Shown: one piece after another, positions 1 to 64,000 of the stretch
Layout of the letters: each line of letters starts with the position of its first letter
How positions within the stretch are numbered: position 1 is the first letter of the stretch
Source: Synechococcus sp. UW69
GTDB lineage: Bacteria; Cyanobacteriota; Cyanobacteriia; PCC-6307; Cyanobiaceae
Assembly: GCF_900474185.1 (NCBI RefSeq)
Contig: NZ_UCNW01000009.1
Coordinates: forward strand, 496,001-560,000
Length of the DNA: 64,000 bases
Direction: 5' to 3'
The notes under the pieces: generated by a model
What the model was told of the DNA's origin: nothing
Database searches by the model: none
Seen by the model: only the letters and a program-made list of their open reading frames with translations
Made by a program: the position numbers and the translations under genes

Positions 1-344
1 ACCGTAACTTGCTTCAGTTAAGCGATTTGCACTGTTACTTTACGCGTCCATTTGTTTTGAGTTGGAGTTTATTAGAGTCAGCATTAGTTGGTTGCCCACT
101 ATTTGCCTCAAAAACTTCTCCAGTTATTGAATTTCTAAATAATGATAAATATACAAATTTTGTAGATCATACAATGGATTCTGAATTGCTTGCTGAAGAA
201 CTAAATGGAGCGGCACTAAAAGTTAAGAGAAGTTATCCGTCAAAAGACACGATTTCTAAGTATAGAATGAATAACCTTTTAAATCGCGTCGAACGTTCTA
301 CATGTATATCTAAGCATATGAAGCTAGCTGACTCTATCGATTGA
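1..344 (+). CDS. Glycosyltransferase, GT4-like, C-terminal part (cut by window edge)
   Basis: Reading frame open from position 3, so the gene begins outside the window. The visible 113 residues match the C-terminal donor-binding half of a GT4-type glycosyltransferase. They align with the end of the glycosyltransferase at 22131-23384: both have LLQLS, then a Y-x-T-x-PFV-x-SWSLLE segment, then a GC-P/A-[FV]-x-S stretch and an NNDKYTN or HGQNGVLV-like nucleotide-binding region. The E of SWSLLE is the usual E-x7-E region glutamate. The gene ends two bases before the convergent methyltransferase gene. It is AT-rich, unlike its GC-rich relative. Role is inferred: sugar transfer to a surface glycan or protein. 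Confidence 0.8.
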   Translation, partial: RNLLQLSDLHCYFTRPFVLSWSLLESALVGCPLFASKTSPVIEFLNNDKYTNFVDHTMDSELLAEELNGAALKVKRSYPSKDTISKYRMNNLLNRVERSTCISKHMKLADSID

Positions 345-346
345 AA

Positions 347-994
347 TTATTTAACAGTTAGATAGCCACCCTTTGTATAGAATGGAAATTTACTGATTTT
401 TGATAGCATAGACCAAACGATTGCAGAATATTTATGATTGTGGCAAGCGACTATTCCGATTTTTTGTAATGCGCCTGATTCATGATAGATAGGATAACTT
501 CCTTGCACAGTAAATATCGAAGAAACTTGACTTACCCACCAATCGTGTGGCGCAAGCATGATATGTGCGTTTCTGCCCGAGGAAAGACGTTTAACAGCAG
601 GTTGTAAGTCAATTTGCAGATAAATTACTTTCGTGGAAAAACTTTTTATCTCTTCCAATACAGATGAAACTGATGGGCGTTCAACATGTTCTAACACATC
701 AAAACAAGTTACTAAATCAAAAGCTTGCTTAGGTTTTTTAGAGAACTTCTCAACTGCAGGATCATAAGCCCCAACCTTTAAGTCTGGCAAAGCTTTTTTA
801 AGATTTTTTGGGAAGGCACCTTTTCCTGTCCCGTAATCAAGAACACTAGTGATCTGCTTCAGTTCCTGATACCTAGATATGATTTGTATAATAGATTTGT
901 TACCAGCCCCGCCCCGGCTTCCGAAATCTGGACGGGTTGCATGTAGTTCTTGGTTGAGACGTTTTTGTTCTTCGGAAATAGTGTTTGAGGGCAT
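347..994 (-). CDS. Class I SAM-dependent methyltransferase
   Basis: 215 residues. The SAM-binding motif I is VLDYGTGKGAF (about residues 51-61) and the post-motif DLVTCFDVLEHVER lies near 93-106, the arrangement of small Methyltransf_11/23-like enzymes. No signal peptide or membrane segment is visible, so it is probably cytoplasmic. The substrate cannot be read from sequence. Its place among glycosyltransferases and TPR proteins suggests methylation of a sugar or glycan intermediate. It is last in a minus-strand run with the two TPR genes at 1031-3736, and is AT-rich like them. Confidence 0.8.
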   Translation of the reverse strand: MPSNTISEEQKRLNQELHATRPDFGSRGGAGNKSIIQIISRYQELKQITSVLDYGTGKGAFPKNLKKALPDLKVGAYDPAVEKFSKKPKQAFDLVTCFDVLEHVERPSVSSVLEEIKSFSTKVIYLQIDLQPAVKRLSSGRNAHIMLAPHDWWVSQVSSIFTVQGSYPIYHESGALQKIGIVACHNHKYSAIVWSMLSKISKFPFYTKGGYLTVK

Positions 995-1030
995 GATGAA
1001 TAGAAATGATGGTTTGTAAAAGTTCTTAGA

Positions 1031-2011
1031 TTAAAAAATAGGTTCAGGCTTGTGATTAGGCTGTGACTCCATTTTATCGACTAATTCAAGATTTCTATAA
1101 GAAGCTTGATGCTTTTTATTTATCTGTAAGGCTTTCATTAGAAATATCCTAGCCAAAGGCCCGTTTCTTTTTCTTGCTAGGATAGCTCCTAGGTTTGATA
1201 AAGTACTAGTATCCTGATCGCCTAAAATTAGACCGTACAGAAAAAGCTTTTCTGCATCTTCAAAATTGTCTTGAGCAATTAACAATTCTCCCGCTAACTT
1301 ATATGCTGCAGCCATATCTGGCTGTGCTTCAAGAGCTTTTCGAGCAAAAATCAAAGACTCATTGAAATTCTTTTCTCTTTGTGTAGTTGCTGCTAAATTA
1401 AGCCAATCTGCAGCAGCTTGTGGATCAGATTTATTAATTGTACTAATTCTCTCGAAATTTGAATCATCGGGGGTTGATTTACGATGTGAAGAATTTAGTG
1501 CGTCTTGCTTTAAGTCTCCAATACTGTTGCTCAGTCTATTCATGTTTTGAATAGCATCTTTGTGACCCGGGCTTAAAGTCAAAGCTTTCTCTAGTGCCGC
1601 TCTGGCTTGAGTAAATTGCCCCATATCAATTAATAGATTTGCATAATTACTGAGGAGCGCAGGCTCCTCAGGTTTAATTTCCAGACCTCTTTCATAAACT
1701 TCTTTGGCTTTCGACAGATTTCTCTCTCTCCTTAATGCTACTCCAAAGACATTGAGGAATTCAGGATCATCTCCAAAACTTCCTTCAATTTGTTCGAAAA
1801 TTAATCTGGCTTCCGCATTTTCACCTAAAAGAAGACAGGCATAGGCTTTCAGCCTATATAAATTAGGATATTCTGAGAGATCTTCGCTAGCCCTATTTAA
1901 CTCGTCGATGGCAGCTTGCAGCTTCCCTGACTGAAGAAGAGATTCCGCTCGGGTTTGAATCTCACTTAGTTGTTCCTGCTTAATTTGAGACACGTCGAAC
2001 TGCTTTGTCAT
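1031..2011 (-). CDS. TPR-repeat protein
   Basis: 326 residues made almost entirely of tetratricopeptide repeats; helix pairs ending in LEIKPEEPALLSNYANLL, LTLSPGHKDA and LEAQPDMAAAYKLAGELL-like turns are clear. No catalytic domain is visible. TPR arrays act as protein-protein scaffolds, and in cyanobacterial glycan loci often sit next to TPR-glycosyltransferases, as here: its start is 18 bases after the end of the TPR-glycosyltransferase gene on the same strand, suggesting co-expression. It may be a partner that presents substrate to that enzyme (inference). Confidence 0.75.
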   Translation of the reverse strand: MTKQFDVSQIKQEQLSEIQTRAESLLQSGKLQAAIDELNRASEDLSEYPNLYRLKAYACLLLGENAEARLIFEQIEGSFGDDPEFLNVFGVALRRERNLSKAKEVYERGLEIKPEEPALLSNYANLLIDMGQFTQARAALEKALTLSPGHKDAIQNMNRLSNSIGDLKQDALNSSHRKSTPDDSNFERISTINKSDPQAAADWLNLAATTQREKNFNESLIFARKALEAQPDMAAAYKLAGELLIAQDNFEDAEKLFLYGLILGDQDTSTLSNLGAILARKRNGPLARIFLMKALQINKKHQASYRNLELVDKMESQPNHKPEPIF

Positions 2012-2029
2012 AGCATCGCTACTTTATCA

Positions 2030-3736
2030 TTACTGCTTTGGCCTAGCTGCCCAGTTTGCTAGCCTTTCGCAGGCGTCGTTTACAGGTTTTACCCAATCAC
2101 CCATTTCAATCTGCCTAACTATATTTACTGAATTATACCAATAACAAGGTGTATCATCAGCGCCAAGCCATCTCCAATCAGGATTGGTCGCCAAAATTAC
2201 CGTGGTTGGTATGCCCAAGCACCCTGCACCATGTATGGTCGTGTTTGCTGCGCTGACAACATAATCACAGCATGAAACCAAAGATGACCATCTATCCATA
2301 TCTTTTAAAGGATCAACATCCAAAGGATTAAGTAACTCAAGTGAGTGTTTTTGATTAAATGCATCAATCTCTTCGCGAACGTCTCCATATTGCAAAGAAA
2401 TCCATCTGATATTAGGTAATCGAAAAAGGGGAAGAAATTCTTCTAGGCTCAAAGATTTCGTTTTCTTTTGCTTCGCATTCCCTCCTCCTTTCCAGCTAAA
2501 ACCACAAAGGATCTGGCCATCGCGTTTGATTGATTCGTATCGATTCTGGAATTCGCGCTGTTGATCATGATCGACTTTCAAATATGGTTTAAGGTCTTCG
2601 TATTTCTGAAGTGAATCATGTCGAAGCATGGGTAGACTTCCGATGGCGACTTGGTAATCCCAATCGTCTTTGTTAATGTTTCCCTTCTTTATATCCTTGA
2701 TGTCATATATTTTGCATTTTGGAAAAGATCTCCTGAAGATAGAATTTAAACGATCATAAGTTGTAATTCCAATCGCCTTTGCTTCCTCCAGTAAAGGAGA
2801 TATAAGCATCCCAAACATCATTACATCTCCTATCCCCTGTTCGCCATTAATAAGTAGTTTTTTACCTTGAAGGGGGGAACCATCCCACTCAGGAATAAAT
2901 TTTGATGATATTGACTTAAATACTGTTCTTTGCATACCACCCCTGCCATTGGGTACCCTTCTTCCATGCTCGTATAGTTGCCAACCACGTTCAAGCAATC
3001 CTTGCCTCAAAAGCATCAGTGCAAAATTCCAGCAGGTGTTATCATATTTTTGCCTGGTGTTTGAATCTAAATCTTGCGGGTTCTTTCGGTGTACTAATGT
3101 CGCCTCGTCAAAGATTTCCAGCGCTTTGTTGAATTCACCGAGTGATAAAAGTAGATTTGAGAACATATACGTTTGATTTAGATCCAGCTCTGAGGCATTG
3201 CAATCAATTGCACAAAGGTCGCGTGCTTTTTCGATATCACCAATCTGCAGATGTAGATCTGCCATCCCTAAGGTTAAATTGGTGTCATTTGGCTGGGCAT
3301 TACGTATTGGCTCAAGTATCTTGAGTGCTAATTTATAGTGCCCGACGTCAGATAAGGCTTGTGCTTGTTGTCTTTGTATAGCCTCACGCTTGCCTGGCTT
3401 CGCATTTTCAGTTAGTAAATTCTCTGCCTCTATGTATAAACCTAGTGCCTTGGTGTAATGCCCCTCCTCACTGAGAAGATTCCCGTAATTTCGTTTTAAT
3501 ATAATGCTATTTGGGTGAAGGCTTAGACCACGTCTATAGATGGCGGCAGCCTCTTCAGGGCGTTGCTTCTCTCTTAAAACTGCTCCATAATTTCCAAAAA
3601 TCTCAGCTGGTGGCGCATCGAAGTGTGCTATAATTGCTCTATATTTCTCTAGAGCTAATTTATAATCTTCAGTTGTGTGAGCTTTTATAGCGACCTTATA
3701 AGCCGACTTAAAATCCAAATTTTTTGTTTTTGCCAT
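2030..3736 (-). CDS. TPR protein with GT9/GT41-like glycosyltransferase domain
   Basis: 568 residues from the ATG at 3736; an in-frame GTG at 3748 is possible, but AAGG lies a suitable distance before the ATG. The first 240 or so residues are TPRs. From about residue 290 there is a domain with NGEQGIGDVMMFGMLI and, later, HGAGCLGIPTTVILATNPDW. This is the pattern of TPR-linked O-GlcNAc-transferase-like and heptosyltransferase-like enzymes (GEQGxGD near the start of the domain, H-x-AG-x-LG-x-P and PDWRW near the end). Such enzymes glycosylate proteins or flagellin-like surface proteins. It is divergent from the SwmA-like gene at 4098, which makes that protein an obvious candidate acceptor (inference). 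Confidence 0.75.
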   Translation of the reverse strand: MAKTKNLDFKSAYKVAIKAHTTEDYKLALEKYRAIIAHFDAPPAEIFGNYGAVLREKQRPEEAAAIYRRGLSLHPNSIILKRNYGNLLSEEGHYTKALGLYIEAENLLTENAKPGKREAIQRQQAQALSDVGHYKLALKILEPIRNAQPNDTNLTLGMADLHLQIGDIEKARDLCAIDCNASELDLNQTYMFSNLLLSLGEFNKALEIFDEATLVHRKNPQDLDSNTRQKYDNTCWNFALMLLRQGLLERGWQLYEHGRRVPNGRGGMQRTVFKSISSKFIPEWDGSPLQGKKLLINGEQGIGDVMMFGMLISPLLEEAKAIGITTYDRLNSIFRRSFPKCKIYDIKDIKKGNINKDDWDYQVAIGSLPMLRHDSLQKYEDLKPYLKVDHDQQREFQNRYESIKRDGQILCGFSWKGGGNAKQKKTKSLSLEEFLPLFRLPNIRWISLQYGDVREEIDAFNQKHSLELLNPLDVDPLKDMDRWSSLVSCCDYVVSAANTTIHGAGCLGIPTTVILATNPDWRWLGADDTPCYWYNSVNIVRQIEMGDWVKPVNDACERLANWAARPKQ

Positions 3737-3817
3737 TGACAAGGTCACCTTGCAAGCTTTTCAAATTTCTCAAATCTTACCACTGTTGACGCTCTTTGAT
3801 GTAAAAAAGTCGCCTCA

Positions 3818-3852
3818 ACCAATCGCTAAAAATTTGATTTTTGGCGATTGGT
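3818..3852. promoter_or_regulatory. 16-bp inverted repeat between divergent genes
   Basis: Arms 3818-3833 and 3837-3852 are complementary at 15 of 16 positions, the exception being a possible G-T pair, with a three-base loop TTG. No T-run follows on the plus strand, so it is not a standard plus-strand terminator. It lies between the minus-strand TPR-glycosyltransferase (start 3736) and the plus-strand SwmA-like gene (start 4098). It may be an operator, an RNA leader structure or a transcription insulator. The rest of the 361-base intergenic stretch holds only the leader elements listed next. Confidence 0.6.
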
Positions 3853-3992
3853 CCTAAGAAAGAAAAGAGAAACCCGGACCCTTTGCATTAATTTTTTTTA
3901 TATTACTTGCTTTTATAGCTTTCGCGTGTTAAATTACTTAAGCCCTCTCCTCTCTGCCGGCCGTTGATCAGGCGATGGACAGTGGTGAAACC

Positions 3993-4081
3993 CAGACAGG
4001 ATGTCTGAAAAGTCCTTTGACTCTTGGGGTTCAACCTGTATATTGCGATCGCCGCGGACTGGCCGCGGGTTCGTTGAGGAG
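3993..4081 (+). promoter_or_regulatory. Structured leader of the SwmA-like gene
   Basis: The 5' leader holds a small hairpin (CAGACA, GGA, TGTCTG; 3993-4007), a GCGATCGC octamer (HIP1-type palindrome, 4045-4052), two CCGCGG palindromes at 4052-4068, and a GAGGAG Shine-Dalgarno-like sequence at 4076-4081, 16 bases before the ATG. That spacing is longer than usual. No promoter hexamers were assigned. Confidence 0.4.
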
Positions 4082-4097
4082 TTTTCTCTTTCCTTCT

Positions 4098-6638
4098 ATG
4101 GCTGACATTCTGATCACTGCGGTCAGTGCTGCTTACACGGGCACTGACGGGCAGGACGACATTCGAAACGCTACGGGTAACCTTCGCGACATTACCGTCG
4201 CAGGTCTCTCTGGTGAAGATCTTCTGATCATCGGATCAGCTGTCTCTAACGGCACTGGTGACGGTGGTAAAGGCCTTGGTTTTTCCATTGGCTCCGCAGA
4301 CCTTAAGATGGGTTAGGGTGATGACACCCTCACCTTCTCTGGTCAAGCTGGTTCAGGTTTTGCGAAATTCGAGGCAACTACCACCAAGCTTGGCGCTGGT
4401 GACGACTTTCTTGTAGTCAACGGCCTCGCCTCTGCTTCCGGCTCCACCATCAAAGGTAACGAAGGAGCTGACGAGATCACATTCGCTGCGGTTGCCAACG
4501 GCGCCACAGCTGAGAACGTTCTTATCCAAGGCAACGGTGGTGCTGACAGCATCAGTGCCTCTTGGACTGGTTCTGAAGCCAATAACTTCCGAGTTTTTGG
4601 CGGTGCCGACAACGACACCATCAACGTCCTCTTTTCGGCTGTTTCTGCAGCTGCTGGTGGTAGGAGCACTCAGTCTGCTGTCAAGGTTGGTGGCAACAAA
4701 GGAGATGACGTCATCTCCGCCACGCTCGCTGGCACTTCACAGCAGTTCCGCATCAACGGCAACAGCGGTGCTGACACACTCAGCGTGAGTGTTAACGCCG
4801 ATTCCACTGCATTCGGAATTGCTGGTGGTAAGGGAGATGACTCCGTTAGCGCTACTTTCGGTGCCAACTCTGCACAGGGTGCGAGTGTTGCTGGTTCGCT
4901 AGGAAACGACACAGTCAACGTTGACATCGGTGGCGGTTTCTATTCCGGCTTCCTGATGAATGGTGCTTCCGGCGCCGACGTCATGACATTCAGCTCCGAC
5001 CGAGCTGTCACTTTTGGTTCAGCTAACAGTATCCTTGGTGGTACTGGTGCTGACACCATCAATTTCAACGTTGTTGGTGGCGCAATTGCCATCACTGGTG
5101 CAAGCGGATTGGTCGTTTCCCTGGGTGCTCCAGGAATCGTCAGTGCAGGCACCACCACCTCCGAGGGTGGCGCTATCAATCTGAATGTTGCCTCCGCTGG
5201 CGCTCTTGATGGCTCTGCCTTCTTCCGTGGAACGAATACAGGTGATGACATCAACATCAGCCTGACCACCGGCAGCCTTACCGGTACAAACTTCAGCGGC
5301 GAATCTGGAGCTGACTCCATCACCCTGACCCTGGACACAGGTGCTGCAGCTTCGGCCATCTCCATCAATGCTGGTGCAGGTGCTGACCTCTTCACCGCCG
5401 ACGTCAGAGCTTCTGCTGGTTTCGGTACTCAAACCGGTGGTCAGATCGCCTTCGATGGTGGTGCCGACAACGACACTATCCAGTTCAACCTTGCTTCTGG
5501 CGGTCAGATCTCTGCTGCTCAGATCGATGGTGGAGACGGAGCTGATGTCGTGGGTATCACGATGTCTAATGCTTCTGACTTCATCCGTACGAACAGTGGA
5601 GTCGAGTTCAATGGTGGATCAGGTGCTGACACCATTACCCTTACGGCTCTCACGGGTTCGAACGCTGCTGCTCGAATCCTGGGTGGATCTGGCGCTGACG
5701 TAATCTCTGGCTCCTTCATTGAAGGTTCAGCGGTTACCTTCACTGCTCAAGGCGGTGCTGGTGCAGATACCCTCAACTTCGTTGCAACTGGTGATACCGG
5801 CTCAACGGTTTCGTTCTCTGCTGGTGTTATCCGAGGCGATGCAGGTGCTGACAGCATCAACCTCGTGATCACTGGTAACAGTGCGCAAGGCATCAACTTC
5901 GGTAGTGCTGCTGGTGGTGCTGGAAACGACACCATCCGCTTCAACCTTGCTGCTTCGGCTGGTTCAGCCTCTGCAAATGTCTACGCAGGTGGCGGAGCTG
6001 ACTCGATTGTCTTTAGCGGGACAACTGCTCTTGGTAACGGAAACCTGAGGGGTCTCGACTTCCACTTCCAGACTGCTGAGTCCACTGCTCAAGGCTTCGA
6101 TACCATTTCGTTCAACGCAACTGCTGGTGCCAGTGTGTTGAGTGGTGGCACAATGACCTTCAGTGCTATGGGTAATGCAGCCTTTGCGAAGGCTGGAAAC
6201 GTCAACACTGGTGGTGCAGTCACTGCAGGCTTCACTGCTGGTGAAGGCAGCATGACGGTCAAACTGAACTTGGGTCTGGTTGAGTTCACTATGAACTCCG
6301 CCGGTAACAATACTGGTGGTATTGCAAACAAAGCCTTCATCGCTACCGGCGGTGCGACTACTGCAAACATCATCAGTGCTGTTGACCGCGTTGTTGTCGG
6401 CCAAAACAACATTGGCGTTTTCAACATCCAGGCAGGTTCTGCTGGCGGTGTTGAAGGCTACCTGTTCGTTCAAGGTGGTCTCAACGAGGATACAGTCGTT
6501 CGCATCGACGGAGCTGATCAAACCGGCGCCGTGGTTGCTGCAGACCTTGTCTTCGATATCGCGACTGCTGGTAACTTCCGACTCACCGATGCTGGTGGTG
6601 CCGGAACCGGTGGTATCCGCTTCAACGGTGTTCTCTGA
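4098..6638 (+). pseudogene. SwmA/RTX-like Gly-Asp-rich surface protein gene with in-frame amber codon
   Basis: One open frame runs from ATG 4098 to the stop at 6638, 846 codons, interrupted only by TAG at 4314-4316 (codon 73). The frame on both sides is intact and compositionally uniform. About 19 copies of a G-G-x-G-A/N-D-x-[IVL] unit are present (for example GGSGADTITL, GGAGNDTIRF), the nonapeptide pattern of RTX calcium-binding proteins exported by type I secretion. No N-terminal signal peptide is seen, as expected for that route. Length and repeat style resemble SwmA, the surface glycoprotein needed for swimming in Synechococcus WH8102 (about 835 residues, from memory). A terminator follows, then an ABC exporter gene. 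A CAG-to-TAG change is the simplest explanation; sequencing error or readthrough are alternatives. No good restart site with a Shine-Dalgarno was seen downstream. Confidence 0.75.
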
Positions 6639-6674
6639 TCGGGTTTTAACCTGACGAGTCACTCTTTAATTCTT

Positions 6675-6703
6675 GAGGAGGCATTTTGCCTCCTCTTTTT
6701 TTT
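6675..6703 (+). terminator. Rho-independent terminator after the SwmA-like gene
   Basis: Perfect nine-base-pair stem GAGGAGGCA (6675-6683) and TGCCTCCTC (6687-6695), three-base loop TTT, then eight T residues (6696-6703). It lies 36 bases after the stop codon at 6638, so transcription of the surface-protein gene probably ends here and the exporter gene downstream has its own promoter or lives on readthrough. Confidence 0.9.
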
Positions 6704-6784
6704 GGCTTTCCTCCCTCTATCAATGCTTTTTTAGATCTTCGGGATGCTTTTGGTTTAGAGTGGCCTGTGCGCAAATGGATTCAG

Positions 6785-9700
6785 GTGTCATCAGCTCTCA
6801 TTCAAAGCGTCTTTAAGAATCCACCATTTAATTTATTATCGCCTGAAGAGCGTAATTCCCTTCTTGATCAGGCTGAACTAGTGCGTTATGAGTTGGGTGC
6901 TCGTATTTTGCAGTATTCAACGGCCAGTCCAGGTTTGTTAGTCTTAATGCAAGGTGAGGTGAGAGTTCTATCTCAATTATCTTCTGGCAGAACAATTACC
7001 CTTGATCGTCGTGGTTCCGGTCAGTTACTTGGCTGGATATCTCTTTTGTCGAAATCGTCTGTTGAATATATTCAAGCATCTGATCAGTGTGTATGTCTTC
7101 TCATACCTTCTATGGGAATTCAGGAGGCTTTGAAATCTAACAATGCTTTTTACGATTACTTTGATTCTAAAGTAAGTCTTTCTGAAAGTCTATTTGTTCT
7201 TGATAAAGTCTTTAAGACCCTTTTATGCCCTCCCTCAGACGAAGAAGCTTGGATTCGTCAAATAGTAAAGCGTACTGTTGTTCAATCTATTCACCCTTCT
7301 GATTTCGTTTCTAATACGAAAGAATCTTATTTCTTAGCTTCTGACCTCACGCTTGATTCAGGCGAGGTATTGAATGTTGGTTCACATTTAACTAGCCACT
7401 TCTTTGATAGTGGTTTCTTTACTGGGTTAGAATCTTCTTTGCGAGTACTGATTTGCCCACATCACTTAATAGCTCCCTATCAATCGCAACTTGATTTTGA
7501 TAAGAACGACCGAGTCTCTTCTCCTTCGGATTCCAATCTTTATACCATCGCAACAGATTCAGAAGAGGTCTTGGCCCGAATTGCATCAACTGAAGAATTA
7601 GGTTTTATTAACTCCGAAGATCTTGAGCCTCGTCAAAAATTTCCTTCGAGATCATCTTCTAATATTAACGGCCAAATTAGGGCGTGTATGCATAATGTAG
7701 CTGATTTATTTTCAATACCATTTTCCTCTGAGGTTATTGATAGAATTATCCAGCAACAACTTAAAAAACGTAGTAAGGTCAGTCTGGAGCTACTTGCCAT
7801 CCTTGGAGAAGTCCTCGGATTGCAAACTCGGCTTGGCAAGGTTAGGCCCGATCAGTTTCATGCTGTCGTTACTCCATTTATTTTATTACAGGATTCAGGC
7901 GATTCCAGTTCTTCTAGGCCAATATTAGTTTTAGAGTCACGAAATTCAAATTATACTGTCTCTGATTCTAAGTTAGGAATAATAGAGCTTTCGCTCTCAG
8001 ATATTTTTGCTAATGGTGTGGACATTAAAAGGGTTCTCCTTTTTAATAAAACAGAGACAACAAAAACTAACCGTTTCGGTTGGCAGTGGTTTGCTCCGTT
8101 GCTTAGAAAATACCGCTGGTCGTTGCTTATTGTATTCCTGGCTACTTTTGGAGCACAGATTGCTACATTAGCAATACCATTATTAATGCAGCAGATAATT
8201 GATAAAACTCTTTCCCAAGGAAACATAAGCAGTTTGAATGTTTTAGGTGGTGCGCTAATTGCTATTGCGCTTTTTCAAGCATTAATGCAGGGACTCCGCA
8301 CATTCGTTTTCAAGGATACTGCCGATCGAATGGATTTGCAGCTTGGTGCCACGGTTATTGATCGTCTTCTAAGACTTCCTCTTCCATTCTTTGATCGTCG
8401 TCCTGTTGGTGAATTAAGTCAACGTCTGGGAGAAATGAATTCTATTCGTAACTTTCTTACAGGTACGGCAATCACTTCTGTTATGGATATGCTTTTTAGT
8501 GTTATTTATATTGTTGTGATGATTCTTTATAGCCCTCTATTGACCGTTGTTGCGCTTTCAACATTTCCTCTTTATGCAATGCTTGTATTTATTGTGGCTC
8601 CTCTCTATAAATCATTAATACGCAAGCAGGCGGTCGCACAAGCACGTACACAGAGTCACGTGATTGAAGTTTTGGGAGCTATTCAGACTGTTAAGGCACA
8701 AAATATAGAACTTAAAAGTCGCTGGAAATGGCAAGATCGTTATCAAGGTGTCGTTGAACAGGGATTCAAAGCAGTTACTGTTGGTACGATTAGTGGTCAA
8801 ATTGGTAATTTTCTAAATACTCTCAGTAGTTTACTTCTTCTTTGGGTGGGTATGATTGAAGTTATTGAAGGCAATATTACGCTTGGTCAGCTTATTGCTT
8901 TCCGAATTATTGCCGGATATGTAACAGGTCCCTTGCTAAGGCTTTCAAATCTCTATCAAGGTTTCCAGAAAGTTAGTCTTAGTTTTGAACGACTTGGTGA
9001 TATTATTAATCAGCAGCCTGAAGCAAATGCCAATACAGGTCAAATTGCATTACCACCTTTGTCTGGTGATGTCTCTTTTGACGATCTCTGCTTCCGTTTT
9101 GCTAACCAAGGTCCTTTAACTCTAGATCATGTCACCTTAAATGTTGAACATGGTCAGTTTGTTGGCGTTGCAGGTTTAAGTGGAAGTGGAAAGAGTACTT
9201 TGATGAAGTTATTAGGTCGACTGTATGAACCTATGTCTGGCCGTATATTAATTGATGCTTATGATATAGCTAAGACTGATCTTGGTTCTTTGCGTCAGCA
9301 GGTTGGAATTGTTCCACAAGAAAGCCTTCTCTTTGAAGGTAGTGTCCGAGAAAATCTATCTTTAGGACGTCCCGAGGCGGACACTGATGATATTATTAGA
9401 GCCGCAAAAGTAGCTTGTGCTCATGACTTCATTATGGATCTTCCAGATGGTTACAATACAATTTTGTCTGAGAAAGGTAGTAATTTAAGTGGTGGTCAGC
9501 GTCAGCGTTTATCTATCGCTCGGACCCTTCTAGCGGAACCTAGAATGTTGATTCTTGATGAGGCAACTAGTGCATTAGACTATCAAACTGAAGCCCAAGT
9601 TTGTGAAAATTTAAAATCCGAACTTGATGGCCGAACTGTGTTTTTCATAACACATCGGTTGGGCACTATAAGGAATGCAGATAAAATTATCATGATGCAT

Positions 9701-9802
9701 CAAGGTCAAGTTGTTGAGGAAGGGGTACATTCTGAATTGCTTGAAATGAAAGGTCGATATTTTGCTCTTTACTCGCAACAAGAAGCTGGCGGCAATCAAT
9801 AG
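6785..9802 (+). CDS. Type I secretion ABC exporter with cyclic-nucleotide-binding-like and C39-like N-terminus
   Basis: 1005 residues from GTG 6785. The frame extends upstream to TTG 6686, but that codon lies inside the terminator stem-loop; the GTG start aligns residue-for-residue with the N-terminus of the paralogue at 17943. Order: a cNMP-binding-like sensor domain (about 20-130), a C39-peptidase-like domain without an evident catalytic cysteine (about 270-420), ABC membrane domain (about 440-720), and ATPase with Walker A GLSGSGKST (about 797-805), signature LSGGQRQR, Walker B MLILDEATSALD and H-loop THRL. This is the HlyB/RTX-exporter layout. The likely cargo is the adjacent RTX-like protein. 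No HlyD adaptor is adjacent; one lies at 20873. The gene is AT-rich whereas its paralogue is GC-rich. Confidence 0.85.
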   Translation: MSSALIQSVFKNPPFNLLSPEERNSLLDQAELVRYELGARILQYSTASPGLLVLMQGEVRVLSQLSSGRTITLDRRGSGQLLGWISLLSKSSVEYIQASDQCVCLLIPSMGIQEALKSNNAFYDYFDSKVSLSESLFVLDKVFKTLLCPPSDEEAWIRQIVKRTVVQSIHPSDFVSNTKESYFLASDLTLDSGEVLNVGSHLTSHFFDSGFFTGLESSLRVLICPHHLIAPYQSQLDFDKNDRVSSPSDSNLYTIATDSEEVLARIASTEELGFINSEDLEPRQKFPSRSSSNINGQIRACMHNVADLFSIPFSSEVIDRIIQQQLKKRSKVSLELLAILGEVLGLQTRLGKVRPDQFHAVVTPFILLQDSGDSSSSRPILVLESRNSNYTVSDSKLGIIELSLSDIFANGVDIKRVLLFNKTETTKTNRFGWQWFAPLLRKYRWSLLIVFLATFGAQIATLAIPLLMQQIIDKTLSQGNISSLNVLGGALIAIALFQALMQGLRTFVFKDTADRMDLQLGATVIDRLLRLPLPFFDRRPVGELSQRLGEMNSIRNFLTGTAITSVMDMLFSVIYIVVMILYSPLLTVVALSTFPLYAMLVFIVAPLYKSLIRKQAVAQARTQSHVIEVLGAIQTVKAQNIELKSRWKWQDRYQGVVEQGFKAVTVGTISGQIGNFLNTLSSLLLLWVGMIEVIEGNITLGQLIAFRIIAGYVTGPLLRLSNLYQGFQKVSLSFERLGDIINQQPEANANTGQIALPPLSGDVSFDDLCFRFANQGPLTLDHVTLNVEHGQFVGVAGLSGSGKSTLMKLLGRLYEPMSGRILIDAYDIAKTDLGSLRQQVGIVPQESLLFEGSVRENLSLGRPEADTDDIIRAAKVACAHDFIMDLPDGYNTILSEKGSNLSGGQRQRLSIARTLLAEPRMLILDEATSALDYQTEAQVCENLKSELDGRTVFFITHRLGTIRNADKIIMMHQGQVVEEGVHSELLEMKGRYFALYSQQEAGGNQ

Positions 9803-9831
9803 TACTATTCATTTTCTCCTCTGACTTTCTC

Positions 9832-10971
9832 ATGGTTATTCCATTTACTACACCTGCCGATCATTACATCCCTTCTGATCGTTATCAGCAAATCTTTGGT
9901 GTCCCGAAGATTTGGCCACACAATCGTTGGGTTCACTTAATTCATAATTGGAGAACTGGAGGTAGCAGTCTTACAGCTCTTCTTAGTGTCAATGTGCATG
10001 ATAGTTATTTAAAGATCGGCCACCCCTTCACTAGGTGTGGATGGCCTGTACCGTATGACGTGCAGCCTCTTCAAATCACAGAAGCTAAGCAATTAAAATT
10101 GTGGATTAAGTCTCAAAAATCGCCTGCGATATTAGCTGGTCATACTTATGCCGGTATGCCATTAGGTTTAGGAATTTCTGACTATGACAAGTGGATTACC
10201 ATGCGTGAGCCAGCTTCCAGAATGAATTCTGGGTTGTTACGCTTCCACAGAAAAACTTTAAGAAGTGATAGTCAAGATGGTGGATATGTCGGTAAGACTA
10301 AAGGTTGCGATTTCTCATCTCCGCAACAAATAATTGATATATCTAATAATCAACTTTCCCACGAACTCAATGGAATGACTCGACGGCTTGCTGGTTATGC
10401 TGCCATTAACAGTCATGAGTCATTCTCATCAGATCTCGAATCCTGCGAGTTACTAGATAATAAACCTATTGATCAATCTACTTTTGATCTAGCTATGGAC
10501 TACCTCTCAGCTACTAACTGGATTTACTTAACAGATCAAGTGTTGCCTTCGATTTTAATATTAGAATCCCTGTATGGGTTAAAACCATTTATACATCCTT
10601 GTTCTGACCTTATTCATAATCCTCAATGGAATGCAAGTGGTGTTACACGTATACAGCAATCGCTTTTGTCTGAAAATCGTTCATTGCTTGAATCGCTTAA
10701 TCAATGGGATGTTAAATTATTCTCTAGAGCTAAATCTTTATTTTGGAGCATGTGGAAGGAATGTGATGTTCCTCCTGCTCGCCTAAAAGCCAGGAGAATA
10801 CTCCAATGTAAGCCACTGATCTCACCCGTTCAACTTAAGAAAGATTCTGCTAATGCCCGTAAAGTAATAGAATCAAAAATTAATTTCCGTATACAGCATG
10901 AGGCCGATCATGAGGTGCAATATTGGATCGAAAAAGACGGTTTAGGCGCTAATTTCTGGAAACATCTTTAG
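9832..10971 (+). CDS. Sulfotransferase-family protein
   Basis: 379 residues. HLIHNWRTGGSSLTALLS at about residues 35-52 matches the 5'-phosphosulfate loop (PK-x-GG-S/T-S type) of PAPS-dependent sulfotransferases. WITMREPASRMNSGLLRFH near 120-138 matches the 3'-phosphate-binding R-x-P-x-x-R-x-x-S segment, with E in place of the usual N. The acceptor is unknown; neighbours suggest a glycan or the secreted surface protein. It starts 29 bases after the exporter gene on the same strand and ends overlapping the convergent parvulin-like gene by four bases. AT-rich, consistent with an acquired block. Confidence 0.7.
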   Translation: MVIPFTTPADHYIPSDRYQQIFGVPKIWPHNRWVHLIHNWRTGGSSLTALLSVNVHDSYLKIGHPFTRCGWPVPYDVQPLQITEAKQLKLWIKSQKSPAILAGHTYAGMPLGLGISDYDKWITMREPASRMNSGLLRFHRKTLRSDSQDGGYVGKTKGCDFSSPQQIIDISNNQLSHELNGMTRRLAGYAAINSHESFSSDLESCELLDNKPIDQSTFDLAMDYLSATNWIYLTDQVLPSILILESLYGLKPFIHPCSDLIHNPQWNASGVTRIQQSLLSENRSLLESLNQWDVKLFSRAKSLFWSMWKECDVPPARLKARRILQCKPLISPVQLKKDSANARKVIESKINFRIQHEADHEVQYWIEKDGLGANFWKHL

Positions 10972-11663
10972 TTCTGGACATCTTGCATTAAATACTTGTC
11001 TATAATATCTTTGGTTTTTTTGTCAAGCCAGTTCTCAAAAAGTTCTTCTGCTAGCATTTTACGTGTATCTTTATCAAGTTGTAGCTCTATTCTTTTGGTG
11101 ATTTCTAGGATTGCGTAGTTTTTTCCCATCCTGAACGGTTCGCTAACTTTATTCAACTCTAGGCCTGTAATTATTGATTTAATTTCTTTTCCTAATTTAT
11201 TGCTTGGAATATTTTCGTATATTCCACAGAATTTCTTTTCTGGGTCGATGCCCCATTTATTGGATACTGATTCCCACTCTTCTTCCTGGTTCATGATTCT
11301 TTGTTGAGCTTCTAGGATTACTCCTTTATTTTGATTTCTCAACAGTTTAAAGCTGTATTTGTCTAGAGTATCTTTTCTGTTTAAGTAATGTCTGTCTGTT
11401 TGACTGCTAAACCAATCCCATGATAGGGCATCCTTTGCTCTTTCGAAGAGTGTTTCTGCTGATGTTTCTTCTGTATTATTCTCAATTCCATCTAAATATA
11501 TATAAATAGCCCTAACTAGGCGAGACTTGATAAGTGTAGTCAATAGGTTTAGCTGATCAAGCTCTTTGCATAGAGTACTTGTTAGTCCATCTTTAAATTC
11601 GGCTATTGATGTATCTTTTGTTAGCGTGTCTTCGATTTCCTCAATTCTTATCTTTTTATTCAT
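10968..11663 (-). CDS. Parvulin/SurA-like protein associated with type I secretion
   Basis: 231 residues, no signal peptide. The C-terminal half reads EEEWESVSNKWGI, then G-x-Y-E-N-IPSNKLGKEI and KVSEPFRMGKNYAILEITKRIE, the shape of a PpiC/parvulin-type domain (FADLAKRYS...G...PI-x-KL...G-x-L-x-EPFR...W-x-VVRLE in classical members). It aligns along its length with the protein at 17161-17946, which also neighbours an exporter gene. The peptidyl-prolyl isomerase active-site residues are not clearly conserved, so it may be a chaperone for unfolded export substrates. The start overlaps the end of the dioxygenase gene by four bases (ATGA). Confidence 0.6.
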   Translation of the reverse strand: MNKKIRIEEIEDTLTKDTSIAEFKDGLTSTLCKELDQLNLLTTLIKSRLVRAIYIYLDGIENNTEETSAETLFERAKDALSWDWFSSQTDRHYLNRKDTLDKYSFKLLRNQNKGVILEAQQRIMNQEEEWESVSNKWGIDPEKKFCGIYENIPSNKLGKEIKSIITGLELNKVSEPFRMGKNYAILEITKRIELQLDKDTRKMLAEELFENWLDKKTKDIIDKYLMQDVQN

Positions 11664-12523
11664 AGTTTTTTGATGTTAAGTTTGATGTGCTGAAGCTCTC
11701 CAAAATTTTGAGTGTCTTTCGGCTTTACGACTCTAACAAGTAAGGCGTCTCTGGGCGAAGTCATAGTTTCAGTTGCATATGTTCGGTGAAATGTAAGTCC
11801 ATCGAAAATTATCATGTCCCCCCTGTTAAGCCTTGGGCGTTTTATTTGTGAGTTTTTGTCTACTTCTTTTGCTTGTTTCTCGAATATCTCTACCTTCTTT
11901 CCATCATAACCATAAATACCCTTAAACGAATTTACTTCTAGATTGTGTATTGATAGCCCTGGTATTTGTTCCCCAAATCCGTCCTGGAGTGATGCCATTA
12001 ATACAATCATCGCTCTATTGCCGTGTTTGGGGTTGCTGTCTTGATGCCACGTTAAATTGCTTGCATTGTGTCCAAGTTTTCGAGAATGGTCTTCAGACAT
12101 TGGCCATGTTCTTCGAAGGAGAGTCTTTTGTCTGATAATTGCTATTTCATCTCCGATGTTTGTTTGTAACAAGTTTTTTGCCTTTTTTAGCATTGCAAGT
12201 GCACCGCTGAGCTGATGTCTCTTCTCAACTGAATCTCCCAGTGTAATTTCATCGGCGATGTATAAGGGTCTATCGCTTACCTTTTTGAATCTCTGGTCTG
12301 CAATTCTTAGAAGTCTTTGTATTTTTATTTCAGGGAGCGATTTTTCGATAGTGATGTATTGACCTGTTTTTAGCTTTCGAAATTGATTTTCTTCGTCCTC
12401 TTTTTCGGCGCCTAAGTGAATCGTCATTTTCTCCCTTGGGTAGAGTGCCATGGCCTTTTGGAATTTACTAATGAAGTTCTTGCCTTTGAGATGATTCCAC
12501 TTCATTTTCCTGAGTCTGTACAA
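11660..12523 (-). CDS. Fe(II)/2-oxoglutarate-dependent dioxygenase-like protein
   Basis: 287 residues. WHQDSN supplies an H-x-D pair (H160, D162) and FDGLTFHRTY a distal histidine (H246), followed by a basic residue in SPRDALLVR (R258 or R264) that would bind 2-oxoglutarate. This is the 2-His-1-carboxylate facial triad of phytanoyl-CoA/prolyl-hydroxylase-like oxygenases. The substrate is unknown: hydroxylation of a secreted protein or of a small metabolite would both fit. It is translationally coupled (four-base overlap) to the parvulin-like gene at 10968 and lies beside the exporter. The 115 bases upstream to 12638 are AT-rich and contain nothing recognised. Confidence 0.65.
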   Translation of the reverse strand: MYRLRKMKWNHLKGKNFISKFQKAMALYPREKMTIHLGAEKEDEENQFRKLKTGQYITIEKSLPEIKIQRLLRIADQRFKKVSDRPLYIADEITLGDSVEKRHQLSGALAMLKKAKNLLQTNIGDEIAIIRQKTLLRRTWPMSEDHSRKLGHNASNLTWHQDSNPKHGNRAMIVLMASLQDGFGEQIPGLSIHNLEVNSFKGIYGYDGKKVEIFEKQAKEVDKNSQIKRPRLNRGDMIIFDGLTFHRTYATETMTSPRDALLVRVVKPKDTQNFGELQHIKLNIKKL

Positions 12524-12638
12524 GTATATAGTCTCTGTTTTTATTGTAATGAACTAGCTTTGTATCATCTTGTGGGTCCATGATGCGTTTTTAAAGTTTG
12601 ATGTGCTGTCTTGCGTTGCTTGCTCTTGATCTCGGTCG

Positions 12639-14057
12639 ATGAAATGTAGCTGGACCATTTTGGTTGCTGCCTTTTGCTTGGCATTCGGCTTGAGGACCTT
12701 GCTGTTGATTGATGCTACGACTCTTTGGAGTGACGAGCTCTACACCGTTGGCAAGAGTTTTCAGCCCAGTCTTCGAAGTCTCTTGGTGATGCTCCGGGAA
12801 GACACTCACCCCCCCGCCTATTACGTTCTGCTTTGGTTTTGGGGGAATCTTGTTGGACAAAGTCCTATAAGTCTTCGTTTTTTGTCTTGGCTGGCCTATC
12901 TGGCCGGTGGATTTGTGATGGTTCTACAGGCGATGGCCCTAGGGGGGGGGCGTCTCAGGGTGGCGGCCATCGCAGCGCTGCTGGCTTTCTGTAGCCCTTA
13001 TCCGATCCGCTTTGCGATCGAGGGCAAGAGCTATGCCGTGCTTGTACTTTTTGTGGCTCTGGCCTGGTGGTGGCGCCGTTCGGGCCATCCCATCGCTTAC
13101 GGGGCGGTGGCCGGGCTGGCAGGACTGACCCACTTCTATGGATTGTTTCTGGTGCTGGCGGCCGCGGCTTGGGATGGTTGGCAACGCCGCTGGACATTTG
13201 CTGCCGCCGCCTTGATCGGAGTCATCCCGGCCTTGGCCTGGATGGCTTATGCAGCTGACTATTTATTCAGCTCCCGGGCCGCCAGTTGGATCGGTGTGCC
13301 GGATTACGCCTTGTTTGAGGAAACCTTGGCCCGCGGCCTTGGACTCTGGCCGCTGCCCAAATTGGCTCTGATCCTGCTGTTGCTGGAGTTGCTGCGGCGT
13401 TGGGGAGGGCTGCGTCGGATCCCCTGGCCGGCTTGGAATCTGCTCGATCGAAGCGGTCTGATCCCGTCCCTGCTGATGGTCCTGGGGGTGGTTGTTGTGT
13501 CGTTCGTGAAGCCAATGGCCTTCAGCCGTTATTTCGTGGTGCTGTTACCGGCTGTGGTGCCCGTCTTGTCGGTGCAGATTGGTGGTTTGGAGCTCAATCG
13601 CTTCGGCCGTGGCTGTGGTCTTGTTGTGCTGGGGCTGATTTTGGCCAGCTGGTGGGGGCCGGGGTTCAGCGAGCTTGATGCCGGGCTTGGTGGTGTACGG
13701 GAACAGGACCAGTTCCGTCAGATCAGTCAGCGCACCAGCGGGTTGGAGGAGCGCTACAGCCCCCGCGAGCGTTTGTTCAACCTCAGCGACCGGATGGAGG
13801 CGGCGATGGGGAGGATTCCTTCGCCATCAGCGCCGTGGGGGGGAAAGGCGGATCTGAAGCAACGGCTGCAGGGACTGGATCAGCCGCAGCAACTTTGGCT
13901 GGCCAGCAGTGGGCCGCCGCTGGCTATGAAGCGCAAGCTCAAACCGCTGCAATCGCAGGTTGAGCTTGCGGGTTTCCGCTGTGAACCGCAAGCTACCGAC
14001 CTCACCCATGCACGGCTGTTGCGTTGCCGATCTGAATCCATGGGCCTGTCCAAATGA
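12639..14057 (+). CDS. GT39-type membrane glycosyltransferase (ArnT/PMT-like)
   Basis: 472 residues with about ten hydrophobic segments. An N-terminal helix is followed by TTLWSDELYTVG, whose DE pair matches the periplasmic-loop acid of GT-C glycosyltransferases, and by EDTHPPAYYVLLWFWG, the second conserved GT39 loop. Such enzymes transfer sugars from polyprenyl-phosphate donors on the outer face of the plasma membrane. The soluble C-terminus (from about 360) is cytoplasmic or periplasmic and not recognised. Its 3' end overlaps the convergent selD-fusion gene by 56 bases. GC-rich: the AT-rich block ends just before it. Confidence 0.75.
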   Translation: MKCSWTILVAAFCLAFGLRTLLLIDATTLWSDELYTVGKSFQPSLRSLLVMLREDTHPPAYYVLLWFWGNLVGQSPISLRFLSWLAYLAGGFVMVLQAMALGGGRLRVAAIAALLAFCSPYPIRFAIEGKSYAVLVLFVALAWWWRRSGHPIAYGAVAGLAGLTHFYGLFLVLAAAAWDGWQRRWTFAAAALIGVIPALAWMAYAADYLFSSRAASWIGVPDYALFEETLARGLGLWPLPKLALILLLLELLRRWGGLRRIPWPAWNLLDRSGLIPSLLMVLGVVVVSFVKPMAFSRYFVVLLPAVVPVLSVQIGGLELNRFGRGCGLVVLGLILASWWGPGFSELDAGLGGVREQDQFRQISQRTSGLEERYSPRERLFNLSDRMEAAMGRIPSPSAPWGGKADLKQRLQGLDQPQQLWLASSGPPLAMKRKLKPLQSQVELAGFRCEPQATDLTHARLLRCRSESMGLSK

Positions 14058-16029
14058 GCTGTTCGGCAGCCTCGCTCGTGCAAGCCAGAAGCAGCGGGCC
14101 GCAGGTCTGCGGGTCCACCAGCAGCTCCAGCAGGGCAGCGGAGGGCTGCTGGTGCAGCTGAACAGGCCCCTCCAGCCACCGCCAGGCTGCCCGGTTGGAC
14201 GGGGCCAGCGTGCTGGAGACGCCGCGTTCGAACAGCTCCAGCGCACCGTGGTAGGTCGGGATAGCAGGGTTGTCCAACTCGACCTTGAGTCCTGGGTCGT
14301 TCTGGAGCATCTCGCCCAGATGTCCAAGCAGGCCGAAACCGGTGATGTCGGTGCAGGCGTGAATGTCCTTCCGGACCGGCTCCACCTGCTCAAGAAGCGT
14401 GTGCTGGCTGCACGCCATGCCCCGCAGCGCAGCATCCAGATCAGGAGCTTTCGTGGCGCCGCTCATGGCCCCTGCAAACAGCACCCCGGTGCCAAGGGGG
14501 CGACTGATCAGCAGGGCATCACCGGGCCGCAGGCCTGATTTCAGCCAGGGCGGTTTGCTGTTGCTGCCGTTCACCGTGAGGGTGACCTGCACCCCGAGGC
14601 TTGCCGGCACGGGTGCGGCGCTGCGCGACTCCATCGTGTGTCCACCGATCAGTTCGGCGCCCTGTTCATCCAGAACCGAGCGGATGCCGGCGAGGGTCTG
14701 CACCAGCAGCTCCTGCTGATCGTTGGCCGGGATCATCGGCAGCGTGATCGTTGCCATAGCGCTGGAGACCTCAGCACCGCAGGCCCACAGATCAGAGCAG
14801 GCATGCAGGGCCGTCAGACGGCCGTTCAGCCAGGGGTCACTCACCAGGGCCGGAAAGCCATCCATGCTTTGCAGCAGCTCTTGATTGCCAGGGAGAAGAG
14901 CGGCGTCTTCCGGCTGCCCCCCCAGCCCCACCCGTTCCAGGGCTGCGCCCAGGGGTTGGGCGGGCAACTTGGCTGCGCAACCCCGGCAGGCCATCGGAGC
15001 CGCATCGGGCATCGTCGGCGGTCGCTGAAATCCGGCCATGAAGGCGCGGTCGATGCGTTGCTTCAGGCGCCAAATCAGGGGGGATGGCCCCAGCCGCCAG
15101 CTGCCCCACCGCGCCCAGGCGGCATCCTCATGGCTGCCGATCAGCTGCAGCGCCTGACGCTGCGGATTCCAGGGGCGCAGGGGTTGGCCCCGGCAGGCTG
15201 CTTCCAGATTGCTGGCCAAGGGGCGTCCGGCGCGTACCGCCCACACCCCTGACGCCGGGCGGGGCGCGGCGCTGATCACGGCACAGTCTCCGCTAGCGAA
15301 CAGGGATGGATGCCCGTCCACCCTCAGACAGCGATCCGTGCGGATCCGGCCATCGGGATCCAGCGGTAGACCGGCCTTCGCAAGCCAAGCGGGACCCTGG
15401 CTTCCTGTGCAAAGCAGGCTGGGTCCGCAGGGGTGGCTGTCGTCATTGATCAAGTCGATGCGCGCCCGTCGCAGCACCCGTTGCAGTGCTCGATCCAGTT
15501 GCCCAGGACGCTGTTGCAGCTCCAGCGCCCGTTGCGGCCAGCGGCGACGCAGTGCTAAGACGACTTCCAAACCGGCAGCTCCCGCTCCGATTACCCGCAG
15601 GGGCTTGGGGTCGCATGAATCTTCGCTCTCCAGAAAGGCGAGCGACGCTTCCAAGGGCTTGATCGGCATCCCAGTGGCGCTCGGTCGGCTTACTGCGCCC
15701 ACATCCATGCTGAGCCAATCAAAGTGGAGTGCAGGCCGATCGCGAAGCGTCAGCCAGTTCTGCTGAGGGTTCAATCCGGTGATTTCCGCTTCCACGAAGG
15801 CCACTCCGGCCCTGTCACAGAGCTGGCGCAGGTCGATGGCGAGCTCGTCGCGCTGATAGAGACCGGCAATCAGCCCAGGCACCATGCCGGAATACAGAGC
15901 TGTGCTGCTGCGGTTCACCAGCGTGATGCTGTGCGGCGGGCGTCGCTCCGGCCGCATCGCCCAGCGATTGAGCAGAAGCGCATGGCTATGGCCGCCGCCG
16001 GCCAGGAGCAGCACACCAGTTGTACTCAT
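14002..16029 (-). CDS. selD: NADH-dehydrogenase-like/selenide, water dikinase fusion
   Basis: 675 residues from ATG 16029, chosen because it overlaps the galE stop in an ATGA; the frame extends further upstream inside galE. Residues 1 to about 340 are an FAD/NAD(P)-binding oxidoreductase (LLLAGGGHSHALLL near the start, VIGAGAAGLEVVLALRRR further on, and LFASGDCAVI for the second FAD contact). From about 350, MACRGCAAKLPAQPLG begins a SelD domain, with the catalytic Cys and Lys of the G-C-x-x-K type, then LIGGHTMESR and DITGFGLLGHLGEML. SelD makes selenophosphate from selenide and ATP. The fusion is known from cyanobacteria; no selA, selB, Sec tRNA or ybbB is in this window. Confidence 0.85.
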   Translation of the reverse strand: MSTTGVLLLAGGGHSHALLLNRWAMRPERRPPHSITLVNRSSTALYSGMVPGLIAGLYQRDELAIDLRQLCDRAGVAFVEAEITGLNPQQNWLTLRDRPALHFDWLSMDVGAVSRPSATGMPIKPLEASLAFLESEDSCDPKPLRVIGAGAAGLEVVLALRRRWPQRALELQQRPGQLDRALQRVLRRARIDLINDDSHPCGPSLLCTGSQGPAWLAKAGLPLDPDGRIRTDRCLRVDGHPSLFASGDCAVISAAPRPASGVWAVRAGRPLASNLEAACRGQPLRPWNPQRQALQLIGSHEDAAWARWGSWRLGPSPLIWRLKQRIDRAFMAGFQRPPTMPDAAPMACRGCAAKLPAQPLGAALERVGLGGQPEDAALLPGNQELLQSMDGFPALVSDPWLNGRLTALHACSDLWACGAEVSSAMATITLPMIPANDQQELLVQTLAGIRSVLDEQGAELIGGHTMESRSAAPVPASLGVQVTLTVNGSNSKPPWLKSGLRPGDALLISRPLGTGVLFAGAMSGATKAPDLDAALRGMACSQHTLLEQVEPVRKDIHACTDITGFGLLGHLGEMLQNDPGLKVELDNPAIPTYHGALELFERGVSSTLAPSNRAAWRWLEGPVQLHQQPSAALLELLVDPQTCGPLLLACTSEAAEQLIWTGPWIQIGNATAVHG

Positions 16030-17060
16030 GGGTTGTGCCGATACCCCGCTGGATTGGCCTGCTGCCAGGCCCAGCCATCGCGGCACATCTCCTCCAGGCT
16101 TCGGCGGGCACTCCAGCCGAGCACGCTCCGCGCGGTCTGGGGGCAGGCCTCGAGGCGGGGCACATCGCCGGGTCGACGCTCCACAACTTCGTAGGGGATG
16201 GTCAAGCCTGTGGCCTGTTCGAAACCGTGCACCACGTCCAGCACGCTGAGGCCACGGCCGGTGCCGATGTTCAGGGTTAAGGGATCAGACGTTTGCCGCT
16301 CGAACAAGTGATCAAGAGCCGTGCCATGGGCTTCGGCCAGATCCATCACGTGCAGGTAATCCCGGATGCCGGTGCCATCCGGTGTGGGGTAGTCCTGGCC
16401 GAAGATGCGTAATCGATCCCGGCGGCCTGCGGCTACCTGGGTGATGTAAGGGAACAAGTTATTGGGAATTCCCATCGGGTCTTCACCGATCCGTCCGCTT
16501 GGATGAGCGCCAACCGGGTTGAAGTAGCGCAGGCAAGCCACTTGCCATTGGCCCGAGCGACAAAGGGCCCCCAGCATCTGTTCCACCGCCACTTTGGTCT
16601 GGGCATAGGGGTGGACCGGCGCCGTTGGCATGTCTTCCCGCAGTGGGAACGTTTCGGGTTCTCCGTAGGCGGTGGATGTGCTGCTGAAAACCAAGGTTCG
16701 GCAGCCGTAACGCTCCATAGCTGCCGCTAGCACGCGGCTGCCGTTCACATTCACATCCCAGTAAAGGAGTGGGTTGGCGACCGATTCCCCAACGGCTTTC
16801 AGTCCGGCAAAATGAATCACCCCATCCACGGCTCCAGCAGCGCTGAAGGCCTGATCCACAGCGCTGGGGTTACGCACGTCCCCCTCCACCAGGGTCAGCT
16901 GGGTTGAACCTGCCAGCGCCTGCACCCGCTTCAGAGCTTCGGGGCTGCTGTTGTCGAAGTTGTCGAGCACCACAAGCTCGTGGCCCTTCTCCAGCAGCAC
17001 AAGGCAGGTGTGACTCCCAATGAAGCCGGCACCTCCAGTGATGAGGACCCTCCGGCTCAT
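16026..17060 (-). CDS. galE: UDP-glucose 4-epimerase
   Basis: 344 residues from ATG 17060 (MSRRVLITGG); in-frame ATG 17078 and a longer TTG-type start are possible, but the usual family length favours this one. NAD-binding GGAGFIGSH at the N-terminus, SSTSTAYG serine motif, catalytic Y-x3-K in YAQTKVAVEQ, and a typical EDPMGIPNNLFPYITQVA segment identify GalE of the extended SDR family. It interconverts UDP-glucose and UDP-galactose for surface polysaccharide. It is transcribed together with the selD fusion (four-base overlap) and diverges from the parvulin-like gene 100 bases away. Confidence 0.93.
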   Translation of the reverse strand: MSRRVLITGGAGFIGSHTCLVLLEKGHELVVLDNFDNSSPEALKRVQALAGSTQLTLVEGDVRNPSAVDQAFSAAGAVDGVIHFAGLKAVGESVANPLLYWDVNVNGSRVLAAAMERYGCRTLVFSSTSTAYGEPETFPLREDMPTAPVHPYAQTKVAVEQMLGALCRSGQWQVACLRYFNPVGAHPSGRIGEDPMGIPNNLFPYITQVAAGRRDRLRIFGQDYPTPDGTGIRDYLHVMDLAEAHGTALDHLFERQTSDPLTLNIGTGRGLSVLDVVHGFEQATGLTIPYEVVERRPGDVPRLEACPQTARSVLGWSARRSLEEMCRDGWAWQQANPAGYRHNP

Positions 17061-17160
17061 GTCTGCAACCGTTTGCATCCCCTGATTCTGGATCAACTTG
17101 ATTGCAAAAGGCTGCCGCCATAAGCGATTTAGCTTAGTTTTTACCCATTGCATTGGGCTT

Positions 17161-17946
17161 GTGAAGAGCGGAACGGTGGTTCCGAAGTTGCAGCGAGCGA
17201 TTGGGGTAGAAGGTCAAGCTCTTCTTGACCGGTTCAACCTGCTCAAGCCCTTGGTAGAGCAAATGCTGATCAGTGAGGCGATCGCCCACGTCGTGGTCTC
17301 ACATGAACAGCTGGAGCAGGCGCGGCTCGGCTTGCTTGAGCAGCGTGGTTACGACGGCATCGAGCAGTGGGCGGAGCTTCTGGGTGAGTGGGGGCGTAGC
17401 GAGGGGGAGGTTCTGGAGCGTCTTCGCCACGGCATTCGTCGCCGCAGCTTCATTCGGGAGCGTTTCGCGGCTAAGGCTGAGGCGCGCTTCCTGGAACGCA
17501 AGAACGAGCTGGATCAGGTGGTGTACAGCCTGCTTCGTCTAGAGAACAGCTTTCTGGCGCGTGAGCTCTACCTGCAGATCGAATCGGGTGAATCCAATTT
17601 CGCCGATCTGGCCAAGCGCTACGCCGAGGGACCGGAACGCAACACCAACGGAATCGTGGGCCCCGTCTCCCTCACCCAGGCGCATCCGATCTTGGTCGAG
17701 AAGTTACGGGTCGCTCAGCCCGGTGTGCTGCTTGAACCCTTCCGAATTTCGGATTGGTGGCTGGTGGTTCGGTTGGAGCGTTACTCACCAGCAACGTTCA
17801 CCGATGAGGTTTCTGATCAGATGTGCCAAGAAATGTTCGACGCCTGGATCGACGAGGAAACCGCCAACAGCTTGAGCCTGCTTGCCTCTGGAACGACAGA
17901 GCCGGCGCCCACAAATGACTTCAGCGACTTCAGCATCTCCCGATGA
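17161..17946 (+). CDS. Parvulin-type peptidyl-prolyl isomerase-like protein of the exporter operon
   Basis: 261 residues from GTG 17161; a TTG at 17098 and a GTG at 17176 are alternatives. An N-terminal SurA-like helical region (to about 130) precedes a PpiC-like domain with ESNFADLAKRYAEGPER, NGIVGPVSLTQAHP and LEPFRISDWWLVVRLERY. No signal peptide, so it probably acts in the cytoplasm on the exporter's cargo, or is a non-enzymatic chaperone. The stop overlaps the start of the ABC exporter gene (ATGA at 17943), so the two are translationally coupled. GC-rich paralogue of the protein at 10968-11663. Confidence 0.75.
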   Translation: MKSGTVVPKLQRAIGVEGQALLDRFNLLKPLVEQMLISEAIAHVVVSHEQLEQARLGLLEQRGYDGIEQWAELLGEWGRSEGEVLERLRHGIRRRSFIRERFAAKAEARFLERKNELDQVVYSLLRLENSFLARELYLQIESGESNFADLAKRYAEGPERNTNGIVGPVSLTQAHPILVEKLRVAQPGVLLEPFRISDWWLVVRLERYSPATFTDEVSDQMCQEMFDAWIDEETANSLSLLASGTTEPAPTNDFSDFSISR

Positions 17947-20873
17947 CCCAGACACCGTCTTTCCCGTTGCTGGAGCATCCGGCCTTCCGCGGTGTCTCTG
18001 ATGTCTCGGCTTACAGGTTGGAGAGCAGCAGCAATTTGCTCCGTTTCGAGCTTGGCGGGCAGCTGTGTGATCCCAACGACATCCCGGCCCGGATCCTGGT
18101 CATCCTCCAAGGCCAGGCTAGGCTTGTTGGTCGTAACAATGGCCGCCTCACGACGGTCGGCAAGTTCGGCCCCGGCAGTGTGATTGGGGCCGCCAGTCAT
18201 CTTTGCGGTGCCCCTTGCGAGAACGTGATCGCCGCTGAGGAGGTGATTGCCTGTGCACTCTCCGACGAACTCTGGCGCGAGCTCTATTACAGCGAACCCA
18301 CATTCCGAAACTGGTGCGATCAACAGCTCTGGCCCCAGGAGCTGCTCAAGCTGTTGGAAGCTCTTGAGCAGAACAACCCTGAGACCGAGAGCTCTGCCCT
18401 TGAAAAGCTGGACAGTGCCCTGCATTCCGCCGAGCGCTGTGCTCCGAACTCCACTGCGGTGGATGCAGCCCTGGCTGCCGGGAAGCGTCTGTATGTCACA
18501 AGTGCGTGGGGCGATCTGACCGTCGGTCAACCGGTTCGATCATTTGCGGACATGCCGTCCTGCGAACCTTTTTCGCTGCGTCTGGTGGCGCTGCCGTCAA
18601 TCGAGGCTTCCGCCTTGGAGCCCCTGGATGAGAGCGATCCAGAGAAAGCCCTGACGCCGTTCGAATCCATTCAAGATGCCGAGATACTTCCCCCCGTCAG
18701 CAGCTACAGCCCAGAGCGGAATGTGGTGGACGGTCTAAGGCTGATTCGTGCTGATGGTTCTCTTCAGGAAACCTTGGCCTGTTTTCAGATGCTGGCGCAG
18801 CTGATGAAGCTGCCGTTTCGCCGTGATTCGATCGAGAAGGTTCTTCAGGACAACCTCGGTCGTGGCCTGACTCCGAATCTCCAGCTCTGTGGGCAGCTGG
18901 CGGCCAGTCTTGGTCTGCACGTAATGGCGGCAAGGGTCCCGGCGGGAGCGGGAACGCGTCTCCAGGTGCCCTCAATGCTCCCGTGGAAGGGAGGCTTTGC
19001 TCTGGTGATCGCCAGCAGTGAGCGGGGTCTGAAGCTGGCCTCGCCCAGGCAGGGCATGGTGACCCTGGCGCCGGATGATCTCGCGGAGCAGTTCCCCGAT
19101 GGGATTGAACTGCTTCTGATGGAGCGGTCCAATTCCACGCCCGATCAGAAGTTCGGCCCAGGGTGGTTTTGGCCTGCTCTGAAGCGCTATCGAGGCGTGT
19201 TGATCCAGGTGCTGTCCGCCAGTTTTGTGGTGCAGCTGTTCACCCTGGCCAATCCGCTGCTGATCCAGGTGATCATCGACAAGGTGATTACCCAGCGCAG
19301 CCTGGACACGCTGCAAGTACTTGGAATCGCCCTCGTGGTGGTGACCATTCTTGAGGGGGTGCTCGGCAGCCTCAAGACCTTCCTTTTTGCGGAAACCACC
19401 AACCGGATTGATCAGCGCCTTGGGGCTGAGGTGATCGACCACCTGTTGCGTCTTCCCCTTGGCTATTTCGATCGGCGCCCTGTGGGTGAATTGGGAACTC
19501 GGGTGGCTGAACTGGAGAAGATCCGCAATTTCCTCACCGGTCAAGCCCTCAACACCATCCTGGATGCCGCCTTTTCTGTGATCTACATCGCGGTGATGCT
19601 GATTTACAGCTGGCTGCTCACGTTGATCGCCCTCTCCGTTCTTCCGATTCAGATCGGACTGACGATCGTGGGTGCGCCCCTCTTCCGCCGTCAGTTCCGT
19701 GCGGCTGCTGAAGAAAACGCCAAGACCCAGAGTCATCTGGTGGAGGTGCTCACCGGCATCCAGACGGTGAAGGCCCAGAACGTGGAGATGGTCAGCCGCT
19801 GGCGCTGGCAGGGTTTCTATTCCCAATACATCGCCCGCACCTTTGAGAAAACCATCACCGGCACGGCCCTGAATCAGACCAGCCAGGTGCTGCAGAAGAT
19901 CTCTCAGTTAATGGTGCTCTGGATTGGTGCCTCCATGGTGCTGAGTGGCGATCTGACTCTGGGGCAGCTGATCGCGTTCCGGATTATCTCCGGTTACGTC
20001 ACCCAACCCCTGCTGCGCCTGTCCACGATCTGGCAGAACATCCAGGAACTGCGCGTCAGCTTTGAACGGCTTGCCGATGTGATCGATACACCAGAGGAAT
20101 CCGATGAAGTCGATAAATCAAAGGTGATGCTGCCACCGCTGCAGGGAGACGTGCGGTTTGAGAATTTGTCCTTTCGATTCCGTCCCGGGCAGCCGCAGGT
20201 GCTGAAGGAAGTGAATCTTGAGATTCCTGCCGGCACCTTTGTGGGCATCGTGGGCCAGAGCGGAAGCGGCAAGAGCACGCTGATGAAACTGCTGCCCCGG
20301 CTCTATGCACCCGAGGGAGGCCGGATCCTGATCGATGACTACGACATCGGAAAGGTCGAGCTTTATTCCCTGCGTCGTCAGATCGGCATTGTTCCTCAGG
20401 ATCCCCTCTTGTTCAGCGGAACCGTGAGTGACAACATTGCGCTCACAAACCCTGAAGCGTCCAGTGAGGAGATCGTGCGGGCCGCACGTCTCGCGAATGC
20501 CCATGACTTCATCATGGATCTTCCCAGTGGCTACAGCACGCCTGTTGGTGAACGGGGTGCTGCCCTCAGCGGAGGACAGAGACAGCGAGTTGCCATCGCC
20601 CGCACCTTGCTGAGCAACCCCAGGCTGCTGGTGATGGATGAGGCCACAAGCGCCCTCGACTACGAAACCGAACGGAAGGTCTGCGACAACCTTCTCGACA
20701 ACCTCAACGACCGCACCGTCTTCTTCATCACCCACCGTCTGTCGACCATCCGTAAGGCCGACGTGATTGTGATGTTGCACCAGGGAGCTGTTGTTGAAGT
20801 CGGCACGCACGATGACCTCATGACGCACCGCGGTCGCTATTACGCCCTTTACCGCCAGCAGGAGAGCTCCTGA
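17943..20873 (+). CDS. Type I secretion ABC exporter with cyclic-nucleotide-binding-like and C39-like N-terminus
   Basis: 976 residues. A cNMP-binding-like domain (about 20-130) includes ILVILQGQARLV and GPGSVIGAASHL, the beta-roll pattern. A C39-like domain (about 250-380) lacks the catalytic cysteine, followed by the ABC membrane domain with FDRRPVGELGTRVAELEKIRN-type coupling loop, and the ATPase with Walker A GQSGSGKST, LSGGQRQR, LLVMDEATSALD and THRL. Peptidase-dead C39-like domains bind unfolded RTX substrates in HlyB-type systems. It forms an operon with the parvulin-like gene upstream and hlyD downstream (one-base overlap). Related exporter genes were hit in swimming-defective mutants of WH8102 (from memory, unverified). 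Confidence 0.88.
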   Translation: MTQTPSFPLLEHPAFRGVSDVSAYRLESSSNLLRFELGGQLCDPNDIPARILVILQGQARLVGRNNGRLTTVGKFGPGSVIGAASHLCGAPCENVIAAEEVIACALSDELWRELYYSEPTFRNWCDQQLWPQELLKLLEALEQNNPETESSALEKLDSALHSAERCAPNSTAVDAALAAGKRLYVTSAWGDLTVGQPVRSFADMPSCEPFSLRLVALPSIEASALEPLDESDPEKALTPFESIQDAEILPPVSSYSPERNVVDGLRLIRADGSLQETLACFQMLAQLMKLPFRRDSIEKVLQDNLGRGLTPNLQLCGQLAASLGLHVMAARVPAGAGTRLQVPSMLPWKGGFALVIASSERGLKLASPRQGMVTLAPDDLAEQFPDGIELLLMERSNSTPDQKFGPGWFWPALKRYRGVLIQVLSASFVVQLFTLANPLLIQVIIDKVITQRSLDTLQVLGIALVVVTILEGVLGSLKTFLFAETTNRIDQRLGAEVIDHLLRLPLGYFDRRPVGELGTRVAELEKIRNFLTGQALNTILDAAFSVIYIAVMLIYSWLLTLIALSVLPIQIGLTIVGAPLFRRQFRAAAEENAKTQSHLVEVLTGIQTVKAQNVEMVSRWRWQGFYSQYIARTFEKTITGTALNQTSQVLQKISQLMVLWIGASMVLSGDLTLGQLIAFRIISGYVTQPLLRLSTIWQNIQELRVSFERLADVIDTPEESDEVDKSKVMLPPLQGDVRFENLSFRFRPGQPQVLKEVNLEIPAGTFVGIVGQSGSGKSTLMKLLPRLYAPEGGRILIDDYDIGKVELYSLRRQIGIVPQDPLLFSGTVSDNIALTNPEASSEEIVRAARLANAHDFIMDLPSGYSTPVGERGAALSGGQRQRVAIARTLLSNPRLLVMDEATSALDYETERKVCDNLLDNLNDRTVFFITHRLSTIRKADVIVMLHQGAVVEVGTHDDLMTHRGRYYALYRQQESS

Positions 20874-22126
20874 TGAAGATGAATCCTCAAAAGTTGACGG
20901 CCCTCGTCAGGCAGGGGTCCAGCAATCTGGTTGGCACGTCCCGGGACTTTCTGCGTCGCTTTGACCCCGGCGACATGGGAGATGCAACCGATCTCAACAC
21001 CTACGACGAATCGATTCTTCAGCAGGGTCGCTTCTGGATGCGCACCGTCACCTGGACCCTGATTGGCAGCAGTCTGTTCGGTGTGGCCTGGCTGGCCTTT
21101 GCTCGGACGGAGGAGATCGTCGTAGCACCAGGCCAGCTGGAGCCGATCGGATCAGTCCAGGACATCCAGATGCCCGTGGGCGGTGTGGCGGATCAAATCC
21201 TCGTGGCCGAAGGTGATCGTGTGAAGGCCGGCCAGGTGCTGATGAAGCTGGACACTGAAGCCAGTGAGGAACAGCGCGTGAGTCTTGAAAAAAACATCAA
21301 GCTCATGCAGGAACAACTGCAGTTGAAAGAGCAGGAAAAGCTCAAAACCATCCAGGTCAATCAGGAAGAGGTGCTGATGTTGGAGAACAATCTGCAGTTG
21401 CAGGCCGAAATCCTGGAGCGCTACGAGCAGTTGGAGGCAGCTGGTGCCTTTTCCGAAGTGCAATACCTCAATCAGCAGAACGTCGTTGTCGAAACCCGCG
21501 GAAAATTGATGCAGACCAAGGCGGAACGCTTGCGCCAGATCGCCCTTCTCGATCAACAGACGGCTCAATTGAAGTCGGAGCTTGCCGATCTCAATGGGCG
21601 CTTGGTGGAGAGCAAGGTCACCCTGCGTTATCAGCAGCTCAGGTCGCCTGTGGATGGCGTGATCTTTGATCTCAAGCCCACGTCCCGTGGCTTCACCGCC
21701 CAATCCACCCAGACGGTCATGAAGGTGGTGCCGATGGGTTCGCTCGAAGCGAAGGTGGAGGTGCCAAGCAACAAGATCGGTTTTGTGCAGGTGCCACCGG
21801 GTTGTCCTGAAAAGCGTGACGCTTGCATGACTGCCGATATCAGCATCGACTCCTTCCCTTCCACTGATTTCGGAGTGCTCAAGGGCAAAGTGATTCGCAT
21901 CGGTTCCGATGCCCTAGAGCCTGACCCCCAGGAGCAGCGTCAGGAACTCAGTTTCCCGGTCACGATTCAGCTGGATGATCAACAGCTGAAGCTCAAGACG
22001 GGATCCTCCTTGCCCCTGCAGGTGGGCATGAGCCTGACGGCGAACATCAAGCTGCGCAAGGTCTCCTACCTGCAGCTGCTGCTGGGAGAATTCCAGGACA
22101 AGGCGGAATCGCTACAGCGTCTCTGA
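20873..22126 (+). CDS. HlyD-family membrane fusion protein
   Basis: 417 residues. One transmembrane helix (about 50-70, TWTLIGSSLFGVAWLAF) leads into a lipoyl half-motif VVAPGQLEPIGSVQDIQMP and GGVADQILVAEGDRVKAGQVLMKLD, then a long coiled coil (about 130-240, rich in E, Q and L), a second lipoyl part (RSPVDGVIFDL) and a beta-barrel end. This is the periplasmic adaptor that links an inner-membrane ABC exporter to a TolC-like outer-membrane channel. It is the only HlyD in the window and may serve both exporters. No TolC gene is present here. Confidence 0.88.
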   Translation: MKMNPQKLTALVRQGSSNLVGTSRDFLRRFDPGDMGDATDLNTYDESILQQGRFWMRTVTWTLIGSSLFGVAWLAFARTEEIVVAPGQLEPIGSVQDIQMPVGGVADQILVAEGDRVKAGQVLMKLDTEASEEQRVSLEKNIKLMQEQLQLKEQEKLKTIQVNQEEVLMLENNLQLQAEILERYEQLEAAGAFSEVQYLNQQNVVVETRGKLMQTKAERLRQIALLDQQTAQLKSELADLNGRLVESKVTLRYQQLRSPVDGVIFDLKPTSRGFTAQSTQTVMKVVPMGSLEAKVEVPSNKIGFVQVPPGCPEKRDACMTADISIDSFPSTDFGVLKGKVIRIGSDALEPDPQEQRQELSFPVTIQLDDQQLKLKTGSSLPLQVGMSLTANIKLRKVSYLQLLLGEFQDKAESLQRL

Positions 22127-22130
22127 GTCA

Positions 22131-23384
22131 GTGCGGATCCTTTTCGTTCATCAGAACTTTCCAGGGCAGTACGTCCATATCCTTCGCCGTTTGTCTCGAC
22201 TTGGTGGGCATCAAGTGATTGGGTTGGGGATTAATGAAGTCGGTCCTTTGGGCAAGCTTCCAGATAATATTGCTTATTTTCGTTATTCCCTTAGTCAGGG
22301 CAATGGTGCAGGTGTTCACCCCCTGGCAAGAGAAACTGAAACCAAAGTGATTCGGGCGGAGGGGGTCGCCCGAGCAGCTTCTCGACTGCGTGATCAGGGA
22401 TTTTATCCAGACTTGATCTGTGCTCATCCTGGTTGGGGTGAGGCTATGTTTTTGCGTACCGTTTGGCCGGATACTCCAGTTCTTTGTTATCAAGAATTTT
22501 TCTATCGTGAGCATGGTTTCGATGCCAATTTTGATCCTGAGTTTCTAGATGAAAAGCGGGATTGGGATTACGTTGCGCGAATAATCATGAAAAATGCTTA
22601 TTTGCAAGTAACGCTGGAGCAGGCCACATGGAATGTTTCTCCAACCCATTTTCAGGCGAGCAGTTATCCGGAGCACTGGCGTCGAAAAATCAGCGTGATT
22701 CATGACGGCATTGATCTCCAGCAGGCTCGTCCCCATCCATCACCGGAGCCGCTCAAGCTGCCTGATGGCACCGTGTTGGAGAAGGGTCAACCGATCGTCA
22801 CCTTTGTGAACCGCTGCCTGGAGCCCTATCGGGGCTGCCACACCTTCATCCGGGCCATTCCTGAACTGCAGCGGCAATACCCCGAAGCGCGGTTGGTGAT
22901 CGTCGGCAAGACCAAGGGGGTGAGCTACGGCGCTGAGTGCCCGGACGGGGAGTGGGGTGAGCGCTTCCTGGCGGAAATCGATGGTCAGTACGACCCGAGC
23001 CGGGTTCATTTCACGGGCCCCTTGCCTTACAGCCAGTTCATTCCCTTGCTGCAGCTCAGTGCTTGCCACGTGTATCTCACCTACCCCTTTGTGATGAGCT
23101 GGAGCTTGCTGGAGGCAATGGCCTGTGGTTGTGCGGTGGTGGGGTCCGACACGGCTCCGGTGCGGGAGGTCGTTCGTCACGGCCAGAACGGTGTGCTGGT
23201 GGATTTCTTCTCACCCGCAGATCTGGCCGCGGCGGTGGTTGAGCTGCTCAACGATCCTCAGCGCGCTGCTGGCTTTGGTGCAGCGGCCCGAGAGACGGTC
23301 GAACGTAGTTATGACCTTGATGCCTGCGTCACTCGACAACTGGCTTTGATGGACCTGGTGGCCACTCGCAGCATCGTGGCCTGA
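22131..23384 (+). CDS. GT4-family glycosyltransferase
   Basis: 417 residues from GTG 22131. N-terminal half: [21 protein letters not shown], an acceptor-side Rossmann motif. C-terminal half: [30 protein letters not shown], and [26 protein letters not shown]-type donor site with the E-x7-E glutamates. It starts five bases after hlyD and may be part of that operon. The first 600 bases look AT-richer (about 47 percent GC by eye) than the last 650 (about 62 percent), as if two lineages had been joined. The partial gene at 1-344 is a relative of the C-terminal half. Confidence 0.88.
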
Positions 23385-23425
23385 GGTCACCCGGCAGACT
23401 GGGCCGCTGTACCCGCATCCCGCAC

Positions 23426-24718
23426 GTGAGTCAGCTCCAGAGCCTCAGGGGCATGGTGGATCTGCTGCCGGAGGCGCTTCAGCGCTGGCAGGCGGTGGAG
23501 GCGATGGCTCGGGAGTATTTCCAGCGTTCAGGGTTTGGCGAGATTCGGACGCCGCTTCTGGAGACGACCGATCTGTTCTGCCGTGGCATCGGTGAGGGCA
23601 CCGATGTGGTGGGCAAAGAGATGTACAGCTTTCAAGACCGGGGCGATCGCTCCTGCACCTTGCGGCCGGAAGGCACGGCCTCCGTGGTGCGTGCGGCCCT
23701 TCAGCACGGTTTGCTCAGTCAGGGTGCACAGAAGCTCTGGTATGCGGGGCCGATGTTTCGCTACGAGCGCCCCCAGGCCGGCCGGCAGCGTCAGTTCCAC
23801 CAGATCGGTGTGGAGTGGCTGGGTGCTAGCAGTGCCCGTAGCGATGTTGAGGTGATCGCTCTGGCTTGGGACCTCCTGGCCAGCCTTGGGGTTGGGGGAT
23901 TGGAGCTGGAATTGAACAGCCTTGGCACGGCGGAGGACCGCCAGGCCTACCGCAATGCACTAGTGGCCTGGCTCGAACAGCGGTCTGACGCTTTAGATCC
24001 TGATTCCCAGGCCCGACTCAGCACCAATCCGCTGCGGATCCTTGATTCCAAAAACAAGGACACTCAGACCCTGCTGGAGCAGGCACCCACTCTTGTGGAT
24101 GCGCTCTGTGATGCCAGCCGTGAGCGTTTTGCCGACGTGCAGCAGGGGCTGACCGCCCTTGGCATTCCCTTCCGACTCAATCCCAGGCTGGTGCGTGGCT
24201 TGGATTACTACAGCCACACGGCTTTCGAGATCACCAGTGACCAACTCGGTGCCCAGGCCACCGTGTGCGGTGGTGGCCGTTACGACGGCTTGATCGGCCA
24301 GTTGGGAGGAGCCCCAACCCCCGCCATCGGTTGGGCTCTTGGAATGGAACGGCTTTTGCTCGTGCTTGAGGCTGCTGCGCAGGCGGATTCTCAAGGAGTC
24401 GCCGCCCGACTGACGGCGACTCCATCAGCCGAGGTTTATGTGGTGAACAGAGGTGGGGAGGCTGAGTGTGTTGCCCTGTCCTTGGCACGGGAGCTTCGGG
24501 CCGCTGGGCTTTGGGTCGAATTGGATGCGTCGGGCTCCTCTTTCGGCAAGCAGTTCAAGCGGGCCGATCGCAGCGGTGCGCGCTGGGCGCTGGTGCTCGG
24601 CGATGAGGAGGCCCAGGCGGGAATGGTGCGCCTCAAGCCGTTGCAGCAGCAGGGTGAGGAATCCACCGTTGCGATCTCGCCGGTGGCCGCGATTGTGGAT
24701 GCACTGCGCACCCCCTGA
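23426..24718 (+). CDS. hisS: Histidyl-tRNA synthetase
   Basis: 430 residues, normal length. Class II synthetase motif 2 with [15 protein letters not shown], the histidine-specific [12 protein letters not shown] loop, motif 3 GWALGMERL, and a C-terminal anticodon-binding domain with [10 protein letters not shown] and [20 protein letters not shown]. It charges tRNA-His in the cytoplasm. Begins with GTG; 41 bases separate it from the glycosyltransferase and two from the next gene. Confidence 0.96.
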
Positions 24719-24720
24719 GT

Positions 24721-25671
24721 ATGCAGATCCACCTCGTCACTGGCGGTGCCGGCTTTCTCGGCTCCCATCTGATCGACCGCCTGATGGAGGGCGGTGATGA
24801 GGTGATCTGTCTCGACAATTACTTCACCGGCCGCAAGGCCAACATCGCCCGCTGGATTGGCCATCCCCGCTTCGAGCTCATCCGTCACGACGTCACGGAA
24901 CCGATCAAGCTGGAGGTCGACCGGATCTGGCATCTGGCCTGTCCTGCCTCGCCGATTCACTATCAGTTCAATCCGGTCAAAACGGCCAAGACCAGTTTTC
25001 TCGGCACGTACAACATGCTGGGTCTGGCTCGGCGGGTAGGAGCGCGGTTGCTGCTGGCCAGCACCAGTGAGGTGTATGGCGATCCTGAGGTGCATCCCCA
25101 GCCCGAGAGTTACTGGGGTTCTGTCAATCCGATCGGTGTGCGTAGTTGCTACGACGAGGGAAAGCGCATCGCTGAAACCCTTTGTTTTGATTACCAGCGC
25201 ATGAATGGTGTTGAGGTGCGGGTAGCGCGCATCTTCAACACCTATGGCCCGCGCATGCTCCTGGATGACGGCCGGGTGGTGAGCAACTTCATCGTTCAGG
25301 CTCTGCGGGGCGAACCACTGACGCTCTACGGAGATGGCCGCCAGACCCGCTCGTTCTGTTATGTCAGTGATCTCATCGAGGGGCTGATCCTCCTGATGAA
25401 CGGTGAGCACAACGGGCCTATCAACCTAGGCAATCCTGCTGAATTCACGATTCGAGAGTTGGCGCAGCTGGTGCGTATGCGGATCAATCCGGAGCTGCCT
25501 TTGGAGGAGATGCCCTTACCACAGGATGACCCTCAACAGCGGCAACCGGCGATTGACCTCGCCCGTCAGCAGCTCGACTGGCAGCCGACTGTGTCACTGG
25601 AGCAGGGTCTGGCTCCCACCATCGACTCCTTCCGTAATCTCCTGGAACTTGAAGAAGGTTGCGGGACGTGA
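24721..25671 (+). CDS. UDP-glucuronate decarboxylase (UDP-xylose synthase)
   Basis: 316 residues, extended [62 protein letters not shown], catalytic Y-x3-K in [11 protein letters not shown], and [10 protein letters not shown] are the signature of UXS enzymes. Converts UDP-glucuronate to UDP-xylose with internal NAD. The gene starts right after hisS and overlaps the UDP-glucose dehydrogenase gene that makes its substrate by four bases, so the pair is coupled. Confidence 0.93.
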
Positions 25672-27071
25672 AGATTCAACGGATCTGCTGCATCGGTGCG
25701 GGGTATGTGGGCGGACCGACCATGGCGGTGATCGCTGATCGCTGCCAGCAGGTTCAAGTGCAGGTGGTGGATATCAACCAGGCGCGAATTGATGCTTGGA
25801 ATGATCCCGACCTTGGCAAGTTGCCTGTGTATGAACCAGGGCTCGACCGCGTGGTCGAACGGGCTCGGGGACGCAACCTGCATTTCTCCACCGATGTGGC
25901 CGCTTCCATTGCCGCTGCGGACATGGTGTTCATTTCGGTCAACACGCCCACCAAGACCAAGGGGCTCGGAGCTGGACAGGCCAGTGATCTCCGTTGGGTG
26001 GAAGCCTGTGCCCGTGAGGTGGCTCAGGCGGCCACCGGTCACACGATCGTCGTGGAGAAGAGCACCCTGCCCGTGAGAACGGCTGCCGCCATTAAAACCA
26101 TCCTGGAAGCAGCTAGTGACGGAGAGGATCAACGGACCTTTTCGGTGCTCTCCAATCCCGAGTTTCTGGCGGAAGGAACGGCCATTAGCGATCTGGAGGC
26201 CCCCGACCGGGTCTTGATCGGTGGTGATGATCCTGCATCCATTGATTCCCTCGCCGAGATCTACGCCCACTGGGTTCCTCAGCAGCAGATTTTGCGCACC
26301 AACCTTTGGAGTAGTGAGCTCTCAAAGCTCACCGCTAATGCCTTCTTAGCGCAGCGCATCAGCTCGATTAACTCCATTGCTGCCTTCTGCGAGGCCAGTG
26401 GGGCGGATGTACGTGAGGTGGCTCGGGCGATTGGCACCGACAGTCGGATCGGCCCGAAATTCCTCAATGCTGGGCCGGGGTTCGGTGGTAGCTGTTTCCA
26501 AAAGGACATCCTCAACCTGGTGTATCTCTGCCGTCATTTCGGCCTGCCGGAGGTGGCGGATTACTGGGAGAGTGTGGTGGCTCTGAACACGTGGCAACAG
26601 CACCGCATTGCCCGGTTGGTGGTGCAAAAGTTGTTCGGCACTGTGACTGGAAAGCGGCTGGCGATTCTTGGTTTTGCTTTCAAGGCCGACACCAACGACA
26701 CCCGCGAAGCTCCGGCGATTCGCATCTGCCGAGATCTTCTCGAGGAAGGTGCTCAGCTGTCCATTCACGATCCCAAGGTGTCTGCTCAACAGATGGCACG
26801 GGACCTTCAACAGGAAGCAGCACCTCAGGCGGGCTCCCTCAGTGGAACCGGTAGTTGGGCTGAAGCCGGCACCATTGAAGATGCCGTGACAGGTGCCGAT
26901 GCCGTGTTGGTGCTCACTGAATGGCAGCAATACCGCGATCTCAATTGGATGTCTCTTGCCGGCCGGATGCGCAAGCCGGCATGGGTCTTTGATGCGAGGG
27001 CGGTTGCCGACCCCGAACAGGTGAGAGCCGCGGGCCTAAGCCTTTGGCGAGTGGGGGATGGTGAGGGTTGA
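25668..27071 (+). CDS. ugd: UDP-glucose 6-dehydrogenase
   Basis: 467 residues from GTG 25668, overlapping the previous stop. NAD motif [24 protein letters not shown] loop, [21 protein letters not shown], and the catalytic cysteine in [12 protein letters not shown] (about residue 276). Oxidises UDP-glucose to UDP-glucuronate, the substrate of both the decarboxylase before it and the epimerase after it. The eukaryote-like features (long size, [10 protein letters not shown]) are seen in many bacterial UGDs as well. Confidence 0.95.
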
Positions 27072-28090
27072 TGGGGCGAACAGTTCTTGTCACTGGCGCT
27101 GCAGGCTTCATTGGCGCAGCCCTCTCGAGACGACTTCTGCAGCGTGGTGATCGTGTTGTCGGTCTCGACAATCTGAACAACTATTACGACCCCAGCCTTA
27201 AGCAGGCAAGGTTGGGTCAGATCGAAGCCGTGGCTCCTTCTGGAGCCTGGCGTTTTGAGCGTTTGGCGTTGGAAGATGGTGAGTCGTTGACGGCACTGTT
27301 TGCTGAAGAAAGGCCCAAGGTGGTGGTGAATCTGGCCGCGCAGGCTGGTGTTCGTTATTCCCTGGAGAACCCGGCGGCTTACATCCAGAGCAACCTGGTG
27401 GGCTTCGGGAATTTGCTCGAGGGCTGCCGCCATTCCGGCACCGAAAACCTTGTGTACGCCTCAAGTAGCTCGGTTTATGGCGGTAACCGTAATTTGCCGT
27501 TTCACGAACGTCAGCCGGTGAATCATCCGGTGAGCCTGTACGCCGCTAGCAAGAAGGCGAACGAGTTGATGGCTCATACCTACAGCCATCTCTATGGGCT
27601 GCCGGCTACAGGGTTGCGCTTTTTCACGGTGTATGGCCCCTGGGGGCGCCCCGACATGGCTCCGATGCTGTTTGCCAAAGCCATCCTTGCGGGTGAACCG
27701 ATCAAGGTTTTCAACCACGGCAAGATGCAGCGTGATTTCACCTACATCGACGACATCGTCGAGGGGGTGTTGCGTTGCTGCGACAAGCCGGCGACTTCCA
27801 ATGCTGCCTTTGATCCGCTGCAGCCGGACCCGGCCACGGCGGCGGCACCGCATCGGGTTTTCAATATCGGCAACAGTCAGCCCATCGAACTATTGCGCTT
27901 TATCGAGGTGATGGAGCAGACACTGGGCCGTGAGGCGGTGAAGGATTATCAACCGATGCAGCCGGGCGACGTTGTTTCTACGGCTGCCGACACATCAGCT
28001 CTTGAGAGTTGGATTGGTTTTAAACCTGCAACATCTCTTGTCTGCGGCATAAAAAATTTCACCGAATGGTTTACTGATTTCTATGATTGA
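27071..28090 (+). CDS. UDP-glucuronate 4-epimerase
   Basis: 339 residues from ATG 27071, overlapping the ugd stop by one base (TGATG). LVTGAAGFIGAALSRRLLQR, the family-specific LDNLNNYYDPSLKQARL, SSSSVYGGN, Y-x3-K in YAASKKANELMAH and FFTVYGPWGRPDMAP mark the GAE group that makes UDP-galacturonate. Last in the UXS-UGD-GAE operon. Downstream sequence becomes AT-rich and decayed. Confidence 0.92.
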   Translation: MGRTVLVTGAAGFIGAALSRRLLQRGDRVVGLDNLNNYYDPSLKQARLGQIEAVAPSGAWRFERLALEDGESLTALFAEERPKVVVNLAAQAGVRYSLENPAAYIQSNLVGFGNLLEGCRHSGTENLVYASSSSVYGGNRNLPFHERQPVNHPVSLYAASKKANELMAHTYSHLYGLPATGLRFFTVYGPWGRPDMAPMLFAKAILAGEPIKVFNHGKMQRDFTYIDDIVEGVLRCCDKPATSNAAFDPLQPDPATAAAPHRVFNIGNSQPIELLRFIEVMEQTLGREAVKDYQPMQPGDVVSTAADTSALESWIGFKPATSLVCGIKNFTEWFTDFYD

Positions 28091-28540
28091 GAAATTACTA
28101 ATACTTTGTTTTGGGAGGAAAAATTTTCCTTTGGGCATTCGCTATTTGCGTTTACACGATCGCCACTTTGAAGGTTCAGCAGTTGTTGCTGGAAAAATCT
28201 ACTGAATTGGCTTATTGAATGAAGCCAATTCTTGCTCGTGCCGATTAGTTCGTGATATATCAATTTTTTTACGATAATATTTTGGTGGCTTGCAGATTAA
28301 TCGATCGCTTTTGATTTTCCTAGTCTTTCCCCGATTTTGGCTGGTTAATGCGATTTTATTAGTAAAAGCTGAAAGCTGGAAAGAGCCCTGAATATAGTAG
28401 ATAACAATATTTTCTAGTGCTGTGTATTGGCACTACTCCTTATGCAGAGGTTGAGCTCTTAAATGATGATTTTAAATTGTGGTCTGAACTTTTTGCCGAA
28501 ATCAGTGTTGCCTGTCATTGATTGATTTCTTGTCTCTCTG
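28083..28540 (+). pseudogene. Possible decayed gene after the UDP-sugar operon
   Basis: A frame opened by ATG 28083 (overlapping the preceding stop) shows protein-like text with several stops (MIEKLLILCFGRKNFPLG, later NRSLLIFLVFPRFWLVNA), then a shifted frame from 28417 reads VLCIGTTPYAEVELL and on to a stop near 28520. No family was recognised; a broken glycosyltransferase is one guess. From about 28541 to 28790 nothing was seen. The whole 28091-29528 stretch has no intact gene. Confidence 0.3.
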
Positions 28541-28790
28541 AAGTATTTATTAGTTGTTATAATTGATTTTTGAAGAGGCTTCTTGCGTTACGGCCATTAG
28601 ACTTATAACTATAATGTCGATATCGCGCTCTTCGATTTTTAATAAACATGCACTATAAATTTAAGGGTAGACAGATAGTTGACAAGATGACTGCTCACAA
28701 ATACTTGTTAATTGCAGGAAGTTGAAACTGTGGAATGATCTATTCGCATGATTGCTAAGTCTAGGTAGGCTGTTCACAAAGATCTCATAA

Positions 28791-29299
28791 ACTAATGCCT
28801 TTTTTGGCAGGCATCTTATCTGTATTCCTGAAAACGTTAATCACTATATCGATTATATTCAAAAGAAATCGCAATTTCTAGAGTCGTTAGGCTTCATTAA
28901 ATTATCAACAGATTATTCCCAAATGCGCAGTCATGAGCTGCATAATTGCGCAAAGCATATGTAATACAATTGTCCACATTTGGCTCAAATTTCTTTATCA
29001 AGAAACCCGATCGATCGATTTGAGTCTGCATTTATTCGCTACATGTTACAGAATAGAATACGTTGCCAGGAAACTATGCATGAAGCCAAGGCTGGTTTCA
29101 GCATGATCTTGCCAGGAAAAATATTCTTTCGCATTAAAATATTGGCGTGAATTTCACGCAGAAGTTGGCATTTGTCTATACGATAATCTGCTTTTGAATT
29201 CTGCTCAGTCTCAATAATATCCTCCATTGTTTCGACATTAATCATCATATTGCTGCATCAGATGTAGAGTCTAGATCTAATGATTCTCTGCCAAACTAA
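28791..29299 (+). pseudogene. Decayed sulfotransferase gene
   Basis: From 28791 one frame reads CIPENVNHYIDYIQKK and continues to a TAA (about 28956), then in the same frame gives ISLSRNPIDRFESAFIRYM (28989-29045), a good match to the 3'-phosphate-binding segment R-N-P-x-x-R-x-x-S-x-F of sulfotransferases. The frame then fails: plausible text resumes in a second frame (KYWREFHAEVGICLYDN, about 29140) and a third (INHHIAASDVESRS to a stop at 29299). No 5'-phosphosulfate loop remains. The sequence is AT-rich. From 29300 to 29528 nothing else was identified. Confidence 0.5.
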
Positions 29300-29528
29300 A
29301 AAAGACAGCAGTAATTTGCAAAGCTAAACCCTTCTTAGAAGCCAACAAAAATGCAATCAATTACCATAAGCCATGTATTCATAAATTAGAGCCAATGATC
29401 ATCGAGATCTCAGCTCGTGGCTTGAAATTTGAACTGCTTTTGATGTGCTTTGGCCTTAATTGAAATCACTGTTCTTGCTTGACAGGATCACGGCGGGACA
29501 GCTATGATTTATATAACAAACTATTGCT

Positions 29529-31898
29529 ATGGAATATTTTAATCGCATAAGTGATTTAATTCATCATAAGCATGATTATGAGAGTGCTTCATATTATATA
29601 AAAGAACTGCTTTCGAATAAAAGTTTAAGCAAGCAAGATGAGACCTTGCTAAAACTAAAGCTGAGATATTGTGCCTTAAAGCGTGGAAAAATTAAGTCCA
29701 AGTCACTAGTGGCCATTGATGAATCTGAGTGGCATTTAAGTAAAGCATTAGAAACAAATTTAGTAAGTCTTGGTGAAAATGGGCATCATTTAACAGAACT
29801 ATCTATTTCGCCTAAAGTTACGATCATTTTGCCTATCTACAATGCCCCTATTGCTTTGAAAGGGTGTTTAGATAGCCTTTTAAATTGCACGCCTTCTTCT
29901 GTAAGAATTATAGCAATTAATGACGCTAGCACTGATCCTGAGATATCAAATTTACTTGACTCTTATTCAATAGCCCAAAATTTAGATATATATACAAATG
30001 CTGAGAATTTAGGCTTCTCAGGGACTGTAAATCGTGGATTTTCTTTGGCAAATAATAACGATGTGATTATACTCAACAGTGACACTGTTGTTACTCCTGG
30101 CTGGGTCTCTAATTTAAAGATCAAAGCTTATTCTAACCCTAGAATAGCAACAGTTACTCCTCTATCTAATAGCGCTGGTCCTTTCTCAGTTGCAAAAACT
30201 TGCTCACCAAGAGAAGCTATTCAAATTCAAAAGCTTCTTAATTCTCTCGGTTGTGAGCATCACTTTGAGAGTCTTCAAGAAATGCCAACAGGCCATGGTT
30301 TCTGCCTTTACATTAAATCCAAGGCTTTTGAAGAAGTCGGTTATTTTGATCAAGTTAACTTTCCTCGCGGCTATGGAGAAGAAAATGATTTTTGCATGAG
30401 ACTAAAAAAGAAACAATATATAAATACTCTTGATACCAAAACTTATATTTATCATGCTGAAGCAGCCAGCTTTGGATCTGAGAATAAGATGTCTATGGTG
30501 AAAGAAGGTCGTCTCAAGGTTGACGAATTACATCCAGAATATACACAAGAGATAAGAGATTATTTTGCAAGCTTCAATTACAAGCAAGCTATTGAAAATT
30601 TGAATAGTTTTTTGCAAGAGAATATTTCCACTTCGGCAGCGCGTAACGCATTATTTTTGGTGAATGTTAAGACTGGCGGCACCCCGCAAACCAATCGCGA
30701 CCTGATGATTGCACTAAAAAAGAATTATAATATACAACCTTTTTGCCTTTATGTAAGGAAAAGTGCTGCCCAGCTAAGTCTAATTGATAATAATTTTGAT
30801 GAAATATTTGGGGCCGAATATTCTATTCCAGAGACAAGATTGCCATCCCATGCCAATCAATTTCTTGAAAGAATCTATATTCAACTTCTTGAAAAATTTA
30901 GATTCTCCTTTGTTCATGTTCGCCATATGGGTTGGCATAGCGTAAAAATATTTGATATTTTAAAGTTTTTTCATGTCCCTTGTTTCTTCAGCTTGCATGA
31001 TTTTTATACGGTTTGTCCTAATATAAAATTGCAAGATGCTGATAACAAGCATTGTGGAGGCGATTGCCTGCACTCGAAAGCGGCGAATGATTGTAAATAT
31101 GAATTATGGGATCACCCTTTTTCTAATGTTCTTAAGAATGATGGTGTTTATAAGTGGCAAAGCATATTTAAACAATGTTTGTCAGATGCCAATGCATTGA
31201 TTACTACATCTCATACAGCTTTTGAGATAGTTCAAAGTGTGTACCCTGATGTTGTGTCTTGCAAGGATTTTCGCATTATTGAACATGGCCGAGAACTATA
31301 TCTCTCATCATCGAAGTCTAGGAAACCCAAGAAACCAAGTACCGAGTCGAAACTCAAGTTACTTGCACCTGGCAATATTACAGATACGAAAGGTGGATTA
31401 CTTATCAAGCAACTCGCTCAGGATGAGCAGCTAAGTAGTTGTTTAGAGGTTCATATTTTAGGTAATATTCAAAATCAACTTAATATTAACGATAACTCTT
31501 CGATAATATGTCATGGTGGTTATGATCGGAATGATTTTCCCGAAATAGTTGCTGCTTTGTCGCCAGACATTGGCCTAGTTTTGTCTATCTGGCCCGAAAC
31601 GTATTGTCATACGTTGACTGAATTGTGGATGTGTAATGTGCCTGTTATTGGTACTAATCTAGGAGCAGTGGGTGATAGATTGAGGAAATGTGGTGGTGGA
31701 TGGGTTATCGATCCCACCTATGGCTCGTTAAAGTTTATTTTAAACAAGCTTTTGAAAAATCGTGATTTGATCAATGATGCTCAAGATTCAATAATTAATA
31801 GATCGGATTATGGCTTATACCCTTTCATACTTCCAGTTAATGTGATGGCGAGAGAGTATATGTCGATCTATAGAACTTACTGCCAAGATCTAGCTTAG
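29529..31898 (+). CDS. Bifunctional glycosyltransferase (GT2 domain followed by GT4-like domain)
   Basis: 789 residues. After about 90 helical residues, VTIILPIYNAPIALKGCLDS starts a GT2 domain with NDASTDPE, NAENLGFSGTVNRGF and ILNSDTVVTPGW (the DxD-like SDT), and MPTGHGFCLYIK and GYGEENDFCMRL acceptor-side motifs, to about residue 350. From about 375, LFLVNVKTGGTPQTNRDLM begins a GT4-like domain with LLAPGNITDTKGG and a donor-site IWPETYCHTLTELWMCNVPVIG-type segment. Two transferases in one chain are typical of O-antigen or glycoprotein glycan loci. AT-rich; ends overlapping the convergent sulfotransferase gene by four bases. Confidence 0.85.
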   Translation: MEYFNRISDLIHHKHDYESASYYIKELLSNKSLSKQDETLLKLKLRYCALKRGKIKSKSLVAIDESEWHLSKALETNLVSLGENGHHLTELSISPKVTIILPIYNAPIALKGCLDSLLNCTPSSVRIIAINDASTDPEISNLLDSYSIAQNLDIYTNAENLGFSGTVNRGFSLANNNDVIILNSDTVVTPGWVSNLKIKAYSNPRIATVTPLSNSAGPFSVAKTCSPREAIQIQKLLNSLGCEHHFESLQEMPTGHGFCLYIKSKAFEEVGYFDQVNFPRGYGEENDFCMRLKKKQYINTLDTKTYIYHAEAASFGSENKMSMVKEGRLKVDELHPEYTQEIRDYFASFNYKQAIENLNSFLQENISTSAARNALFLVNVKTGGTPQTNRDLMIALKKNYNIQPFCLYVRKSAAQLSLIDNNFDEIFGAEYSIPETRLPSHANQFLERIYIQLLEKFRFSFVHVRHMGWHSVKIFDILKFFHVPCFFSLHDFYTVCPNIKLQDADNKHCGGDCLHSKAANDCKYELWDHPFSNVLKNDGVYKWQSIFKQCLSDANALITTSHTAFEIVQSVYPDVVSCKDFRIIEHGRELYLSSSKSRKPKKPSTESKLKLLAPGNITDTKGGLLIKQLAQDEQLSSCLEVHILGNIQNQLNINDNSSIICHGGYDRNDFPEIVAALSPDIGLVLSIWPETYCHTLTELWMCNVPVIGTNLGAVGDRLRKCGGGWVIDPTYGSLKFILNKLLKNRDLINDAQDSIINRSDYGLYPFILPVNVMAREYMSIYRTYCQDLA

Positions 31899-32917
31899 AT
31901 CTCTTCAATTTGTTGTCTAGATAAGCTTCTGTATTGATCAATTATTTCTAGCATTTTTGTTATTTTTTCTGGTTGAATGCCTTCTTGGGATGAGATAATC
32001 AGGTTCAGATTTAATTCGCAATGCTTTACTTTCAATAGGGTCTGGTTGTAAAGAGCATTCACTGATTCTCTTACTTTGTTTTCCTCCATTTTTCGCTGGC
32101 CCTCAGTACGATGGATGTCATTTATTTTTTGGGTCGTATTTGCAAACAATGAGTCAAGTTCCTTGAGAAGCTTTAGATATAAGTTGTCTAAGGTTTTTTC
32201 TCTCCAATCAATTATGGTCTGCACTTTGCTTTCTATGCCATTATCCCCATCCAGTTCATCGGATTGAAGCGAGTTCTCCTCAGTATCTTTGTTGTCTATG
32301 AGATTGTATCCAAAAGCCTTGAAGTCATATTTATAGAACTGATTGATTGCTTGAATTGCTTTAGTGTTCAATTCAGACTTGTCAGCACGGCTCGAAAAGC
32401 TCTTAGCATTTTTCTCGGTCGGTATTTCTATATCGCTAATAGAATTATTTTCGCGAATATAGAATTCTGCTATGAATTCAATTCCATCCTCAAGCTTAAA
32501 TATATTACACGGTGAGCTTGTATCAACAAAGTCGAGACACGTGCGGAAATGATTGTCTGCAAAACTGCAATCCACTGATGCTTTTTCCAGTGATTCTACG
32601 ATCCACTCATTAATCTCTGGCTTGTCACATTGTTCTGTATTCCTAAATTGCCAGTTGAATTCAGATACAATTCTTGCGTATGGATTTCGTACAATGATAA
32701 ATATATCCTCTAGCTTTTTCATGTTTACTATTGATTTTAGTTTTTCGCATGTTTGATGTTGTGGGGAAGCGGTTAGGCAATCTTGTGGTGGCAGACCACG
32801 CATTTCAAGCGTAGAAGAATAGCCATTGCTTTTAAATAGTTTATCAACCGAAGAGCCCCCACACTTTGGTACGTGTAAAAACAAAATTGAATGATTATTT
32901 TGTATGAATAGCGTCAC
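31895..32917 (-). CDS. Sulfotransferase-family protein
   Basis: 340 residues. SILFLHVPKCGGSSVDKLF (about residues 10-28) is the 5'-phosphosulfate loop in its bacterial form, and IFIIVRNPYARIVSEFNW (about 73-90) the 3'-phosphate site. The remainder, including a helical C-terminus rich in K and E (from about 230), is not conserved in known families. PAPS-dependent sulfation of a glycan or protein is inferred. AT-rich; third sulfotransferase-like sequence in the window counting the decayed one at 28791. Confidence 0.8.
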   Translation of the reverse strand: MTLFIQNNHSILFLHVPKCGGSSVDKLFKSNGYSSTLEMRGLPPQDCLTASPQHQTCEKLKSIVNMKKLEDIFIIVRNPYARIVSEFNWQFRNTEQCDKPEINEWIVESLEKASVDCSFADNHFRTCLDFVDTSSPCNIFKLEDGIEFIAEFYIRENNSISDIEIPTEKNAKSFSSRADKSELNTKAIQAINQFYKYDFKAFGYNLIDNKDTEENSLQSDELDGDNGIESKVQTIIDWREKTLDNLYLKLLKELDSLFANTTQKINDIHRTEGQRKMEENKVRESVNALYNQTLLKVKHCELNLNLIISSQEGIQPEKITKMLEIIDQYRSLSRQQIEEI

Positions 32918-32933
32918 GGCCGATACTATTTGA

Positions 32934-33080
32934 TTTTTTATTATAGCCTTGCTAAGGCTTGGTGCTGATAATCTACCTGATCATCACGGTAGTGTAGACG
33001 AGGTTGATTTGCAAAGCCTCATTTTCGCTTTTGTTCATCGTTGCTTGTCGTGTATCATAGATAAGTTTCAAGCTTATTGA
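32934..33080 (+). pseudogene. Possible coding remnant before the coiled-coil gene
   Basis: Open in one frame with protein-like text (LGADNLPDHHGSVDEVDLQ, LIFAFVHRCLSCIIDKFQAY) up to TGA at 33078-33080, without a convincing start. The next gene begins two bases later in another frame. Taken together they look like a frameshifted or truncated larger gene. Confidence 0.3.
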
Positions 33081-33081
33081 C

Positions 33082-33552
33082 TTGGTTCATTCAAAGGCCG
33101 ATAAAGGCTCTTATCTGCCTAGTTTATTGGAGTTGACTCAAGCTCTTGGCGGCTTAGTTGCCGATGTGGAAAACGCGAAAAGATTTAGCAATGTACAATT
33201 AGATCTTCTAGATCAGCGGTTAGGTGAATTTAAGTCATTAACGGAAGAGAGGGATGAAGCGCTTCGTTCGCTTTCTGTGTTGAGAGAGCAATTGGACATC
33301 AATGTCAAAGAGAAAGAACAGTTATCTCAGCAGGTTTCGGATATGAGCAGCCAGTTGGAAGAGCTTGATAGGGCTCGAAAGGAGAGCCTAGAAGCACGCC
33401 ACCAAGTTGAATTGGTTCTACTCCAATTGGGTCAAGTGCAAGAGGAATTAGAGCATTATTTTCTTTTGAGTCGTCATCAGTCTGAATTGTTAAGGGCAAA
33501 CGAGGAGTTGCAGGCGAGATTCGCTCTTTTGCTTGCAAATGCAGCCGATTAG
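33082..33552 (+). CDS. Coiled-coil protein, possibly a 3' fragment
   Basis: 156 residues from TTG 33082, which has no Shine-Dalgarno-like sequence before it. Almost all is heptad coiled coil (LDQRLGEFKSLTEERDEALR, LREQLDINVKEKEQLSQQ), ending in LLQLGQVQEELEHYFLLSRH, a tail often found at the C-terminus of larger picocyanobacterial glycan proteins (from memory). It may therefore be a leftover of such a gene. Isolated between the sulfotransferase gene and the psbJ terminator. Confidence 0.5.
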   Translation: MVHSKADKGSYLPSLLELTQALGGLVADVENAKRFSNVQLDLLDQRLGEFKSLTEERDEALRSLSVLREQLDINVKEKEQLSQQVSDMSSQLEELDRARKESLEARHQVELVLLQLGQVQEELEHYFLLSRHQSELLRANEELQARFALLLANAAD

Positions 33553-33563
33553 ATGTCTGCTGC

Positions 33564-33585
33564 AACGAGGTATTAACGAGGTATT
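33564..33585. repeat. Tandem 11-bp direct repeat
   Basis: AACGAGGTATT occurs twice without a gap, 12 bases after the coiled-coil gene stop and before the psb terminator. Possibly a replication-slippage or excision scar. Confidence 0.7.
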
Positions 33586-33611
33586 CCCCATTTAATGCCT
33601 TGAATTAAATA

Positions 33612-33638
33612 CAAAAAAACCGGCATTAGGCCGGTTTT
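33612..33638 (-). terminator. Rho-independent terminator of the psb operon
   Basis: On the minus strand: stem AAAACCGGC / GCCGGTTTT with a five-base loop, followed by T residues (complement of the seven A at 33613-33619). It lies 28 bases beyond the psbJ stop. On the plus strand the four T after the stem might give weak termination of the coiled-coil gene. Confidence 0.88.
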
Positions 33639-33665
33639 GTATGTATTTCTGAATTTCAGCTCTGA

Positions 33666-33866
33666 TCAAGCGGAGCCAACGCCTGTGTAGGAACCGTAGA
33701 AAAATAGACCCACAACAAACAGCACGGCCATTCCTCCTGCAGTAGCGACAAGCCATAGAGGAAGGACGCCTTCGGTCCAGCGTGACTTCCAGGGAACTGC
33801 GGGGCGGCCATCGGGCAGGCGATCTGGAATTCGACCGTCGGGAAACAGGGATTTTTTTCCGCTCAT
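33666..33866 (-). CDS. psbJ: Photosystem II protein J
   Basis: 66 residues. The C-terminal 38 carry the single thylakoid helix ([20 protein letters not shown]) and [14 protein letters not shown] end of PsbJ. The N-terminal 28 residues are longer than in most plant forms, as is common in picocyanobacteria (from memory). PsbJ stabilises forward electron flow and assembly around cytochrome b559. Last gene of the psbE-psbF-psbL-psbJ operon. Confidence 0.95.
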
Positions 33867-33876
33867 GGAATAAACC

Positions 33877-33996
33877 TCAGTTGAAGAAGTAGCTGGACAT
33901 GAGCACGCCGGTCACGAAGACAAACAGCAGACCCAGGTAGAGGCTGGTGCGGTTGAGTTCAACCGGAAGGTTGTTGGGGTTGGGATTGCGTTCCAT
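33877..33996 (-). CDS. psbL: Photosystem II protein L
   Basis: 39 residues, [20 protein letters not shown] at the start then [19 protein letters not shown]. This is a full, normal PsbL with one membrane helix; it helps PSII dimerisation and protects the acceptor side. Too short for usual ORF cut-offs but certain from sequence and its place between psbF (nine bases upstream) and psbJ (ten bases downstream). Confidence 0.96.
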
Positions 33997-34005
33997 GAAT
34001 CGGAA

Positions 34006-34146
34006 TCAGCGGCGGATGAACTGCATCGCGGCGAGAGCGCCAAGGAAAAACACCGTCGGGATGCCGAGGGTGTGAAGTGCCAGCCAACGCACCGTAAAAA
34101 TCGGATAATTGCGTGGCGTTGTGGAGACGGGGGGTGCTTGGGTCAT
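34006..34146 (-). CDS. psbF: Cytochrome b559 beta subunit
   Basis: 46 residues, with [20 protein letters not shown] containing the heme-ligating histidine of RWLAVH-type PsbF and a single membrane helix ending AAMQFIRR. With PsbE it binds the heme of cytochrome b559 in photosystem II. Three bases after psbE. Confidence 0.97.
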
Positions 34147-34149
34147 GGC

Positions 34150-34398
34150 TTATTTCAAACGAATGTCGAGGTTGGATTTGCCCTCGTAACGCTGGGTAAC
34201 CACGGGAGCCTTGCTTTCGGATGCCTGGAAGTAGGCGTCGGGGCGTGGGGTGCCAAAGGCGTCATAGGCCAGGCCGGTGGACACGAACAGGAACCCAGCC
34301 AAAAAGATGGAGGGGAGTGTCACAGCGTGAATCACCCAGTAACGGATGCTCGTGATGATTTCGAAGAACGTACGTTCTCCTGTTGAGCCGGCGGCCAT
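34150..34398 (-). CDS. psbE: Cytochrome b559 alpha subunit
   Basis: 82 residues, normal length. [20 protein letters not shown] has the heme-ligand histidine and membrane helix; the lumenal tail reads [18 protein letters not shown]. First gene of psbEFLJ, 71 bases downstream of ycf48 on the same strand; the order rubredoxin-ycf48-psbEFLJ is conserved in cyanobacteria. Confidence 0.97.
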
Positions 34399-34469
34399 GG
34401 CGTTGGGCGTGTCAGGACGATGATCTTAGGAGGTAGCGCTGGTCAGCTGAGGCTGAGGCTGCACCTCAG

Positions 34470-35471
34470 TTACACAGCGTTGCCGACCCAGCGCAGCAAA
34501 TTGCCGCGCTCTCCGAGCACAAAAGCGTGCTCACCGTCGAAGACCATGCGCGTGAAGTTGCTTGGTTGACGGTCGCCAACGGGATCGTTCTCCCAGCTGT
34601 CGCCCCCGTCTTGGCTCACGAGAAGCGTGCCGTTGCCGCCACCGGCCCAGATGGCGCCGTCGTCATCCCAGGCCAGATCCATGTAGCCGTAGCCATTGGT
34701 GATGGGAATGATGGCTTTGCTCCAGCTGTCGAAATCCCCGGGCTCATCGTTGAGGCGTATTTGGGCGCCGCGAGCGACCATCCAGAGATTGCCGTCGGGT
34801 TGAAAGCCAATGCTTTGCAGGCGCTGACTGCTCACGCGCTGGTGGACTTGCCAGACAGAATCGCCCGGTTCCCAAGTGGCATAGAAGTTGCCCAGGCCAC
34901 TCACACTCACATAGCTTCCGTCATTGCTGCGTCGCAGATCTCGCACGGCTCCCGCCGCATCGGTCACCTTCGCTTCCCAGCTCGACCCATCGTTGTGGGT
35001 CTCGTAGACAGCACCCACGTTGGTGGCGAGCTCCGCTGAGTGACGATCCAAAGCTGTAATCAGGTAAGGCTCGCCGGGCAGTTTTGTGTCGAGGAAAAGT
35101 CGTGTCCAGTTCTGGCCGCCGTCCTCGCTGTGCATCAGCAATCCCGGCTGTCCGGCAATCCAGCCTTCATCACCATTGAAATCGATACTGATTAGCCGGA
35201 AGTTCTCTTCGTCGGGAAGATCAAGGCTGCGTTCGTTCCAGTGAGCTCCGCCGTCGTTGGTTTCTCGGATCATGCGATTGCTGCCCACCAGATAGCCGTG
35301 GCGGCTGTCGGTGAAGGCCACATCCAATGGATTCGCTTGGGTGTCGAGGTCCAAGGCTTGCCATGGACTCGATGTCGCCATCGGAACATGAGTCGTGACG
35401 CACCCGCTGAGGCTGACCCCCAGGACAAGAATCAGCAAAAGCTGAGTCGCAGAGTTCAACAGACGTTTCAT
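34470..35471 (-). CDS. ycf48: Photosystem II assembly factor Ycf48 (HCF136-like)
   Basis: 333 residues. Lipoprotein signal [14 protein letters not shown] (lipid-attached Cys at about 24), then a seven-bladed beta-propeller with repeated W-x-x-x and [43 protein letters not shown]-like blades. Ycf48 binds precursor D1 during early PSII assembly on the lumenal side. Nine bases after the rubredoxin gene. Confidence 0.94.
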   Translation of the reverse strand: [333 protein letters not shown]

Positions 35472-35480
35472 GAGTTGGCC

Positions 35481-35879
35481 TCAGCGCAGGGAGTAAAGGG
35501 ATAAGAAGAAGGCGAAGCCGAGGGCAAGGCCGCCAAAGATCAGAACATTCTTCTGTCCTGGGGTCATTCGGTTGACACCGAGGCCAAAATTCAGATTTTC
35601 ATCGAAGCCGCTGGCTTTGGCGCGCGGGCCGATGTCGCGGAAAGCGGCCACCCTGCTCCTGCAGACCGGACAACGAAACGACATCGGGTCGAGATCTTCG
35701 AACGCCGTTCCGGCTTCGATACCAACCTTTTTGACTCCTTCCTCAGGGTCGTAGACGTAGCCACAGCTGCGACATTCGAAACGGTGTGTCCGTGGATCGC
35801 TTTCCGGGGCAGTTTCAACCGCTGGCTCCACCGCCTCGGTCGCTTCGACCGGCTGGACGGACTGTTGTTCGTCGCTCAC
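35481..35879 (-). CDS. rubA: Membrane-anchored rubredoxin
   Basis: 132 residues. Acidic N-terminal stretch, then RFECRSCGYVYDPEEG and SFRCPVCRSR: two C-x2-C pairs for a mononuclear Fe site (about 55-105), then a linker and one C-terminal helix (VLIFGGLALGFAFFLSLY). Cyanobacterial RubA is needed for photosystem assembly. Divergent from ndhC, with 83 bases between the two starts for both promoters; no motif was assigned there. Confidence 0.93.
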   Translation of the reverse strand: MSDEQQSVQPVEATEAVEPAVETAPESDPRTHRFECRSCGYVYDPEEGVKKVGIEAGTAFEDLDPMSFRCPVCRSRVAAFRDIGPRAKASGFDENLNFGLGVNRMTPGQKNVLIFGGLALGFAFFLSLYSLR

Positions 35880-35962
35880 CGCTGTGTTGCTTGGCGGGTT
35901 GACTCTATCGGCGACAACTCCTGGCAGTGAATGCCAGACTGGCTCCGTCTACGGGGACCTCC

Positions 35963-36325
35963 ATGTTTGCCCTGCCCGGCTACGACGCCTTCCTGGGGTT
36001 TCTGCTAATTGCAGCAGCAGTGCCTGTGTTGGCTCTCGTGACCAACAAGTTGGTGGCGCCGAAAAGTCGTGCCGGTGAGCGCCAGCTCACCTACGAATCC
36101 GGCATGGAACCCATTGGCGGCGCCTGGATTCAATTCAATATCCGCTACTACATGTTCGCGCTGGTCTTCGTCATCTTTGATGTGGAGACCGTGTTTCTTT
36201 ACCCCTGGGCTGTTGCGTTCAACCGTCTCGGCTTGTTGGCCTTCATTGAAGCCTTGATTTTCATTGCCATTCTACTGGTGGCTTTGGCCTACGCCTGGCG
36301 CAAAGGCGCCCTCGAGTGGAGCTAG
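35963..36325 (+). CDS. ndhC: NAD(P)H-quinone oxidoreductase subunit 3
   Basis: 120 residues from ATG 35963 ([16 protein letters not shown]); the frame runs 12 codons upstream from a GTG, but this start gives the family length. Three membrane helices, with [20 protein letters not shown] and the [13 protein letters not shown] motif of NdhC. Membrane-arm subunit of the photosynthetic NDH-1 complex. Three bases precede ndhK. Confidence 0.96.
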
Positions 36326-36327
36326 TC

Positions 36328-37068
36328 ATGTCTGAAAACACATCCCCCTCTATTTCTGCTGTTCGCGATCTGCGCGAAGCCAGCTGCGGTCCGATTGGTG
36401 CCCCGACGGTCACCAACGACCTCAGCGAGAACGTCATCCTCACCAGCTTGGATGACCTGCATAACTGGGCACGTCTGAGCAGTCTCTGGCCCCTCCTCTA
36501 TGGAACGGCCTGCTGCTTTATCGAGTTTGCGGCTTTGCTTGGTTCTCGCTTCGACTTTGACCGTTTTGGTCTTGTTCCTCGCAGTTCCCCACGTCAGGCC
36601 GATCTTTTGATCGTGGCCGGCACCGTCACCATGAAGATGGCTCCGGCTCTCGTACGGCTCTATGAGCAGATGCCAGAGCCGAAGTATGTGATCGCCATGG
36701 GCGCATGCACCATCACAGGCGGCATGTTCAGCGCTGACTCCACCACAGCTGTGCGCGGCGTCGACAAGTTGATTCCGGTGGATCTTTATCTACCTGGCTG
36801 CCCGCCCCGCCCCGAAGCCATTTTTGACGCCGTCATCAAGCTGCGCAAGAAAGTCGGGGATGAGTCGCTGGCGGAGCGGCGCAAGCATCAGCAGACCCAT
36901 CGCTACATGACGGTCTCCCATCAGATGAAGCGTGTGGAGCCTGTTGTGACCGGCGCCTACCTCCGGGCTGAATCCCAAAAAGCTGCCCTTGCTGCTGCTC
37001 CAGCCGGTCAGACCTTGGCCACAGATGCCGCCGTGCTCACCCCTGCTGCTGAACCCGTCGAGTCATGA
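36328..37068 (+). CDS. ndhK: NAD(P)H-quinone oxidoreductase subunit K
   Basis: 246 residues from ATG 36328. The N2 iron-sulfur cluster cysteines lie in [14 protein letters not shown], in [14 protein letters not shown] and in [12 protein letters not shown]. This is the membrane-proximal Fe-S subunit of NDH-1. Overlaps ndhJ by four bases. Confidence 0.97.
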
Positions 37069-37631
37069 GCGAAACCCCCTCCAAAAAACCTGCCGCTTCC
37101 GATGAAGCTGGTGCTGTCGTTGCGCCGGAGCCTGGTCCGGTAAGCCAGTGGCTGAACAAGCAAGGCTTCGATCACAACAGCCTTGAGCCCGATCATCTTG
37201 GTGTCGAGCAGATCGGTGTGGAAGCTCCCGTTCTCCCGATGATTGCTGCGGCTCTCAAGAGCAATGGCTTCGATTATCTGCAGTGCCAGGGCGGGTATGA
37301 CGAAGGGCCTGGCGAGCAGTTGGTTTGTTTTTACCACCTGTTGGCGATGGCGGAACAGGTTGAAGCCATGGCGGCTGATCCTTCCGCAAAGCTGCGGGAA
37401 GTGCGGATCAAAGTGTTCCTCAGCCGGGAGGGCACCCCGTCGCTTCCATCGATCTACGGCCTATTTCGTGGAGCTGATTGGCAGGAGCGTGAAACGTTCG
37501 ACATGTACGGCATTCAATTCGAGGGCCATCCCCATCCCAAGCGTCTTTTGATGCCGGAGGACTGGAAAGGTTGGCCGTTGCGCAAGGACTACGTCCAGCC
37601 AGATTTCTACGAAATGCAGGACGCCTATTGA
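37065..37631 (+). CDS. ndhJ: NAD(P)H-quinone oxidoreductase subunit J
   Basis: 188 residues. [53 protein letters not shown] and [25 protein letters not shown] are diagnostic for NdhJ (30-kDa complex I subunit). Completes ndhCKJ. A convergent gene ends seven bases downstream. Confidence 0.96.
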
Positions 37632-37638
37632 TCGCGTC

Positions 37639-38994
37639 TCAGGATGCGTGTTGGGAGCGGTGGCTGCGGTAAAACCTGATGACTGCTAGAGCCAGGCTGC
37701 GGGAATCGTGACGCAAGGTCGCTGTAGGTCGGATTCCCTGCAGAGGTGCTTGGGTGACGTCATAACCATCCGATCGAAGCCCTTCGGCATCACAACGCAC
37801 CGGATCCGCACCCCGGCTTTGGTAGTGGCGCACCAGGTCTGAAGGTGGAAGGTCGTCTTGGGCAAGAACGGCATTAAACAGCCTGGGTTCAATGCCGAGG
37901 CTGGCCAACTGCGCTTCGATCGCCCGGATGTGACCGCGCACATCCAGGCCGTCGGTCTCGCCGGGCTGTGTCATCAGGTTGCAGATGTAGAGCCGTGGTG
38001 CTCGGCTGCGTTTGATGGCACTCACTAGCTCCGGCACCAGCAGATTTGGGAGCAGAGACGTGTAGAGGCTGCCCGGCCCGAGCACGATCAGGTCGGCGTT
38101 GGCGATCGCTTCGAGCGCTCTTGGTAGGGCAGGCGGGCGTTCTGGAATGCAGCCCAGACGAACGATGGGGCTGGGGGCGTTTCCGATGTTGCTCTCTCCT
38201 TCGATCCGTTGACCGTTTTCGAGCTCTGCCCAAAGCCGCACATCCACATTGGTGGCAGGGACCACTTGTCCTTGAACTGCCAGAACACGACTGGAGGCGG
38301 TGATGGCTGTTTCCAGATTTCCCGTGATGGCCGTTAGGGCTGAAAGAAAAAGATTGCCAAAGCTGTGACCTTCCAGGCCGCTACCGGCCGAGAAGCGGTA
38401 CTGGAAAAGGCGGGTGAGCAGAGGCTCTTCTGTTGAGAGTGCTGCCAGGCAGTTGCGGATGTCACCTGGGGGCAGCACCCCCAATTCCCGCCGGAGCACA
38501 CCGCTGCTGCCGCCGTCATCCGCGACGGTGACGATGGCGGTGATGTGACTGCTGTAGCGCTTCAAACCACTCAGCAGGGTCGATAAGCCGGTGCCGCCGC
38601 CGATGGCCACGATGTTGGGGCCCCGGTTCAAGCGGCTCTTGGCCCGCAGGGCATCCACCAGCACGGTGTCTTTGTCGGGGGCGAGAGCCTGTTGAATCGA
38701 GCCGAAGCTGCGGCTTTGACCCCAGAGGAGCAGGCCACTGCCGATCAAGACCACCAGTGGCCCCGTAAATTCACGGGGCAACACCGTGGTGAGGGTGCCC
38801 AGCAGCCAGCTGAGGGTTTCCAAAATCCAGTAAATCGGCTTCAGATCGGCCCAGATGGCGGCACCCAGCAGAGCCATCAACAGCCCCAACCCGGATGTGA
38901 GCAGCCAGCGCTTGACCACCAAGCCGGGTTGCAGCCAGCGCACTGCCCTTTGGGATCGGGTCATCAGATCCCGACGCCGCATGTCGCGCATCAT
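37639..38994 (-). CDS. YvcK/CofD-like protein with N-terminal membrane segments
   Basis: 451 residues from ATG 38994; a TTG at 39033 would add 13. Two hydrophobic segments (about 30-55 and 70-105) precede the YvcK domain: VAIGGGTGLSTLLSGLKRYS, IVTVADDGGSSGVLRREL, LPPGDIRNCLAALS and IVLGPGSLYTSLLPNL. YvcK-type proteins bind UDP-sugars and influence cell-wall and gluconeogenic metabolism; they share a fold with the CofD F420 enzyme but not its role. The membrane anchor is common in cyanobacterial members. Confidence 0.88.
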   Translation of the reverse strand: MMRDMRRRDLMTRSQRAVRWLQPGLVVKRWLLTSGLGLLMALLGAAIWADLKPIYWILETLSWLLGTLTTVLPREFTGPLVVLIGSGLLLWGQSRSFGSIQQALAPDKDTVLVDALRAKSRLNRGPNIVAIGGGTGLSTLLSGLKRYSSHITAIVTVADDGGSSGVLRRELGVLPPGDIRNCLAALSTEEPLLTRLFQYRFSAGSGLEGHSFGNLFLSALTAITGNLETAITASSRVLAVQGQVVPATNVDVRLWAELENGQRIEGESNIGNAPSPIVRLGCIPERPPALPRALEAIANADLIVLGPGSLYTSLLPNLLVPELVSAIKRSRAPRLYICNLMTQPGETDGLDVRGHIRAIEAQLASLGIEPRLFNAVLAQDDLPPSDLVRHYQSRGADPVRCDAEGLRSDGYDVTQAPLQGIRPTATLRHDSRSLALAVIRFYRSHRSQHAS

Positions 38995-39116
38995 CCGGGC
39001 CTGGCGTCTACTTTTCGGGGTCTTTGGCGCCAAGGAAAGACTTGGTCCGCTAGTTCCCCAAACTGTACGGAGCTTGTCGAAAGGCGGCAGGATGTCTGTG
39101 TTTTTCGGCCCAGATC

Positions 39117-39902
39117 GTGCCGCAGTCTGAACCCGTCGTGGAGATGCGGGACCTCACGATGCAGTGGGGACCTAAGCCTGTGCTGAATCGGGTCAATCTG
39201 ACCCTGCGCCCGGGGGAGCGGTTGGCCGTGGTGGGCCCATCGGGTGCGGGAAAGTCAACGGTGCTGCGCCTGCTGGCCGGTCTGCAGTTGCCCACCAGCG
39301 GTGAACTGCGCGTGTTCGACCAACCACAGACGTATCTACGGCTGGATCAGACCGATCCGCCCGACGTTCGGCTGGTGTTCCAAAACCCCGCCTTGCTGGC
39401 CTCCCTCACGGTGGAGGAGAACGTTGGTTTCCTGCTGCGCGAAAGGGCGCAGCTGTCGCAGAAGGAGATTCGTGATCGTGTGAATGCCTGCCTCGAAGCT
39501 GTTGGGCTCTATGACGTGGCCCATCTCTACGCCGGGGAATTGAGTGGTGGTATGCAGAAGCGGGTGAGCTTCGCCCGTGCGCTGATTGATGATCCCCAGA
39601 GGGGGGATCAGTCGATGCCCTTGCTGCTGTACGACGAGCCCACGGCAGGCCTCGATCCTGTGGCCTGCACGCGGATTGAGGATTTGATTGTGAAAACCAC
39701 CACCGTGGCGCAGGGGTGTTCGGTGGTGGTGAGTCATGTACGCAGCACGATCGAACGGTCTGCGGAACGGGTGGTGATGCTTTACGACGGCCAGTTTCAG
39801 TGGGAAGGCTCAGTGGATGCGTTCCGCACCACAGACAACCCCTATGTCGTGCAGTTCAGGACGGGTAGCCTGCGCGGACCGATGCAACCGGCGGAGCACT
39901 GA
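39117..39902 (+). CDS. MlaF/TGD3-like ABC transporter ATP-binding protein
   Basis: 261 residues from GTG 39117. Walker A GPSGAGKST, signature LSGGMQKR with the M typical of Mla/Mkl-type ATPases, Walker B LLLYDEPTAGLDP and H-loop SHVRST. Energises lipid transport between membranes. Followed after five bases by the MCE-domain partner; the permease gene is not in this window. Confidence 0.9.
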   Translation: MPQSEPVVEMRDLTMQWGPKPVLNRVNLTLRPGERLAVVGPSGAGKSTVLRLLAGLQLPTSGELRVFDQPQTYLRLDQTDPPDVRLVFQNPALLASLTVEENVGFLLRERAQLSQKEIRDRVNACLEAVGLYDVAHLYAGELSGGMQKRVSFARALIDDPQRGDQSMPLLLYDEPTAGLDPVACTRIEDLIVKTTTVAQGCSVVVSHVRSTIERSAERVVMLYDGQFQWEGSVDAFRTTDNPYVVQFRTGSLRGPMQPAEH

Positions 39903-39907
39903 TCACC

Positions 39908-40768
39908 ATGCGACGCAGCGTTCGTGATGCCATCGTCGGATTCACTGTGATCGGCGGCATCATCGGCTTTGCTTCCACGGCCTTGTGGTTGCGAGGTGTT
40001 CGTTTGGGCTCCAGCCACTGGACCCTGACCGCACGTTTCAACGATGCGGCTGGGCTGGCGGAGCGCTCCCCTGTGACCTATCGGGGGATCCTGGTGGGTT
40101 CGGTGCGCTCGATTGCGGTGACCCCCGAAGCGGTGGTGGCTGAGCTCGAAATTGACAAAGGTGATCTGCTCCTGTCGCTGCCCGTCACGGCCACGGTGGC
40201 CTCCGGTTCCCTGCTGGGGGGAGATGCGCAGGTCTCACTTGTCAGTCGCGGCACACCGTTGCCCAAAGGTGCCCCTCTCCCGCGTGCTGCTGACTGCCGG
40301 GCTGAACAGCAACTCTGTGATGGCAGCACTGTGGAAGGGAGTGAGGCGGCCAGCCTTTCGACAGTGACGGAAACCCTGCAAGAGCTGCTGGCCCAGGCTC
40401 AGCAAGAACGGGTCATCCCAAATTTGGCTGCATCACTTGAGCAGATTGAGGCCACCACAAAGGAATTTGAGCTGTTGACCGTGCAGCTCCAGGAGGAGCT
40501 GGCCCAGGCTGTTCCGGTGATTCGCAATCTGGAGGCGGCGACGGCGCATGTGAACAACATTGCGTCCTCTCTCGATAATCCCCAGACGTTGAGTGAGCTC
40601 AAGCAGACGGCCGCCAATGCCGCACAGCTCACCGCCAAGATCGATGCGGTCGGCGGCGATGTGGCTCAACTCACAGGAGATCCTGAGTTCATGCAGGGCG
40701 TGCGCAATATCACCATTGGCTTGGGTGAGTTGTTTGGTGAGATTTACCCGGCCCAGACCGCTCAATAG
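39908..40768 (+). CDS. MCE/MlaD-domain lipid-transport protein
   Basis: 286 residues. One N-terminal membrane helix (AIVGFTVIGGIIGFASTALW), then the MCE domain (FNDAAGLAERSPVTYRGI, VGSVRSIAVTPE, SGSLLGGDAQVSLV), then a helical C-terminus (about 165-280). Cyanobacterial MCE proteins (as TGD2 of chloroplasts) bind phospholipids in the periplasm. Pairs with the ATPase gene upstream. Confidence 0.9.
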   Translation: MRRSVRDAIVGFTVIGGIIGFASTALWLRGVRLGSSHWTLTARFNDAAGLAERSPVTYRGILVGSVRSIAVTPEAVVAELEIDKGDLLLSLPVTATVASGSLLGGDAQVSLVSRGTPLPKGAPLPRAADCRAEQQLCDGSTVEGSEAASLSTVTETLQELLAQAQQERVIPNLAASLEQIEATTKEFELLTVQLQEELAQAVPVIRNLEAATAHVNNIASSLDNPQTLSELKQTAANAAQLTAKIDAVGGDVAQLTGDPEFMQGVRNITIGLGELFGEIYPAQTAQ

Positions 40769-40784
40769 GCACGATATTGTGCCT
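40767..40784 (+). terminator. Hairpin at the 3' end of the MCE gene
   Basis: AGGCAC and GTGCCT form a six-base stem with loop GATATT, starting inside the TAG stop codon. No T-run follows, so termination is uncertain. A second copy of CACGATAT lies 28 bases on. The 3' end of the convergent chlD gene is 35 bases away. Confidence 0.4.
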
Positions 40785-40818
40785 GTGATTTCACGATTTA
40801 TTCACGATATCGTTCCGT

Positions 40819-42918
40819 TTAGATGTTGGTGATCGCATCCATCGCCACAGCTGCGATGGCCTGATCGCTTGCCTTGGGCAGCTGCACGTATTTGCCTCCG
40901 GCGGCTTCGGCGAGATCTTTTCCCATGCCGCTGCCGATGAACTTGCGCTCGGTGTCGATCACCAGCAGCTTGATCCCGAGCATCCGGTAACGGGCCGCTA
41001 CATCCAGCACCTCCTGCTTTAGGTCGGGTTTCTCCTCGCCCTCCAGCTCGGGTTGGCCCAGAGAGGTGCTGAGTGGCACGTTTCCGCGTCCGTCGGTGAT
41101 CGCCACCACCACCACCTGGCCGAGATCGCCAGTGGCCAGTGCGTTCGCACCGACACGGGCGGCCTGGGTGAGGCCATGGGCTAGTGGTGAACCGCCGCCG
41201 CAGGGCATCGATTCCAGCCGGCGGCGGGCTGCCGTGATTGAGCGGGTGGGGGGCAGAAGCACTTCGGCCTGATCGCCTCGGAAGGGGATCAGGGCCACTT
41301 CATCGCGGTTTTCGTAGGCCTCGGTGAGCAGCCGGATCACGGCGCCCTTGGCGCTCTGCATCCGGTTCAGGGCCATCGAACCGCTGGCATCGACCAGGAA
41401 CACCACTAGGGCACCGGCTTTGCGCTGCAGAAGCTTTGCCCGGAGGTCGCCCTCTTCCACGATCACGGTGCGACCGGGTTCCCGTTCCCGCCGGATCTTC
41501 TGGTAGGGCGCGGCGGCCCGCAGGGTGGCGTCCACGGCGATCCGGCGGACCGGACCGCGCGGCAGCATCGGTTTCACATAGCGACCACGACTGTCGCTAA
41601 GCACCACCGAACGGCTTCCGCTGTTGCCGCTTTTGGCTTTGGCGGCGTTGAACAGCAGCAGGTCGGGGTCGACCTCGATCGCTTCCGGATCGAGCATGAA
41701 CTCTTCGGGAACAGCCGGTGGAGCCTGATCCTCCTCGCCGTCATCGTCGCTGCTGTCGTCCTCGCTGTTGTCTTCCGGTGGGTCGGCCTCCTCGTCGTCC
41801 GATCCCTCCGGTGGTGGGGGTGGGTTGTCCTGTTGCTGATCCCCCTGGTCCTGCGGTGGTGGCGGTGGCTCCTGGTCTTGCGGCGGTGGCGGTTCCATTT
41901 GCTGGTCCGGTGGCGGCATCTGGGAGGCCCGTGGTGCGATCACCAGGGCGACGGCCACCTGGAGGTCTTCGGCTTCAACCCGATCCCGGCCGCTGAGGGC
42001 CGCATGGGCCCGGGCCACCCGTACTGCGTAGAGCTCGGAGCGGTGGCCTTCCACGCCGCCGCGGATGGCTTCAGTCACCAAATATTCGATTTGTTCGCGG
42101 CTGATCTGCACATCCGGCAGCCACTGGCGTGCCAGTAGCAGCTGGGTGGCCAGGGCATCCGTTTCTTCCCCCCACTTTTCGGCAAAGCTGCGGCTGCATT
42201 GGCCATGGCTGATGACGGCATTGGTGATTTCAACCCGCTGCTCGGTGCTCACCAACTGGTTGGCCGACAGCACAATGGCGAAGCGATCCAGCAGGTGATC
42301 GCGAATGTTGCCTTCCTCCGGGTTGTAGGTGGCGATTAGCAGGGGGCGGCAGGGGTGGCTGAGGCTGAGACCTTCCCGCTCCACCCGGTTCTCGCCGCTG
42401 CCCACGGCCGCCAGCATCAGGTTGACGATGCCGTCGTCGAGCAGGTTCAGCTCGTCGACATAGAGCACGCCGCGATGGGCATCCGCCAGCAGGCCCGGCT
42501 GGAAAACGGCACTGCCACTGGAGAGTGAGGCGGCCACATCCACGGCACCCACCAGACGGTCTTCGGTGATTCCGAGAGGGATCTGGACGAAGGGGGCGGC
42601 GATGACCGTGGAGGGGGCTTCACCTGAGATCCGCTTTCGGGTGGCCGCATCCCATTCCTCTGGGTTCTGTGGGTCGAGGTTGCGGCCCACGCCACCCTCT
42701 GCATCCAGAACGTCGATGGGTGGCAGAAGGGCATGCAGCCCCCGGGCCAAGACAGATTTACCGGTGCCGCGTCCCCCGGCAATCACCACACCGCCCAAGC
42801 CTGGGTCGACTGCCGCCAACAAAAGGGCGAGCTTGAGGGTTCCGTGGCCGGTAATTGCGGCCAGAGGAAAAGCGCGGGTCGCTTGGTCGTTCTTGAGTGC
42901 TACACCGCTTGCCGCCAT
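40819..42918 (-). CDS. chlD: Magnesium chelatase subunit D
   Basis: 699 residues from ATG 42918; the frame opens further up inside the TPR gene but this start follows that gene's stop. N-terminal AAA+ module like ChlI ([16 protein letters not shown] for Walker [13 protein letters not shown]), a proline- and acid-rich linker (about 375-450), and a C-terminal integrin-I domain with the metal site D-x-S-x-S in [13 protein letters not shown]. With ChlI and ChlH it inserts magnesium into protoporphyrin IX. Confidence 0.95.
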
Positions 42919-42926
42919 GGACGCGT

Positions 42927-44324
42927 TCAACCCGCTTTCAGGGCAGTCTTGCTGATCGTGCCAGGCTTTTGAGCTGTTGCGCTGGCATCGAAACGGCCTC
43001 GATCGCGCCATTGCGTCTCAAGGCATTCGATCACCAGAGTGTTGAAAAGCAGTTGGATCCGGTGCTGCTGTAGCTCGGGGTCTGAAAAGTCGGTGCTTTG
43101 TGGATCGATCTGAATGAGCTCTTTTTCCATCTCCTTATTCATTCTGGGGGTGAGATGGTGAGTCAGATGCTTCTCGATAAAAAATAAAAGTGCCGCCTTT
43201 GGCGAATCAGTTGCGCTAATTAATTTGGCTTCATTTGTGAAGCTTTGAAGGATTAGTCTCGAGGCAGTCTTGGCGATACTTTCAATGTTTGAGTGAGTTA
43301 AATCTTTCCATATTTTGATGGCTTCCTCGTGTTTCTTGAGGGCTGACAGCGCTTCTCCTTTGAGCTGAAGAGCGGCGAGATTACCTGCATCAAAGTCAAG
43401 AATGGTGTTTATGATATCAAGAGAGGCATGGGGATTGTGGTTCCTAAGGGCACCTCTGGATTCTTTGAATATTAATTCCTTGATGTTGATATCTTCTTCA
43501 ATGTGATCGGTTTCGGGGATATATTCAATTTTAAGGGAATTTTTTCTAGCTGCTGATTTTGCCTGCTTGGCAAGGTAGGTATTTAATTTTGATTGATGAT
43601 AGTTTGAATTTTGAATTAGTTCTTCTTCGCTGCTGGTAAATAGTGCTCTGAGTTGTGGGTTCTTGATTGTCTGCCTGAGCTCCCTGAGTAATTCGAGGGC
43701 CTTCACTTGTTCCCCCATCATGCTGATGGAGAGTGCTTTGTCATGAACGAGCAGCGGTGATTGCAGGCCGGCTTGCAGGCTTTGATCGATCAGGTAGGCC
43801 GAGAGCCCTGGTAATTCGGCGGTGCGGGCAAGTTCGGCCTCTTTGCGAATGAGTTGGATGATGTCGGTGTTTGGCGTCCAATCTTTGGAGTTGGGCAGGT
43901 GTTTGAGGGGATGCTGGTAATCCCTTGCCTTTTCATGGAGATTTTCCAGTAAGAGCTTTGTTGCTTGGCGTTGAGTCTCTTTGGATCTTTCAAGATGTTG
44001 CTTCGCCGAATCGGCGAGTTTTGGTTTGTTTTGGAGCTTGCTCAGGTCGCTCCAAATATTATGGGCTTTCTCGTATTGTTTGATTTGCGATAAGAGAAAA
44101 GCCTTGTTGAATAGAAGTTGATTGCTTGTGGTGCCATTCTCTATTGTTTTATTGATGAGGAGAAGGGCTTGATTGTATTTTCTTTCTGCAATTAGTTTGT
44201 TGGCTTCGTCGAGGCTAATGCGTGCCGACTCCTCTTGGAGGGCCCGCTTGAACCTTTCGTACTTGAGGCGTTTTTGGTTGCCACGAAAGGGTGAAAGTCG
44301 CTTAAAAAATTGAGTAAAAACCAT
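42927..44324 (-). CDS. TPR-like helical repeat protein
   Basis: 465 residues, rich in K, E, L and I. Helix pairs such as [16 protein letters not shown] and [16 protein letters not shown] are TPR-like; the rest is irregular. A basic N-terminus ([20 protein letters not shown]) precedes them. AT-richer than the flanking chlD and folK genes, so possibly acquired. It stops nine bases before the chlD start on the same strand. No enzymatic domain seen; function unknown. Confidence 0.65.
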
Positions 44325-44415
44325 TTTTTATTGCCCGAAAGTTATATTTGAATTGTAATGATCATTGCATGGGTGGCTTCTTGGTGTCGATTCCTGAGTC
44401 GTGTCGACGTGTGTA

Positions 44416-44913
44416 ATGGCATCGTTCCCTTTGGAATCAGCGCTTGCTGTTGGGCTTGGAGCCAACCTGAGCAGCTCTCACGGACCACCTGAATCCACCC
44501 TGCGTTGGATTGCACCGCGCTTGACGGACTTTCTCTTGGAGTGGGGCCATGCGGATGCTCAAGATGTGCGCTGCTCTGCGTTTCTCAAGACCCAGCCCCT
44601 GGGCGGTCCTCCAGGTCAAGACGACTACTGCAATGCCGTTCTTCTGATCTCCCGCGTCGAGCGTCCGCCGTCTGAGGCAGCGGCGCTCGAGCTGCTGGAG
44701 GCATTGCAGTGTTTTGAGCAGAGCTGCGGTCGCGATCGTGCGCGGGAGCAGCGCTGGGGACCTCGCAGCCTGGATCTGGATCTGTTGTTTTGGGGTGAAT
44801 TGAGGCTCGAACATCCCCGTTTGGTGTTGCCCCACCCGCGGATGCACTTGCGTAGTTTTGTTCTGGAGCCCCTGCTCCAGGCGATGCAAGGCGCTCACCC
44901 GCCATGCTGGTGA
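44416..44913 (+). CDS. folK: HPPK (folate pathway pyrophosphokinase)
   Basis: 165 residues from ATG 44416 (in-frame GTG at 44401 possible). LGANLSSSHGPPESTLRW at the N-terminus, then REQRWGPRSLDLDLLFWG with the metal-binding D-x-D, and LPHPRMHLRSFVLEPL: all HPPK hallmarks. Transfers pyrophosphate from ATP to 6-hydroxymethyl-dihydropterin. Eighteen bases before the NUDIX gene. Confidence 0.93.
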   Translation: MASFPLESALAVGLGANLSSSHGPPESTLRWIAPRLTDFLLEWGHADAQDVRCSAFLKTQPLGGPPGQDDYCNAVLLISRVERPPSEAAALELLEALQCFEQSCGRDRAREQRWGPRSLDLDLLFWGELRLEHPRLVLPHPRMHLRSFVLEPLLQAMQGAHPPCW

Positions 44914-44931
44914 GCCGTCACGTCTGCTCCT

Positions 44932-45492
44932 ATGGCGCCGCTGCCGGCCCCGGAACCCTTTGAGTTGCTCGACACCGTTGAAGCGGTCGATGCTCGCAAG
45001 ATTCGTTTTGAACGCAATCGGATCAAGCTGCCGATGGGGGTGGAGGCCACCTTCGGGATGATCCGCCATCCCGGTGCGTCCCTGGCGGTGCCGTTCACCG
45101 ACGACGGTCAGGTGGTGCTGTTGCGGCAGTATCGCTTCGCGGTGCAGGCGCGTTTGCTCGAGTTCCCTGCCGGCACCTTGGAGGAGGGAGAAGACCCCTT
45201 GGAGTCGATGCAACGGGAGCTGGGTGAAGAAGCCGGCTACAGCGCGACCCGCTGGGATGCCCTGGGGCCGATGCTTCCGTGCCCGGGATACTCCGATGAG
45301 GTGATCCACTGCTTCCTGGCCCGGGAGCTCACCCCATTGGAAAACCCGCCAGCTGGCGACGATGACGAAGACCTGGAGGTGGTGCTGATGAGCCCAGCGC
45401 AGCTCGATGCGGCGCTTGCTTCGGGCGATGAATGGCTTGATGGAAAGAGCGTCACCGCCTGGTTCCGCGCCAAGCAGGTTCTCGGCCTCTGA
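44932..45492 (+). CDS. NUDIX hydrolase (ADP-ribose pyrophosphatase-like)
   Basis: 186 residues. Nudix box G-x5-E-x7-R-E-x2-E-E-x-G runs through GTLEEGEDPLESMQRELGEE and on to AGY (about 79-101), preceded by LLRQYRFAVQARLLEFPAG as in the ADP-sugar group. Ends overlapping the photolyase gene by one base (TGATG). Likely hydrolyses ADP-ribose or a related nucleotide sugar. Confidence 0.88.
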   Translation: MAPLPAPEPFELLDTVEAVDARKIRFERNRIKLPMGVEATFGMIRHPGASLAVPFTDDGQVVLLRQYRFAVQARLLEFPAGTLEEGEDPLESMQRELGEEAGYSATRWDALGPMLPCPGYSDEVIHCFLARELTPLENPPAGDDDEDLEVVLMSPAQLDAALASGDEWLDGKSVTAWFRAKQVLGL

Positions 45493-46925
45493 TGACGACC
45501 CCTCGCGTCTTGTTCTGGCACCGCCGCGATCTGCGCCTGGCGGACAATTTGGGTTTGGCCGTCGCTGGGGAGATCAGCCCTGCGGTGACCGGCGTGTATG
45601 TGCTTGACCCCAAGGTCATCGATCCTCCTGAGCATCTGCCGGCGATGGCGCCGGCTCGTCTGTGGTTTCTGATCGAGAGCCTGGTGGAATTACAGCAGCG
45701 CTGGCGGGAGGCCGGTAGCCGTCTGGTCATTCTCGAGGGGGATCCTCCGGTTGTGCTGCCACAGCTGGCAGAGCAAATCGGCGCCGAGGCCGTGGTGTGG
45801 AACCGCGATGTGGAGCCCTACGCCCGTGAGCGTGACCGCCAGGTGGCGAGGCGGCTCCAAGCCGATGGTCGGAAGGTGTTGGTGGACTGGGATCAGCTGC
45901 TGATCGCTCCTGAGCTGGTCAAGACCGGTGGGGGTGATCCTTACCGGGTCTACGGCCCCTTTCTGCGCAACTGGCGCGGCCAAGTGCTGGCCAAGCAGCC
46001 CAGCACCGTTGCCGCCCCCATCGGGCTGGTGGATCTGGATCCCCTCCACGTGCCGGCGGGAGATCCCCTTGCGGCATTGCGGGAGAGCCATGGGTTCAAG
46101 GGCACTGAGATCTGCCCCTGCCTTCCCGGAGAGACGGCGGCCTTGGAGCAACTCATGAGGTTCTGTGATGGACCGCTGCTCGGCTACGAGCCTGATCGCA
46201 ATTTTCCCGGTACCGCCGGCACCTCGACCCTCAGTGCTGCCCTCAGTGTGGGCACCCTCAGCCCCCGGCAGGCTTGGTGTGCCGCCCAGGACTCCCGCGC
46301 GCTGGCCCGCTCCGAGGAGCAGCTCCATGCCATCGCCGTGTGGGAGCAAGAGTTGTGCTGGCGCGAGTTTTACCAGCAGGCGCTGTTCCATTTCCCCGAA
46401 CTGGCCGATGGCCCCTACCGCGAGCAGTGGCGCCGTTTCCCTTGGGAGAACAACGAGGACTGGTTCGACTTCTGGAAGGAGGGCCAGACCGGCATGCCGA
46501 TCATCGATGCCGCCATGCGTCAGCTGAATCAGACCGGCTGGATGCACAACCGTTGCCGCATGATCGTGGCTTCTTATCTGGTCAAAGATCTGATCTGCGA
46601 CTGGCGTTGGGGCGAGCGCGCCTTTATGGAGCTGGAGGTGGATGGCGACCTAGCCGCCAACAACGGTGGTTGGCAGTGGAGTGCCAGCAGCGGCATGGAT
46701 CCCAAGCCGCTGCGCATCTTTAACCCCGCTACCCAGGCCTCCAAGTTCGATTCAGCCGGTGATTACATCCGCCACTGGGTGCCGGAGCTGCGCCATGTGA
46801 ACACCAAGGATTTGCTCAGCGGAGAGATCGGTGCCCTTGAGCGGAGGGATTACCCCGAACCACTGGTGGATCACAAGAGGCAGCAGGCCAAGTTCAAGGC
46901 GCTTTACGCCACCATCCGGTCCTGA
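45492..46925 (+). CDS. phr: Deoxyribodipyrimidine photolyase
   Basis: 477 residues. N-terminal alpha/beta domain VLFWHRRDLRLADN for the antenna; C-terminal FAD domain with WREFYQQALFHFPEL, TGWMHNRCRMIVASYL, LAANNGGWQWSASSGMDPK and FNPATQASKFDSAGDYIRHW. These are conserved in class I CPD photolyases. Repairs UV-induced pyrimidine dimers in light. Its 3' end overlaps the convergent DegT gene by 22 bases. Confidence 0.93.
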   Translation: MTTPRVLFWHRRDLRLADNLGLAVAGEISPAVTGVYVLDPKVIDPPEHLPAMAPARLWFLIESLVELQQRWREAGSRLVILEGDPPVVLPQLAEQIGAEAVVWNRDVEPYARERDRQVARRLQADGRKVLVDWDQLLIAPELVKTGGGDPYRVYGPFLRNWRGQVLAKQPSTVAAPIGLVDLDPLHVPAGDPLAALRESHGFKGTEICPCLPGETAALEQLMRFCDGPLLGYEPDRNFPGTAGTSTLSAALSVGTLSPRQAWCAAQDSRALARSEEQLHAIAVWEQELCWREFYQQALFHFPELADGPYREQWRRFPWENNEDWFDFWKEGQTGMPIIDAAMRQLNQTGWMHNRCRMIVASYLVKDLICDWRWGERAFMELEVDGDLAANNGGWQWSASSGMDPKPLRIFNPATQASKFDSAGDYIRHWVPELRHVNTKDLLSGEIGALERRDYPEPLVDHKRQQAKFKALYATIRS

Positions 46926-48145
46926 TCGCGCCCTTCGCTGCGGCGGAACTGGGCCGGAGCATTGGACACCAGCAGTTGTCGCAGGGTGTCGATCACCGTT
47001 TGTTGCTGGTCTTCCTTTAACTCAGGGAAGATCGGCAGGCTGAGAACTTGGCTGCAGAGCTGTTCTGTCACCGGCAGGGAGCCCTGCTTCAAGCCGAGGT
47101 GGGCGTAGGCCGGTTGCCGGTGAATCGGAATCGGGTAGTAGATGATCGTGCTCACACCGCGCTCATGAAGGGTCTGTTTGAGCCAGTCGCGGCAGCAGCT
47201 CTCCGGGATCCCGTGGCGTGCACTGGTGGTGGAGGTATTACAGCTGGCGTTGCAGAGCGGTTGGCCGGTGGGGCAGCTGCCGATGCGCACGACGAATTGG
47301 TTCCAGCTGTGGCCTTCGTTGGAGGACGGCAGGGTGAGTCCTTGGAGATCCCCTAGGGCATCTCGGTAACGGGAGGCAATGGCTGTGCGGTTGCTGATCC
47401 AGCTCTCCAGCTTCGGCAGTTTCACATTCAGCACTGCTGCCTGAATGGCATCAAGTCGGCTGTTGTACCCAAGGCTCGTGTGCAGGTAGCGCTCGGGCAT
47501 GCCATGCACGGCCAGCTCGCGCATGGCCTGGGCCAGATCGGCATCGCTGGTGGTGACGGCACCAGCGTCACCGGCCGCACCGAGGTTTTTGGTGGGGAAA
47601 AAACTGAAGCAGCCCGCATCACCAAAGCTGCCTACGGGTTGGCCGTTCCAGCGGGCTCCCGTGGCCTGGGCGCAGTCTTCGATCACCTTCAGTTGATGGC
47701 GCTCCGCAATCGCCATCAACTGGTTCATGTCCACCGCACGGCCAAACAGATGCACCGGCATCAGGGCCTTGGTGGCCGGGGTGATCGCGGTTTCGATTTG
47801 GTCGAAATCGATCAGGTAGGTGCTGGGGTCGACATCCACGAACACCGGTGTGGCGCCGACGGCGCTGATGGCTTCAGCGGTGGCGAAAAAACTGAACGAG
47901 CAGGTGATCACCTCATCGCCTGCACCAATGCCGAGGGCACGCAAGGCCAGGATCAGTGCATCGGTGCCGCTGTTGCAGCCCACGGCGTGGTCGCAGCCGA
48001 CGCTGACGGCAAAGGCCTCCTCGAATTGTTTGATCTGCGGTCCGCCGATGTACTGACCGCTGCGCAACACCGCAAGAACCGCCTCTTCGAGGTCCACACC
48101 CAGATCGTTGATCTGCTGGCCGAGGCTGAAGGGAGGTACCTGCAT
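46904..48145 (-). CDS. DegT/DnrJ/EryC1/StrS-family sugar aminotransferase
   Basis: 413 residues. VGCNSGTDALILALRALGIG, ITCSFSFFATAEAI, LKVIEDCAQATGARW and the PLP-lysine motif SFFPTKNLGAAGDAGAV identify the family. Typical products are amino-sugars on nucleotide carriers for surface glycans. Between the photolyase and a thioredoxin-like gene; no adjacent partner enzyme of the same pathway. Confidence 0.9.
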   Translation of the reverse strand: MQVPPFSLGQQINDLGVDLEEAVLAVLRSGQYIGGPQIKQFEEAFAVSVGCDHAVGCNSGTDALILALRALGIGAGDEVITCSFSFFATAEAISAVGATPVFVDVDPSTYLIDFDQIETAITPATKALMPVHLFGRAVDMNQLMAIAERHQLKVIEDCAQATGARWNGQPVGSFGDAGCFSFFPTKNLGAAGDAGAVTTSDADLAQAMRELAVHGMPERYLHTSLGYNSRLDAIQAAVLNVKLPKLESWISNRTAIASRYRDALGDLQGLTLPSSNEGHSWNQFVVRIGSCPTGQPLCNASCNTSTTSARHGIPESCCRDWLKQTLHERGVSTIIYYPIPIHRQPAYAHLGLKQGSLPVTEQLCSQVLSLPIFPELKEDQQQTVIDTLRQLLVSNAPAQFRRSEGRDQDRMVA

Positions 48146-48155
48146 GAAGGAAAGC

Positions 48156-48749
48156 TTAAGTGGCTCCGCCGAACCACTCCGGTTCGTGTCCGGGGTTCCA
48201 CTTCACATTGCAGCCCACTGAGGCTGTCTGCTCCGGGTTCACCGGTGCTCCCGTCAGCACGGAAATGAGGGCGGCCCGCAGGTCTCGGCCGTCGAGGGGC
48301 TGATCATTGCCGGGTCGGCTGCCGTCCAACTGGCCCCGATAACGGAGGGTCTGTAGGCCTTTGCTATCGGGTGAAAACAGGTAGAACTCCGGAGTGCATG
48401 CAGCCTGAAGCGCTTTGGCCAGGTTCTGCTGCTCATCCAGCAGATATGGAAAGCTCCAGCCGTGGCGCCGGGCTTGATCCGCCAGTTGTTCCGGCCCATC
48501 CTGGGGGTGGGTGATCAGGCTGTTGCTGCTCACGCCGACCAGTTGCACCTGGTCGCCGAAGTCGTGCTCCAGCCGGGTGAGCTCTGGCTCCACGTGTTTC
48601 ACAAACGGGCAATGGGCACAAAGCACCATCAGCAGCAGGGGCCGATGGTCCAGCGATTGGCTGTTCAGCCGGCCGCCCGTGACCTGGGGCAGATCAAAAC
48701 CGGGCAGCGGCGTGCTCAGCGCCAGCATCGTGGATGGTGTCAGGGCCAT
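48156..48749 (-). CDS. Thioredoxin-fold redox protein (AhpC/TSA-like)
   Basis: 197 residues from ATG 48749; a GTG at 48791 directly behind GGAGG has almost no spacing. LVLCAHCPFVKHVEPELTRL carries a C-x-x-C-P motif (CAHCP), followed by VQLVGVSSNSLITHPQDGPE and ACTPEFYLFSPDS, a cis-Pro loop. This is the conserved single-domain redox protein of many bacteria annotated only as thioredoxin family. Reductase partner unknown. Confidence 0.85.
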   Translation of the reverse strand: MALTPSTMLALSTPLPGFDLPQVTGGRLNSQSLDHRPLLLMVLCAHCPFVKHVEPELTRLEHDFGDQVQLVGVSSNSLITHPQDGPEQLADQARRHGWSFPYLLDEQQNLAKALQAACTPEFYLFSPDSKGLQTLRYRGQLDGSRPGNDQPLDGRDLRAALISVLTGAPVNPEQTASVGCNVKWNPGHEPEWFGGAT

Positions 48750-48806
48750 GACGCGCAGGCAGATGCGGCGAATCTGCTTCAGGATGGCCACCTCCGGTGG
48801 TGATGG

Positions 48807-49325
48807 ATGCCGCGCCTGCGTCTGATTTGGGGAGTTTCGTTACTGCTGGCGGCCTGCGGTGCCCCTAAGGAACCGCCCAGCTGGCGCTTGTTCCCTTTGC
48901 AGCGGTACGTGCCCCATGACGGCGTGGCGGTGGTGAGTCAGCCGGATGGGTATGGGATTCATATCTATTTGGAAACAGACACCAGCTTCGCGGGGGTCTG
49001 TCGTCCCCGATGGCTGCCAGATCCAGCCCGTCTTTTCAACGGCAACGGATCCACCCCATTCAGTTCTGGTCTGGCGACCCGCCAGGAGTTTTTCGATGCG
49101 GTGTCCCGGCGTGATGTGCGGGCTTTGCTGGAGAAGGAGCTGGAGGCACTATGCGAGGCCCGCGCACCAGATGAGCGCTGGCAGTGGACTGAGCCGCCCC
49201 TCAGCGAAGAGCAAGTGCTCCCCGTTCAGTTGCCATCTCTGGAGGAAGAGGACCTTCTGACCAATCCTGTGGAGGAACTGAAGCGGGTCCGGCAGTTGCT
49301 TAAGGATCAGCAGGATGGGGAGTAG
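48807..49325 (+). CDS. Conserved small lipoprotein, function unknown
   Basis: 172 residues. Lipobox VSLLLAACG (Cys at about 17) after a short charged N-terminus. The mature protein has a YVPHDGVAVVSQPDGYGIHI beta-rich part and an acidic, leucine-rich C-terminus. No known family recognised. Divergent from the thioredoxin-like gene by 57 bases and overlapping the 3' end of the split photolyase alpha/beta gene by 19 bases. Confidence 0.65.
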   Translation: MPRLRLIWGVSLLLAACGAPKEPPSWRLFPLQRYVPHDGVAVVSQPDGYGIHIYLETDTSFAGVCRPRWLPDPARLFNGNGSTPFSSGLATRQEFFDAVSRRDVRALLEKELEALCEARAPDERWQWTEPPLSEEQVLPVQLPSLEEEDLLTNPVEELKRVRQLLKDQQDGE

Positions 49326-49747
49326 CCCGCCCAAACCACTGCTTCGGCGTCCCGCCAGTAGCGGCTGAAACGCCCCAGCCGCGGTGGACGTTTCAGCTCC
49401 ACGAAGGGCTTGGGATCCATCAGCTCCAGCGGAAGTTCCGCATCGATGGCAGCGCCAATACGCTCCAGGCGAGGATCCACCACTGTGCTGCTGATCACTC
49501 CATCGGCCTGGTGGCGGCGCCCAAAGGCCAGCACCTCGGCGGCTACATCCCCCTTGCGCAAAGTGAGGGGCAGGTCGAGAGCGTTTTCGTAGAGGAAGCC
49601 GATCCGTTTGCGGCTGATCCGTGCTTCCTTGATCCAACAGGTATCAAAAACGAACACCGCTGGGGCCTCGGGCCAGGCCAGTAGCGCCGGGTTGCTGGCG
49701 CCGAGAGCTTCCTCGTGAATCCAGAGGATCGGACGTTGAAAAGACAT
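49307..49747 (-). CDS. Stand-alone photolyase alpha/beta (antenna) domain
   Basis: 146 residues, the length of the N-terminal domain of a photolyase only. PILWIHEEALGASNPALLAW, AVFVFDTCWIKEARISRKRI and DGVISSTVVDPRLERIGAAI trace the Rossmann-like strands of that domain. No FAD-binding part follows; it is encoded by the preceding gene on the same strand (49762-50673). The two together could make one enzyme from two chains, with the order reversed compared with a fused photolyase. Confidence 0.7.
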   Translation of the reverse strand: MSFQRPILWIHEEALGASNPALLAWPEAPAVFVFDTCWIKEARISRKRIGFLYENALDLPLTLRKGDVAAEVLAFGRRHQADGVISSTVVDPRLERIGAAIDAELPLELMDPKPFVELKRPPRLGRFSRYWRDAEAVVWAGYSPSC

Positions 49748-49761
49748 GAGGACTCTCCTGC

Positions 49762-50673
49762 TTATCGCTTGGGACGGGCCAGGGCGGCACTGGTGCCTCC
49801 GCTGCTCCGGCGTTGGCGGTTGCGTTGGTGGTTGCGGTCGTTGCCGCTGTTCCGAATCGCAGGCATCGGGGAGAACAACTGGTTCTCCAGTTGCTCGTAG
49901 CTGCCGTCGAATGGGCAGTTGTTGGCACTGGAGCAGTTGTCGCAGTAGTGCCCGTCGCTATACCGCTCCAGGTTGCCGCGGTTGAAAAAGTAGGGCTTAT
50001 GGCTGAAGGTGCTGGCCACCCACTGCCAGCTCAGATGGTTGCTGGCTGGGTCGCCATCCAGCAGGTGCTCCAGGAACCAGTCGGCCCCGGCCTTCCAGTG
50101 CACCCGTCGCCAGTGCACGAGCCAGGCGGCCATCCACATGCGGGCGTGGTTATGCAGCCAGCCGGTGCTCACCAGTTGATCGCGAAAACGATCCATGCAG
50201 GCGAGCCCCGTGGTCCCTTCGCGCACATCGGCCGGCAATTCCCGGGTATAGGAACCGGCGTCATGGCCCGTTTTGAACGGTTCCTGATCGTTGTGGATGT
50301 CGTCGCCTAGATCGAGCCACATCCGTTGCCAGAAGTCGCGCCAGCCGAGTTCGTTGATCAGCTTTCCGCCCTCATCGCGGTTGCGGATTCGTGCAAACAC
50401 GGCATCGCGCACCTCGGCCAGGTCCAAAACGCCATGGCGGATGTAGGGCGACAGTCTGGTGACCGCGCCCTTGAGATGGTTGCGGCTTTTGGCGTAGCGC
50501 CTTGCGTCAATGCGCCGCAGCTTGTCATCGGCTGCCTCACGACCACCTTGGATCGGGCTGAGAGTCCCTTCCGCCTCTGGAAACTCCTGCGCCAACAGGG
50601 CATTTAGGGCATCGCGTGAGGCGAATTGCCGCGGCAGGTCGCCGTTGATCGGGGGTGACGCAGCGCTGGGCAC
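49762..50673 (-). CDS. Stand-alone photolyase-like FAD domain with four candidate Fe-S cysteines
   Basis: 303 residues from GTG 50673. Conserved FAD-domain parts: SPYIRHGVLDLAEVRDAVFA, LGWRDFWQRMWLD, STGWLHNHARMWMAAWL and DPASNHLSWQWVASTFSHKP, which align with the photolyase at 45492. After this comes GHYCDNCSSANNCPFDGSYE. Cysteines at about 159, 244, 247 and 253 have a spacing (85, 3, 6) similar to the 4Fe-4S ligands of FeS-BCP prokaryotic photolyases such as PhrB (88, 3, 13 from memory). A basic, disordered-looking tail of about 35 residues ends the protein. Fourteen bases before the alpha/beta gene; divergent from fabI. Confidence 0.75.
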   Translation of the reverse strand: MPSAASPPINGDLPRQFASRDALNALLAQEFPEAEGTLSPIQGGREAADDKLRRIDARRYAKSRNHLKGAVTRLSPYIRHGVLDLAEVRDAVFARIRNRDEGGKLINELGWRDFWQRMWLDLGDDIHNDQEPFKTGHDAGSYTRELPADVREGTTGLACMDRFRDQLVSTGWLHNHARMWMAAWLVHWRRVHWKAGADWFLEHLLDGDPASNHLSWQWVASTFSHKPYFFNRGNLERYSDGHYCDNCSSANNCPFDGSYEQLENQLFSPMPAIRNSGNDRNHQRNRQRRSSGGTSAALARPKR

Positions 50674-50756
50674 CGGCCTTCGTCAGCAAAGGAGCGGTGA
50701 TCTTGGCGGGGGATGGGGGAGAATCGCGCGAATTCAACCCGTTCCGGTCTGTCCTG

Positions 50757-51539
50757 ATGCTGCTTGATCTCACCGGCAAGAAGATTCTCGTTACCGGCAT
50801 CGCCAATAACCGTTCCATCGCCTGGGGCATTGCTCAGCAGTTGAAGGCGGCCGGCGCTGAGCTGGGCATCACTTATCTGCCGGATGAAAAGGGCCGCTTT
50901 GAGACCAAGGTGCGCGAACTCACCGCACCCCTCGAGCCCAGCCTGTTTTTGCCCCTGAACGTGCAGGACGCCGACCAGATGGCCGAGGTCTTCGGGGAGA
51001 TCAAGGAAAAATGGGGTGTTCTCGACGGCCTGGTGCATTGCCTGGCTTTTGCAGGCAAGGAAGAGCTGATCGGCGACTACAGCGCCACCACCGCTGAAGG
51101 CTTTGCTCGTTCCCTCGATATCAGCGCCTATTCCCTGGCTCCTCTCTGTGCTCATGCCAAGCCGCTGTTCAGCGAGAAGGCCGGCGTGATCACCCTGTCG
51201 TATCTCGGCGCTGAGCGGGCTATCCCGAACTACAACGTCATGGGTGTGGCGAAGGCCGCGCTGGAAGCGTCTGTTCGCTACCTCGCCGCTGAGCTGGGTC
51301 CCGAGAAGCAGGTGCGCGTGAATGCCATTAGTGCTGGCCCGATCCGCACCCTGGCCAGCTCCGCCATTGGCGGCATCCTCGAGATGATCCACAACGTGGA
51401 GGAGAAGGCTCCCTTGCGTCGCACGGTCACCCAGATGGAAGTGGGCGGCACCGCAGCCTTCCTGCTCAGCGATCTGGCCAGCGGCATTTCCGGTCAGACC
51501 ATTTATGTGGATGCGGGCTACTGCGTCACGGGGATGTAA
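50757..51539 (+). CDS. fabI: Enoyl-[acyl-carrier-protein] reductase (NADH)
   Basis: 260 residues from ATG 50757 ([14 protein letters not shown]); the frame extends upstream but without homology. [17 protein letters not shown] type cofactor loop, then Y-x6-K in [17 protein letters not shown] and LASSAIGGI: FabI of the SDR fold. Last step of each cycle of fatty acid elongation. Nine bases before the 5' end of the hisB frame. Confidence 0.95.
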
Positions 51540-51568
51540 GGCACGATGTGAACAGAGGAGGTGGAGTG

Positions 51569-52177
51569 ATGTCACGCCAGGGAGACATTCATCGGGTCAC
51601 CGGTGAAACCGATGTGAAGGTGCGTCTGGATCTGGATGGCTCCGGCCAGTGCCAGGCCAATACCGGAGTGGCATTCCTCGATCACATGCTTCACCAGATC
51701 AGCAGCCACGGACTGATCGACCTGGAGATCAATGCGGTGGGAGACACCCATATCGACGATCACCACACCAATGAGGACGTGGGGATTGCCGTGGGGCAAG
51801 CTTTGGCTCAGGCCCTGGGAGACCGCCGTGGTATCCATCGCTTCGGGCACTTTGTGGCACCCCTGGATGAGGCCCTGGTGCAGGTGGCACTGGATTGTTC
51901 CGGTCGCCCGCATCTCAGCTACAGCCTGATGATTCCCAGCCAGAAGATCGGCAGCTACGACTCCGAGCTGGTCAAGGAGTTCTTCGTGGCGGTGGTCAAC
52001 AACAGTGGCCTCACCCTGCACATCCGTCAGCTGGATGGTGTCAATTCACACCACATCGTGGAAGCCTGTTTCAAGGCCTTTGCCCGGGCACTGCGCATGG
52101 CCACCGAGGTGGATCCACGCCGGGCCGGTGCCATCCCCAGCAGCAAAGGGGTTCTGGAGCAGGCCGGCGCCAACTGA
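51569..52177 (+). CDS. hisB: Imidazoleglycerol-phosphate dehydratase
   Basis: 202 residues from ATG 51569, with AGGAGG eight bases upstream; GTG 51548 is in frame but less likely. [17 protein letters not shown] and [17 protein letters not shown] hold the paired metal-binding histidines; a second set is [20 protein letters not shown]. Step six of histidine synthesis. Monofunctional form, as in cyanobacteria. Confidence 0.96.
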
Positions 52178-52237
52178 TACCGGCGCCGCGCTTCATAGTC
52201 CGTTACGAGAGGATGGGAGAACGTTGATCGTTCGCCC

Positions 52238-53707
52238 GTGACAGTCGCCCCCGCCCGCAGCTACGACCGCAGCGACTGGTCCAGCGCCTTCGTCAATGTT
52301 GAGGAGGAGCTCACCGATGTGGCCTTAACGCCGGTGCGTGGAAGGGTTCCGGCGGAGCTTCAGGGCACCTTCTACCGCAATGGCCCCGGGCGTCTGGAGC
52401 GCGATGGACACCGCGTCCATCACCCCTTCGATGGCGACGGAATGATTGCGGCGATGCGGTTTGAGAACGGCAGCGTCCAGCTCAGCAACCGTTATGTCCG
52501 CACCGAGGGCTGGCTGGCGGAGGAGAAGGCTGGCAAGGTGCTTTACCGGGGGGTCTTCGGTAGCCAGAAGCCCGGTGGTCGTTTGGCCAATGCGTTTGAT
52601 CTGCGCCTGAAGAACATCGCCAACACCAACGTGGTGCGCCTCGGCGATCAGCTGCTCGCTCTATGGGAGGCTGCCGAGCCCCATGCGCTGGATCCCCGCA
52701 GCCTGGAGACTCGCGGTCTTTCGCGGCTCGATGGTGTGCTGAAAAAGGGTGAAGCCTTCAGTGCTCACCCCCGCTTCGATCCCGGCCATAACGGCCGTCC
52801 CTGCATGGTCACTTTTGGGGTGAAGACCGGCCCTCGCAGCACCATTCGCTTGATGGAGTTCGCCACCGATGGCCCCCAGGCCGGGGCGTTACTGCACGAC
52901 CGCTCCGACAGCTTTCCCGGTTTCGCCTTCCTCCACGATTTCGCCATCACCCCCAACTGGGCGGTGTTCCTGCAGAACGCCATCGCCTTCAATCCCCTTC
53001 CTTTCGTAACCGGCGAAAAGGGTGCGGCTCAGTGCCTGGCGTCCCAACCCGGTGGGAAAGGGCGTTTCTGGCTGATACCGCGAGACTCCGGTCGTTTTGC
53101 CGGTCAGAAGCCGCGCATCCTCGAAGCCCCCGACGGCTTCGTCTTCCATCATCTGAATGCGTTTGAAGACGGTGATCATCTCGTGGTGGAGAGCATCGTC
53201 TACGACGATTTCCCGTCCATCGGTCCCGATGACGACTTCGCTCAGGTGGATTTCGACACGGTGCCGGAAGGAATGCTGCACCGTTGTCGCCTGGATCTCA
53301 GCAGGGAATCCGTGCAGACCGAGCGGATTAGTGAGCGCACCTGCGAGTTCGCCATGGTCAATCCCGAGCGTCAGGGTCTCAGCGCTCGCTACGCCTGGAT
53401 GGCTGTTGCGGAGCGTGAGACGGGCAATGATCCGCTGCAGGCGATCCAGAAGCTTGACCTCGATTCCGGTGCCACCCACACCTGGAGTGCGGCGCCCCGT
53501 GGCTTCGTGAGTGAGCCGCTGATGGTGCGCCGACCCGGTGCGGAGTCCGAGGACGATGGCTGGGTTCTGGATTTGGTCTGGAACGGAGCCCGTGCCGCAT
53601 CTGATCTGGTCATCCTCAATGCCCGCGATCTCGCGGAAGTTGCGGTGCTGGAGCTGCCGTTGGCGGTGCCCCATGGCTTGCACGGCAGCTGGGCCCCGGC
53701 AAGCTGA
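52238..53707 (+). CDS. Carotenoid cleavage dioxygenase (RPE65/CCD family)
   Basis: 489 residues from GTG 52238. Four iron-ligand histidines of the family fall in SAHPRFDPGHNG, FLHDFAITPNW, FVFHHLNAFEDGD and VPHGLHGSW, on a seven-bladed propeller; N-terminal TFYRNGPGRL and HPFDGDGMIAAM are typical. Splits apocarotenoids or carotenoids to aldehydes such as retinal. Transcribed with the secreted protein gene 21 bases downstream, perhaps independently. Confidence 0.9.
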   Translation: MTVAPARSYDRSDWSSAFVNVEEELTDVALTPVRGRVPAELQGTFYRNGPGRLERDGHRVHHPFDGDGMIAAMRFENGSVQLSNRYVRTEGWLAEEKAGKVLYRGVFGSQKPGGRLANAFDLRLKNIANTNVVRLGDQLLALWEAAEPHALDPRSLETRGLSRLDGVLKKGEAFSAHPRFDPGHNGRPCMVTFGVKTGPRSTIRLMEFATDGPQAGALLHDRSDSFPGFAFLHDFAITPNWAVFLQNAIAFNPLPFVTGEKGAAQCLASQPGGKGRFWLIPRDSGRFAGQKPRILEAPDGFVFHHLNAFEDGDHLVVESIVYDDFPSIGPDDDFAQVDFDTVPEGMLHRCRLDLSRESVQTERISERTCEFAMVNPERQGLSARYAWMAVAERETGNDPLQAIQKLDLDSGATHTWSAAPRGFVSEPLMVRRPGAESEDDGWVLDLVWNGARAASDLVILNARDLAEVAVLELPLAVPHGLHGSWAPAS

Positions 53708-53728
53708 CAGCTAGTAGTTGCTTCGGTT

Positions 53729-54445
53729 GTGCGGACCCCGCGTCAAACATTGAGCGTCGGTTGGGGCGCCTTGTCTGTTGCAACCACGGGCTTGCTGCTG
53801 CTGTCTCCGCGGGTGCCTGTGATGGCCCATGCCCCGTCCTGTGCGGGGACGTTGTTGCAGTTGTCTGTTGTTGAAGAGGGCAAGACCGCGGTAGCCAGTT
53901 TTCGCTTCTCATTGGCTGTGTCCGGTGAAGGATCCACGGGGCAGGCTGCGTTGACTCAGCTGAATCAACGCTTGGCCCGGTTGCGTCACTTGCTGAAACC
54001 GTTCATTCAGGGACGCCTGATCGTTCCATCTCCGTCCACCTATCCACGTTCTGGAAGCAATGGGGCCAAACAATCCTTTGTTGCCAACACCGGTGTCTCC
54101 GGTGAGGTGAATCGGCAGATGTACAACCAGCTCATCCAGACAGTGGGCGGACAGCCCGGCGTGCGGATGCAGGGGATGAAGTCCATCGCCAATGACAAGG
54201 CCGAGACAGCACTTCAGCAACGGTTGACGGCTGCGGCACTGCGGCGTGGCATGGCCGAAGCCGATCACACCGCGGCGGCGATCGGAGCCACCCGGGCGCG
54301 ACTGCTCAGGATCAATCGCAGTAACGCGATGCATGGGCCCCGGCGGGTTCAGCTGTCAGAGGCCATGCGCGCTGGTTTCGATCCAGGTGAAGCCCCGGAA
54401 CCAACGGCAACGGTGCGGATGGAGCTCCTCTACTGCCTCACATAG
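53729..54445 (+). CDS. SIMPL-domain-like (DUF541) secreted protein
   Basis: 238 residues from GTG 53729. A signal peptide (about 1-33, GALSVATTGLLLLSPRVPVMAHA) is followed by a domain with GQAALTQLNQRLARLRHLLK and an ending PTATVRMELLYCLT, matching the alternating helix-strand pattern of SIMPL proteins (periplasmic, function poorly defined). Cys pair at mature N- and near C-terminus may form a disulfide. Confidence 0.65.
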   Translation: MRTPRQTLSVGWGALSVATTGLLLLSPRVPVMAHAPSCAGTLLQLSVVEEGKTAVASFRFSLAVSGEGSTGQAALTQLNQRLARLRHLLKPFIQGRLIVPSPSTYPRSGSNGAKQSFVANTGVSGEVNRQMYNQLIQTVGGQPGVRMQGMKSIANDKAETALQQRLTAAALRRGMAEADHTAAAIGATRARLLRINRSNAMHGPRRVQLSEAMRAGFDPGEAPEPTATVRMELLYCLT

Positions 54446-54457
54446 CCAGCTGATACC

Positions 54458-55543
54458 TTGAGCTCTCAGGCTGGGAATCTGGTGTCGATTGAATTCACGC
54501 GTCCGCAAATCAATCGTGATGAGCGGATGCTGTGGATCCATGCCGGTCCCCATAAGGCAGCCAGTAGTTACGTCACCGAGCGACTTCGACAAAACCGGGA
54601 CCATCTCGCAGCCCAGGGTGTGTTGATGGACGGTGATGACAATCGTCTGGCCAATGCCATCGCACAAAAGAACTATGCGCCTGTTGAGGAAGCGCTCGCC
54701 ACCCTGCCTTCTTCACTTCACAGGGTTTTGCTTAGTAGTTCCTCTTTGGATGATCGGATCCTTAGCCGAACTGCCTTGGGTAGATTGCAGGCTCTGGTTG
54801 AGCGTCAGGGGTTCAAATTAGGAGTCAGTTACTTCGTTAGAGATCAGCAGTCTTGGTTGAATTCAGTCTACGCACATCGAGTTCGACGGTTTCGTGAGAC
54901 GCCTGATTTTGAGCGATATTGTGATTACATTATGCATGATTCTGACTCGTGGGATATTTCTTATCCATCCAAATTTCGTGTGCTGAGTCGCTTCCCCTCG
55001 ATTGCGACGTTGTTTCTTCCTTTGTCCAAGCAGGTGGCGATCACCGATCCGTTTCTGGCCTTGGTTAATGCTCTGGGTCTGGATGCTCCATCGGGTGAAC
55101 AGGGCTGGTTGGCGGGCCGTTCCTCGAAGCAGAACATCCAGCCTGGCGCCCGGGGTATCTGGATGTCGGCTCTGTGTCGCCGCTTGATGGTGGAGACGGG
55201 TTTCGATCCGGAAGTGCTGAAGCGGAAGGGCAAGGTCATCCGTGACCTCGCGATCGAACTTGGCTGGGATCGGGAGAAGTTTGACGGTTTCGATCAACCG
55301 CTTCATGACAGGGTGTCGGCCTTTTATGCCAGCTCTAACGAGGCTTTTGCGCAGCAACACTGGGGTGTCAGTTGGGACAGCCTCTTCCCAGTGCGGCCTG
55401 CGGGGCAACAGGTTTATTCGGGGCCTGAGGCCGAGGTGGAGCGGAAGGAGATGCGAGGTCTGATGGTTCGCGTGCTGCGGGAGCTGCGTTTCCCATGGCG
55501 CTTGCGGCGTCGTTTCTTTTCTCTGTACGACGCCGCTGTGTGA
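54458..55543 (+). CDS. P-loop sulfotransferase-like protein
   Basis: 361 residues from TTG 54458; alternatives are GTG 54482 and ATG 54527 (MLWIHAGPHK). LWIHAGPHKAASSYVTERL resembles the 5'-phosphosulfate loop and LGVSYFVRDQQSWLNSVYAH the 3'-phosphate region of bacterial sulfotransferase-like families. The essential Lys is present; the rest (from about 180) is unique. Possibly acts on a surface polymer. Its first half is AT-richer than the flanks (about 54700-55000). Confidence 0.6.
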   Translation: MSSQAGNLVSIEFTRPQINRDERMLWIHAGPHKAASSYVTERLRQNRDHLAAQGVLMDGDDNRLANAIAQKNYAPVEEALATLPSSLHRVLLSSSSLDDRILSRTALGRLQALVERQGFKLGVSYFVRDQQSWLNSVYAHRVRRFRETPDFERYCDYIMHDSDSWDISYPSKFRVLSRFPSIATLFLPLSKQVAITDPFLALVNALGLDAPSGEQGWLAGRSSKQNIQPGARGIWMSALCRRLMVETGFDPEVLKRKGKVIRDLAIELGWDREKFDGFDQPLHDRVSAFYASSNEAFAQQHWGVSWDSLFPVRPAGQQVYSGPEAEVERKEMRGLMVRVLRELRFPWRLRRRFFSLYDAAV

Positions 55544-55555
55544 GGGCGGCTTTGA

Positions 55556-57103
55556 TCAGCTAAGGCCTTCGCGCTTGGCCTCTTTCCAAGCCAGCCGTGG
55601 CGCGCTCCATAGGGTGGCCAGCACCAATGGGGTGACAGGTACAGCGGTTATCACGATGAAGGCCTGCAAGGCATCGATGGAGGTGCTGTCCCCTAGGCCT
55701 GTGCCAATGCGCAGCAAAACCAAGGTGAGGCTGCCAATCATCAAGGCCCAGAACAGCCGCAGAAGAGCTGGCGGCTCATTGCGGCCGCTCACCACCATGG
55801 CTGCGGCGTAACTCATCGAGTCGGCGCTGGTGCACATGAACAGCACCACCAGCAATAGGCCGATGGGGATCAGCACTCCGGCAAGGGGCAACTGGCTGAG
55901 GATGGTCAGCAGTGCTGCGGCGGCACCGTTCTGGGCCAGGGCTTCACTGATGCCACCCCCGGCCAACTCGAGATGCAATCCGGTGCCCCCAAGCAGGGTG
56001 AACCAGACGTTGGTCACGATCGGGCAGAGGATCGCCACGGCCAGTACCAGCTCACGGATGCTGCGGCCGCGGCTGACGCCGGCGGTGAACAGCCCCATCA
56101 GCGGCGCATAGCCAAGGAACCAACCCCAGTAGAAGACAGTCCAGCCGTTCACCCAGTTCGAAGGCGCTGCGTTGGGTGCAAGAGCCATCTGCGGCAGATG
56201 GACCAGATAAGTGAAAAAGCCGCTGAAAAAGTGCTGGATCAGCCAGAAGCCAGGGCCTAAGAGCAGAAGGCCTGCTGCCATGGCCAGAGTGAGCCAAACG
56301 TTGAGCTCCGACAGCCACTTGATGCCCTTTTGAATGCCGCTGACGGTGGATGTCGCAAAGACGGCCGTCAGAAGCACCACCACCAGGGATTGCAAGCCTG
56401 CACTGTCGGTGAGCCAGGGCAATTGCCCTGCAGCGTTGCTGAGCTGCAGAGATAGGAATCCCAGGGGACCAACGGTGCCGGCGATCGCTGCCACCACAGA
56501 CAAGCCGTCCGCTAGGTGACCGATCGGGCCATCCACCCAGCTGCGCGGAACGATGTTCACCAGCAGGGTGCGGGGACGCAGGGGTTCACCGCGTCGTTCC
56601 AGGATCGAGAAGGTGATCGTGGTGGTGGTGGCCACAAGAGCCCAGGCCAGGAACCCCCAGTGCAGAAAACTCACCGCCAGGGCGGGATCCACCGCGGCTG
56701 CTGTGCTGCCTTCGACCCCTGCAAACACCGGTGATGGGGTCTGGAAGTGATACAGCGGTTCGGCAGCGGACCAGAACACACCCCCTCCTGCCAGCAGGGT
56801 GCAGATCAGCACCGCACACCAATCGAAGAATTTGAAGCTCGGCTTGGCATCCGCTCCGCCAAGCCGGAGTTTGCCGATAGGGCTGATGGCAAGGATCAGC
56901 GCGATCAGGAACAGCAGCACCACCATCCATTGCCAGACCGCCCCCAGGGCATCACTGATCACGGCTTTGCCAGTTTCAGTGAAATGCTTGGCCAGAGCCA
57001 GGTCGATGGCCGAGACCAACAGAAAAATCAGCAGCGGGATGGCGCCGACCCAGAGCGGGGGCTGTTGCCACCAGGAGCGCTGGTTCGCGGGGTTGTCAGA
57101 CAT
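55556..57103 (-). CDS. BCCT-family transporter
   Basis: 515 residues, about 12 membrane helices. FFDWCAVLICTLLAGGGVFW, FSFLHWGFLAWALV and the signature WGWFLGYAPLMGLFTAGVSR with GRSIREL (residues about 320-350) define the betaine/carnitine/choline family. Substrates of the family are quaternary ammonium or sulfonium compounds, sodium- or proton-coupled. Starts 19 bases after the FAD oxidase stop and is probably the last gene of the cluster with it. Confidence 0.9.
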   Translation of the reverse strand: MSDNPANQRSWWQQPPLWVGAIPLLIFLLVSAIDLALAKHFTETGKAVISDALGAVWQWMVVLLFLIALILAISPIGKLRLGGADAKPSFKFFDWCAVLICTLLAGGGVFWSAAEPLYHFQTPSPVFAGVEGSTAAAVDPALAVSFLHWGFLAWALVATTTTITFSILERRGEPLRPRTLLVNIVPRSWVDGPIGHLADGLSVVAAIAGTVGPLGFLSLQLSNAAGQLPWLTDSAGLQSLVVVLLTAVFATSTVSGIQKGIKWLSELNVWLTLAMAAGLLLLGPGFWLIQHFFSGFFTYLVHLPQMALAPNAAPSNWVNGWTVFYWGWFLGYAPLMGLFTAGVSRGRSIRELVLAVAILCPIVTNVWFTLLGGTGLHLELAGGGISEALAQNGAAAALLTILSQLPLAGVLIPIGLLLVVLFMCTSADSMSYAAAMVVSGRNEPPALLRLFWALMIGSLTLVLLRIGTGLGDSTSIDALQAFIVITAVPVTPLVLATLWSAPRLAWKEAKREGLS

Positions 57104-57121
57104 CGGATGAGGGGTGAAAGA

Positions 57122-58312
57122 TCAGGCTCGGACGGCGTCGCGTTGGTGGCTCCAGCAGGAGAGATCCACTGCAGGTTGTTCACCACTGGCGAGGCGTGCC
57201 AGAGAATCACCGATCAGAGGAGCGAACTTGAAGGCCTGGCCGGAGCCCCCTGCAAACAGACTCAGCTTCGGGGTGAGCCGATCCAGCACGAAGTTCACAT
57301 CGCTGGCCATGGAGTACGGGCTGATCACGGTCTCGACTCGCTCCTGAACTCCCTCCAATTCGTTGAAGAGGAAGGTGTCGAGCAGCTCCACCAGTCGGGC
57401 TGGTGGCTCGGTGACCATGGCGTTGGGTGCGGCGACCCTCAGTTCTCGTGGGGCCCAGTCGATGCCGGCCTTGATCCTGGGCCTGCCATCCGCCGTTTGG
57501 CTCAACACGGGGAAGCCGTAGTACAGGCCACCATCGTCGCCTCGTTCTTGCTGGAAGCAGAACCACTGGGGGTAGCGATCAGCGAGTGCTGGGTTGACGG
57601 TGTAGTGAGCCCAAAGCATCGGCCACACCTCCAGTTTCGGTGCCAAGCCGAGGGGGGCGAGCAACAGTTGGCTCCAGATCCCGCAGGCCACCACCAGTTG
57701 GCTTGCGGCGATGTGCTCGCCGCTCTGCAGGGTGACGCCTCCACCATCGGGATCGAGTCCGGCCACGGGGCAGTGCTCGATCAGCTGATGGTCGGCGTTA
57801 CGGGCGGTATTGATCCAGTGGGAGAGAACTTTGTCGCTGCGTACGGCACCGGCGGTGGGTTCGAACAGGCCAGTGAAACCGGCCTTCGGCTTCAGCGGGA
57901 AACGGGCAGCGATCTGTTCGGCATTGAGGGCCTCGTAGGGGATTCCCTGATCGTCCATGACCCGGCGGGCCCCGGGGATCGATCCCTCGATCGTTTCCTC
58001 ATCCCAGCTTTCGCCGTAAAAGAGCAGGCCGTGGGTCTCTCTCAGCTGCTCGCCGGCGTGAGTTTCCTCGTCCCGCCAAAGGCGATTGGCCTCCTGGGCC
58101 AGACGGCAGAGCACCGGGTCGGAATACATCTCCCGGAACATCCGGGTTTCGCCGTAGCTGCTGGCCTTGGCGTGGGCCAGGGTCTTGGCTTCCAGCAGCA
58201 CCACATCGCGCACGCCGCGGCGGGCAAGGGATGCAGCGCAGCTCAGGCCCGCCATGCCGCCGCCGACGATCACGACCGCTGCGCGGCTGGGCATTGAGGA
58301 GGGCGTGCTCAT
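57122..58312 (-). CDS. FAD-dependent amine oxidase (monomeric sarcosine/N-methyltryptophan oxidase-like)
   Basis: 396 residues. Dinucleotide motif VVIVGGGMAGLSCAASLARR at the N-terminus and GGSGQAFKFAPLIGDSLARL at the end, as in MSOX and SolA. Between them, VISPYSMASDVNFVLD aligns with the C-M-Y-T-x-T-x-D-E-H-F segment of MSOX; here Ser replaces the cysteine that binds FAD covalently, so FAD is probably non-covalent and the substrate may differ. Oxidises an N-methyl or secondary amine in the family. The start overlaps the dehydrogenase stop by four bases (ATGA), so the two are coupled. Confidence 0.8.
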   Translation of the reverse strand: MSTPSSMPSRAAVVIVGGGMAGLSCAASLARRGVRDVVLLEAKTLAHAKASSYGETRMFREMYSDPVLCRLAQEANRLWRDEETHAGEQLRETHGLLFYGESWDEETIEGSIPGARRVMDDQGIPYEALNAEQIAARFPLKPKAGFTGLFEPTAGAVRSDKVLSHWINTARNADHQLIEHCPVAGLDPDGGGVTLQSGEHIAASQLVVACGIWSQLLLAPLGLAPKLEVWPMLWAHYTVNPALADRYPQWFCFQQERGDDGGLYYGFPVLSQTADGRPRIKAGIDWAPRELRVAAPNAMVTEPPARLVELLDTFLFNELEGVQERVETVISPYSMASDVNFVLDRLTPKLSLFAGGSGQAFKFAPLIGDSLARLASGEQPAVDLSCWSHQRDAVRA

Positions 58313-59364
58313 TCGCTATCTCCAAAGCTCAGGCCGATGGGATCGGTGGAGGGTGTCGCCGCCACTTCCTCGAGGGCGTCACCAACCGACAAACCCTGTT
58401 CGCGCTGATTGAGATAGTCGCTTGCCCGCCGGCGCACCTCATCGCGTACGAAGGCATAGACGTCCGTGGCGCCTGCGTCCTTCCAGGCATCTGGGGAGAA
58501 CCGCTCGATCGAATCGGCGATCACGGCGCCAGCATTCACAAGAGGGTCCGGCAGTACCCGCACACCGCGGCGACGCAGGTCGTCTGCTAACTGCGGTTGC
58601 TGGAAAGGGGCATTGGCTGCAGGAACCACGGCGGGGGTCTTCAAGGCCGTTGCCATTTCGGCGTTGATCAACCCGGAGATGGAACAGGGCAGCACCAGGT
58701 CGAGGTCCAGTTCCCACCAGGCACAGCTCTCAGGCAGAGGCGTCGCGCCGGGAAAACTGGCTCTCTCGCGATCCAGATCCACGGTGAACACCGTCCAGCC
58801 GTGATTAACGAGATGACGGGCCACCGTTCCGCCGACGGCACCGCAGCCGTGCACGAGGGCCCGGCCGGGAATGGCGTCTTTGAGGTCCTTCTCCAGCACT
58901 GCCTCCACGGCGCCGAGGGTGCCATGGGCGGTGGCGGCACTGGCGTCTACTGGGCTGCCGACCGCCGCCAGCACATGCGGTGTGAGCGCCGTCAGACGCT
59001 CCATGTCCTCCAGGCTGGTGTTGAGATCGCAGCCAGTGATCATGGCGCCATCGAGCGACTCCAGCAGCTCGGCGGTGACGCTGATCAATTCATCCTTGAC
59101 CGCATCGGGCTCCGCTGCCCGGGCGACGATCTTGCCTCCAGCAAAACCGGTGCCGTAGAGATCGTGCTTGTGGGTCATCAACCCCGCCAGCCGCTGTCCG
59201 TCAGCGATGCAGGCCTCATCGCTCGGGTAATTCAGCAGGCGCAGGCCCCCGTTGGCGGGGCGCTTGGCATCAGTGTCTTCCGCCACCACGAACACCGAGA
59301 GGTGGTCGGAGACGTGTTCCGCCAGCACCGACACGGTCGGCGATGCTTTCTTGCTGCTGCTCAT
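58309..59364 (-). CDS. Leucine dehydrogenase-like amino acid dehydrogenase (ELFV family)
   Basis: 351 residues from ATG 59364, directly on the methyltransferase stop (TAATG). GLMTHKHDLYGTGFAGGKIV contains the two lysines (substrate carboxylate and catalytic) of LeuDH; the D-containing GCDLNTSLEDMERLTALTPH and NAD motif HGCGAVGGTVARHLVNHGW follow; PLVNAGAVIADSIERF matches the family end. The acid after the second strand (VDLD) favours NAD. Such enzymes interconvert an amino acid and its 2-keto acid with ammonia. Lies between a methyltransferase and an amine oxidase. Confidence 0.85.
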   Translation of the reverse strand: MSSSKKASPTVSVLAEHVSDHLSVFVVAEDTDAKRPANGGLRLLNYPSDEACIADGQRLAGLMTHKHDLYGTGFAGGKIVARAAEPDAVKDELISVTAELLESLDGAMITGCDLNTSLEDMERLTALTPHVLAAVGSPVDASAATAHGTLGAVEAVLEKDLKDAIPGRALVHGCGAVGGTVARHLVNHGWTVFTVDLDRERASFPGATPLPESCAWWELDLDLVLPCSISGLINAEMATALKTPAVVPAANAPFQQPQLADDLRRRGVRVLPDPLVNAGAVIADSIERFSPDAWKDAGATDVYAFVRDEVRRRASDYLNQREQGLSVGDALEEVAATPSTDPIGLSFGDSE

Positions 59365-60401
59365 TAGGCCACCTTCTCCATCATCTGGTGGTGTTCGACA
59401 TAGTCGAGGCTCCATTCGCTGGGGGTTTCGGCGATGCGCTGTTGCAGACGCTCGTACACCGTGTCTGCAGCGGCGTCCCCGGCAGCACTGGCGAAGCTAT
59501 GGCGGCTCCAGCTGCGGATCGTCGCCATCAAGCCGGCGGCGAAAGCGGTCGTGTCACCGTTGTCGTTCCAGCGGCGTCTGTAGGGGCACTTCACATAGAC
59601 CGTCCGCTCGTCCACGAGGCGCAGTCCGTTGCGGTAAGCGGCGCTGCTCTCGTCCTTCAGCGGAGCCATGAACTCCTCGGGGGACTTGTAAAAATTCAGA
59701 ACGGTGCCTTTTTTGTATTGCTCTGCGCTGATTAGGCCTTCCTCGGCCATGCCGCGCCAGATCTGGTGCAACTGGTCGTGCACATTGCGGGTTTCGCCGC
59801 CGTTATGACCGAGATAGCGTCCTTCTTCATCGCGTGAAAGGTTCACGGTCAGCAGTCGCCCGCCCACCTTCAGCTCGCGACTACGCAGTTCAAGGATGTA
59901 GTTCCAGTCCTTCATCGCCTGGGCGGTGAAACGCTGAAGGGCGTCGGCATCACCGGAGGCCAGCACATGGGTGTGGCTATCGAGTGGTCCGGGCGAAGCG
60001 CTCAGCCAGTGCATGGCGGTTGCGGAGAAGCCGAAGCTCACGCTGTCCGGGGCTACGGAGGGCTCGTAGAAGCTGCGGGCACTCACCAGCACTGTTGGCT
60101 TTGGATCCCGGGGAATCTGCAGGGCCAGGTTTTCTGCCAGAGCGAGGTTGTCGTTGCTCGGTAAGTCATTACCGATCAGCGTCAGATGAGCATTCGGCTG
60201 GTTGGCATGCAGGCGATCCAGCACCTGATTCCAGAGCCCTACAGCAGTGCCGCCATCGGCAGCTCCGTAATCGATCAGAACATGGCTGTCTGCGACAGCC
60301 AGTTGATTCACACAAGTCAAGGCCCAGTCCGAGGCGGCTTCAATGCACAGAAGAGCGCCTTCGGTCTGCGCGCTGTAACCCGTGGTCATGGCGATGGCCA
60401 T
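59364..60401 (-). CDS. SABATH-family carboxyl methyltransferase-like protein
   Basis: 345 residues from ATG 60401 with GAGG close upstream; ATG 60389 is possible. GNDLPSNDNLALAENL matches the plant N-D-L-P-x-N-D-F motif, and SFGFSATAMHWLSASPGP the S-x-H-W-L-S motif of salicylate/jasmonate carboxyl methyltransferases; SAM loop VLIDYGAADGGTAVGL is near residue 41. Substrate-loop residues cannot be read with confidence. Such enzymes make methyl esters of carboxylic acids, or N-methylate in related members. First of the four-gene run with the dehydrogenase, oxidase and BCCT transporter. Confidence 0.8.
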   Translation of the reverse strand: MAIAMTTGYSAQTEGALLCIEAASDWALTCVNQLAVADSHVLIDYGAADGGTAVGLWNQVLDRLHANQPNAHLTLIGNDLPSNDNLALAENLALQIPRDPKPTVLVSARSFYEPSVAPDSVSFGFSATAMHWLSASPGPLDSHTHVLASGDADALQRFTAQAMKDWNYILELRSRELKVGGRLLTVNLSRDEEGRYLGHNGGETRNVHDQLHQIWRGMAEEGLISAEQYKKGTVLNFYKSPEEFMAPLKDESSAAYRNGLRLVDERTVYVKCPYRRRWNDNGDTTAFAAGLMATIRSWSRHSFASAAGDAAADTVYERLQQRIAETPSEWSLDYVEHHQMMEKVA

Positions 60402-60470
60402 GGACCTCGTCAGCGGCAGGCCTCACCGTACAGACCATGGCTGAACTGACTACCAATTAACGCGTCTGCT

Positions 60471-61052
60471 TCACGTTGCTTGGAGCAAATGACGCAGTTG
60501 GGGTTCCAGGAGGCTGAAGGCTCTGCCGCGATGGCCATGCTGTTTTTTCTCAGCCAGGGGCATCTCGGCAAAGGTGCGGCCCGTTCCAGCGACTTCGAAG
60601 ATCGGGTCGTAGCCAAAGCCTTGCTCCCCCCGAGGTGACGCCGTGATCAAACCGTCGCAACGGCCTTCCACCTCAAGCAGAACGGATCCATCGGGGGCTG
60701 CGATGCAGAGCGCAGCGCAGAAATGGGCTTGGCGTTGCTCTGAGCCGTTCAGCGCCTTCAATAGTCGCGCGATGCGTTCCGGATCGGTGGGGGCGTAGCG
60801 GGCGGAGTGAACACCCGGGGCGCCATCCAGGGCGTCCACGCTTAGGCCTGAATCGTCGGCCAACGCCCATTCCCCTGTAGTGGCTGCAACCGCTTGGGCT
60901 TTGAGGCGGGCATTGGCGGCAAACGTGCTGCCTGTCTCCTCCACCTCCAAACCCTCAGGCTGGGGCCGCACGCTGACGGGGAGGGCCTGCAGCAGACCCT
61001 GGAATTCACGAATCTTTCCGGCGTTGCCGCTGGCGATGACCAGTGCCTTCAT
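60471..61052 (-). CDS. rdgB: Non-canonical purine NTP pyrophosphatase
   Basis: 193 residues. LVIASGNAGKIREFQGLL (N-terminal S/T-x-N-x-x-K), ADDSGLSVDALDGAPGVHSAR and FGYDPIFEVAGTGRTFAEM are the HAM1/RdgB motifs. Removes dITP and XTP from the nucleotide pool. The start overlaps the phosphohexomutase stop by four bases. Confidence 0.95.
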   Translation of the reverse strand: MKALVIASGNAGKIREFQGLLQALPVSVRPQPEGLEVEETGSTFAANARLKAQAVAATTGEWALADDSGLSVDALDGAPGVHSARYAPTDPERIARLLKALNGSEQRQAHFCAALCIAAPDGSVLLEVEGRCDGLITASPRGEQGFGYDPIFEVAGTGRTFAEMPLAEKKQHGHRGRAFSLLEPQLRHLLQAT

Positions 61053-62512
61053 GCGGCCTCCGCGAACTGCCTGCCCCAGGCCAGCACAGCATCCACCCGA
61101 TCGGCATCGGGCCCTTCGCAGTAGAGCCGCAGTAGAGGTTCGGTTCCGGAAAAGCGCAGCATCAGCCAGTGGCTGGGCCCCATTCTCAGTTTGATCCCGT
61201 CTGTGGTGATCACCTCCAGCACCTTTGCCCCTGCGATGGTCGAAGGTGTGCTCTGGGCAAGCAGCGTCTCGAGCCGTCGGCGTGCCTCCATGTCAGCCAG
61301 TCGCAGGTCGAAGCGGTCGTAGTGGCTACTTCCTCCGTGCTGCGCTTGGAGAGTATCCAGTCGAGCTCCCAGGGGTTGCTTCCCTTCAACAAGGGCTTCC
61401 AGCACCAGCATTGCTGCGAACAGTGCATCCCGCTCGGGCAGGTGCATGCCGAAGCCAACTCCACCAGACTCCTCGCCGCCGATCAGCACGTCCCCCGCCA
61501 GCATCTCCGCGGCGATGTACTTGAAGCCCACAGCGAGCTCAAGAACATCGCGTCCCTGCGCTTCCGCCACCAGCCGCATTAGATCAGATCCGCTCACGGT
61601 CTTGACCACTGCTCCAGGCAGCTGCCGGGCGCGGGCCAGGTGATCGATCAGCAGGGGCATCAGCAGCTGGGTGCTGCAGAACCGACCGGTTTCATCCACA
61701 GCGGCAATGCGGTCCCCATCGCCGTCGAAGACCAATCCCACGGCAGGGCTCCCGGCGTCGGTTGAGGTCTTCACCGCTGTGATCAGCTCTTCGAGATAGG
61801 TCGCAAGGGGTTCCGGCGGATGACCACCAAATAAAGGATTGCGATCGGTGCGGATTTCCTCCACCACCCCATGGGCCTCAGGCCCGAGCAGCTCCGTCAC
61901 ACACCCGGCGGCTGAGCCATGCATCGGATCCACGATCACCTTCAGGTTGATGGCCTTGAGGCCCCGCAGCAGTGCGGTGAGATCGAGCTTGCGGCGGAGA
62001 CCTTCGAGATGCTCGCCCCGACCATCAAAACGGGGGACCTCCGCTTTGATCGGTGCTGTGATGCCGCCGGCGGCCAGTCGTCGTTCGACGGCGGCAGTGA
62101 AGTCGCCCTCGACTGACCCGCCGAAGGGGCCTTTGATCTTCAGCCCCAGCCATTCCGGCGGGTTGTGACTGGCGGTGATGACCAGCGCTCCAAGGGCTTT
62201 GCGCTCCACCACGGCCCAGCTGCAGGCCGGTGTGGGGACAGCGGTGTCCGTTAGTAGGGGCTCGAGTTCACAACCCCGCACGGCGGAGGCGATGGCTTCC
62301 GCTAGTTCGGGAGCCAGGAAGCGCCGGTCATAACCGATGACCACCGTTCGGCTGTTGTGGCCTTCTGGGGCGCGATGCGCGAGCTCCTGGGCCGCGGCAG
62401 CGGCAACGGGCAATAAGCGATCCACGGTGATGTCGACACCGATGATTCCGCGCCAGCCATCGGTGCCGAACTTGATTGGAGCTGGGCTTAGGGGGAGGGG
62501 AGCCGATGCCAT
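61049..62512 (-). CDS. Phosphoglucomutase/phosphomannomutase family protein
   Basis: 487 residues. KFGTDGWRGIIG start, phospho-serine site VITASHNPPEWLGLK, metal loop DGDGDRIAAVDE, sugar loop GGEESGGVGFG and phosphate loop LRFSGTEPLLRLY: all four active-site loops of the alpha-D-phosphohexomutase family. Supplies glucose-1-phosphate or mannose-1-phosphate to glycogen and UDP/GDP-sugar synthesis, upstream of ugd and galE in this window. Exact substrate cannot be assigned from sequence. Confidence 0.9.
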   Translation of the reverse strand: MASAPLPLSPAPIKFGTDGWRGIIGVDITVDRLLPVAAAAAQELAHRAPEGHNSRTVVIGYDRRFLAPELAEAIASAVRGCELEPLLTDTAVPTPACSWAVVERKALGALVITASHNPPEWLGLKIKGPFGGSVEGDFTAAVERRLAAGGITAPIKAEVPRFDGRGEHLEGLRRKLDLTALLRGLKAINLKVIVDPMHGSAAGCVTELLGPEAHGVVEEIRTDRNPLFGGHPPEPLATYLEELITAVKTSTDAGSPAVGLVFDGDGDRIAAVDETGRFCSTQLLMPLLIDHLARARQLPGAVVKTVSGSDLMRLVAEAQGRDVLELAVGFKYIAAEMLAGDVLIGGEESGGVGFGMHLPERDALFAAMLVLEALVEGKQPLGARLDTLQAQHGGSSHYDRFDLRLADMEARRRLETLLAQSTPSTIAGAKVLEVITTDGIKLRMGPSHWLMLRFSGTEPLLRLYCEGPDADRVDAVLAWGRQFAEAA

Positions 62513-62565
62513 GGCACAGCCTGCACTTCAGTGGATCTAGCAGCTGGCAGCCGTAGGGTCGGCGG

Positions 62566-64000
62566 ATGGGTGACACCCCGCCTGCCGACAACGCCCTCAC
62601 CGACCGGTTGCTGCGCAGTTGGCTGCGTTGTCGTCGCAAGGCCTGGCTCGATCGCCACGGAAATCCTGCTGAGCGACGTTGGACTGCCCATCGCAATCTG
62701 CTGCTGGATGACCAGCAGCGATGTTTTGTGGGATTGATGCCCCGCAAACCAGGCCATGGCTTGGCCGCCTGTGTTGCCGGTGCCGACGCCGTGGTGGGTC
62801 TGCGCCTGAAGGGTCTGGGCCCTTCCGGGGAACCGTTGGAGGCGCATCCTCCCCTGCTCAGGCGGGTCAAGGGCCAGAGCCGCTGGGGCGATTTCGCCTA
62901 TCAACCGGTGCTGGCACGTCAGGGCCGCCGCACCACCCGGGAACATCAGCTTCCTCTGGCGCTGATGGCTCTGCTGCTCGAGCAGGTGCAACAGGGCGAT
63001 GTCCCATCCATGCTGGTTCTCGGCGGCGGCGGCTGGCGGCTGGAACAGGAGCGGGTCCATCTGTCGAACAGCATGCGGCGACAGCTTTCGGAAGGGTTGC
63101 GCAAACTGCGTGAGGACCTTGAGCGGTCGGTCCCCCCTCCTCTGGCAGCCGATCGACGCAAGTGCTCACTCTGCAGCTGGCGGGGTGTTTGCAACGCCGT
63201 GGCGGCGGAGCAAGGGCATCTAAGTGAGGTCAGCGGCATCGGAGCCAAGCGCCGCGAGATGTTGCTGGAGCTTGGGATTCGCGGCCTATCTGATCTGGCC
63301 GCTGCTGATCCGATGCAGCTCGCTGTGCAGCTTCAACGCTTCGGTGATCAGCATGGTGAGGTGGCTGCAGCCTTGGTGGCCCAGGCCAGGGCGCAGCGCG
63401 ATGGTCGGGTGGAACGTTTGGACGCTGCACCGGCACTTCCGGAACTTCGTGACTGCCCTGGTGTGCTCCTTTACGACATCGAATCCGACCCCGACGCCCG
63501 TCACGACTTTCTCCACGGTTTTCTGGTCTTACACAGAACCGAACGTGGGGGCTGGGACCTCGCTTCAGTGGCTTATCACCCGATCCTGGTCCTGGCCGAG
63601 CACGGTGAACCCCGTTGCTGGCTTCGGTTGCAACGCCTGCTGGATCACTACCGGGGGTGGCCAATTCTTCACTACGGGGAAACAGAAAGCCTGGCCTTGC
63701 GACGCTTGGCCGAGCGGCAAGGTGTCGATGAGGCTGAACTGCAGCAACTTCGTCACCGTCTCGTGGATGTTCATGCCCGGGTGCGGCGTCACTGGCGCTT
63801 GCCATTGGCCAGTTACGGCCTCAAGGCCGTGGCCGGTTGGCAGGGGTTCCTTTGGACTCAGCCCGGTGCTGACGGGGCCAGGGCCTTGTTGTGGTGGCGG
63901 CAGTGGCAGGGCGATGGCCCTGATCGACGCGGCAACAGGCATGGGCTGCGCTGGATCTTCGATTACAACCGCGATGACTGCCTAGCCACCTGGGCCGTTG
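62566..64000 (+). CDS. TM0106-type RecB-like nuclease, N-terminal part (cut by window edge)
   Basis: 478 codons to the window end, no stop reached. LRSWLRCRRKAWLDRHG is the usual start of RecB-like proteins. Next comes RKCSLCSWRGVCNAVA, a C-x2-C-x5-C cluster (about 205-213) that with an earlier Cys could bind Fe-S; VSGIGAKRREMLLELGI is a helix-hairpin-helix; then VLLYDIESDPDA and YNRDDCLATWAV give D-x-E and D-D-x-x-A of a DEDD-like exonuclease. The PD-(D/E)xK residues in the N-terminal part were not clear. Diverges from the phosphohexomutase gene by 53 bases. Confidence 0.75.
   Translation, partial: MGDTPPADNALTDRLLRSWLRCRRKAWLDRHGNPAERRWTAHRNLLLDDQQRCFVGLMPRKPGHGLAACVAGADAVVGLRLKGLGPSGEPLEAHPPLLRRVKGQSRWGDFAYQPVLARQGRRTTREHQLPLALMALLLEQVQQGDVPSMLVLGGGGWRLEQERVHLSNSMRRQLSEGLRKLREDLERSVPPPLAADRRKCSLCSWRGVCNAVAAEQGHLSEVSGIGAKRREMLLELGIRGLSDLAAADPMQLAVQLQRFGDQHGEVAAALVAQARAQRDGRVERLDAAPALPELRDCPGVLLYDIESDPDARHDFLHGFLVLHRTERGGWDLASVAYHPILVLAEHGEPRCWLRLQRLLDHYRGWPILHYGETESLALRRLAERQGVDEAELQQLRHRLVDVHARVRRHWRLPLASYGLKAVAGWQGFLWTQPGADGARALLWWRQWQGDGPDRRGNRHGLRWIFDYNRDDCLATWAV

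Follow-up and report, generated by a model that had tools for sequence, protein, structure and literature searches.

The window, the whole 64,000-nucleotide stretch of the Synechococcus sp. UW69 genome analyzed here, encodes on its minus strand four closely packed genes: a SABATH-family methyltransferase (MT, 345 aa; positions 59364–60401), a relative of the ELFV (Leu/Phe/Trp/Glu) dehydrogenases (DH, 351 aa; 58309–59364), a NikD-like flavoprotein (FAD enzyme, 396 aa; 57122–58312), and a BCCT transporter (BCCT, 515 aa; 55556–57103), transcribed in the order MT, DH, FAD enzyme, BCCT. The MT stop codon (TAA) and the DH start codon (ATG) have one base in common at position 59364, DH and the FAD enzyme overlap by 4 bases (ATGA, 58309–58312), and BCCT begins 19 bases past the stop of the FAD enzyme gene, leaving a gap of 18 bases. 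These positions reproduce in full the arrangement of four coupled genes described in an earlier, sequence-only reading of this DNA, and the family assignments made there (SABATH, leucine dehydrogenase-like dehydrogenase, FAD oxidase, and BCCT) are borne out directly by domain matches. An RdgB/HAM1 family NTP pyrophosphatase gene (60471–61052, minus strand) flanks the cluster upstream and lies outside the proposed pathway. Neither a sigma-70-like promoter nor an Rfam element was found, a result that is weakly informative for a cyanobacterium.

Distribution of the gene cluster

The gene order MT-DH-FAD-BCCT recurs across marine Synechococcus, with 29 loci that contain all four genes and mostly retain the 1- or 4-base overlaps, and MT, DH, and the FAD enzyme co-occur in the identical 53 genomes among the 300 of the family. 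Given this recurrent order and overlap, together with the co-occurrence of the three enzymes, all read directly from the genomes, the coupling of the genes exceeds chance, and the co-location in relatives favors the earlier view that they form one operon kept as a unit. In a close relative (G021), the whole cassette is missing with the flanks retained; the RdgB/HAM1 gene, which is the same upstream neighbor in most loci, is still in place there.

Two low-GC genomes (G308 and G272) carry the three enzymes only, without BCCT and at a different locus, so that the enzymes are the core of the system and the transporter is an accessory. Another genome (G085) possesses DH without the other cassette genes, suggesting that DH is able to serve elsewhere. 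No MT relative was found in viral contigs by the method used. A plasmid search yielded one distant MT adjoining an FAD gene, in Rhizobium; this pair was rejected as an instance of the same pathway, the FAD protein being DadA-like, of a different type, and placed far outside in the FAD tree.

A candidate route from lysine to homarine

We consider homarine, the pyridine betaine osmolyte N-methylpicolinic acid, to be the likely product of the operon, which would build it from L-lysine via picolinic acid. In the proposed pathway, for which we infer all substrates and products as well as the order of the steps, DH would oxidatively deaminate L-lysine at C2, yielding 2-keto-6-aminocaproate, which would close spontaneously into piperideine-2-carboxylate (P2C); the FAD enzyme, acting as a P2C oxidase, would convert P2C to picolinate; and MT, a putative picolinate N-methyltransferase (homarine synthase), would form homarine by methylating the pyridine nitrogen with SAM. 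BCCT, an add-on in Synechococcus, would import homarine or regain leaked homarine. The earlier reading had proposed synthesis, salvage, or import of a methylated amino acid or osmolyte: a methylated osmolyte is probably correct, and the two loci in which the three enzymes stand without a transporter, together with the NikD-like and lysine-type pockets described below, argue for synthesis, with homarine as the single product.

DH carries both ELFV Pfam domains (PF00208 and PF02812; 3.7e-15) and retains the catalytic residues K66, K78, and D113, and its nearest solved chains are Leu and Trp dehydrogenases. Its side-chain positions N38 and D284 are invariant in 11/11 orthologs, as well as in the DH that G085 carries alone, whereas the equivalent positions are Lys/Ser in GluDH and Leu/Val in LeuDH, so that DH has the pocket of neither. 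This acidic Asn38/Asp284 pocket, which was assigned from sequence alignment (with the register of D284 to LeuDH V294 taken from an ungapped helix in which HMMER gave a 2-residue gap for one solved chain), suggests a preference for a cationic substrate, and DH is predicted to be an L-lysine 2-dehydrogenase forming P2C. Against the ScyB tryptophan dehydrogenase profile, DH scores 103, compared to the cut-off of 600. Although DH is the sole ELFV gene above cut-off in this genome, it was rejected as the genome's glutamate dehydrogenase, for which the pocket is unsuited.

The Asn/Asp pocket would suit any cationic amino acid, and the sequence is silent on ring size; DH could thus act on ornithine or another diamino acid to form pyrroline-2-carboxylate, from which the FAD enzyme would make pyrrole-2-carboxylate and MT an N-methyl or methyl-ester product. 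This scheme is unlikely, however, given that the substrate of NikD is the six-membered P2C (PMC4021061) and that the compound reported in Synechococcus is homarine, not a methylpyrrole carboxylate.

The FAD enzyme matches the DAO domain (3.3e-43). NikD-type enzymes convert lysine-derived P2C to picolinate (PMC4021061). Single-sequence scores are a near tie (120.1 bits for NikD vs 116.6 for a sarcosine oxidase), and therefore a profile and a tree were required. In the profile search of solved structures, NikD is the best match (149.9 bits vs 127 for sarcosine oxidase), and in the tree the FAD enzyme groups with the NikD clade, split from the sarcosine and N-methyltryptophan oxidases, with support of 100/97 when one long branch and one fragment are left out and 93/55 when both are included. 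AlphaFold modeled the FAD enzyme poorly (pLDDT 64.5), with NikD and sarcosine oxidases tied at the top (Z ~22), and the ranking from this model was left out of the decision between the two. Conserved residues point in the same direction as the tree: E109 corresponds to NikD E101, within a common T-x-E-G-x-I loop with a 4-residue insertion, and D285 corresponds to NikD D276; both are invariant in 12 orthologs, whereas the equivalents of the Glu101 loop and Asp276 are missing from the sarcosine-oxidase side. R60 and K362 are also retained. The covalent-FAD cysteine (NikD Cys321) is replaced in 12/12 orthologs by V, F, or S, depending on the ortholog and register, and never by C, and the NikD active-site Trp355 is replaced by Gln359 in 12/12, so that flavin binding may be non-covalent and the chemistry may not be that of NikD. 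The FAD enzyme would, by these sequence features, work like NikD, with which it groups; we do not claim that it is a NikD.

These results bear on the idea of salvage or catabolism, under which BCCT would import a methylated amine, the FAD enzyme would demethylate it, and DH would deaminate the product for nitrogen metabolism. The BCCT neighbor and the membership of the FAD enzyme in the sarcosine-oxidase superfamily fit this scheme, and the top NCBIfam match, N-methyltryptophan oxidase (SolA), made a demethylating sarcosine/N-methyltryptophan oxidase our first idea for the enzyme. However, that match is below the cut-off (182.7 vs 257), and the phylogeny and active-site residues place the protein with NikD and speak against that assignment, which was dropped, so the oxidation of an N-methyl or secondary amine proposed in the earlier reading is not supported. 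Salvage would, moreover, leave the methyltransferase without a role, and BCCT is missing from two core loci; we regard it as quite improbable.

For the last step of homarine synthesis, MT matches PF03492 (Methyltransf_7, SABATH) with an e-value of 1e-21 and 77.9 bits, compared to the curated cut-off of 29.8. Its AlphaFold (AF2) model (pLDDT 73) is that of a full SABATH fold, with Z of 24.7–29.0 to every solved SABATH structure listed and 15.0 to the next fold. Trp132, aligned with SAMT, is invariant, as is His131 directly before it. By analogy with plant SABATH trigonelline synthases, MT would N-methylate picolinate, although methylation of the nitrogen and of the carboxyl group are not told apart by the sequence. 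The majority of its solved SABATH relatives, and among them the best match, FAMT, methylate carboxyl groups, which would fit a picolinate methyl ester (a volatile or signal) or another methylated pyridine or piperidine acid as the product. This is the least probable of the alternatives and very doubtful: N-methyltransferases of the xanthosine, caffeine, and theobromine types among the solved SABATH structures are nearly as close to the model (Z 25.6–26.9), the SABATH trigonelline synthases of coffee act on the pyridine nitrogen of the carboxylate nicotinate (PMC8877179), and a neutral ester would make a betaine-type transporter unnecessary.

BCCT matches PF02028 over its full length (5.8e-130). 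It lacks both marks of a glycine betaine transporter, scoring 303.7 bits against the NCBIfam betaine_BCCT equivalog, below the cut-off of 650, and departing from the BetP-type aromatic box: its motif, FYWGWFLGYAP, is invariant except for FF/FY, compared to FYWAWWIAWSP in the trimethylamine transporter. BCCT is proposed to take up or recapture homarine or a related betaine.

Homarine in marine Synechococcus

Among the small betaines of particles in the surface ocean, homarine is one of the more abundant, and it also occurs in diatoms and a haptophyte. According to published statements, the genes for its synthesis were unknown, blocking gene-based tracing of its sources. Within Synechococcus, homarine has been reported in WH8102 (up to 18 mM) and WH7803 (~0.2 mM after correction). 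WH7803 carries the operon (locus L031). For WH8102, a five-gene operon that includes the BCCT gene SYNW0229 has been predicted (SYNW0229–0233); it matches by published prediction only and was entered in 2010, under betaine transporter parts, into a network for osmoregulation (PMC2874817). The comparison of operon and compound covers two strains, both homarine-containing, one of them through the published operon prediction. The ~90-fold difference in homarine content between these strains, although both appear to carry the operon, counts against the proposal, as does the occurrence of DH alone in G085.

What was noted from the sequence at the outset, one unit in which a betaine-type transporter joins methylation and amino/keto-acid chemistry, is upheld. 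The accompanying statement that no described pathway has this combination agrees with the open-access literature searched, which yielded none linking homarine with picolinic acid and a methyltransferase. On balance, we lean toward regarding this as the first genetically identified homarine route in any organism. It would consist of an L-lysine 2-dehydrogenase of the ELFV type, which would be a new enzyme activity, an aromatase that resembles NikD but binds its flavin non-covalently, a picolinate N-methyltransferase of the SABATH family in a bacterium, and a BCCT transporter dedicated to the pathway. If the proposal is correct, the operon genes are markers of homarine production in metagenomes and metatranscriptomes, a measurable share of marine carbon and nitrogen flow is tied to named genes of a very abundant phototroph, and the earlier conjecture that cyanobacteria make homarine by decarboxylating quinolinate is superseded. 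The gene set filed in 2010 would also receive a new label, and known enzymology would be extended by a 2-dehydrogenase for lysine and by a pyridine N-methyltransferase from a bacterium.

Relationship to known systems

The closest parallel to the proposed route, the picolinate branch of nikkomycin biosynthesis (NikC and NikD), shares the logic of lysine to P2C to picolinate and a NikD-clade flavoenzyme with the Glu101 and Asp276 equivalents. It differs in its first step, which is performed by the L-lysine 2-aminotransferase NikC rather than the ELFV dehydrogenase proposed here, and in the fate of picolinate, which is activated to a CoA ester instead of being N-methylated as proposed here; furthermore, the FAD enzyme, unlike NikD, lacks the covalent-flavin cysteine and Trp355. 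With the known Leu/Phe/Trp/Glu dehydrogenases, DH shares both domains and the Lys66/Lys78/Asp113 set, but its pocket is neither hydrophobic nor of the glutamate type. The plant trigonelline synthases (coffee CTgS1/CTgS2) have the SABATH fold of MT and perform the SAM-dependent N-methylation of a pyridine monocarboxylate that is proposed for MT, which in contrast is bacterial and distant, with an isomeric predicted acceptor (picolinate vs nicotinate). BCCT is a full-length member of the family that includes the glycine betaine transporters of the BetP and OpuD type, but reaches only about half of their equivalog cut-off score and has a different aromatic box. Finally, glycine betaine synthesis by GSMT/SDMT, which takes place in marine Synechococcus as well, likewise uses SAM to make a methylated betaine osmolyte, but with other genes (SYNW1913–1914 in WH8102; PMC2874817), other enzyme families, and another precursor.

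Layout and inheritance of the operon

The four genes that the sequence-only reading had assigned to one operon are present on the minus strand of the window, and their families are borne out by Pfam: in the order of transcription, a SABATH methyltransferase (MT; 60401-59364, Methyltransf_7), a dehydrogenase (DH; 59364-58309, ELFV dehydrogenase), a flavoprotein (FAD enzyme; 58312-57122, DAO), and a transporter (57103-55556, BCCT). The overlaps of one base (MT/DH) and four bases (DH/FAD) are both as that reading had them, and 18 bases separate the FAD stop from the BCCT start. At 2.37 Mb, the genome belongs to a picocyanobacterium, and MT identity points to marine Synechococcus as its close relatives; no ELFV gene other than DH scores above the cut-off in it.

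Synechococcus WH7803 (locus L031), RCC307, and many others among the named genomes from which loci were fetched keep the order MT-DH-FAD-BCCT, downstream of phosphoglucomutase/phosphomannomutase and RdgB-type genes. An MT-DH overlap of 1 or 4 bases is found in all but one of the 29 four-gene loci, as is, again with one exception, a DH-FAD overlap of 4 bases. Among 300 family genomes, strong matches to MT and the FAD enzyme occur in an identical set of 53, and DH is present in these 53 and G085. The complete genome G021, from the same genus, is devoid of all four genes at the operon locus, whereas the genes that flank it (mutase, RdgB, sulfotransferase-like, and carotenoid-oxygenase) are still there. 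Two 1.7-Mb genomes, G308 and G272, inferred from size and GC content to be Prochlorococcus-like, carry MT-DH-FAD at 50-57% identity in a different locus (surroundings of about 30% GC) without BCCT; therefore, the three enzymes are the core, and the transporter is accessory.

Several further observations concern individual loci. The lone DH of G085 (L059:8549-9673, minus strand; about 60% identity, Asn/Asp pocket retained) lies where the GC content is 73.5% and is unaccompanied by strong MT or FAD matches. The MT gene of two genomes, each complete or nearly so, is broken into two overlapping reading-frame pieces (L057, G005:C1:267200-268230; G281:C2:100595-101628), by either a natural frameshift or a sequencing error, and the N-terminus of the FAD enzyme is likewise disturbed in G032 (L058). 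A sulfotransferase-like ORF without a Pfam match (window 54458-55543, plus strand), located between the BCCT gene and a SIMPL-domain gene in some strains, is kept in G021, where the operon is missing. Window positions 1-12000 and 28000-34000 have a GC content of mostly about 0.35-0.44 (one bin of 0.55 at 4-6 kb), against roughly 60% elsewhere, and encode TPR, ABC/cNMP-binding, glycosyltransferase, and sulfotransferase genes; these stretches have the appearance of genomic islands devoted to cell-surface polysaccharide.

Signatures of the three enzymes and the transporter

In a profile search, the best solved relative of the FAD enzyme was NikD, the flavoenzyme of the nikkomycin pathway (149.9 bits; sarcosine oxidases, 127 and lower). 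In a tree of NikD-like and sarcosine/N-methyltryptophan-oxidase-like proteins, the two group with support of 100/97 after removal of one long-branch row and one fragment, and 93/55 when these are kept. They share a T-x-E-G-x-I motif with a four-residue insertion, where E109 corresponds to NikD Glu101, as well as D285, the counterpart of Asp276; these features are invariant in 12/12 orthologs and missing from the sarcosine-oxidase group. The carboxylate-binding Arg and Lys are retained (R60 and K362). Unlike NikD, the FAD enzyme lacks the covalent-FAD Cys and has Gln in place of Trp355; in NikD, Glu101, Asp276, and Trp355 are active-site residues.

Flavoproteins of the NikD clade, annotated only as FAD-dependent oxidoreductases, are also encoded by Staphylococcus plasmids (L066:1314-2498 and L067:5902-7083). 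These possess equivalents of NikD Glu101, Asp276, and Cys321, with a short-chain dehydrogenase on one side and another FAD oxidoreductase on the other.

DH retains the ELFV catalytic residues (two lysines and an aspartate). The specificity of leucine and glutamate dehydrogenases is fixed at two side-chain positions, which are Asn38 and Asp284 in DH, invariant in 11 orthologs and the lone G085 copy; glutamate dehydrogenases have Lys/Ser there, and leucine dehydrogenases Leu/Val. HMMER placed a gap in one solved chain in the D284 region, but the ungapped register adopted here has support from a Glu at 287 that DH shares with both of these families. Given the acidic Asp284, a cationic amino acid is predicted as the substrate, and with a NikD-like partner, L-lysine would be the natural choice.

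For MT (METHYLTRANSFERASE), the AlphaFold model (pLDDT 73) matches all SABATH structures listed with Z scores of 24.7-29.0 (mycobacterial fatty acid, xanthosine, caffeine-type, loganic, and salicylic acid enzymes); the next fold scores 15.0. An invariant His131 directly precedes the conserved Trp132, and its place is taken by Gln154 in FAMT, the best-matching solved SABATH carboxyl methyltransferase (numbering derived from its Q154A structure entry). Coffee trigonelline synthases CTgS1/2 are SABATH enzymes that N-methylate nicotinic acid (PMC8877179) and are a close precedent for N-methylation of picolinic acid.

A SABATH methyltransferase with 30% identity to the window MT is encoded within L063:12226-17339 on pCB3171_3, a conjugative plasmid of the legume symbiont Rhizobium sp. 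CB3171. It follows radical-SAM-like and EamA-like transporter genes, immediately precedes a DadA-like FAD oxidoreductase, and probably belongs to another methylated-compound pathway.

Against the NCBIfam BCCT models among the matches listed, the BCCT protein stays under the cut-off each time (glycine-betaine equivalog, 303.7 versus 650). The motif of its aromatic box reads FYWGWFLGYAP, with very little variation across 28 fetched orthologs and L056, and differs from the FYWAWWIAWSP of the solved trimethylamine transporter. The altered box fits a betaine of another, planar kind, for instance homarine, although no part of the model is weaker than this one.

A putative route to homarine

NikD-type enzymes convert piperideine-2-carboxylate (P2C), derived from lysine via a 2-aminotransferase, to picolinic acid (PMC4021061). 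The sequence comparisons establish the operon with its conservation and joint inheritance, the protein families, the placement of the FAD enzyme beside NikD, and the residue signatures; from there, we infer the substrates, products, step order, and transporter cargo as follows: DH would convert lysine to P2C, the FAD enzyme P2C to picolinate, and MT picolinate to N-methylpicolinate, that is, homarine, which BCCT would transport; the three enzyme steps would lead to this end product without any remainder.

Homarine was found in 2/2 cultured Synechococcus strains tested, at up to 18 mM in WH8102 and, after the authors' 25-fold correction, about 0.2 mM in WH7803 (PMC8269262, PMC10134881). In WH8102, SYNW0229 (the BCCT gene) is at one end of SYNW0229-0233, a predicted operon that a 2010 paper lists as BetT with candidate betaine transporter subunits (PMC2874817); by gene number and place in that published prediction, our source for this locus, it matches BCCT-FAD-DH-MT-RdgB. 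The metabolite papers describe the biosynthetic pathway as not characterised, with quinolinate decarboxylation as a guess, and genetic information as lacking; in the literature searched, we found no paper tying homarine to such genes. The main soft points of the homarine model are the lost Trp355 and covalent Cys, N- versus O-methylation by MT, the gap between WH8102 and WH7803, and a strain comparison that covers homarine-positive strains only. The model makes an open question in marine biochemistry directly testable.

The combination, the organism, and the route to the product all appear to be new. Up to picolinate, the chemistry would be the same as in nikkomycin biosynthesis, with a dehydrogenase replacing the aminotransferase of that pathway, and the last step, that of MT, resembles plant trigonelline synthesis.
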